Part shown: positions 1-33,219 of the stretch, piece by piece | How the letters are laid out: each line of letters begins with the position of its first letter | Numbering within the stretch: the first letter of the stretch is position 1 | From: Gammaproteobacteria bacterium | Lineage (GTDB): Bacteria; Pseudomonadota; Gammaproteobacteria; SZUA-152 | NCBI GenBank assembly: GCA_029882975.1 | Contig: JAOUJW010000017.1 | Location: 70,250-103,468, forward strand | Direction: 5' to 3' | DNA: 33,219 nucleotides | Position numbers and translations under genes: made by a program | The notes under the pieces: generated by a model | Databases searched by the model: none | The model's input: the letters and a program-made list of their open reading frames with translations, nothing else | What the model was told of the DNA's origin: nothing

Positions 1-453
1 AGTAAAATAGCCTTACTGGATCGAGAGGTTGACTTATCTTACTCGTGGGAGAAAGCAAAAGGTCGTATCGTCACAACGAGCGTTGTAGAAGAAATCGCAA
101 GAACTGGGGATGAAACGAATGATGATATTTACTACGCAATAAAAATCAAATATAGCTTTTCGGTAAGCGGTAATTCCTACGTAGGCGCAGCATTTGCACC
201 GGGCCTATTCCAGTTGAATAAAGATTCAGAAGAGCAGGCAAAGCAATACTTGATAAATAATAATTATCATGACAATAGTGAAACCGATGTCTATTTCGAT
301 CCACGAAACCCTAAGGTATCGGCTCTCAAAAAAGGTTATTGCGAGGAAGTGGAAGAACAAAGAAATAGCGATGAACGGGACTCATATTCACTGATAGCAG
401 CCAGTGTTGTGTGTATTGTGATTGGTATAGTGCTCCTTTCTCTACTGGATTAA
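1..453 (+). CDS. DUF3592-type membrane protein, 5' end outside window
   Basis: The frame is open from base 1 to the TAA at 451-453, so only the last 150 residues are visible. The visible part has the DUF3592 pattern: an early Trp followed by a Gly-Arg-Ile-Val strand, a Tyr-rich beta segment ending in a Val-Ser-Gly-Asn-Ser-Tyr turn, and the Val-Tyr-Phe-Asp-Pro-Arg-Asn-Pro motif before a Leu-Lys-Lys-Gly turn. It ends with a hydrophobic helix of about 20 residues (Ser-Leu-Ile-Ala-Ala...Leu-Leu-Ser-Leu-Leu-Asp). Family members are small membrane proteins of unknown function, usually with a transmembrane helix at each end of a beta-rich domain; the first helix would lie upstream of the window. An internal ATG at 214 falls within the domain and is not the start. 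The next gene converges on it from the other strand. The family call is by pattern and the function is unknown. Confidence 0.7.
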   Translation, partial: SKIALLDREVDLSYSWEKAKGRIVTTSVVEEIARTGDETNDDIYYAIKIKYSFSVSGNSYVGAAFAPGLFQLNKDSEEQAKQYLINNNYHDNSETDVYFDPRNPKVSALKKGYCEEVEEQRNSDERDSYSLIAASVVCIVIGIVLLSLLD

Positions 454-507
454 TTAGTTTTTCATGCTTCCTTAGCTTCGGTTTTGAACTCGTAAGAATC
501 AAAAACT

Positions 508-517
508 GGGGGGGGGG
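508..517. repeat. Homopolymeric run of ten G
   Basis: Ten consecutive G residues lie in the 93-bp gap between the stop codons of two convergent genes, directly followed by an EcoRI-type GAATTC. It is not inside a reading frame. It may be natural, a slippage site, or a sequencing or assembly irregularity. Confidence 0.6.
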
Positions 518-546
518 AATTCTAAATGCATGTTGGGAGATTTGTA

Positions 547-747
547 TTAAGTTTTTGATTGTTCATCATAATCAGCAGTCACCTTTTTCAAAAGTCGACT
601 CAGTTCATCGATGTCATCTCGTATTTGAGCCGCATCCTGCTCTGCTGCGACAACCGCTCGTTTCTGCAACTCACCCAAGTAGAAAGAAAGCGCCTCTTCA
701 ACGCGTAGCAAAGTTTTGGGTTCCAGTTGCGCCATATTATTGCTCAT
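547..747 (-). CDS. Small hypothetical protein, 66 aa
   Basis: Unrecognised small acidic protein with heptad-like Leu/Val spacing (Leu-Leu-Arg-Val-Glu-Glu-Ala-Leu, then Ile-Asp-Glu-Leu-Ser-Arg-Leu-Leu-Lys-Lys-Val), suggesting mostly helical or coiled-coil structure. No signal peptide or membrane segment is seen. Its start overlaps the end of the upstream 120-residue gene by 11 bp in another frame, which suggests one transcript and translational coupling. A second in-frame ATG four codons later is a possible alternative start; neither has a strong Shine-Dalgarno. It could be half of a two-gene unit such as a toxin-immunity or effector pair, but nothing in the sequence proves that. Confidence 0.5.
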   Translation of the reverse strand: MSNNMAQLEPKTLLRVEEALSFYLGELQKRAVVAAEQDAAQIRDDIDELSRLLKKVTADYDEQSKT

Positions 748-1099
748 ATAAAGTCATTTTTGGTGGAGGTTCTTTATTGTATTCAGCGCGATACTGACTA
801 TCGTATGCATTTTCGAGATAGTGAAACAAATCGTTGTAAGCGGTAATTTTTTGATCTAACCGATATTGCTGATCGTTGAGATTGTCTAATTCATCACCAT
901 CGGCGTCTTCATCGCCATCAAGCCTGTCTACTTGATCCCTGATTTCGCTCAAGCGAGGGTAAATATCATTGACATAGGCTTTAATGGCCGCAAGCATCCA
1001 GGCAAGTTCGTTTGGTGTATAACTAGTCATTGCATCACTTATGTTTAAACCGGTCAAGCCAGGACCAAATATGTAGCTTTTTGCGAATGTGTACCCCAT
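737..1099 (-). CDS. Hypothetical protein, 120 aa
   Basis: Unrecognised cytoplasmic-looking protein. Residues 1-30 are mixed and Gly-rich. From about residue 30 it is helical, with an acidic Asp/Glu/Gly stretch near residue 60-70 (Asp-Gly-Asp-Glu-Asp-Ala-Asp-Gly-Asp) that could be a Ca-binding-like loop or simply a linker, and a Tyr-rich tail. The ATG at 1097-1099 is preferred to the TTG one codon upstream; no clear Shine-Dalgarno precedes either. The stop codon lies inside the start of the 66-residue gene. Composition and helix-rich character are similar in the two products, which supports a co-transcribed pair. Confidence 0.5.
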   Translation of the reverse strand: MGYTFAKSYIFGPGLTGLNISDAMTSYTPNELAWMLAAIKAYVNDIYPRLSEIRDQVDRLDGDEDADGDELDNLNDQQYRLDQKITAYNDLFHYLENAYDSQYRAEYNKEPPPKMTLYEQ

Positions 1100-1129
1100 C
1101 AAAGAGGCTTCAAATTGGTTGTATTTTTA

Positions 1130-1396
1130 TTATAGATCTAGTCGCATTTCATCACTCTTATCTTTGTAGTTGCTTAGTAAGATCTTAGCGTAACCGTGGT
1201 CATTGGTAATATCCGATCGATCGTCTTCATCCAAATTCTCATCAGCGAGCTGGGTTTCGTATTTTTCAAGCAGTGCTTCCAAAGCTTCTATAATGCAATT
1301 GATTTCGAAACAGTGTGAGTGTTTGCGGACTAGTGGATCTGTTGTGTTGAACCACTTACGAGAAGATATTGACTTCTGCTTGGCGGAATACGCGGA
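1130..1396 (-). pseudogene. 5'-truncated gene remnant of unknown family
   Basis: Read leftward, this frame is open for 88 codons and ends at a TAA (1130-1132). It looks like coding DNA: a helical stretch Ile-Ile-Glu-Ala-Leu-Glu-Ala-Leu-Leu-Glu-Lys-Tyr-Glu is followed by an acidic tail with His-Gly-Tyr-Ala-Lys-Ile-Leu-Leu. It has no ATG, GTG or TTG start upstream of that helix. The frame is closed at its upstream end by a TAG (1397-1399) inside a REP-like inverted repeat. The simplest reading is the 3' end of a gene whose 5' part was lost or replaced at the repeat. It is the same strand as, and 30 bp upstream of, the small unknown genes, and may once have belonged with them. Confidence 0.4.
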
Positions 1397-1406
1397 CTAT
1401 TCCGCC
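1382..1406. repeat. REP-like inverted repeat
   Basis: A perfect 9-bp inverted repeat (GGCGGAATA / TATTCCGCC) encloses a 7-base loop, CGCGGAC. Short hairpins of this GGCGGAATA type are scattered between genes in many proteobacterial genomes. Here it marks the point where the truncated reading frame to its left ends. Confidence 0.65.
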
Positions 1407-1464
1407 CTACCCTGGGGCTGTGTATGGTGCATGTGTGTTGGGTAACTTCAAATCACCCGCCCAT

Positions 1465-1491
1465 AAAAAAACCGGTATTTAACCGGTTTTT
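1465..1491 (-). terminator. Second rho-independent terminator downstream of tRNA-Pro
   Basis: Arms AAAAACCGGT and ACCGGTTTTT flank a 5-base loop. On the minus strand the hairpin runs straight into seven T. It directly follows a copy of the tRNA-Pro 3' tail at 1497-1513, just as the first terminator follows the real tRNA. Confidence 0.75.
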
Positions 1492-1496
1492 GAATA

Positions 1497-1513
1497 TTGG
1501 TCGGGGTGAGAGG
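1497..1513 (-). repeat. Copy of tRNA-Pro 3' tail
   Basis: Seventeen bases identical to 1698-1714. They cover the CCA, the discriminator base, the whole 3' acceptor strand and part of the T-arm of tRNA-Pro. No other part of a tRNA lies next to it. The two copies are 201 bp apart and each is followed on the minus strand by its own hairpin terminator. Confidence 0.85.
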
Positions 1514-1619
1514 TCGCTTCTGGCATCCTTGCCTTCTCGCGACACTTGCACATCCATGTGCTTCGGTCGCTTCTGGCATCCTTGCCTTCTCGCGACACTT
1601 GCACATCCATGTGCTTCGG
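1514..1619 (-). repeat. Two perfect 53-bp tandem repeats
   Basis: Units 1514-1566 and 1567-1619 are identical. Each contains the palindrome GCACATGGATGTGC and the segment AAGTGTCGCGAGAAGGCAAG (minus strand). They fill the gap between the two tRNA-tail copies. A reading frame through them is possible but is not credible as a gene, because the repeat unit (53) is not a multiple of three and the frame changes from unit to unit. Confidence 0.9.
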
Positions 1620-1659
1620 CTTAGAACCTCCTCGTCGGTTCAGGTCCAACCTAACGAAC

Positions 1660-1690
1660 AAAAAAAAACACCGGTATAAACCGATGTTTT
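1660..1690 (-). terminator. tRNA-Pro terminator
   Basis: On the minus strand ACATCGGT, a 4-base loop, then ACCGGTGT form an 8-bp stem with one G-U pair, followed by an uninterrupted run of T (1660-1668). It starts about 10 bases after the CCA end of tRNA-Pro. Confidence 0.8.
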
Positions 1691-1698
1691 TGTTTGTT

Positions 1699-1775
1699 TG
1701 GTCGGGGTGAGAGGATTTGAACCTCCGACCCCCACAACCCCATTGTGGTGCGCTACCAGGCTGCGCTACACCCCG
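1699..1775 (-). tRNA. tRNA-Pro (anticodon GGG)
   Basis: A 77-base cloverleaf read on the minus strand. The acceptor CGGGGTG pairs with CACCCCG and is followed by A and an encoded CCA. The anticodon stem CCACA/TGTGG carries the loop ATGGGGT, giving GGG, which reads Pro CCC/CCU codons. The T-loop is TTCAAAT. It lies downstream of ihfA and the MerR gene, the position it has in Pseudomonas-type genomes. A weak terminator separates it from the MerR gene, but no convincing private promoter was found in the short gap, so read-through from the upstream operon is possible. Confidence 0.97.
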
Positions 1776-1816
1776 ACTGATTTGTGTCTGGTGGGATCTT
1801 TTGACAAGAAGTTCGG

Positions 1817-1843
1817 AAAAAAGGCCCGTTTTGACACAGGGCG
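1817..1843 (-). terminator. Weak terminator after MerR gene
   Basis: On the minus strand GCCC and GGGC form a short stem around an 11-base loop, followed by C and six T. It lies about 60 bp past the MerR stop. The stem is only 4 bp, so termination would be partial, which fits possible read-through into tRNA-Pro. Confidence 0.4.
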
Positions 1844-1901
1844 GTATTCTACATGAAGACCGTCCTTTGTGGTATTGGAAATTGGTATTTTTTGAACGTT
1901 T

Positions 1902-2258
1902 TTACCGTTTTAGGATTTCTTGCAGGTCTTCCAATTCGCAGATGAGCTGGCGAACGACCTGCTTGCTGTGGTTGACGTCTTCCTTGGCTTCGCCGCCTTC
2001 GAGCTTCTGGCGGGCACCACCGATGGTAAAGCCGTGTTCATACAGCAGGCTACGAATTTGACGAATCATGATCACGTCGTGACGCTGGTAATAGCGTCGG
2101 TTGCCGCGTCTTTTTACCGGTTTAAGTTGGGGAAATTCCTGCTCCCAGTATCTCAGCACATGCGGCTTAACGCCACACAACTCGCTGACTTCACCAATGG
2201 TGAAGTAGCGTTTGCCGGGAATCACTGGGAGTTCGTTATTGCTGGCTGCTTCCAGCAT
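1902..2258 (-). CDS. MerR-family regulator next to ihfA
   Basis: A 118-residue protein with an N-terminal MerR winged helix-turn-helix: [13 protein letters not shown] at about residues 18-30, then His-Val-Leu-Arg-Tyr-Trp-Glu and Arg-Arg-Gly-Asn-Arg-Arg-Tyr-Tyr. A C-terminal dimerisation helix (about 85-118) follows. It lacks the cysteine-bearing C-terminal extension of metal-sensing members, so its ligand is unknown. The protein closely matches the conserved small MerR protein found beside ihfA in Pseudomonas and relatives. Its start lies 23 bp inside the end of ihfA in another frame, so the two are translated from one message. The start codon is supported by family N-termini, which begin Met-Leu-Glu and continue to Ile-Pro-Gly-Lys-Arg-Tyr-Phe. 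Confidence 0.93.
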
Positions 2259-2538
2259 ACGCTTCGACCCTAGCTTTTAACTTCTGGCCAGGGCGAAAAG
2301 TCACTACACGTCGTGCCGTGATAGGAATTTCTTCACCCGTTTTTGGATTACGTCCGGGACGTTCGTTTTTATTACGAAGATCGAAATTACCGAATCCGGA
2401 CAGTTTCACTTGCCGCCCGCCCTCTAAGGCTTCGCTAATTTCAGCGAAAAAGGCCTCAACTATTTCCTTGGCTTCGCGTTTGTTGAGGCCAAGTTCCTCG
2501 TACAGTTTCTCTGCCATCTCAGCTTTTGTAAGCGCCAT
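2236..2538 (-). CDS. ihfA: Integration host factor subunit alpha
   Basis: A 100-residue HU/IHF-family DNA-bending protein, the alpha subunit of the IHF heterodimer. It shows the family order: N-terminal helices ([11 protein letters not shown]), the Leu-Ser-Gly-Phe-Gly-Asn-Phe turn at about 46-52, and the minor-groove arm [14 protein letters not shown]. The ATG at 2538 is preferred to an in-frame GTG four codons upstream because a GAGAGGA Shine-Dalgarno sits correctly before it and the family starts Met-Ala-Leu-Thr-Lys. It follows pheT with only 12 bp between, the standard pheST-ihfA arrangement, so it is probably co-transcribed with pheST. Confidence 0.97.
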
Positions 2539-2550
2539 TATTCCTCTCAC

Positions 2551-4941
2551 TTATTCTCTAAGAGTTGCGTTCAATTCCTTGTTTAGTATAGACATTATTT
2601 CCGATAAAACCGAGTCTACCTCTTCATCCGTGAGCGTTCTTTCCTGATTCTGCAACACCAGGCCATAGGCCAGGCTCTTTTTACCGCTTTCGATCCGCTC
2701 ACCGCTATACACGTCAAACAACTTCAAAGTTTTCAGTATAGACGGTGTTGCCCTTTTAATACAGTCACTTACTGCTTGTTCACGAATTTTTTCGTCTACA
2801 ACAATGGCCAAATCGCGCCGAATTGCCGGAAATTTGGAAATTTCGCAAAATTTCGGTGTTTGGCGATAACTCACTGAATCTAAACGCAGCTCAAACAAAT
2901 ACAAGGGCTGTGCCAAATCCAGTTTTCTGGCGAGTTCCGGGTGAAGGGCCCCCAACCAGCCAACGGTCTCTTCTCCTGAGTCTGTCGGTTTTACAATCCG
3001 GGCACATTGCCCCGGGTGTAATGCTAAGTGCTTGTCTGGCCTATAAATAAATGTATCTGCTTCACCTGACAATTTCAATAGGGTTTCCGTGGTATTTTTC
3101 ACATCAAAAAAGTCTACGGATCGCTGTTGTTCACCCCACTGTTCCGGCCAGGCACTACCAAAGTGCAAACCGGCCAGTATAGCCTCTTGATTTATATCGT
3201 CATTTGACTTCAGAAACCTTAGACCAGATTCGAACAAACGTACAGTCTCTTGTTGACGATTTATGTTATAAAGTGCGGCCTGTACCAAACCCGGCCACAA
3301 ACTTGTACGCATTTCCGACATTTCGGCGGAGATCGGGTTAGTTAGCGCCAGTTTATTTTCATTATTATCGAATAAGATTTGCAAATCAGGATCCACAAAA
3401 CTGTAGGTGATAGCCTCCTGATAACCACGAGCTACCAGAGTGTCGCGAAAACGACGCAGCGGAAGATGGTTTTCCGACTCTTTACCCACATGAGAGGCGC
3501 TTTTGCTGGAGCTACTTGGGATTTCTGCATAACCGTAAATGCGAGCGACTTCTTCAATGAGATCGATTTCGGTCTCGATGTCGAATCGAAAACTGGGAGG
3601 TGTCACGTGCCACTGGTGGCCCGTCACAGTGACCTCCATTTCCAGACGTCGCAGGATATCGGTTACCGTATGCGCTTCCACGGTAACTCCCAAGACTCTG
3701 GCAATACGCTCAGCACGCAGCTCAATGGGAACACGCTGCGGCAAATGCTTCTCACTGCTCACATCCGATACCACAGACGCCTCACCGCCTACCAGCTCCA
3801 ACAAAAGTTGCGTGGCTCGATCCACGGCCTGCTTTTGTAATTGGGGATCCACACCGCGCTCAAACCGATGAGAAGAATCGGTGTGCAATCCAAAACGGCG
3901 CGCCTTCCCGGCCATGTACTCGGGGCTGAAAAAGGCGCTTTCCAGAAAGATATTGGTAGTGCTCTCATCTACGGCCGAATCGTTTCCACCCATGATGCCG
4001 GCTAAGGCCTGGGCCTGTTTGTGATCCGCTATCACCAAATTGTCAGCAGCCAATTCAATTTCCTGGCCATCCAGCAAGGTGATCTTTTCGCCCTTCTTGG
4101 CCATACGCACCACAATACCACCGGAGAGTTTATCCAAATCAAATGCATGCATGGGTTGACCCAATTCCAACAACACATAGTTGGTCACATCCACTACGGG
4201 ACTGATGCTGCGCACGCCACTTCGACGCAGTTTTTCCTGCATCCACATGGGCGTTTGTGCTTTGGGGTTAATGCCTTTAATTATTCGCCCAACATAGTGT
4301 GGGCATTGCTCTGCCGCTTTAAGTTCGATGGAAAGTTCGTCTTTTAGTTTGGCTGCGGTTTCTGCAATCTTGGGGGCATTGACGCTTTTGCGATTAATCA
4401 CTCCGACTTCCCGGGCGACACCGCGAATACTCAAACAATCGGCACGGTTGGGTGTTAAACCCAACTCAATGCTGTTGTCGTTTAGCTGTAAATACTCACT
4501 CACTGCCTCGCCGACCGGCGCATCCCCCGGTAAAGGTAACAAGCCATCGGCCTGTTCAGCCATGCCCAGTTCGGTAGCGGAACACAACATACCAAAGGAC
4601 GGTACGCCACGCAGTTTGGCCTTTTTGATTTTGATACCACCGGGTAATTGCGCACCCACAGTGGCAACCGGATAGCGACCATCTTGCTCAACATTGGAAG
4701 CACCACAGACAATGTTCAGCAGCGCATCGGCACCCACGTCGACCTGACATACTTTTAATTTATTGGCATCGGGATGGGGTTCCAGGCTGATCACGCGCCC
4801 AACCACCACCTTATCCAAGGCAGCCGCTACCGGCTCCACGGCATCCACTTCCAATCCGGCCATGGTAAGCTGATGCGACAGCTGTTCCGTGCTAACGTCC
4901 GGATTCACCCATTCTCGTAACCAATTTTCACTGTATTTCAT
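2551..4941 (-). CDS. pheT: Phenylalanine-tRNA ligase beta subunit
   Basis: A 796-residue beta subunit of the alpha2-beta2 cytoplasmic enzyme that charges tRNA-Phe; length is normal for bacteria. In order: N-terminal motif Met-Lys-Tyr-Ser-Glu-Asn-Trp-Leu-Arg-Glu-Trp-Val, a tRNA-binding OB-fold at about 40-150 (His-Pro-Asp-Ala-Asn-Lys-Leu-Lys-Val-Cys), the B3/B4 editing region at about 210-390 (Asp-Val-Thr-Asn-Tyr-Val-Leu-Leu-Glu-Leu-Gly-Gln-Pro), the B5 domain, a catalytic-like core (about 480-690), and the C-terminal anticodon-binding FDX-ACB domain from about 703 (Phe-Pro-Ala-Ile-Arg-Arg-Asp-Leu-Ala). It follows pheS by 56 bp and ihfA follows directly. No disruption is seen. Confidence 0.98.
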   Translation of the reverse strand: MKYSENWLREWVNPDVSTEQLSHQLTMAGLEVDAVEPVAAALDKVVVGRVISLEPHPDANKLKVCQVDVGADALLNIVCGASNVEQDGRYPVATVGAQLPGGIKIKKAKLRGVPSFGMLCSATELGMAEQADGLLPLPGDAPVGEAVSEYLQLNDNSIELGLTPNRADCLSIRGVAREVGVINRKSVNAPKIAETAAKLKDELSIELKAAEQCPHYVGRIIKGINPKAQTPMWMQEKLRRSGVRSISPVVDVTNYVLLELGQPMHAFDLDKLSGGIVVRMAKKGEKITLLDGQEIELAADNLVIADHKQAQALAGIMGGNDSAVDESTTNIFLESAFFSPEYMAGKARRFGLHTDSSHRFERGVDPQLQKQAVDRATQLLLELVGGEASVVSDVSSEKHLPQRVPIELRAERIARVLGVTVEAHTVTDILRRLEMEVTVTGHQWHVTPPSFRFDIETEIDLIEEVARIYGYAEIPSSSSKSASHVGKESENHLPLRRFRDTLVARGYQEAITYSFVDPDLQILFDNNENKLALTNPISAEMSEMRTSLWPGLVQAALYNINRQQETVRLFESGLRFLKSNDDINQEAILAGLHFGSAWPEQWGEQQRSVDFFDVKNTTETLLKLSGEADTFIYRPDKHLALHPGQCARIVKPTDSGEETVGWLGALHPELARKLDLAQPLYLFELRLDSVSYRQTPKFCEISKFPAIRRDLAIVVDEKIREQAVSDCIKRATPSILKTLKLFDVYSGERIESGKKSLAYGLVLQNQERTLTDEEVDSVLSEIMSILNKELNATLRE

Positions 4942-4997
4942 AATTTTTGTTTAACTCATAGTGTTGTTAAGCGCTGTCTGCTTTGGGTCGGTAACAA

Positions 4998-6047
<1,050 letters not shown>

Positions 6048-6054
6048 TTATCTA

Positions 6055-6100
6055 CAAAAACACAAAAGGGGGGAAAAGCGTTAGCCTTTCCCCCCTTGTG
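6055..6100 (-). terminator. Terminator/attenuator between rplT and pheS
   Basis: On the minus strand a stem of six G-C pairs plus flanking A-T pairs (GGGGGGAAA against TTTCCCCCC, extended by CACAA/TTGTG with a small bulge) is followed by five T. It ends 35 bp before the pheS start. Enteric pheST is controlled by transcription attenuation at this position. Here I find no short reading frame rich in Phe codons ahead of the hairpin, so the control, if any, may differ or the hairpin may only lower read-through from rplT. Confidence 0.8.
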
Positions 6101-6130
6101 TTTACTTATAAAGCCGGTAAAACAGGTAAC

Positions 6131-6490
6131 TTAGCTGGAAAGACTGGCTTTGGCTTTTTCCGCTAAGGCCGAAAAGGCCTGTTTTTCAAATACGGCTAAG
6201 TCTGCCAGCACCTTTCGATCGATTTCGATAGATGCTTTTTTCAAGCCGTTAATAAATCGGCTGTAGGATAAACCACACTCACGTGCAGCCGCATTGATTC
6301 GGGCTATCCATAATGCGCGAAACTGACGTTTGCGCTGACGACGGTCGCGGTAGGCATACTGCCCGGCTTTGGTGACTGCCTGTACCGCTACGCGGTAGAC
6401 ATTTTTGCGACGACCGGAATAACCCTTGGCTTTATCCAGTACTTTTTTGTGTTTAGCGCGTGCAGTGACGCCACGTTTTACTCTTGCCAT
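6131..6490 (-). CDS. rplT: 50S ribosomal protein L20
   Basis: A 119-residue L20, normal length. The long basic N-terminal helix ([17 protein letters not shown]) and the [12 protein letters not shown] signature are clear. The C-terminal domain carries [12 protein letters not shown]. L20 is an early assembly protein of the large subunit and, in bacteria studied, represses its own message at a structured site upstream of rpmI. It follows rpmI by 12 bp, so the two are one translational unit. Confidence 0.99.
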
Positions 6491-6502
6491 GATTCCACCC
6501 CC

Positions 6503-6700
6503 TTACACGTACGGCATCATGCGACTTACCATTGAGGTATCGCACTCTGCAACCAGACTGGGGGAACGCAAGTGACGTTTGCGCTTGCTGCTTTTCTTGG
6601 TCAGAATATGACGCCGGTGTGACTGGGCACGCTTGAACCCGCCTGACCCCGAACGTTGAAACCGTTTGGCAGCGCCACGGTTTGTTTTCATCTTTGGCAT
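6503..6700 (-). CDS. rpmI: 50S ribosomal protein L35
   Basis: A 65-residue basic L35 with the family signature [13 protein letters not shown] and the central Arg-Arg-His-Ile-Leu-Thr-Lys-Lys. The ATG at 6698-6700 is chosen over a frame extension four codons upstream because a GTGGAG Shine-Dalgarno precedes it and L35 proteins begin Met-Pro-Lys-Met-Lys. It stands between infC and rplT as usual. The roughly 200-bp gap behind infC contains a structured leader candidate. Confidence 0.98.
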
Positions 6701-6731
6701 AACTAACTCCACATTTTCTAATTAAACAACT

Positions 6732-6784
6732 GCGTACGTTTATAACTGGGAGCCTGGGTGCCACACCGGCCAACAGCAGTACGC
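6732..6784 (-). promoter_or_regulatory. Candidate structured leader of rpmI-rplT (L20 site)
   Basis: In the 204-bp gap between infC and rpmI the minus strand has a long-range 6-bp pairing, GCGTAC (6779-6784) with GTACGC (6732-6737), enclosing a smaller GGTG/CACC hairpin (6757-6767). It ends 31 bp before the rpmI start. Position and form fit an L20-responsive translational operator, known upstream of rpmI in Escherichia coli, but identity to that element was not established. Confidence 0.4.
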
Positions 6785-6904
6785 TCTTTTTTACAACTGC
6801 CCCAAATCGGATATCCAACCCAGTTTGGAACAGCTTCTACCTGCCTCGAATCAAACTTCTCGACTGAGGCCGATAGCGGCCGACAATATCAATTGCCGTT
6901 TTTC

Positions 6905-7426
6905 TTATTGCCCTTTCTTAGGCGCAATGATCATCACCATGGCTCGGCCTTCCACTTTGGGAAACTGCTCAACCGCGCCCAATTCTTCCAGATCCGCCTC
7001 TACCCGTTTGAGCAATTCCAGACCCAGTTCCTGGTGAGCCATCTCGCGACCACGAAATCGCAGAGTGACTTTAACTCTATCCCCGTTGGTGAGGAAACGT
7101 TTAAGGTTACGTAGTTTTACCTCGTAATCTCCAATATCCGTACCCGGACGAAATTTGATTTCCTTAACGTGGATCTGTTTTTGTTTCTTTTTCGCCGCAT
7201 GCCGTTTTTTGTTTTCTTCAAACAAATACTTGCCGTGGTCCATGACCCGGCAAACCGGCGGATCTGCATTAGGAACGATTTCCACTAGATCCAATTCAGC
7301 GTCGTAGGCTTTCTGCAATGCGTCACTGACAGCCATTATGCCCACCTGTTCCCCATCCGCTCCAATTACCCGGACTTGAGGCGCTGTTATTTCATCGTTC
7401 AAACGAACCTGTTTTTCTGCGGCGAT
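6905..7426 (-). CDS. infC: Translation initiation factor IF-3 (AUC start)
   Basis: A 173-residue IF-3, which binds the 30S subunit and checks start-codon pairing. The N-terminal domain ([15 protein letters not shown]) and linker precede the C-terminal domain with [10 protein letters not shown] and Arg-Phe-Arg-Gly-Arg-Glu-Met-Ala-His. No ATG is available. The best start is ATC at 7424-7426, eight bases after GGAGG; a TTG eight codons further in would delete conserved N-terminal residues. Rare AUU/AUC-type starts are typical of infC and let IF-3 repress its own translation. The Shine-Dalgarno lies in the last codons of thrS, 3 bp from it. Confidence 0.96.
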
Positions 7427-7429
7427 ACT

Positions 7430-9355
7430 TTAAACCTCCAAAACATGACGGCCGTGGCTCGCGATTTCTTTTTCAAGACCCTTGGCGAAACTGTTCAAAT
7501 CCATGCTTCCCAGGTCTTGACCACCACGCGTGCGTACGGCCACCGAATTATCTTCCTCTTCCCTATCTCCCAAAATAATGAGGTAGGGGATTTTCTGCAT
7601 TGTGTGCTCGCGAATTTTAAATCCGATTTTCTCGTTTCTCAAGTCGGATTTAACCCTAAAACCAAGATTTCTTAATGAATTTTCAATTTTTTGGGCAAAA
7701 TCGCTCTGTCGGTCGGTAATATTCATGACGACCACCTGCCAAGGAGCCAACCAGGCAGGAAAAGCACCGGCATATTCTTCGATGAGAATACCCACAAAAC
7801 GCTCTACAGACCCCAAAATCGCTCGATGCAGCATGACGGGCACATGTTTTGTGCCATCCTCTGCCACATAATGAGAATCCAAACGAGCCGGCATGGAAAA
7901 ATCCACCTGGATAGTACCACATTGCCACACCCGACCTAGACAATCCTTCAATGAAAACTCAATTTTAGGACCGTAAAATGCCCCCTCACCCGGTTGCAAG
8001 TCCCAGACAAGCTGTTTGGCATTGAGCGCCTGTTCCAGGGCGTGCTCGGCCTTGTCCCAAACTTCGTCAGACCCCACCCGTTTTTCCGGACGTGTAGACA
8101 ATTTGACGATAACTTCTTTAAAACCGAAATCAGCATATACACCATAGAGCAAATCTATGAATGCCGATACCTCATCCTGGATTTGATCTTCCGTACAAAA
8201 TATATGGGCATCATCCTGAACAAAATTACGTACCCGCATTAACCCGTGTAACGTCCCCGAAGGCTCATTACGGTGACAGGAACCGAATTCGGAAATGCGC
8301 AAAGGCAAATCGCGGTAGCTTTTCAGGCCCTGATTAAATATCTGGATATGGCAGGGACAGTTCATGGGCTTGACCGCGTAGTCGCGATTTTCCGATTCTG
8401 TTGTAAACATATCGTCGCGGAATTTTTCCCAATGACCGGATTTCTCCCATAAGGTCCTGTCCACCAATTGCGGCGTATGGACTTCTTCGTAACCCTTTTT
8501 CAGGATAACGGAACGAATATAGCTCACCACCTGCTGATAGATGGTCCAACCGTTGTGGTGCCAAAACACCATGCCCGGTGCTTCTTCCTGGGTATGGAAT
8601 AAATCCAGCTTGCGGGCCAGTTTGCGGTGATCACGCTTTTCCGCTTCTTCCAGCCGATGCAAATACGCTTTGAGGTCCTTTTTATTGACCCAGGCTGTAC
8701 CGTACACCCGCTGCAGCATGGCGTTGTTGGAGTCGCCACGCCAGTAAGCCCCGGCCAGCTTCATCAGCTTAAACGCTTTGATGTGGCCCGTGGCAGGCAC
8801 GTGAGGTCCACGGCATAAGTCGGTGAAATCACCCTGAGTATACAAAGACAACACTTCACCCTTGGGAATATCTTCGATGATTTGGGCTTTGTATTCCTCG
8901 CCGATGCCGCGAAAATAGGCCACAGCATCATCCCGCGACATCACACTACGGTTAACCGAGTGGTTTTGCTTGGCGAGCTCCTGCATTTTTTTCTCGATTT
9001 TGCCCAGATCTTCAGGAGTAAACTGTTTTTCATAAGCAAAATCGTAATAAAAACCGTCTTCAATCACAGGGCCTATGGTCACCTGTGCGGAAGGAAATAA
9101 CTGTTTCACCGCTTGAGCCAATAAATGGGCAGTGGAATGACGAATAATCTCCAGACCCTCTGCGTCTTTCTCGGTGATAATACTGAGCTCCGCATCGGAC
9201 TCAATCACATGGGAGGTATCCAGCAATTTATCACCCACACGCCCGGCTATGGCGGCTTTGGCCAGCCCCGGCCCGATGGATTCTGCAACTTGATGGATGG
9301 AAACCGAATGATCGAATGGACGTTTGGAACCGTCAGGAAGAGTAATAACAGGCAT
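7430..9355 (-). CDS. thrS: Threonine-tRNA ligase
   Basis: A 641-residue class II synthetase, full length. Residues 1-62 form the TGS domain. The editing domain begins with His-Ser-Thr-Ala-His (His73, His77), the motif that removes mischarged serine. The catalytic core has Pro-Met-Asn-Cys-Pro-Cys-His (zinc Cys), the motif 2 Arg-Asn-Glu-Pro-Ser-Gly loop and the motif 3 Gly-Ser-Val-Glu-Arg-Phe segment. The C-terminal anticodon-binding domain starts near 540 (Trp-Gln-Val-Val-Val-Met-Asn-Ile). It is the first gene of the translation block. Its last codons supply the ribosome-binding site of infC. E. coli ThrRS represses its own mRNA; I did not recognise that operator in the leader. Confidence 0.99.
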
Positions 9356-9452
9356 GTTTTTTTCCTTGTCAGTGGTGATCCGTACGAGAGACCACGTGAA
9401 TTACAAAATTCAATTAAAAAGTAGCTTGCAAGATAAATTCCACAATGGGGCG

Positions 9453-9481
9453 ATCTTAACCTAACCCAATTTCTCAATCAA
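9453..9481 (-). promoter_or_regulatory. Putative thrS operon promoter
   Basis: On the minus strand TTGATT, a 17-base spacer and TAAGAT make a good sigma-70 match about 98 bp upstream of the thrS ATG. It is the best candidate in the 204-bp gap between the barrel-protein gene and thrS. The remaining gap is AT-rich and no terminator for the barrel gene was seen there because that gene ends at 9560, running toward it. Confidence 0.5.
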
Positions 9482-9559
9482 TTACTTACAAACTTATTTT
9501 CATTTTCGGCGGCATTCTAATACTTTTGCGCGCTCTTTAACAGACAGTTCGTGGCTTGT

Positions 9560-11152
9560 TTACAATTCCAATCGTAGACCCATGGACAAGCGTCGACTAC
9601 TGGTGTAGTCCTTATCCAAAACCGTACCCAATTGCACAAAACCGGTGCTGCCGCCGGGCAGTATAATGCTCATACCCAGGCCCAGTTTTAAATAGTCCGT
9701 ATCCGGCAGATTGGAATCAAAGGCAAATCGGGTCTGAGTCGGGTCGGCATTAAAAAACCCCTGTACTTTACCCGCTTCTTCATTGAATTGATGTACCCAG
9801 TACAAATCCATCTGCGGCCGAATCACTGCTACCCCTGTGCTAATCGCATAACTCATGGACGTGCCCAGGATGGTCTTGGCTTGATTGCTCTCTCGGTCGT
9901 CTATGGTAACGGCAAACAGAGAATTGCCTTGCTCAATATAACCGTCAATGTTGGTTTTAGTATACTCTGCTTTAAAATCCAGACTCATATTAAACGCCCC
10001 GCTTTGGGCTAAATTTACGCCGGATTCCAAACGAAGGGCTACCGATGTGGCATCGTTTTGACTACTGACCAAATCATCAAAGGTTCCAAAAACTATCCGC
10101 CGTTCCGACTCAAATCTGGTAAAATTGGCGCTGATAATAAAGTCCACATAAGTTTCCTGAGTGGGATAGTAACTGCCATAGGCAATTACGCTGTTTGACA
10201 GCGCCTCCAGCCCACCCATTTCATACAACACATCGGTACTGGTTTTGGATAAACCCCACGCCAGCCCCACTACGCCTGAGTTCAAACGCAGATCCAGGCC
10301 GGTGGACACGGTGCCGGTAAAAAAATCAAAACCGTCTTCGTACAGGGTTTCTTCCTGCTCACCATTGCTGATATCTCCGTTGATAAACCAGGACAATGCA
10401 TTTCCCCCACTACCGGCGGCACCCCCGCTTTGGGTTCCCTTTAATAGTTCTGCCAATTGTATGTTTTTGCTATCCAGCCTAAAGCTCAATCCACCTATCG
10501 CAACTTGTTGCTGCGTGTTTCTAAGAGCCGCTAAGTGGCGTGTAATATTATTCAGTTGTGCAGTAGCCAATAACTCGTCCATGGAACCCTGTGCAGCCAC
10601 GTCTTCCGGAGTTAATGCTCTTATTAAAATTCGCCTGTCTTCGCTGCCTGCCGCTGTGGTTGCCAGTATGGTACATAGGGTTAACAAATCTCCCGTTTGA
10701 GAACCCAGGCACAAGGTATTTTCCAGCATATTCTCCACTTCTACCGCTGGAATCACGCCAACATTGCCTGCTTGACTCACATCCCCCACCCTAACAGTGA
10801 CGGTAGCTACTTCGGTAGCGCCTAAATCGTTCACCACCGAGTAATCAAAACTGTCCACCCCCACAAAAGCCGGGTCCGGTGTATACAAAACACAAGCATT
10901 GCTCAAGTCAGAGCAGGTAACCGCAACCGCCGTATTCCCCGCAGCCGGTGCGCTGGCCACTTGTACGTTTACCGTCGTGATATTGGTGATCACACCGTTT
11001 AAATCGATGGTGAGGGGGGCACCTTGGGCTGTTTTAACAGAGTGGTTGACAACGGTGGCGTGTAGCTGCGTAGAAAACAAAGTTAACGATGTCAACAAAA
11101 ATCCAACAACGGAACATTGGAAACATAACTGCCTGATTTTTCTAAATCGCAT
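9560..11152 (-). CDS. Outer-membrane beta-barrel (autotransporter-like) protein with Ig-like domain
   Basis: 530 residues. A signal peptide covers about 1-32 (Arg-Phe-Arg-Lys-Ile-Arg, then a hydrophobic core ending Gln-Leu-His-Ala). Residues about 34-122 form one bacterial Ig/cadherin-like module with the Tyr-Thr-Pro-Asp-Pro-Ala-Phe-Val-Gly-Val-Asp-Ser-Phe-Asp-Tyr strand typical of Big_9-type tandem domains. A linker with a Gly-Gly-Ala-Ala-Gly-Ser-Gly-Gly stretch leads into a C-terminal half of alternating amphipathic strands (about 255-530), like autotransporter barrels. The last residues, Met-Gly-Leu-Arg-Leu-Glu-Leu, alternate like a terminal strand but end in Leu, not the usual Phe/Trp. 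It starts 64 bp after the giant lipoprotein gene, with a GAGAG ribosome-binding site, so the two are probably one operon. Its passenger is far too small for an adhesin, suggesting a role with the neighbour. Confidence 0.8.
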   Translation of the reverse strand: MRFRKIRQLCFQCSVVGFLLTSLTLFSTQLHATVVNHSVKTAQGAPLTIDLNGVITNITTVNVQVASAPAAGNTAVAVTCSDLSNACVLYTPDPAFVGVDSFDYSVVNDLGATEVATVTVRVGDVSQAGNVGVIPAVEVENMLENTLCLGSQTGDLLTLCTILATTAAGSEDRRILIRALTPEDVAAQGSMDELLATAQLNNITRHLAALRNTQQQVAIGGLSFRLDSKNIQLAELLKGTQSGGAAGSGGNALSWFINGDISNGEQEETLYEDGFDFFTGTVSTGLDLRLNSGVVGLAWGLSKTSTDVLYEMGGLEALSNSVIAYGSYYPTQETYVDFIISANFTRFESERRIVFGTFDDLVSSQNDATSVALRLESGVNLAQSGAFNMSLDFKAEYTKTNIDGYIEQGNSLFAVTIDDRESNQAKTILGTSMSYAISTGVAVIRPQMDLYWVHQFNEEAGKVQGFFNADPTQTRFAFDSNLPDTDYLKLGLGMSIILPGGSTGFVQLGTVLDKDYTSSRRLSMGLRLEL

Positions 11153-11216
11153 AATGACTCTCTATTCCTGCATAATTAGTTACAACCCTGCTCCGGCACA
11201 AGATTTTTTTCCAAAC

Positions 11217-14200
11217 CTAGAAATCATCGGAAACCCAAATTCGTGGTGTTTGTGGATCTGCAACAAACTCAGCATCCGGTTGAGACCATATAGCGCTATA
11301 ATTGGAACCACTGGGAGCAAGATAGATATTTGTTACGGCGGTTCCTTTATTTTCAAGCAGCAGCGATCCTGTCCATTCATTGGATTCATATTTTGCAAAA
11401 GCTGCATTGCCGGCAATACCCCCTATTACCGCGTATCCGTTGCCATTGGATTGTGTAATCGGTCTTACTATCGGGACCATGTTAGGAACTGTGTGTGAAG
11501 TCCAGTTGCTACCATCAAACAAAGTTGCCTGATAATCGGTAACACCCCAAACCATGTTATACCCAAACCCATTGGAGGCACTGTGTATTGGCGTCGTCGC
11601 CGCCACGGCGCCTGGTGCTGTAACCATAGTTTCAGCACTCCAGGATGGGCTTGTAAACCTGGACGTATACAAATCACTGGAAACCCAGGTAGCAAGAAAA
11701 TCGCTGCCAACTGACGTAATGTGATTGCGGAATGCATTTGTTAATTGATACGTAGAAGCGCCGGTTTCTATGGTGCTGATTCGAGTACTTGGCGTCCAGG
11801 TCCCCGCATTGTAAGTGGCAGCGTACTGACTTGCGGAATAAGTTGTAGACGTTGGCTGTTCCCACCAATTGACCGCAAAACCACCCAATCCGCCGGTAAT
11901 TTTAGGAAAGGCAAATCGACTGTTATAGGCACGAGTAATGGGTAATGTTTCGATCTGCCCCCATATTCCGGTTGCAGAATTTAATAGTCGAAACTTGGTC
12001 CCGCTACCCGGATATACGACTGCGTAGTCAGTACCATCTGATGCCAGAATGTTTGGCCCAGCGTAATAGGTAGTCACTCTGTCAGCGCTAAAAGTAAATA
12101 TACTATCTGACGTTAAAGTGCTGCCGTTTAAATAGTACCCAATGACATCGGAGCCACTTTTACAGACCATCATAAAGCTGTTGCCGTTTGTCGCGATATG
12201 TACATTGTTATTTCTGAGTGTACAAGAATCCAATAACTGCGGTGGCTGCCATGTACCTGTTTCGTTCATACTGTAGTAAACACGATCAACTCCCACATCA
12301 CTGGTTTGTCGCCAGACTGCCACTTTAACACCGGCATCGTTAATTGCAATTTGGGGCGCTGTAGCTGCACCTCGACTTACCGGCGGCATGAAGTCTATGC
12401 CAGACCGCGTCCACGCAGGAGGTACTATTGACATGTTTATACGTGAACCAAAGTATGCCTGCCCAATACCATCTTCCTGGCGCCAAAATGCCGTAAACCC
12501 GTTATCCACTGGCACCAAGCTGTGGCGAAAATTTTGCGATGCAATGCTGCTGGTATCTAATTGACTGACACCATACCAACGCCCAGCGTAGGAAACTGCA
12601 TTAAGTGATGTATCCGGCCATCCCTGTTGCCAGATAATTGCGTAGTTAGAACCATTGACTTCTAAGGTAAGCCCCGTTAACAGCGCAGACGTATCAATCG
12701 GTGATGCGACCGTACTGACCCAGCCTTGTCCGGCGTTACTAGCGACATACAGAGCCCCTCCTGCTCCGTAGGCAATATGATACCCACTGGCATCTACTAC
12801 TACATCAGACAAAGTAGATCCGCCAATCGATTGGGGGGTTCCCCAACGGCCTTGTTGAAAAATATTCGAAACCCAGGTTCCATTTTGAGCCCAAAAGGCC
12901 GCGAATCCGCTTGGTGAACTTATCAGCCTGGGATAAAGGCGGTTGCCCGCCGTGGTGTCGTCCAAATTCGCGGTATTCGCGGCGCTGGAACCGTCATTGA
13001 TATAGATTCTGCGCCCATCACTCCACAACATGGCGTAACCGTTAGCATTTCCTGCCAGAATATAGTCCAACAATCCCGAGAAATTCACTAACAAATCAAT
13101 ATTGGTACCCCACGTTGCTCCATCGTGGACTTTTCCAATCAAGTTGACAGATTCATCCGTCAGGACATTGATCTCTTCCCACATGACAGCAAAACCTGTC
13201 CCGTTACTTGCCAATGAGATAGATTCAATCAATCGATCGAAATCCAAATGAATTTGGGATGGAGTACTCCATGTATCATTTGTTGGATCGTAAGACTTGA
13301 AATTTACAATGTAGCCATCTGTGGTAACCATTCCGATTAAGTCACCTTCACTGGCCACGGAAAAACTCCGCTGCAGAAAATAGCCGTGGTTGGTTGCGTC
13401 TGTAAATACCCCGCGGGAATAGAATTTGGTAAAAATTTGCCGTCGATCTGTGACACTGGAGCTACCGTCTGCATAAACCACCAACAGTCCAGCTGCACTT
13501 TCATAGAACTGGATGCTGGCGGCATACCCCGCGAATACTTGCGGATCAGACCAAACACCGGATAATGCATTATATATGCGATAGTAACTCGTATACGTAT
13601 CGAGGTTACGCTCAGTCCAAATGTGAAAAATATTTCCATTGGAGGCCTTATAATGGGTGTCTGCAAAGTCAACAATATTGGCATAAGTTTCCGAACTGAT
13701 AACCTGAGGCGCATTCATAACTGTTACGGGCCACTCTATGCTTACAAGCGTGCTTGCTCCTGAGAAATTTGCTACGGTCCCAGTAAAACTGGCCAAATAA
13801 CTCGCACCGTAGTTCAATTGAACTTCTGGTGTAAAAATCACTTTATTGTCTATCACATTGACCGATCCAGGAACCGGTGCAGCACCACCTTGTAAGGTGA
13901 AATCAGTTCCAGTAACTGAGTTGGGGTCTATGGCTTGATCGAACACCAGAGAAAATGTTTGATTTAGTGCAGCTTGGGAATAATCGCTAACAGGCCGTGT
14001 CGATTGTAAGCTTGGACCGGACCCAATAATAAACGGTTCTGTATTTAATGTCGTACCGTTTATGCTTATCACAAAGTTATCCGTACCACGATTTGCTGCA
14101 AGATAAGACGCAGTGTACTCACCCTGTTGCGGATTAGCCACCAACAGCGATTGTTCATTGGCACTACCTGTTGCCATCAGCATTACGACATCTACATCCA

Positions 14201-17200
14201 TTGGGTTTGACAATGCATCCCTAACAGAAAGCACCAGATCCACGTTGGTACCCGCTGACACCGGGCTGGGCGGTGTAGTGGTGAACGCACTAGAAGCCAG
14301 CACTTCGCTCAGCGGAATCACGCCAATGGATTTTAGCCCATTGAGATCCGTTCGAATGGAATCGCTAATGATAACGGCAATAGTAAAATCTGTAGAATAC
14401 CCTGAACCAGGGGTCAGAAATACATTAGACAATGCAACATTCACATCTGCAGGCATTCCCACTAGGCTTAGAACCCCCGTTATCGGGTTAAAATCTATCG
14501 TTACTCCGGGCACCGCATCCGCTTGCAACGTGCCTGCTGCCACATCCGAAAGGGTTAACGTAACCGTAGTGGAAACCGGCGTTATATCCGACGTGGTCAG
14601 CTCTAATGGCGTTAAACCAAAAGCAGAAGAATTTTCCACTAAGGTCTCCACCGCGTTAATACCATTAGCAGTTAGAGTTGCACTGAGGACGTTTCGACTA
14701 TAGGGGCTCGCCTCCACTATAACCGCATCAACATAGACATTGATTGTCTCTGTACCGACGTTAGTAGGAGTATATTGAATGGAGTAAACCCCCTCTCCCG
14801 ATAGTGCTCCAACAAAGTTTTGACCTGAAATATTAAATGCTACCGCTGCATTTGCCGGATTGCCGAAAACATCGCTTACGGTCACCGACAAATCAACCGG
14901 CTGATTCTGTATATAAGGCCCAACGGGTATATTGGGAGCACTATTGTTTGGATCCGCCGCTGCGGCGACAATGTTTTTACTGTAACTGCCGGATATTGTG
15001 AAAGGTACGCTGTTGATTTCCACTGCAATATCGTAGGTATCCAGTCCGGCAATTTCCGGCGTATAACTGATACTATAGGTGCCATTTAAATTATCCGTTG
15101 CCGACAATGGAGCGACGATTGTCAGGGCTTCATTGGCCCCTGCAATATTCATTGTCACAATATCGCCGCCTATGGCTTTTGCAGTTCCGTTGGCATCTCG
15201 AATGGTGACCGTTATATTAATTGGTGTACCTGCGACCACATCCGCAGAGGGTGTGATACTGGCACTGGTTTGCGTTGGATCCACCGTCATTGGATTGACT
15301 GTCCAATTAAAGTTGGTTGTAACCTGTGCGTTAGGTGCCCCGCTAAGGTCATCCACAGTCACCACGACCGGATAAGGACCATCCAACGATGCCGTAAGAT
15401 CGATGGCTCCGGTAATCTGACCTGTGACCGTATTGATATCCAAACCTGCCGGTAAACCGGCGGCACTATAGCTGAGTGTCGCTGACTCTATATCGGTAGC
15501 AGATGCATCTATATTGACTACATCTCCATCGACACTTGTGCGATCGGGTAACAAATGATTGAACACCGGTGGGTCGTTTTGTGCCGTTACCGAGACAATC
15601 TTGGTGCCGTTCACATTCAACGTGGCATTGGTCACCACCACTGTGATGTCGAAGCTAGTGTCGTGGTTCGCCCCCGGGGTAAAGGTCGTCGCTGCCAAAG
15701 CGGTGTTCACGTTGGCCGGAGCGCCGTCGGCTTGAACCAATCCCGCGGCTCCCGCAGTAATAGTAACTCCTGCGGTGACGGGGATGGTTATGACGCCTGC
15801 CGTTGCCACTGCCGGTTGCAGGGACACGCTTACATTTGCATCGGCTGTCACTACAATGGGGGCCAGTGTGAATGCCGGGCCGTCTTCGATGAACGCTTCA
15901 GCGGTATTAACACCGGTGGCGCTTAATACGTCCGGCACATTGGTCACAGTGATGGTGAAGCTTCTTTCCACAAACAAGCTGCCCTGGTCTGTGGCGCGCA
16001 CACTGATGCTGTGGCTGGTATTGGTTTCAAAGTCTAACAAACTGCCATTAGCCACTTGCAGTTGATTATCGACAATGGCAAAACGACCACCGGCATCGTT
16101 GTTGGGACCCACAAAGCTATAGGTATGCGTATCCCCTGCCGTGTCCACGCTGCTCAATGTTCCTATAACCGTATTATCAGCACTGTTCTCGGCGATACTG
16201 CTGTTGCTCAGATTGATGTCTGTGGGGGCTGTGTTGTCGCTGGTAACAGTCCAGGTGATACTTCGGTTTGCTACTTCATTGGGTACACCTTGGTCGTTGA
16301 CGCTGAGGTCAACGGTGTAGGGGCTGCCCAAAGATGCGGTGGCTCCCAGTGTGCCGGTGATTTGCCCCGTTCCGGAGTTGATAGCCAAACCCGCAGGTAA
16401 GCCCGTGGCGCTGTAAAACAAGTTGGGACCGTCCACATCTGTGGCACTGGCGTCCACGTTAACTGGTGTGCCTTCCAGATGGATCTGATCACCTAATCCT
16501 GTATTAAACACCGGGGCGTCATTCACCGCCGTGACTGCCATGTTTTTGGTTCCGGTGACATCCGGTAAACCGCTGCCACTGACGGTCACGCCGATACTGA
16601 AGTTGCTGTCGTAATTTTCCGCTGGGGTAAAAGTTGTTGTTGCCAAAGCGGTGTTCACGTTGCTTGGGGCACCACTGGCCGTCCACTCACCCGTACCTGC
16701 GTTGCTGTTGATTACCACACCCGCAGTGGCCGGGATAAACAAATTACCGGCTGCTGTTGTTGATGGCGACAACGACACGGTCACGTCCGCATCGGCTGTT
16801 ACAACAATAGGCAACAGTGTAAAGGTTGAGGCATCTTCAATGAAGCCTCGCGCTGCATTGATACCGATCGCACTCAATACGTCCGGCACATTGGTCACAG
16901 TGATGGTGAAGCTTCTTTCCACAAACAAGCTGCCCTGGTCTGTGGCGCGCACACTGATGCTGTGACTGGTATTGGTTTCAAAGTCTAACAAACTGCCATT
17001 AGCCACTTGCAGTTGATTATCGACAATGGCAAAACGACCACCGGCGTCGTTGTTGGGACCGACAAAGCTATAGGTATGCGTATCCCCTGCCGTGTCCACG
17101 CTGCTCAATGTTCCTATAACCGTATTATCAGCACTGTTCTCGGCGATGCTGCTGTTGCTCAGATTGATGTCTGTGGGGGATGCGTTAGCACTGCCAATGG

Positions 17201-20200
17201 GTAAGGTGTAAGGACTGGACCCAATGGCCATTGTATCCACCAGGATGCTGACAAAATCATCGCCTGGGTTCAGCGGAGTATATTGCGTAGTGTACAAACC
17301 GCCACCTTGGGCAATGGCTGTCAGACTTGTCGCATTAACCCCTGTGATGTTCACCTGAACATTGGCGCTGGCGGCATTGCCATAGCTGTCTCTCACGGTG
17401 GCCGATATGGCGATGGCTTGCCCTTCGATGTAGGGACCGGCTGCTATGGTAGCGCTGCTGTTGGCCGGATCGGCTGCTGCTGCCACTATATTTCTACTGT
17501 ATGTACCTGTCAGGCTTTGCGGTGTTCCGCTAATATCCACCGTGATGTCGTAGCTATCGGTTCCCGCAACTGTGGGAGTGTAACTGATGCTGTAGCTACC
17601 ATCATTGTTGTCTGTGGCCCAGATGGAACTCGACGCCGTCAATGCCGCGTTGGCTCCGCTGATGTTCAAACCGACGATGTCGCCGCCAACGGCTTTAGCT
17701 GTACCGCTGGTATCTCGGAGGGTGATGGTAATGTTAACCGTGCCGCCTGCTGTTATGGGTGTGGCCGGTTCAATTATGGCGCTGGACTGCGCGGGATCCA
17801 CTCCAACCGGGTTAACTGTCCAATTAAAGGAAGCCGAGGTCTGGGCGTTGGCTGCCCCGCTTAAGTCATCCACGGTGATGGTCACCGCATAAGGGCTGTT
17901 TAGTGAGGCGGTAGCCGTCAAGGTGCCGCTGACCAGGCCCGTGGCGGTGTTGATGTTTAAACCCGGTGGTAATCCGATGGCGCTATAGGATAAGGTCGGG
18001 CTTTCCACATCGCTTGCTCCGGCATCCAAAACTATCGGCGCTGCATCAATGTCGCTGCGATCGCTTAATACCGTGTTAAAGGCCGGGGCATCATTAATGG
18101 GATTTACACTGATATTGATGACAATGCTGTCCGCGCCGCCGCGCCCATCGCTCACTTGAATTTCAAATTGATCGCTTTGATCAAAGTTCGGGTTCACTGC
18201 GTAGCTGACAATAGCACTGTTGCCATTACCGTTGACTCCGGCTACACCATGGCTCGCGGCGGTCGATACGCTCCAGCTCAGAGTGTCTCCGTCGTTGTCG
18301 ATGGCATTCAACAGTATGTTGATGGGGTCGGCATCCTCGTCAATGCTGAGGTTATGCGTCGCGCCTTGTTGGATTTGCGGTATTTGATTAGCCTGGCTCC
18401 GGGGTGTGCCGCTGACCGTGACCGACACCGGTCCGCTTTGCAGACTGCCTCCCGGTCCCTGTTGGTTTTGGGCGCTTACCCGGTAGTACACCGGAACATC
18501 GTTACCCAGCCCCGTGTGTTGATACTGTGTGTTGGGTGCTATAACGGTGGCGCTGTTGATGGTGCCCTGCAGTTCGTTGGCCGCGTTGACTTCCAATGAC
18601 CATTCCACCTGATATTGACTGGCGCTGGTTTCCGCTTGCCAATGTACCGTGTTTTGTCCGTTGCCCGATTCCACTCGCATACCTTGGATCTGACTCGGTA
18701 ACAGTCCCCGTGGACTGGCACTGGCCGGTAATGACGGGACACTTTCTTGCGCTGCAGTGACTGCCGTCACCACGTAGTAGTAGGCTTGTCCGTTGGTCAA
18801 ACCTCGATGGGTAAAGGAGCTTATGGCGATATCGGCAATTAAAGTACCCCCAGTACCTACTCCGGGTGTGGTGCTCCAATATACATTGTAGCTAAACGGT
18901 CCTGTGCCCTGCTCTGGAGGCATCCAATTGAGGATAACCCGTCCATCGACCCCTTCTGCCCGCAGTGCCTGCGGGGCTGTGGCAACTATGGCTTGCGCCA
19001 TGGCACTGACTTCTGCGCTGGGCGGACTTTCCCCACCGGCATTGTTGGCGGTGAGTTGATAACGATAGATTGTACCGTTGCTAAGCCCGTTTATTATATG
19101 TGTGGGACGAACATTGCTGATGAGGTTTCCGCTGCTGATCGGTTGTACCATCGGATTCGTATCTGTGGTCCAATACAGGTTGTAGGTGACCCCGTTTTGC
19201 GTATTCCAGTCCAAACTGATTTGCCCATCCCCAGGCGCCGCGCTGAATCCATCCGGGCTGGCGGGAGCTGCGGGCTCCGGTATGGCCGCCACCGAATTGC
19301 TTGGAGCACTGGGGCCCCCCTGATTGTGTGCTTGCACCGCAAAATGATAGATGGCCCCATTGTTCAGCCCATCGATTATGGTGCCACTTTGCACCCCGAC
19401 ACGTCGGGACCAGTTGGTCAAGGGTTGGGCATTGCCAGGTTCCATAGCCCAATACAGGGTATAGCTGTTGGCCGTAGCAACGTTCGGCCATTGCACTTGT
19501 ACTTGGCCATCACCGGCGACTGCTGTTAGGTTGGCGGGCTGTGAAGGCGGATCGCTTTGCGGCATGGCAACGGTAAATTCCGACAGGCTGCTTTCCCCTC
19601 CTGCGTTTTGAGCCGCCAGGCGATAGTAATACACCTGGCCGTTGCTCAAGCCGCTGTGTACATAGCCACTTTGCACCTCCGGGCCACTGATTCTCGCTCC
19701 AAGTGAGGGATCAATGTCCGCGCTGGTAGACCAATACAGGACATAACTATCGGCGTCCGCCACGGGCGTCCAGTTGATCGTTACCTGGGAGTCCTGGGCG
19801 CTTGCCGCGACCGTCACCGGTGGCGCTTGGGGTGGGGCCGGTTGCGGACTGGCGCTGAATTCACGGGTGTATTGACTTTCGCCGCCTGCCGTGACGGTGG
19901 TCAATCGAAAATAGTAGCTGTTTCCATTACTGTTGCCCCCATCTGTGAATACATGACCGGGCAAAATATTGGCGGTAACCTGTTGTCCGCTGCGACTGCC
20001 ATCGCTGCGCTCTCGTATCCAGTAGAGGTTGTAAGCAGCCGGACCTTGTGTGGCTTCGGTAAAATGGATAATGACCTGGTTATCCCCTGCTTCCGCCCAG
20101 GTATTGCTGGGCATAGCCGGTACAGGCGCTTGCGGGATGGCCCATACTTGATCACTTCCGCGGCTTTCTCCACCACTATTTACTGCTGTGACTATATAAT

Positions 20201-22034
20201 AGTAACGAATGTTGTTTTGTAAGCCGGTGTGGTTCACTTGCCAGAATACATTGCCTTGGCTATCCGTTACCTGGGTATAGTTGGGATCGCCGTTGGCATC
20301 CAATGCCGGTATCAAACTTCCATTGGCGACTGACACGCCGGCTTGTTGTCGATAGTACAGACGGTAGCCTGTGACAACTTCATCCGGGTCCGCCGGGTTT
20401 TGAGCCTGAGCTTCAGGCCAACGGATCAGTACTCTTGCTGCTCCCGGTTCGGCATATATAGCCATCGGTGCATTCGGCGGCGGCTCTTTGGGGATCGCTT
20501 CTACGGCTTGGCTGCGTGCACTTTCACTACCGCCATTCATCGCGGTCACTTGTATGCGGTAACGCCGGGCATTGTTCAAACCGCCACTATAGTTGCCGGC
20601 ATTGATGATTAACGGCGACTGCACCGGCGCGATTCGCTGCTCCGGCCCGGGCACAGTATCTGTCACGTCCCGAATGTAGACAACATATTCACTTGCCTGA
20701 CTCACCGGCAACCAATGCAATCCAATGCTTTCGTCACTGCCGGAAGCGCTCAAGCCCGCCGGTACACCCGCAATGATTTGTTCCGGGCTGCCGTTGACTT
20801 GTACCGACAAGTCGCTTTCTCCGTTGGCGTTGACGGCACTGACGGCATATCCGTACTGGGTACCATTGTTGAGTTGAATATGGGTATAGGGGCTTTGCAC
20901 GGCGGCAATTTTGTTGTCGGCTTTGCTCACCGTTCTGCTGCCGGATACCCAATAGATGTTATAGGCTTGTGCGTTCGCGGCACTATCCCAACTCAGACTC
21001 AGTTGGCCGTTTTCCACCCGCAGCGAAATATTGCCCGGGACTCCCGGCACAGCCCCCACAACAGCTACGTCTACCGTACCCGGCAGTTGGGCATGTATCG
21101 TGTTCGACAGGGCACTGACGCCGCGACCGTTGCGAGCCCTGACCTTATAGTAATAATTCTGTCCGGCGCTTAAGGGGCCATGAGTGTACGGGCTGCTGAC
21201 CGAATCGATCACCGCGGAGTCTTCACTCACGTCATCGACATTGCTCCAATAGATGTCGTATTGGATATTTACATCCGATGCTGCACTGTGCCAATTTAAT
21301 TGAACCGTGTCGGCAGTTATAACCGCGTTTTCCATTACCGGAGCAATGGGAATCGCTTCCAATGGCTGGGCGGTATGGACCTCAGAAACCACTCCCATTC
21401 CGACGTCGTTTTCAGCCACTATAATATAGTAGTAGCTTTGGCCGTTTTCTAAATCGCTGTGAACAAACGGCGATTCCACATCGTGTATTCGGTTATCGGC
21501 AGGACTTACCGATGCACTATAACTCCAATAAATGCTGTAAGAAGTCGCCCCCGGTACCGCGTCCCAACGCAGTCGCACCCGTTGATTTTCCGATTTAGCT
21601 TCGATTCCTTGAACCGCCGTCGGTATCGCCGCTTGTGGCCTTGCGCTGACCTGACGTGAAGGATAGCTTTCCCCTCCGTAGCGCTTGCTGGTTATAACAT
21701 AATAATAAGTCAGTCCATTGGATAACTCGGTGTGACTGAGATGCGGTTCTACCGTGTCGATCGGTGATCCATTCTGGGGGGTAACTCCGGGCTGATTGGA
21801 CCAATACACCGTGTAACCGTCCGCACCGGGTACACCGGACCAGCTAATATCTACAGCACGCGTACCCGCTACAACAACAATGTTTTGTAGGGAGCCTTTT
21901 TGTGAAGGATCATTTGCATCGTCTGGTTCACTGCCGCAGGCGTTTATCAGCAAACTCAAATTTGCCAGCAACAGTAATCTCCAGATTACCAACCATGAAT
22001 TCAAACCAAAGTTGGATAAATACGACCCCGACAT
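11217..22034 (-). CDS. Giant multidomain surface lipoprotein (Fn3, cadherin/Ig-like, propeller-like)
   Basis: About 3605 residues. The ATG at 22034 is preferred to one five codons upstream because AGGGG precedes it. The N terminus is a lipoprotein signal with lipobox Leu-Ile-Asn-Ala-Cys. Residues about 50-1210 form twelve fibronectin type III modules, each with a Tyr-x-Ile/Leu-Tyr-Trp strand and a Tyr-Tyr-Tyr / Gly-Gly-Glu-Ser ending. About 1215-2680 hold cadherin-like modules (Asp-Gly-Asp, Ala-Glu-Asn, Asp-Phe-Glu motifs), dystroglycan/He_PIG-type modules (Gly-Leu-Pro-Ala-Gly-Leu) and Ig/filamin-like modules. About 2680-2780 resembles a Big_5 Ig-like domain. The last ~830 residues repeat a Gly-Tyr-Ala-x-x-Trp motif, like beta-propeller blades. 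This architecture suggests adhesion or matrix binding at the cell surface. No frameshift is seen. Confidence 0.9.
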   Translation of the reverse strand: MSGSYLSNFGLNSWLVIWRLLLLANLSLLINACGSEPDDANDPSQKGSLQNIVVVAGTRAVDISWSGVPGADGYTVYWSNQPGVTPQNGSPIDTVEPHLSHTELSNGLTYYYVITSKRYGGESYPSRQVSARPQAAIPTAVQGIEAKSENQRVRLRWDAVPGATSYSIYWSYSASVSPADNRIHDVESPFVHSDLENGQSYYYIIVAENDVGMGVVSEVHTAQPLEAIPIAPVMENAVITADTVQLNWHSAASDVNIQYDIYWSNVDDVSEDSAVIDSVSSPYTHGPLSAGQNYYYKVRARNGRGVSALSNTIHAQLPGTVDVAVVGAVPGVPGNISLRVENGQLSLSWDSAANAQAYNIYWVSGSRTVSKADNKIAAVQSPYTHIQLNNGTQYGYAVSAVNANGESDLSVQVNGSPEQIIAGVPAGLSASGSDESIGLHWLPVSQASEYVVYIRDVTDTVPGPEQRIAPVQSPLIINAGNYSGGLNNARRYRIQVTAMNGGSESARSQAVEAIPKEPPPNAPMAIYAEPGAARVLIRWPEAQAQNPADPDEVVTGYRLYYRQQAGVSVANGSLIPALDANGDPNYTQVTDSQGNVFWQVNHTGLQNNIRYYYIVTAVNSGGESRGSDQVWAIPQAPVPAMPSNTWAEAGDNQVIIHFTEATQGPAAYNLYWIRERSDGSRSGQQVTANILPGHVFTDGGNSNGNSYYFRLTTVTAGGESQYTREFSASPQPAPPQAPPVTVAASAQDSQVTINWTPVADADSYVLYWSTSADIDPSLGARISGPEVQSGYVHSGLSNGQVYYYRLAAQNAGGESSLSEFTVAMPQSDPPSQPANLTAVAGDGQVQVQWPNVATANSYTLYWAMEPGNAQPLTNWSRRVGVQSGTIIDGLNNGAIYHFAVQAHNQGGPSAPSNSVAAIPEPAAPASPDGFSAAPGDGQISLDWNTQNGVTYNLYWTTDTNPMVQPISSGNLISNVRPTHIINGLSNGTIYRYQLTANNAGGESPPSAEVSAMAQAIVATAPQALRAEGVDGRVILNWMPPEQGTGPFSYNVYWSTTPGVGTGGTLIADIAISSFTHRGLTNGQAYYYVVTAVTAAQESVPSLPASASPRGLLPSQIQGMRVESGNGQNTVHWQAETSASQYQVEWSLEVNAANELQGTINSATVIAPNTQYQHTGLGNDVPVYYRVSAQNQQGPGGSLQSGPVSVTVSGTPRSQANQIPQIQQGATHNLSIDEDADPINILLNAIDNDGDTLSWSVSTAASHGVAGVNGNGNSAIVSYAVNPNFDQSDQFEIQVSDGRGGADSIVINISVNPINDAPAFNTVLSDRSDIDAAPIVLDAGASDVESPTLSYSAIGLPPGLNINTATGLVSGTLTATASLNSPYAVTITVDDLSGAANAQTSASFNWTVNPVGVDPAQSSAIIEPATPITAGGTVNITITLRDTSGTAKAVGGDIVGLNISGANAALTASSSIWATDNNDGSYSISYTPTVAGTDSYDITVDISGTPQSLTGTYSRNIVAAAADPANSSATIAAGPYIEGQAIAISATVRDSYGNAASANVQVNITGVNATSLTAIAQGGGLYTTQYTPLNPGDDFVSILVDTMAIGSSPYTLPIGSANASPTDINLSNSSIAENSADNTVIGTLSSVDTAGDTHTYSFVGPNNDAGGRFAIVDNQLQVANGSLLDFETNTSHSISVRATDQGSLFVERSFTITVTNVPDVLSAIGINAARGFIEDASTFTLLPIVVTADADVTVSLSPSTTAAGNLFIPATAGVVINSNAGTGEWTASGAPSNVNTALATTTFTPAENYDSNFSIGVTVSGSGLPDVTGTKNMAVTAVNDAPVFNTGLGDQIHLEGTPVNVDASATDVDGPNLFYSATGLPAGLAINSGTGQITGTLGATASLGSPYTVDLSVNDQGVPNEVANRSITWTVTSDNTAPTDINLSNSSIAENSADNTVIGTLSSVDTAGDTHTYSFVGPNNDAGGRFAIVDNQLQVANGSLLDFETNTSHSISVRATDQGSLFVERSFTITVTNVPDVLSATGVNTAEAFIEDGPAFTLAPIVVTADANVSVSLQPAVATAGVITIPVTAGVTITAGAAGLVQADGAPANVNTALAATTFTPGANHDTSFDITVVVTNATLNVNGTKIVSVTAQNDPPVFNHLLPDRTSVDGDVVNIDASATDIESATLSYSAAGLPAGLDINTVTGQITGAIDLTASLDGPYPVVVTVDDLSGAPNAQVTTNFNWTVNPMTVDPTQTSASITPSADVVAGTPINITVTIRDANGTAKAIGGDIVTMNIAGANEALTIVAPLSATDNLNGTYSISYTPEIAGLDTYDIAVEINSVPFTISGSYSKNIVAAAADPNNSAPNIPVGPYIQNQPVDLSVTVSDVFGNPANAAVAFNISGQNFVGALSGEGVYSIQYTPTNVGTETINVYVDAVIVEASPYSRNVLSATLTANGINAVETLVENSSAFGLTPLELTTSDITPVSTTVTLTLSDVAAGTLQADAVPGVTIDFNPITGVLSLVGMPADVNVALSNVFLTPGSGYSTDFTIAVIISDSIRTDLNGLKSIGVIPLSEVLASSAFTTTPPSPVSAGTNVDLVLSVRDALSNPMDVDVVMLMATGSANEQSLLVANPQQGEYTASYLAANRGTDNFVISINGTTLNTEPFIIGSGPSLQSTRPVSDYSQAALNQTFSLVFDQAIDPNSVTGTDFTLQGGAAPVPGSVNVIDNKVIFTPEVQLNYGASYLASFTGTVANFSGASTLVSIEWPVTVMNAPQVISSETYANIVDFADTHYKASNGNIFHIWTERNLDTYTSYYRIYNALSGVWSDPQVFAGYAASIQFYESAAGLLVVYADGSSSVTDRRQIFTKFYSRGVFTDATNHGYFLQRSFSVASEGDLIGMVTTDGYIVNFKSYDPTNDTWSTPSQIHLDFDRLIESISLASNGTGFAVMWEEINVLTDESVNLIGKVHDGATWGTNIDLLVNFSGLLDYILAGNANGYAMLWSDGRRIYINDGSSAANTANLDDTTAGNRLYPRLISSPSGFAAFWAQNGTWVSNIFQQGRWGTPQSIGGSTLSDVVVDASGYHIAYGAGGALYVASNAGQGWVSTVASPIDTSALLTGLTLEVNGSNYAIIWQQGWPDTSLNAVSYAGRWYGVSQLDTSSIASQNFRHSLVPVDNGFTAFWRQEDGIGQAYFGSRINMSIVPPAWTRSGIDFMPPVSRGAATAPQIAINDAGVKVAVWRQTSDVGVDRVYYSMNETGTWQPPQLLDSCTLRNNNVHIATNGNSFMMVCKSGSDVIGYYLNGSTLTSDSIFTFSADRVTTYYAGPNILASDGTDYAVVYPGSGTKFRLLNSATGIWGQIETLPITRAYNSRFAFPKITGGLGGFAVNWWEQPTSTTYSASQYAATYNAGTWTPSTRISTIETGASTYQLTNAFRNHITSVGSDFLATWVSSDLYTSRFTSPSWSAETMVTAPGAVAATTPIHSASNGFGYNMVWGVTDYQATLFDGSNWTSHTVPNMVPIVRPITQSNGNGYAVIGGIAGNAAFAKYESNEWTGSLLLENKGTAVTNIYLAPSGSNYSAIWSQPDAEFVADPQTPRIWVSDDF
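15925..16228 (-). repeat. 304-bp direct repeat, copy 1 (inside giant gene)
   Basis: Encodes a cadherin-like module (with Ala-Glu-Asn-Ser-Ala-Asp and Leu-Asp-Phe-Glu-Thr) at about residues 1941-2042. It matches 16876-17179 with four base differences, all silent. The two copies are 951 bp apart, which keeps the frame. Confidence 0.92.
16876..17179 (-). repeat. 304-bp direct repeat, copy 2 (inside giant gene)
   Basis: Partner of 15925-16228, encoding the identical cadherin-like module at about residues 1624-1725. The DNA between the copies encodes related but clearly diverged modules, so the near-identity is confined to this segment. Confidence 0.92.
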
Positions 22035-22049
22035 GATTGACCCCTGCAT

Positions 22050-22365
22050 TTGGAAAGAAAGAATTTTGAAAGTTTATTGATTGCGATATTCACGCGATAA
22101 TATCATAGCGATATAGCAGAAAAATAATTATGGTAATATGCACACGATTATATACGTTAACATAATATAGACCCGGCATTTTATCCTTTAATCAGGTTTA
22201 AAACCGTCTCCACTTGGTATACTTTTCGCGACTGTTTTTTTGCTTCAGGTTATAGAACGTCACCGCAGTATGGCACCCGCATAAGCCATATTAATTGTAG
22301 GTATAATATTAGATATTGGTCATTTATTAATCAAGCCGAGAGGATTTGAAGACAATCAGAAAAGA
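22050..22365. other. AT-rich spacer upstream of giant gene
   Basis: A 316-bp stretch without a supportable gene, notably richer in A and T than its surroundings. It contains three GCGATA repeats (about 22083, 22095, 22108) close to the giant gene. The promoter of that gene must lie here or further right, beyond tRNA-Val, but several AT-rich boxes compete and none could be chosen. No terminator hairpin for tRNA-Val was found in it. Confidence 0.5.
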
Positions 22366-22442
22366 TGGTAGGCACGACTGGACTCGAACCAGCGACCCCT
22401 ACCATGTCAAGGTAGTGCTCTAACCAACTGAGCTACGCGCCT
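22366..22442 (-). tRNA. tRNA-Val (anticodon GAC)
   Basis: A 77-base cloverleaf on the minus strand. The acceptor AGGCGCG pairs with CGTGCCT (one G-U) and is followed by A and an encoded CCA. The D-arm is GCTC...GAGC. The anticodon stem CTACC/GGTAG carries loop TTGACAT, giving GAC. The T-arm loop is TTCGAGT. It is monocistronic as far as can be seen and has its own near-consensus promoter just upstream. Confidence 0.97.
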
Positions 22443-22455
22443 ACGGAGGGCTGCA

Positions 22456-22484
22456 ACAATACTGAATGTTAGTAATGTAGTCAA
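22456..22484 (-). promoter_or_regulatory. tRNA-Val promoter
   Basis: On the minus strand TTGACT, a 17-base spacer and TATTGT stand 14 bases before the tRNA 5' end. The spacing is ideal and the tract after the -10 is GC-rich (GCAGCCCTCC), as in stringently controlled stable-RNA promoters. Confidence 0.75.
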
Positions 22485-22578
22485 GCACTGGCAGCGGGGT
22501 GCCGTGAAGTACCCTGTAAGCGTTGAGTTGGGCCAGGTGACCTATCTAAACCCAGCCCGGTATACCATACTTTAATGT

Positions 22579-22595
22579 AAGGAGTTTTTACTATA
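22579..22595 (+). promoter_or_regulatory. Ribosome-binding site pointing to an AUA codon
   Basis: AAGGAG (22579-22584) is followed after 8 bases by ATA (22593-22595), which is in frame with the small exported-protein gene. The first ATG of that frame is six codons later and has no Shine-Dalgarno of its own. Starting at the ATA position would give Lys-Arg-Ile-Gly at the N terminus, a normal signal-peptide beginning. Confidence 0.5.
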
Positions 22596-22610
22596 AAACG
22601 AATTGGCATT

Positions 22611-22976
22611 ATGTGGATTCGTCTCATCTGTCTGTGCACAGTCTTAATGGGGACCAGCCCTGTTGTTGGAGAGGATTTTATTGAACAACAAAAACTGGCC
22701 TCACATCTCATCGTCAGGCTGTTTCTGGTTAATTTGCGGGAGGGTGATATTGAACTTCTAGGCCGAAGTTTGGCTCGAGACGATATTATCCCCAAACAGG
22801 TGTCCTTTGCTTACGAAATCCAGACGGATACGGTCACCGTCCATATTTACAATGAGTTGGTAAAGCCTCTGACGGTTCCCCTGCAGCAAAACTTCGTGGT
22901 AAAAGGTGTAACCGTCATCGTTTCCGATGACGGCGTGATTCAGGAGGTCAAAGCGCATATGGTCGCGGAGCCCTAA
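22611..22976 (+). CDS. Small exported protein of unknown function
   Basis: 121 residues from the ATG. A signal peptide is evident (Trp-Ile-Arg-Leu-Ile-Cys-Leu-Cys-Thr-Val-Leu-Met-Gly, cleavage probably near Val-Val-Gly-Glu-Asp). The mature part of about 100 residues alternates charged and hydrophobic positions, suggesting a small alpha/beta periplasmic protein. No Cys or haem motif is present after the signal. It runs toward napC, its stop lying 14 bp from the napC stop, so it is convergent with the nap operon and not part of it. The only good Shine-Dalgarno implies a start at an ATA six codons upstream. I do not recognise the family; its link to nitrate reduction is position only. Confidence 0.6.
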   Translation: MWIRLICLCTVLMGTSPVVGEDFIEQQKLASHLIVRLFLVNLREGDIELLGRSLARDDIIPKQVSFAYEIQTDTVTVHIYNELVKPLTVPLQQNFVVKGVTVIVSDDGVIQEVKAHMVAEP

Positions 22977-22990
22977 GCACCACAACCCTT

Positions 22991-23557
22991 TTACTTACCG
23001 TTTAGAGGCAATGAATGGGCTATACCTTTATGGCAGTCGATACAGGTCAGTTTTTCATCAAAGCCCTTAATGTGTTGCTTATAAGCACGACGACTTTGGG
23101 CAGGATAATCCATAGAAGTGAAATCATGACAATTACGACATTCTCGCGAATCCGTACGTTTCATAGACCGCCATACGTTTTCGGCTAACTGGCCACGCTT
23201 AGCTTCGAATTTTTCCTTGGTGCTGATACTACCCAGGATTTTATGAAAGACCTCGTTGCTGGCTTGAATTTTCCGTAGCATTTTGTAGGTCCATTCCTTG
23301 GGAACGTGACAATCGGGACACGTCGCCCGCACGCCGGTACGGTTGTTGTAGTGAATGGTGTTTTGGTATTCCTTATACACAAACTCACGCATTTCATGGC
23401 AGCTGATACAGAAAGATTCCTTGTTAGTGGCTTCCATCACGGTGTTAAAACCGCCCCAAAACACAATGCCGCTCGCAAATCCCACTGTCAGCAACATCCC
23501 CAAAGAATATTTGCTGCTGGGACGCAGCAACAGTTGTTTCAATTGTTCTACGTTCAT
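22991..23557 (-). CDS. napC: NapC/NirT tetrahaem c-type cytochrome
   Basis: A 188-residue membrane-anchored cytochrome that passes electrons from quinol to NapAB. One N-terminal helix (about 18-38, Ser-Leu-Gly-Met-Leu-Leu-Thr-Val-Gly-Phe) anchors it in the inner membrane. Four CxxCH haem sites lie in the periplasmic part: Cys-Ile-Ser-Cys-His at 50-54, Cys-Pro-Asp-Cys-His at 80-84, Cys-Arg-Asn-Cys-His at 140-144 and Cys-Ile-Asp-Cys-His at 172-176. Size and spacing fit NapC. AGGGAAAG precedes the ATG. It follows napB by 13 bp and is the last gene of the visible nap operon. Confidence 0.96.
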   Translation of the reverse strand: MNVEQLKQLLLRPSSKYSLGMLLTVGFASGIVFWGGFNTVMEATNKESFCISCHEMREFVYKEYQNTIHYNNRTGVRATCPDCHVPKEWTYKMLRKIQASNEVFHKILGSISTKEKFEAKRGQLAENVWRSMKRTDSRECRNCHDFTSMDYPAQSRRAYKQHIKGFDEKLTCIDCHKGIAHSLPLNGK

Positions 23558-23570
23558 CTTTCCCTACTTG

Positions 23571-24050
23571 TTATTGCAAAGATTTAACCGGCTCAAATTG
23601 GTTTTTCACCAGTGGTTGGGCATTGACCTGGGGTACATGACACTGCACGCAAAAATAGCGTCTAGGTGCCACCTCAGACAGCTCGTTTCCATCACGGTCT
23701 TTGAAATGAGTCATACTGATTTTTGTCGCACCGGAACGTTTGGCATTTTTCCAACTGTGGCAGAGCAAGCATTTGTTGGAACGCAAATCGATTTTGTAGC
23801 CTTGAATCCGATGAGGAATTAGGGGTGGTTGTTGCACGTAGTTGCGCTCCAATACATCCGTGTCTCCGCTTTGGCGTTTCAGTTCCGGAGCATTCAAGGT
23901 AGAATCGATTTCCTTGTCACCACGTAGAGATTTTACGCCTCCGGTGTTAGCCAGGCTTACCGGTACGACAACACAGGTCAAAACACCACCCGCAATCAGC
24001 CATTGTTTCAATTTGTTCATGATCGTTTGCCTTTTTGCTAATTTCGTCAT
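23571..24050 (-). CDS. napB: Periplasmic nitrate reductase dihaem subunit
   Basis: 159 residues from the first ATG. A second ATG ten codons in (24018-24020) gives a cleaner signal peptide (Met-Asn-Lys-Leu-Lys-Gln-Trp-Leu-Ile-Ala, cleavage near Ser-Leu-Ala) and has AAGGC upstream, so it may be the true start. The mature protein carries two haem motifs, Cys-Leu-Leu-Cys-His (94-98) and Cys-Val-Gln-Cys-His (134-138), plus the conserved Pro-Pro-Leu-Ile-Pro-His segment. NapB accepts electrons from NapC and hands them to NapA in the periplasm. It lies between napA (26 bp upstream) and napC. Confidence 0.95.
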   Translation of the reverse strand: MTKLAKRQTIMNKLKQWLIAGGVLTCVVVPVSLANTGGVKSLRGDKEIDSTLNAPELKRQSGDTDVLERNYVQQPPLIPHRIQGYKIDLRSNKCLLCHSWKNAKRSGATKISMTHFKDRDGNELSEVAPRRYFCVQCHVPQVNAQPLVKNQFEPVKSLQ

Positions 24051-24076
24051 ATTGCTCTTGGGTTAACTATTGTCCG

Positions 24077-26575
24077 TTACACCCGCTCCAACTTAACCGC
24101 ACATTTTTTGTAATCGGTTTGTTTGGAGATAGGACAGGTGGCATCCAAAGTCACTTTGTTGATCAATACGCTGGCGTCAAACCAGGGCACGAACACCACG
24201 CCCTGCGGCGGGCGATTGCGCCCACGGGTTTCCACCGTAGCTTTGATTTCGCCTCGACGCGATGCCAGGCGCGCTTCCATACCCCGTTTTAAACCGCGTT
24301 TTTTGGCATCCTTCGGGTGCATATAAATCAGGGCATCCGGTACTGCGCGGTATAATTCCGGAACTCGCCGAGTCATGGTACCGGAGTGCCAGTGTTCCAG
24401 TACCCGACCGGTTACCAGCCACAAATCGTATTCTTTATCCGGCTCTTCGGGCGCCGGTTCATAGGGCAAAGCAAAGATCCAGGCCTTACCATCCGGTTTA
24501 CCGTAGAATTCAACACCCTTGCCTTTGGCGACATAAGGGTCATATCCTTCGCGAAACCGCCATTGCGTTTCTTTTCCATCCACCACAGGCCAACGTAAGC
24601 CGCGTACTTTGTGGTAAGTGTCAAAGTCCGCCAAATCGTGGGCTTTGCCCCGACCAAAACTGGCATACTCTTCAAACAGGCCTTTTTGGATGTAAAAACC
24701 GAAGTCCTTGGCTTCGTGGTTTTCCGTTTCCTTATTGGCCTGACTCAGCGGGAATTTGTTCACATTGCCGTTCTGGAACAAAACCTGGAACAAGCTTTTG
24801 CCGCGTAAGGACGGTTCCTGATCCAATAACTCCTTAGGCCAGACTTCGTCGGTTTTAAAGCGCTTGGACAATTCCACAATCTGCCACATATCCGATTTAG
24901 CCTCGCCTGGAGGCGGGACTTGCTGATACCAGAACTGGGTGCGGCGTTCCGCGTTACCATAAGCGCCCTCTTTCTCCACCCACATGGCTGTGGGCAAAAT
25001 TAAGTCGGCCGCTTGGGCTGTTACGGTAGGATAAGCATCAGAGACAACGATAAAATTGTCCGGATTGCGGTAGCCGGGATAGGTTTCTTCATTGAGGTTG
25101 GCTGCCGCCTGCATATTGTTGTTACACATAACCCAATAGAAATTCATATCACCGTCTTTGAGTTTGCGGTTATGCAAAACGGCATGAAAGCCCGGTTTAC
25201 CCACAATAGTGCCCTTGGGCAATTTCCAGATTTTTTCGGCGATTTCCCGATGCTTTTCGTTTTTCACCACCATATCCGCGGGCAAGCGATGGGCGAAAGT
25301 ACCTACTTCGCGGGCAGTACCGCAAGCGGACGGCTGACCGGTCAAAGAGAAAGGCCCGTTACCGGGCTCGGAGATCTTGCCGGTTAACAGATGCAAATTA
25401 TAAATAAGATTGTTTACCCAGGTTCCGCGGGTATGCTGGTTCACACCCATGGTCCAGAAAGACACCACTTTGCGTTTGGGATCGGCGTAAAGCTCTGCCA
25501 GCTTCTTCAAATCTTTCTTGGGCACACCGGAAATCTCATGGGCCTTTTCCAAGGTATAGGAAGAAACAAATTTTCTGAATTCATCAAAAGAACTGGGCTT
25601 GGAACCGCCGGCTTTGTCTGCGTTCTTGGCATTTTTCTGTTTTTCGTGATCGGGACGCAGGCCATAACCGATATCGTCATTGCCCATGCGGAAGTTCACG
25701 TGCTGGTTAATAAAGTCTTTGTTTACAGCATTGTGTTGAATGAGATAGTTTGCAATATAGTTGAGGATGGCCAAGTCGCTTTGGGGTTTAAACACCATAC
25801 CCACATCAGCCAAATCAAAGTTACGATTCTCAAAGGTGGACAACACGGCCACTTTGACATTTTTATTGCTCAAACGCCGTTCGGTTACGCGGGTCCACAA
25901 AATAGGATGCATTTCCGCCATATTGGCGCCCCACAACACAAAGGCATCCGCGTGTTCGATATCGTCATAACACCCCATGGGCTCGTCAATACCGAAAGTA
26001 CGCATGAACCCCGCCACCGCCGAAGCCATGCAATGTCGCGCGTTGGGCTCAAGGTTATTGGATCGAAAACCGGCTTTCATGAGTTTGACCGCCGCATAGC
26101 CTTCCCAAACCGTCCATTGCCCGGAACCGAACATACCCAGTGCTGTCGGACCTTTGGCTTTCATGGTGGTTTTTATTTTTTCCGCCATAATATCTAACGC
26201 GGTTTTCCAACTGACGGGAGTAAAAGTCCCGTTCTTGTCGTATTTGCCATCGGTCATACGCAACAGGGGTTTTTGCAGACGATCTTCCCCATAGAGTATT
26301 TTTGGCAAAAAGTACCCTTTGACGCAGTTCATTCCACGGTTAACCGGAGATTCCGGGTCCGCTTGGGAGGCCACCACTTTACCGTTCTGAGTACCCACCA
26401 TGACGCTACAACCCACGCCACAAAATCGACAAGGCGCTTTATCCCAGCGAATTTTTTCATCAGACTGCGGTGATTTGGACTTGGCAAATACCGATTGGGT
26501 CACAAGGGACAAGGATGATAGAGCTAAAGGCACAATAGAATTTAATTTTAAAAAATGTCTGCGTGAAAATTTCAT
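24077..26575 (-). CDS. napA: Periplasmic nitrate reductase catalytic subunit
   Basis: An 832-residue Mo-bisMGD enzyme reducing nitrate to nitrite in the periplasm. The ATG at 26575 is chosen, not the longer open frame (57 codons more), because GAGG precedes it and it begins the Tat signal Ser-Arg-Arg-His-Phe-Leu-Lys. Cys49, Cys52, Cys56 and Cys84 bind the [4Fe-4S] cluster (Cys-Arg-Phe-Cys-Gly-Val-Gly-Cys...Asn-Cys-Val-Lys-Gly). Cys182 in Arg-His-Cys-Met-Ala-Ser-Ala is the Mo ligand. The C-terminal molydopterin dinucleotide-binding domain is complete. It heads napABC. No napD chaperone gene precedes it in the window. The 267 bp between it and the divergent HPP remnant shows only an FNR-like half site (TTGAT) and no full box. 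Confidence 0.98.
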
Positions 26576-26842
26576 AGCTGCCTCAATATTGTGTAAACGG
26601 ATTAGATTTTCTCGGTGGGTTAATGCACGAAAAATTCCAATTAATCTGAGTGGAACACTGGGTTTTATCCCTAACAAATGTATGGCAAAGGCATTTTCGG
26701 CCCAAACGTCGGTTTCCTTTAATAACCCGGCGGCAGTATTACGCACAAAATCAAATCAAAGAACCTGTCTGTGTTGGGGAATGTGCAGAGCTGTTTAAAT
26801 GTAAAAGGTGTGCAAAATTTTTTGGAGGATAGAGCTGTCAAT

Positions 26843-27412
26843 ATGCAAATTCCCGGCCTTTGGATTTATACGGACCGTGAACACCTTCCATAACATCGGC
26901 AACGGATTCAATCACCGAGAGAAGTTCATATGTGTACTCGGCGGTAATGCGGGCATACTCTGCGTATACTATATAAGCACCTGGGTTGTTGGATTGGAAA
27001 ACGCAAGTTATATCATTCCTTCGATGGGCGCATAAACCATATTGATCTTTGCTGTGCCCGAAAGAGCCCCCTGGGGAAACCGTGGAATGTATTCGGTGGT
27101 CATATTCTTTCAGCCATCGCCGGTGTCACGTGTGCCTCACTCATTCCCATAGAGGGTGTCGCAATCGAAGCCGAACCAATTACTGAGGAGCAAAAACGTA
27201 TATACGCTTTCCAATATCCCGATACGGTTTCCAAAAACACTCAATTACCTGAGCTTACAAACCGCATACTAACTACCCGCCGACGGCAAAGCACCTACGC
27301 CCTCGCAGACTCAAGAGTCGGGTTACTAGAGCGGGGTTACTTAAGTTTTGTTTTCCTCATATCGTTTTCTTGGTACGTACAATCTGGTATGCGCGTCCAA
27401 GATAACCTATAG
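26843..27412 (+). pseudogene. Decayed HPP-family membrane protein gene (putative nitrite transporter)
   Basis: Three pieces in two frames make up an HPP-like protein. A possible ATG at 26843 (GGAGG upstream) shifts frame within about 20 bases. The next frame carries His-Arg-Glu-Lys-Phe-Ile-Cys-Val-Leu-Gly-Gly-Asn-Ala-Gly-Ile-Leu and Ile-Ile-Pro-Ser-Met-Gly-Ala, then a TAA at 27033-27035, then Thr-Ile-Leu-Ile-Phe-Ala-Val-Pro-Glu. A second shift near 27060-27066 leads to Ser-Pro-Leu-Gly-Lys-Pro-Trp-Asn-Val-Phe-Gly-Gly-His-Ile-Leu-Ser-Ala-Ile-Ala-Gly-Val-Thr-Cys. This is the HPP-family core. After 27133 the resemblance, including the expected His-Pro-Pro motif, is lost, though the frame stays open to 27412, overlapping the end of narI. 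HPP proteins are reported nitrite carriers, which suits the position between nar and nap. The gene is not functional as written. Confidence 0.75.
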
Positions 27413-28046
27413 GGGCACTCCAGATATGAACCAAACGTGTAAACGGAAAAAACAGAAATACTGACATGCCCACAAATATATGCAGCTTGTACACAATCGA
27501 GACGTCTCGAATTAAATCGGGGTTAGGTTGTAAATAGAGTATACTTTGCACCCAGTTTGCCAATAACACCATAACTGCCGGGTCTCCGGATTTCGCGTGA
27601 GAAATGGAAACCGGCAATGTAGCAAGACCCAGGGCAACGGTTAGTACTAACCAACCAAGTATATTGATATCCATCCAACGTGAAGCTGCACGTACTCGCC
27701 GGTTTAACATTCGCCGCAACCAAAGCACAACACCACCGATGAAACACATCGCCCCGAAAATCATACCGGCAGTTATTGCTGTCCACTGGTGCGCCATGTC
27801 AGAGACTCCAAGCGACAAGAACACCTGGTGAGGAGTCAGCAGGCCAGTGACATGGCCAAAAAACAAAGCAATAATTCCGATATGGAACATATTGCTGCCA
27901 AAACGCAGGTATTTCTTCGACAGTAACTGGCTCGAGTCGCTTTTCCAAGTGTATTGCTCGTGGTCAAATCGAATCCAGCTTCCCAGCAGAAAAACGGTTG
28001 TAGCGAAATAGGGGTAAACGCCGAAAATTAATGTGTGCAGGTCCAT
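27357..28046 (-). CDS. narI: Respiratory nitrate reductase gamma subunit (cytochrome b)
   Basis: 229 residues, the diheme membrane anchor that oxidises quinol and feeds NarH. The ATG at 28046 is preferred to a longer frame because AGGAGGAAAG precedes it and the product starts like NarI (His-Thr-Leu-Ile-Phe-Gly-Val-Tyr-Pro-Tyr). Five hydrophobic helices are visible. The haem b ligands are His55, His65, His189 and His207; their spacing matches E. coli NarI (56, 66, 187, 205). The upstream part of the open frame merely overlaps narJ. It is the last gene of narGHJI; no clear terminator follows, and the 3' end overlaps the antisense HPP remnant. Confidence 0.97.
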   Translation of the reverse strand: MDLHTLIFGVYPYFATTVFLLGSWIRFDHEQYTWKSDSSQLLSKKYLRFGSNMFHIGIIALFFGHVTGLLTPHQVFLSLGVSDMAHQWTAITAGMIFGAMCFIGGVVLWLRRMLNRRVRAASRWMDINILGWLVLTVALGLATLPVSISHAKSGDPAVMVLLANWVQSILYLQPNPDLIRDVSIVYKLHIFVGMSVFLFFPFTRLVHIWSAPIGYLGRAYQIVRTKKTI

Positions 28047-28056
28047 TCTTTCCTCC

Positions 28057-28572
28057 TCACGCGGCAATAGGGGCAAGTTGCCCTTTGCTTTCGACAACGC
28101 GTACCAATGCTGCATAGGGGCTGCCGACTTTCTCCAGATTGACTGCCAATTGTTGTAATACCTTCACTGTCTGACTAAGAAATAAATGTGCTTCAGTTTC
28201 ATCCAATTCCGAGCTGAATTCCAGGATCATTGGCAGATAGTCCGGTAATTCTTTTTCATCAGCTTGTAATCCAAACTCTTTATAATATTCTGTCAAATCG
28301 ATCAACGCGGGGCCTCTTCCGCGTTCATCGCCAAACAAGTGATGAGTAAGGTGCAGGCTGTGTTCCGGAACCAGATCAAAGGTCTGCACATACTCTTCCT
28401 GTAGTGTTGTCAGTTCCTTTGACTCCAATCGCTGTAAGAAATTTTCCAGCACATCACTATCCCGTGTCGACAGCGGCATCTCTTTCAACATAGTCCGTAT
28501 GTCCACCACGGCATCAAGTAATTCCTGTTGCGGATAATGCAAAAGCACCGATAGAATTCTGTAAATAGACAT
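28057..28572 (-). CDS. narJ: Nitrate reductase assembly chaperone
   Basis: A 171-residue cytoplasmic chaperone of the TorD/NarJ type, needed for cofactor insertion into NarG but not part of the finished enzyme. The N terminus (Tyr-Arg-Ile-Leu-Ser-Val-Leu-Leu-His-Tyr-Pro) and the conserved Tyr-Val-Gln-Thr-Phe-Asp segment with His-Leu-Phe-Gly-Asp-Glu-Arg-Gly-Arg-Gly and Leu-Pro-Asp-Tyr-Leu-Pro are clear. It is shorter than enteric NarJ (about 236 residues), lacking much of the C-terminal tail. AGGAGAATA precedes the ATG. It lies 57 bp after narH and 10 bp before narI. Confidence 0.95.
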   Translation of the reverse strand: MSIYRILSVLLHYPQQELLDAVVDIRTMLKEMPLSTRDSDVLENFLQRLESKELTTLQEEYVQTFDLVPEHSLHLTHHLFGDERGRGPALIDLTEYYKEFGLQADEKELPDYLPMILEFSSELDETEAHLFLSQTVKVLQQLAVNLEKVGSPYAALVRVVESKGQLAPIAA

Positions 28573-28629
28573 ATTATTCTCCTGCTACGGCTTGCTTGTG
28601 ACGATTTCTGTACAAACACCAAGTTTTTG

Positions 28630-30177
28630 CTAACGTTCATCCGCAGAAGGTGCGGAATCAAGCGACTCCACCGATTCTCTGCGTCGTTCCGGAAACAATG
28701 ATTTTGCACTGATGCCTGGCGAACTATCGTTACCGAAAGTGAAACCGTTCTGACCTTGAAAACTATGAAAATCTTCCAGACGGGTCTCTTCATGAGCCGT
28801 GGGTATGACGAAGCGGTCTTCATAATTGCCAATGGCGAGGTAACGGTACATTTCCTTCGCCTGTTCTTCGGTTATACCGGCAACTTCCAGGGCCCGAGTA
28901 TCTGCAACTCCTTCAACGTGCACAGAACGCTGATAACTGCGCATTGCAATCATGCGGTTAAGCGCATTGCGAACGGGTTCTTCGTCACCCGCGGTTAACA
29001 GGTTGGCAAGATATTTTATCGGAGTTCGCAGTGTGTCTGCGACGGGAATGGCACCATCCGGCCCAGTGGGCAAATTACCCTGGTCGATTTGGGACTGTAC
29101 AGGTGAGAGCGGTGGCACATACCACACCATGGGTAAGGTGCGAAATTCCGGATGGATCGGAAAGGCAAGCTTCCAATCGATAACCAACTTATAAATTGGC
29201 GATTTTTGCGCTGCGATAATCCAATCATCCGGTACGCCATCTATCCGGGCCTGTTTGATGACCTCCGGATCATTGGGGTCCAGAAAAATATCCATGTGAG
29301 CCTGATATAAATCCTGTTCATTTGATTTACTGGCCATTGCTTCTATTTTATCAGCGTCATAAAGCATTATACCGTTGTACCGAATGCGACCGACACATGA
29401 TTCTGAACACACCGTCGGCAGACCAGACTCTACCCTCGGATAACATCCGATGCACTTCTCTGCTTTTCCGGATTCCCAATTGTAGAAAATTTTCTTATAC
29501 GGACAGGCGCTGACACACATACGCCAGCCACGGCATTTATCCTGATCCACCAAGACGATACCGTCTTCTTCACGTTTATAAATTGAGCCGGAAGGACAGG
29601 CTGCCACACACGAGGCATTCAAACAGTGGTTACAAATTCGCGGTAAATACATGTGAAAAGTTTGTTCGAACTCCGAATAGATCTGCTTATCGATATCTTT
29701 AAAGTTCTTGTCGCGTGAACGCTTTGAAAATTCCCCTGCCAGATCGTCTTCCCAGTTAGGTCCCCAGGTAATTTTTTCCATGCGTTCGCCATCTATCATG
29801 GAGCGAGGACGTGCAGTCGGCGTGGCCTCCGATAAAGGCGCGGTTTGCAAATGCGAGTAATCGAATGTAAACGGTTCGTAATAATCATCGATTTCCGGCA
29901 TGTCCGGATTTGCGAATATATTTAGCAGTCGTTCCAGCTTGCTGCCGGAGAGTAATTCCAATTTACCATTTTTTAGATGCCAACCACCTCGCCACACCTC
30001 TTGATTTTCCCACTGCTTTGGAAAACCAACACCGGGTTTACTTTCGACATTATTGAACCAGGCGTATTCTACTCCCTTGCGATTGGTCCAAACGTTTTTA
30101 CATGTCACTGAACAGGTATGGCAACCAATACATTTATCCAGGTTAAATACCAGTGAAAATTGCGCACGAACTTTCAT
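28630..30177 (-). CDS. narH: Respiratory nitrate reductase beta subunit
   Basis: A 515-residue iron-sulfur subunit carrying electrons from NarI to NarG. Four cluster motifs are present: Cys16/19/22/26, Cys182/185/190/194, Cys215/221/225 with Trp218 in place of a fourth Cys (the [3Fe-4S] site typical of NarH), and Cys242/245/257/261. The N terminus Met-Lys-Val-Arg-Ala-Gln-Phe matches the family. AAGGAG lies upstream of the ATG. It follows narG by 51 bp. Length is close to the family norm of about 510. Confidence 0.98.
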   Translation of the reverse strand: MKVRAQFSLVFNLDKCIGCHTCSVTCKNVWTNRKGVEYAWFNNVESKPGVGFPKQWENQEVWRGGWHLKNGKLELLSGSKLERLLNIFANPDMPEIDDYYEPFTFDYSHLQTAPLSEATPTARPRSMIDGERMEKITWGPNWEDDLAGEFSKRSRDKNFKDIDKQIYSEFEQTFHMYLPRICNHCLNASCVAACPSGSIYKREEDGIVLVDQDKCRGWRMCVSACPYKKIFYNWESGKAEKCIGCYPRVESGLPTVCSESCVGRIRYNGIMLYDADKIEAMASKSNEQDLYQAHMDIFLDPNDPEVIKQARIDGVPDDWIIAAQKSPIYKLVIDWKLAFPIHPEFRTLPMVWYVPPLSPVQSQIDQGNLPTGPDGAIPVADTLRTPIKYLANLLTAGDEEPVRNALNRMIAMRSYQRSVHVEGVADTRALEVAGITEEQAKEMYRYLAIGNYEDRFVIPTAHEETRLEDFHSFQGQNGFTFGNDSSPGISAKSLFPERRRESVESLDSAPSADER

Positions 30178-30228
30178 CTATATTCTCCTTACCTACCAAA
30201 CTTTAAAGCGTACTTTGGCCACCATCGT

Positions 30229-33219
30229 TTACCTTGGTCCAATTCCGGGTGGATTCAATTGCCCCTCACGTTCAGGTGTTAGTGGTCGCTCCAACCAGTC
30301 GATATCACGATCCTCTATCTTGTGTAGCACTACAAATTCGTCACGTTGTGAACCCACAGTTCCGTAATAGTTAAAGCTGTACGCAAGCTGTGCATACCCA
30401 CCAATCATGTGGGTAGGCTTAACCACCACTCGTGTGACGCTATTTAAAATTCCTCCCCGCTTACCCGTGGAATTTGAGCCGGGCACATTCACGTTTTTCT
30501 CTTGGGCGTGATACATCATTGCCATCCCATTTGGTACACGTTGGCTCACCACTACCCTGGCTACTGTTGCCCCGTTGACGTTTATTGCTTCCACCCAATC
30601 GTTATCTTCAAGTCCGATTTGCTGCGCGTCCTTTTCAGACACCCATATATACGGCCCGCCTCGAAACAACTGCAGCATGCGCAGGTTATCCTGATAAGTA
30701 CTATGAATCCCCCATTTAGAGTGCGGTGTGATCCAGTTCAACACCAGATGGGGTTTATCTGTTACTTGCGATGGCACACTGATATGGGATTTCATATCCA
30801 CCGCAGGACGGTAGGCGCAAAATCCTTCGCCGAAATCAAGCATCCACTCGTGATCCTGATAGAACTGTGCTCGCCCGGTCAGTGTTCGAAACGGAATGTG
30901 TTCGTGGATGTTGGTATAACCTGCATTATAGCTCACCTTTTCGGATTCGATCCCTGACCAGGTGGGCGCGGTGATAATTTTGCGCGGCTGCGCTTGAATG
31001 TCATGAAAGGTAATTTTGTCTTCTTGACGCCCGGCATACAAATGGTGGTGATCGATGCCCGTCTTTTCACTCATTGCTGTCCACGATTTGTGTGCCACAT
31101 CACCGTTGGTTTCCGGCGCCATATGCAGTATCGCTTCACAGACTGCAATATCCTCTTCCAGTGAGGGCATGCCTTTAGTAATACCTTCGTCCTTTATCGT
31201 ATAATTAATATCTTTCAGCTTGTCGTATTCCTGCTCCGTATTCCAGTCGATACCTTTAATATTGTTGCCGAGCTTGACCATCAGCGGCCCTAAGGCACTG
31301 TACTTTTTGTGAACGTTGGCATAATCACGTTCCACAACTTTCAACAGCGGCATGGTTTTACCCGGGACCGGTTCGCATTCGCCTTTTTTCCAGTCCTGTA
31401 CACCTAATGGCTGCGCCAACTCAAAGGGTGAATCGTGGTGCATGGGCAAGGCAACCACGTCTTTGCGCACACCCAGGTGTTTCTCAGCCAGCTCCGAAAA
31501 GGATTTGGCAATACTACGGAAGATTTGCCAGTCGCTTTTGGATTCCCAACCTGGCGATACCGCCTCGGAAAGCGGGTGAATAAACGGATGCATGTCGGTT
31601 GTATTGAGATCGTTCTTCTCATACCAAGTCGCAGTCGGCAAAACGATATCGGAGTAAGCACCGGTGGAATTGAGTCTAAAGTTTATATCCACCATTAAAT
31701 CCAGCTTGGCGATGGGACCTTCCTCCACCCATTTGATTTCCTTGCTGTCTTTACCATGTACGCCTTCCTGCATGACTCCATTTTGTGCGCCAATCAAATG
31801 TTTTAGAAAATACTCGTGCCCCTTAGCGGAACAACCTAGCAGATTGGCACGCCAAACGAAAAGATTGCGCGGAAAATTAACCGGATTATCGATGTCTGCA
31901 TAGGCAAAATCCAACTCGCCGCTCTTTAGCTTCTCCACCACATACTTGGCCACTCCTGCTTCGTCTGTGGCACCGTTTTTCTCTGCGTCATCTACAATAT
32001 GCAGCGGGTTTCGATTAAAGTGAGGTGCAGACGGCAACCAACCCAACCGTTGTGCTACCACATTGTAATCTGCCAGTGTGTAATTTTTGTATTTGCCCTT
32101 GGCGGTTGGAGCCAGCATGGCATCAGCATCCAGGGTTTCATATCGCCACTGGTCGGTATGAAAATACCAATAGCTAGTGCTGTTCATATGACGGGGCGGC
32201 CTGTTCCAGTCCAAAGCAAAGGCGATGGGTGCCCAACCGGCTTGGGGCCGCAATTTTTCCTGGCCCACATAGTGCGCCCAACCACCGCCCGATTGGCCTA
32301 CACAACCACACATATGTAACAAATTCATAATAGCCCGGTAATTCATATCGTTGTGATACCAGTGATTGATCGCCGCGCCCAGTATGACCATGGACTTACC
32401 TTTGGTTTTTGAGGCGTTATAGGCAAACTCGCGGCCGGTACGGGTCAGATCAGCGCGTTTAACACCGGTTATTTTTTCCGCCCATGCCGGGGTATATGCA
32501 ACAGTCTCATCATCATAAGATGACGCGACATTGTCACCACCCAATCCTCGGTCCAACCCATATTGCGCCAGTTGCAGATCAAACACGGAGGTCACATAGA
32601 CTTGTTCGCCACTGGCAAGTTTTAATTTCCTGGCGGGGATGTTGCGGTGCAATAGCTCCGGTTCATCCGGTGTAAAGTGCGGAAAAGCCACGGATACGAC
32701 TTCATCACGATTATCAATACAACTCAATTCCGCTATGATTTCCTGTTGATTGGCGGCATTTTTGGGCAAAACATTCCATTTGCCTGTTTCACCCCAGCGA
32801 AAACCGATTGAACCATTGGGCGTGACAAACGTCTTGGTGTTGCCGTCATAGACAATGGTTTTCCATTCTGAATTATTACTTTCCCCCATGCCGTCGGCGA
32901 AATCTGAGGCACGCAAGTAGCGATCACTCACGTAAGCGTCACCATGTTTTCGCAACATAACTTGTACCGGAAGATCAGTATAAGTACGTGCATATTCGTG
33001 GAAATACGCGTCTTGTTTGTCGAGGAAAAACTCTTTAAGTGCAACGTGTCCCATTGCCAGAAACGCCGCCGCATCGGTCCCTTGTTTCACCGGCATCCAC
33101 AGGTCAGCGAACTTAACATACTCGGCATAGTCCGGTGCCATGGAAACTACTTTTGCACCTTTATAACGGACTTCTGAGTAAAAGTGCGCGTCCGGGGTCC
33201 GGGTCATGGGCAGATTGGC
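30229..33219 (-). CDS. narG: Respiratory nitrate reductase alpha subunit, 5' end outside window
   Basis: The C-terminal 996 residues of the Mo-bisMGD catalytic subunit; by comparison with E. coli NarG (about 1247) roughly the first 250 residues lie beyond the right edge, including the [4Fe-4S] site and the Asp Mo ligand. Visible hallmarks are Arg-Thr-Pro-Asp-Ala-His-Phe, Cys-Gly-Cys-Val-Gly-Gln-Ser-Gly-Gly-Gly-Trp-Ala-His-Tyr, Ile-Val-Leu-Pro-Thr-Ala-Thr-Trp-Tyr-Glu-Lys and Lys-Pro-Thr-His-Met-Ile-Gly-Gly-Tyr-Ala near the end. The frame is open to the last base. The ATG at 33207 is internal, not the start. It reduces nitrate on the cytoplasmic face. It is the first visible gene of narGHJI. 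Confidence 0.98.
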   Translation of the reverse strand, partial: ANLPMTRTPDAHFYSEVRYKGAKVVSMAPDYAEYVKFADLWMPVKQGTDAAAFLAMGHVALKEFFLDKQDAYFHEYARTYTDLPVQVMLRKHGDAYVSDRYLRASDFADGMGESNNSEWKTIVYDGNTKTFVTPNGSIGFRWGETGKWNVLPKNAANQQEIIAELSCIDNRDEVVSVAFPHFTPDEPELLHRNIPARKLKLASGEQVYVTSVFDLQLAQYGLDRGLGGDNVASSYDDETVAYTPAWAEKITGVKRADLTRTGREFAYNASKTKGKSMVILGAAINHWYHNDMNYRAIMNLLHMCGCVGQSGGGWAHYVGQEKLRPQAGWAPIAFALDWNRPPRHMNSTSYWYFHTDQWRYETLDADAMLAPTAKGKYKNYTLADYNVVAQRLGWLPSAPHFNRNPLHIVDDAEKNGATDEAGVAKYVVEKLKSGELDFAYADIDNPVNFPRNLFVWRANLLGCSAKGHEYFLKHLIGAQNGVMQEGVHGKDSKEIKWVEEGPIAKLDLMVDINFRLNSTGAYSDIVLPTATWYEKNDLNTTDMHPFIHPLSEAVSPGWESKSDWQIFRSIAKSFSELAEKHLGVRKDVVALPMHHDSPFELAQPLGVQDWKKGECEPVPGKTMPLLKVVERDYANVHKKYSALGPLMVKLGNNIKGIDWNTEQEYDKLKDINYTIKDEGITKGMPSLEEDIAVCEAILHMAPETNGDVAHKSWTAMSEKTGIDHHHLYAGRQEDKITFHDIQAQPRKIITAPTWSGIESEKVSYNAGYTNIHEHIPFRTLTGRAQFYQDHEWMLDFGEGFCAYRPAVDMKSHISVPSQVTDKPHLVLNWITPHSKWGIHSTYQDNLRMLQLFRGGPYIWVSEKDAQQIGLEDNDWVEAINVNGATVARVVVSQRVPNGMAMMYHAQEKNVNVPGSNSTGKRGGILNSVTRVVVKPTHMIGGYAQLAYSFNYYGTVGSQRDEFVVLHKIEDRDIDWLERPLTPEREGQLNPPGIGPR

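Follow-up and report, generated by a model that had tools for sequence, protein, structure and literature searches.

Two adjacent genes at positions 9560–22049 of the window (the whole stretch of 33,219 nucleotides that was analysed) possibly constitute a two-gene surface-display unit, in which a passenger-poor type V barrel is paired with a separately encoded giant lipoprotein. We favour this reading tentatively. Both genes carry recognisable domains, the pairing of such genes recurs within the genome and in other genomes, and the partner lipoproteins share a conserved base while their distal parts differ. No pair of a passenger-poor autotransporter barrel and a giant lipoprotein was described in the literature searched, which lies largely outside subscription papers and preprints. 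The pairing suggests a route, so far undescribed, by which two genes together display giant proteins at the cell surface.

The giant lipoprotein and its neighbouring barrel gene

Features of the pair and its upstream neighbour, with positions in the window
Feature	Positions	Strand	Evidence
Giant lipoprotein gene, 3610 aa	11217..22049	minus	One unbroken ORF
Signal peptide and lipobox LINA|C (Cys38)	21936..22049	minus	Sequence; canonical boxes in related giants
Twelve Fn3 modules, residues 51–1215, conserved anchor-proximal stalk	18405..21899	minus	Pfam, hand split and comparison
Big_9, He_PIG, Filamin-like and Cadherin stack, residues 1216–2677	14019..18404	minus	Pfam
Cadherin module copy 1	16878..17177	minus	DNA near-identical to copy 2
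Cadherin module copy 2	15927..16226	minus	DNA near-identical to copy 1
Big_5 domain, residues 2678–2766	13752..14018	minus	Pfam
About 17 W-blade-like repeats (by eye), residues 2793–3610	11220..13673	minus	Profiles match 7–8
Partner gene, 530-aa short autotransporter-type barrel protein	9560..11152	minus	Pfam, model, Foldseek
Big_9 of barrel protein, residues 34–120	10793..11053	minus	Pfam; pLDDT 72–83 in model
Pre-barrel helical region, residues 148–212	10517..10711	minus	Helices in model, low confidence
12-strand barrel, residues 252–527	9572..10399	minus	PF03797; model strands; Foldseek
tRNA-Val (GAC), upstream neighbour of the pair	22366..22442	minus	

An earlier note on this DNA had described a lipoprotein of about 3600 residues, and the gene is indeed a single minus-strand ORF of 3610 codons. 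A start at the second Met would give 3605 aa, which explains the earlier end coordinate of 22034. The mature form has a computed mass of 373 kDa and a computed pI of 4.2. A Pfam search matched the Fn3 region with an E value of 7.2e-54 and nine stretches passed singly at E 0.1; division of the region by hand yielded twelve alignable modules, the number given before. Pfam also identified the modules behind what had been called a cadherin/Ig-like stack and a Big_5-like domain, namely a Big_9, three He_PIG, four Filamin-like stretches, two Cadherin and a Big_5. Their order after the Fn3 stalk is Big_9, He_PIG, two Filamin-like, Cadherin, a module without a match, He_PIG, Cadherin, another module without a match, He_PIG, Filamin-like stretches with an unmatched stretch among them, and Big_5. 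Segments 1720–1826 and 2040–2150 had no Pfam match at E 0.01, nor did segment 2445–2560 at E 0.05. Pfam found no RTX repeats in the giant of the kind that would place it among the RTX/LapA-type adhesins. In each of ten DNA blocks of the two cadherin modules 29 or 30 of 30 bases are the same while the flanks differ, which points to a recent duplication or conversion of this module.

The N terminus of the giant is a hydrophobic signal ending LLLLANLSLLINAC, and Gly-Ser-Glu follows Cys38. The lipobox is LINAC with Gly at +2 (no Asp), and its Asn at −2 lies outside the pattern [LVI][ASTVI][GAS]C quoted in the available passages of PMC8151025. Canonical boxes (LLTAC, LLSAC or GVSAC) occupy the matching place in related giants of this and other genomes. 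The Cys of the lipobox noted earlier would be Cys38. The giant is probably lipid-anchored, a putative outer-membrane lipoprotein with Cys38 as the predicted site of lipidation.

Support for the propeller-like end proposed earlier was weak. A blade profile built from other proteins only (C39 of the same genome, G004 and L122) scored 30.6 bits on the blade region of the giant and had no match in its Fn3 and middle regions; among 200 shuffles 52 gave any match, the best at 8.9 bits. On the other side, Pfam had no match in the blade region, and an AlphaFold2 model from a two-row alignment had a pLDDT of 31, which says nothing either way. Comparison with PDB by sequence returned matches to the blade region only at E 0.5 or worse, and none to a related 556-aa blade protein. 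The related blade array of G004 had a sub-threshold match to BNR_4 (E 0.023). Scored blade copies numbered eight in L122 and eight in one stretch of C39, with fewer in the other arrays, and a plain sequence search detected the blade region in none of the other 56 of the 57 near genomes. It is plausible that the end of the giant is propeller-like, perhaps as two propellers. C39 itself carries two consecutive giant ORFs of 4200 and 2421 aa (L051/L052) that have Fn3 matches and are not lipoproteins by eye; the second of these has at least 16 W-blade matches.

The barrel gene lies 64 bp downstream on the same strand, and no terminator-like site was found between the two genes. Its product matched PF03797 at 127.3 bits, against a gathering cut-off of 26 (E 1.2e-36), and comprises a signal peptide, a Big_9, a helical region and the autotransporter barrel; a Pfam scan of the protein yielded only PF03797, Big_9 and Cadherin_5. 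A structural model of moderate confidence (pLDDT 57) has twelve strands after a long helix at residues 183–212, with the Big_9 predicted fairly confidently. The best PDB matches to this model in Foldseek were AaaA, EspP, EstA, NalP and BrkA, the best at E 1.7e-9. Cys148 and Cys160 are invariant across 12 aligned barrels.

With only the Big_9 and the helical region before the barrel, the chain has no large passenger as a type Va protein would. Pfam found no SlipAM (PF04575), the mark of Slam, in the barrel protein, and no POTRA-bearing TpsB barrel or TPS domain, as in type Vb, in either protein. A genome-wide Slam search was silent, but so were 14 of 14 controls. The earlier note had stated that type I and two-partner components are missing next to the giant gene. 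By reading, none of the adjacent genes looks like a type I export component, in agreement with that statement, but the autotransporter-type barrel gene beside the giant had been overlooked.

The pair lies between tRNA-Val and thrS, in surroundings that by reading comprise tRNA-Val, thrS-infC and genes resembling those of nitrate reductase; by the same reading of labels it lies outside any type VI secretion cluster. Among 20 relatives with the thrS locus, the distance from tRNA to thrS was 862 bp in G010 and 124 bp in G016, and in the other 18 it did not lie within the stretch examined. An insertion of the pair between tRNA-Val and thrS is possible, the case for it being weak because the tRNA was near thrS in only these two. 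An Rfam match to HPnc0260 at 22267–22404 on the plus strand was set aside, as it overlaps the tRNA on the opposite strand. At 22991–33207 the window holds narGHJI-like genes, followed on the same strand by one that resembles napA and by two for c-type cytochromes (labels by reading).

Recurrence of the pairing

The genome has five PF03797 matches, all in short frames of 448–542 aa, and four of these adjoin a lipobox protein of 837–3610 aa (Fn3 giants and LRR lipoproteins). One is the pair under study on contig C17. On C41 the barrel lies 9 bp ahead of a 3298-aa Fn3/PKD/Big_2 lipoprotein, and C2 has two tandem pairs, in each of which 10 bp separate the barrel from an LRR lipoprotein (876 and 837 aa). 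The only unpaired barrel of the genome is on C22 (G000 C22 21272–32998, L046), where it lies between type VI secretion-like genes and cmoAB (labels by reading). Fn3 giants on C58 and C38 (2255 aa) have no barrel on the visible side, the 3′ side of each being cut off, and a further Fn3 giant on C38 (1833 aa) has none on either side, both of which were seen.

Barrel relatives turned up in 16 of the 57 near genomes (own genome included) and in at least 46 of 369 class genomes (own family included, with at most three candidates scored per genome); some of the class matches, mostly weaker ones, stand outside the sample compared below. A search with a 6-row barrel alignment gave 13 loci, mostly on contigs already in the sample. 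We compared 46 short and 18 fused barrels together with their surroundings, and a first tree was made of these 64; long fused relatives of the same family were omitted from it and from the counts. A second tree of 69 barrels added five long fused relatives (f1 family), L038 being left out by a motif filter. The first tree contains a clade of 21 barrels with support 99/98, in which no row is known to be fused. It still stands in the second tree (97/96), where the added fused relatives fall far from it. One barrel of the clade (L107) is truncated where its contig stops, and it may have a Calx-like passenger.

Within the clade 13 barrels adjoin a repeat-domain lipoprotein, 12 of them labelled before the first tree and one (L122) recognised afterwards; four with both neighbours visible have no such lipoprotein (C22, G007, G018 C50 and G023 C149), and the remaining four are at contig ends. 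A label for paired or fused barrels required 4 changes, whereas shuffled labels needed on average 12.4 in the first tree and 14.1 in the second, with 0 of 500 shuffles as low in each; unlabelled rows (28 and 27, respectively) were excluded from this test, and its rows are related. A second group consists of four barrels paired with lipoproteins of about 1300 aa, of which that of G004 is Fn3 and cadherin-like. Among the remaining 21 short barrels, two have such a partner (L106 and L130), one has a caspase-type lipoprotein (L111), and eight adjoin small lipobox proteins of 266–348 aa; because of these eight, lipoprotein genes beside short barrels are not special to the clade. Of the 18 fused autotransporters, two lie beside a lipobox protein of 700 aa or more, one being caspase-Sel1-like by eye; by reading, the neighbour of two more fused rows (L143 and L144) is 416 aa long and contains a lipobox-like string.

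A scripted rule counted as partner a lipobox protein of at least 700 aa encoded by the next gene of at least 150 aa. By this rule 16 of 46 short barrels (17 including those at contig ends) and 2 of 18 fused barrels had a partner, the background being 18 of 249 ORFs of 300–700 aa. The comparison of all short with fused barrels was not significant (p 0.07), and that of the clade with fused barrels was marginal (9/21 vs 2/18, p 0.037). With partners corrected by hand the latter became 13/21 vs 2/18 (p 0.002), and a comparison of 17/25 with 3/21 gave p 0.0003, under a looser rule that was applied to the short barrels while the fused group was assessed by reading only. The corrected total of 19 of 46 short barrels is the scripted count minus L111 (caspase-Sel1) plus L118 (479 aa, cut by a contig end), L151 (lipobox beyond the limit of the script), L063 (a 191-aa fragment at a contig end) and L122 (411 aa). 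All of these counts are not independent, since many pairs are orthologues from one family, and the p values overstate the differences because the rows are related, a weakness that the tree-based label test shares.

Gene order varies across the pairs, with the giant before the barrel, after it or divergent from it, and the pairing is kept. In genus g6 six barrels form one subclade without a visible partner, four of the six being at contig ends, and this may represent a single loss. Five of the g6 barrels (L058, L061, L148, L150 and L153) are mostly near pepP- and ubiH-like genes (by reading), and no giant lipoprotein adjoins a g6 barrel where both sides are visible. The C58 locus of the genome under study, with its Fn3 giant and no visible barrel, is related to that of g6. 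Long fused relatives were considered as Rosetta-stone fusions and rejected, as their passengers are Ig/Calx/Big_1-like by eye and unlike the giants; the short flanking stretches of seven such long fused frames showed no large lipoprotein neighbour and one small one.

The partner lipoproteins are of Fn3, LRR, Fn3+LRR and Fn3+TSP3 types. The Fn3 stalk is collinear over residues 1–1200 with four other giants that were compared, and the sequences diverge beyond; past residue ~1200 there are only weak cadherin and blade matches, to G004. Partners from one subclade have in common a domain of about 100 aa directly after the lipobox, which occurs in the LRR partners of this genome and in f101-family lipoproteins (E 4e-13 to 0.013), and the distal parts of the proteins that carry it differ. 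One of these f101 lipoproteins (G123, 825 aa) is encoded by the second gene from a barrel. A constant base with a divergent tip is what one would expect of proteins whose anchor-proximal part contacts a constant partner while the tip adapts.

Proposed display unit and alternative explanations

In the proposed display unit the giant would be exported by Sec with its lipoprotein signal peptide, lipidated on Cys38 and transferred to the outer membrane. It would be displayed outside as a long acidic stalk of 12 Fn3 and about 15 Ig/cadherin-like modules, and its propeller-like tip would probably bind a ligand. The 530-aa barrel would be a dedicated outer-membrane partner, which most likely helps the anchor-proximal part across the membrane or holds it there, so that the pair would resemble an autotransporter whose two parts have separate genes, or Slam and the lipoprotein it serves. 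We infer lipidation, surface location, physical partnership, translocation and ligand binding from the gene sequences and their neighbourhoods; export or holding of the lipoprotein by the barrel is a predicted role, and neighbouring genes are no proof that their products touch. The lipid-anchored stalk with a distal, possibly ligand-binding end that had been suggested earlier fits the repeat modules throughout, the mass of 373 kDa, and the conserved base with a changing distal part, but a propeller at the tip is plausible rather than proven. A bolder version is rather doubtful: a variant of type V secretion in trans, in which passenger-less barrels each export or surface-lock a separate giant lipoprotein via its conserved anchor-proximal region, leaving the distal modules free to change. 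Strict dependence of the giant on the barrel is counted against by giants without barrels and by solo barrels. Our confidence in the display unit fell slightly on account of the marginal result under the scripted rule and of the small lipobox proteins beside other barrels.

Instead of moving the lipoprotein, the barrel might serve as an outer-membrane anchor or stabiliser whose Big_9 binds the base of the stalk, the lipoprotein reaching the surface otherwise (e.g. by BAM). In its favour, the module after the Fn3 stalk is a Big_9 in the window giant and, judged by position, also in G004 and G015; the short barrels moreover keep the pre-barrel helix, such that the pore may already be plugged. 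We give this explanation a lower but real probability; against it, the C2 barrels lack a Big_9 and still have a lipoprotein partner, and in the C41 lipoprotein PKD modules rather than Big_9 come first after Fn3. A slightly lower but still real probability goes to the alternative that the two genes encode independent surface proteins that are co-inherited or co-regulated, the barrel then being a small autotransporter that displays one Ig domain. Barrels that stand alone and giants with no barrel in view would be expected in that case, as would the other lipoprotein kinds (small ones and caspase-Sel1) beside other barrels of the family. However, the pairing survives changed gene order and several lipoprotein types and clusters on the barrel tree, and the spacing in the C41 and C2 pairs is only 9–10 bp. 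Finally, the lipobox might go unused, with the giant periplasmic or released, which would suit the atypical Asn at −2; the canonical boxes at the matching place in related giants speak against this, a folded rod of about 27 modules would presumably exceed the width of the periplasm, and we regard it as highly improbable.

Comparison with known systems

The display unit that we favour resembles several described systems in part. According to the available passages of PMC9040878, TasL of Vibrio fischeri is a putative outer-membrane lipoprotein of more than 380 kDa with Fn3 repeats, for cell contact. Compared by description, TasL and the window giant are both very large putative lipoproteins in which Fn3 repeats occur and which are thought to extend away from the cell, but TasL belongs to a type VI secretion island and has five Fn3 near its C terminus. 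The word ‘autotransporter’ occurs 0 times in the TasL passages of that source. In the parts of PMC5449769 that were consulted, 185 of 353 Slam homologs adjoin a lipobox gene, and Slam substrates were extended by adjacency logic. The present pair likewise has an outer-membrane barrel gene beside a lipobox gene, with the same adjacency argument, but the barrel here is PF03797 and the partners are Fn3/LRR/Ig proteins, whereas those of Slam are TbpB-like barrels. Type Va autotransporters (AaaA, EspP, EstA, NalP and BrkA) share family and fold class with the present barrel, which differs in having no large cargo on the same chain; only a Big_9 precedes it, and in the C2 barrels nothing recognised.

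SadB is described in passages of PMC3953254 and PMC8151025 as a small inner-membrane lipoprotein that assists the trimeric autotransporter SadA. This is likewise a lipoprotein working with an autotransporter, but in the present pair it is the giant, cargo-like member that is the lipoprotein. As presented in passages of PMC12153261, BapP of Pseudoalteromonas tunicata combines a Big_9/cadherin-like stack and a propeller in one large surface protein, and the giant has a similar stack and a plausible propeller-like end; unlike the giant, BapP has an N-terminal propeller, a plain signal peptide and a putative type I system adjacent. Few routes of large lipoproteins to the outer face of the outer membrane are known, as listed in passages of PMC5449769, and passages of PMC8151025 describe the topology of lipidated type V proteins as undetermined. 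Being compact and recurring in several lineages, the two-gene pair is a directly testable system, and an in-trans type V variant, if true, would be a further dedicated surface-lipoprotein route beside Slam, Bam and type II secretion.

Several loci in the sample had further features. At L122 (G338 C101, 8147–13464) only 28 bp separate the barrel from an Fn3 lipoprotein of 411 aa; about 1 kb off, the other strand encodes a lipobox protein of 556 aa that has eight W-blades. The giant of G009 (L060/L065) is split into two overlapping frames and the barrel of G018 (L072/L148) into two ORFs, which reflects either assembly error or decay. In 8 of 40 barrel loci (L112, L117, L119, L120, L123, L127, L130 and L136) a motif scan detected a frame for a Ser/Thr protein kinase, and caspase-Sel1 lipoproteins adjoin barrels in G123 and G270; the kinase and caspase-Sel1 loci are possibly another conserved cluster.
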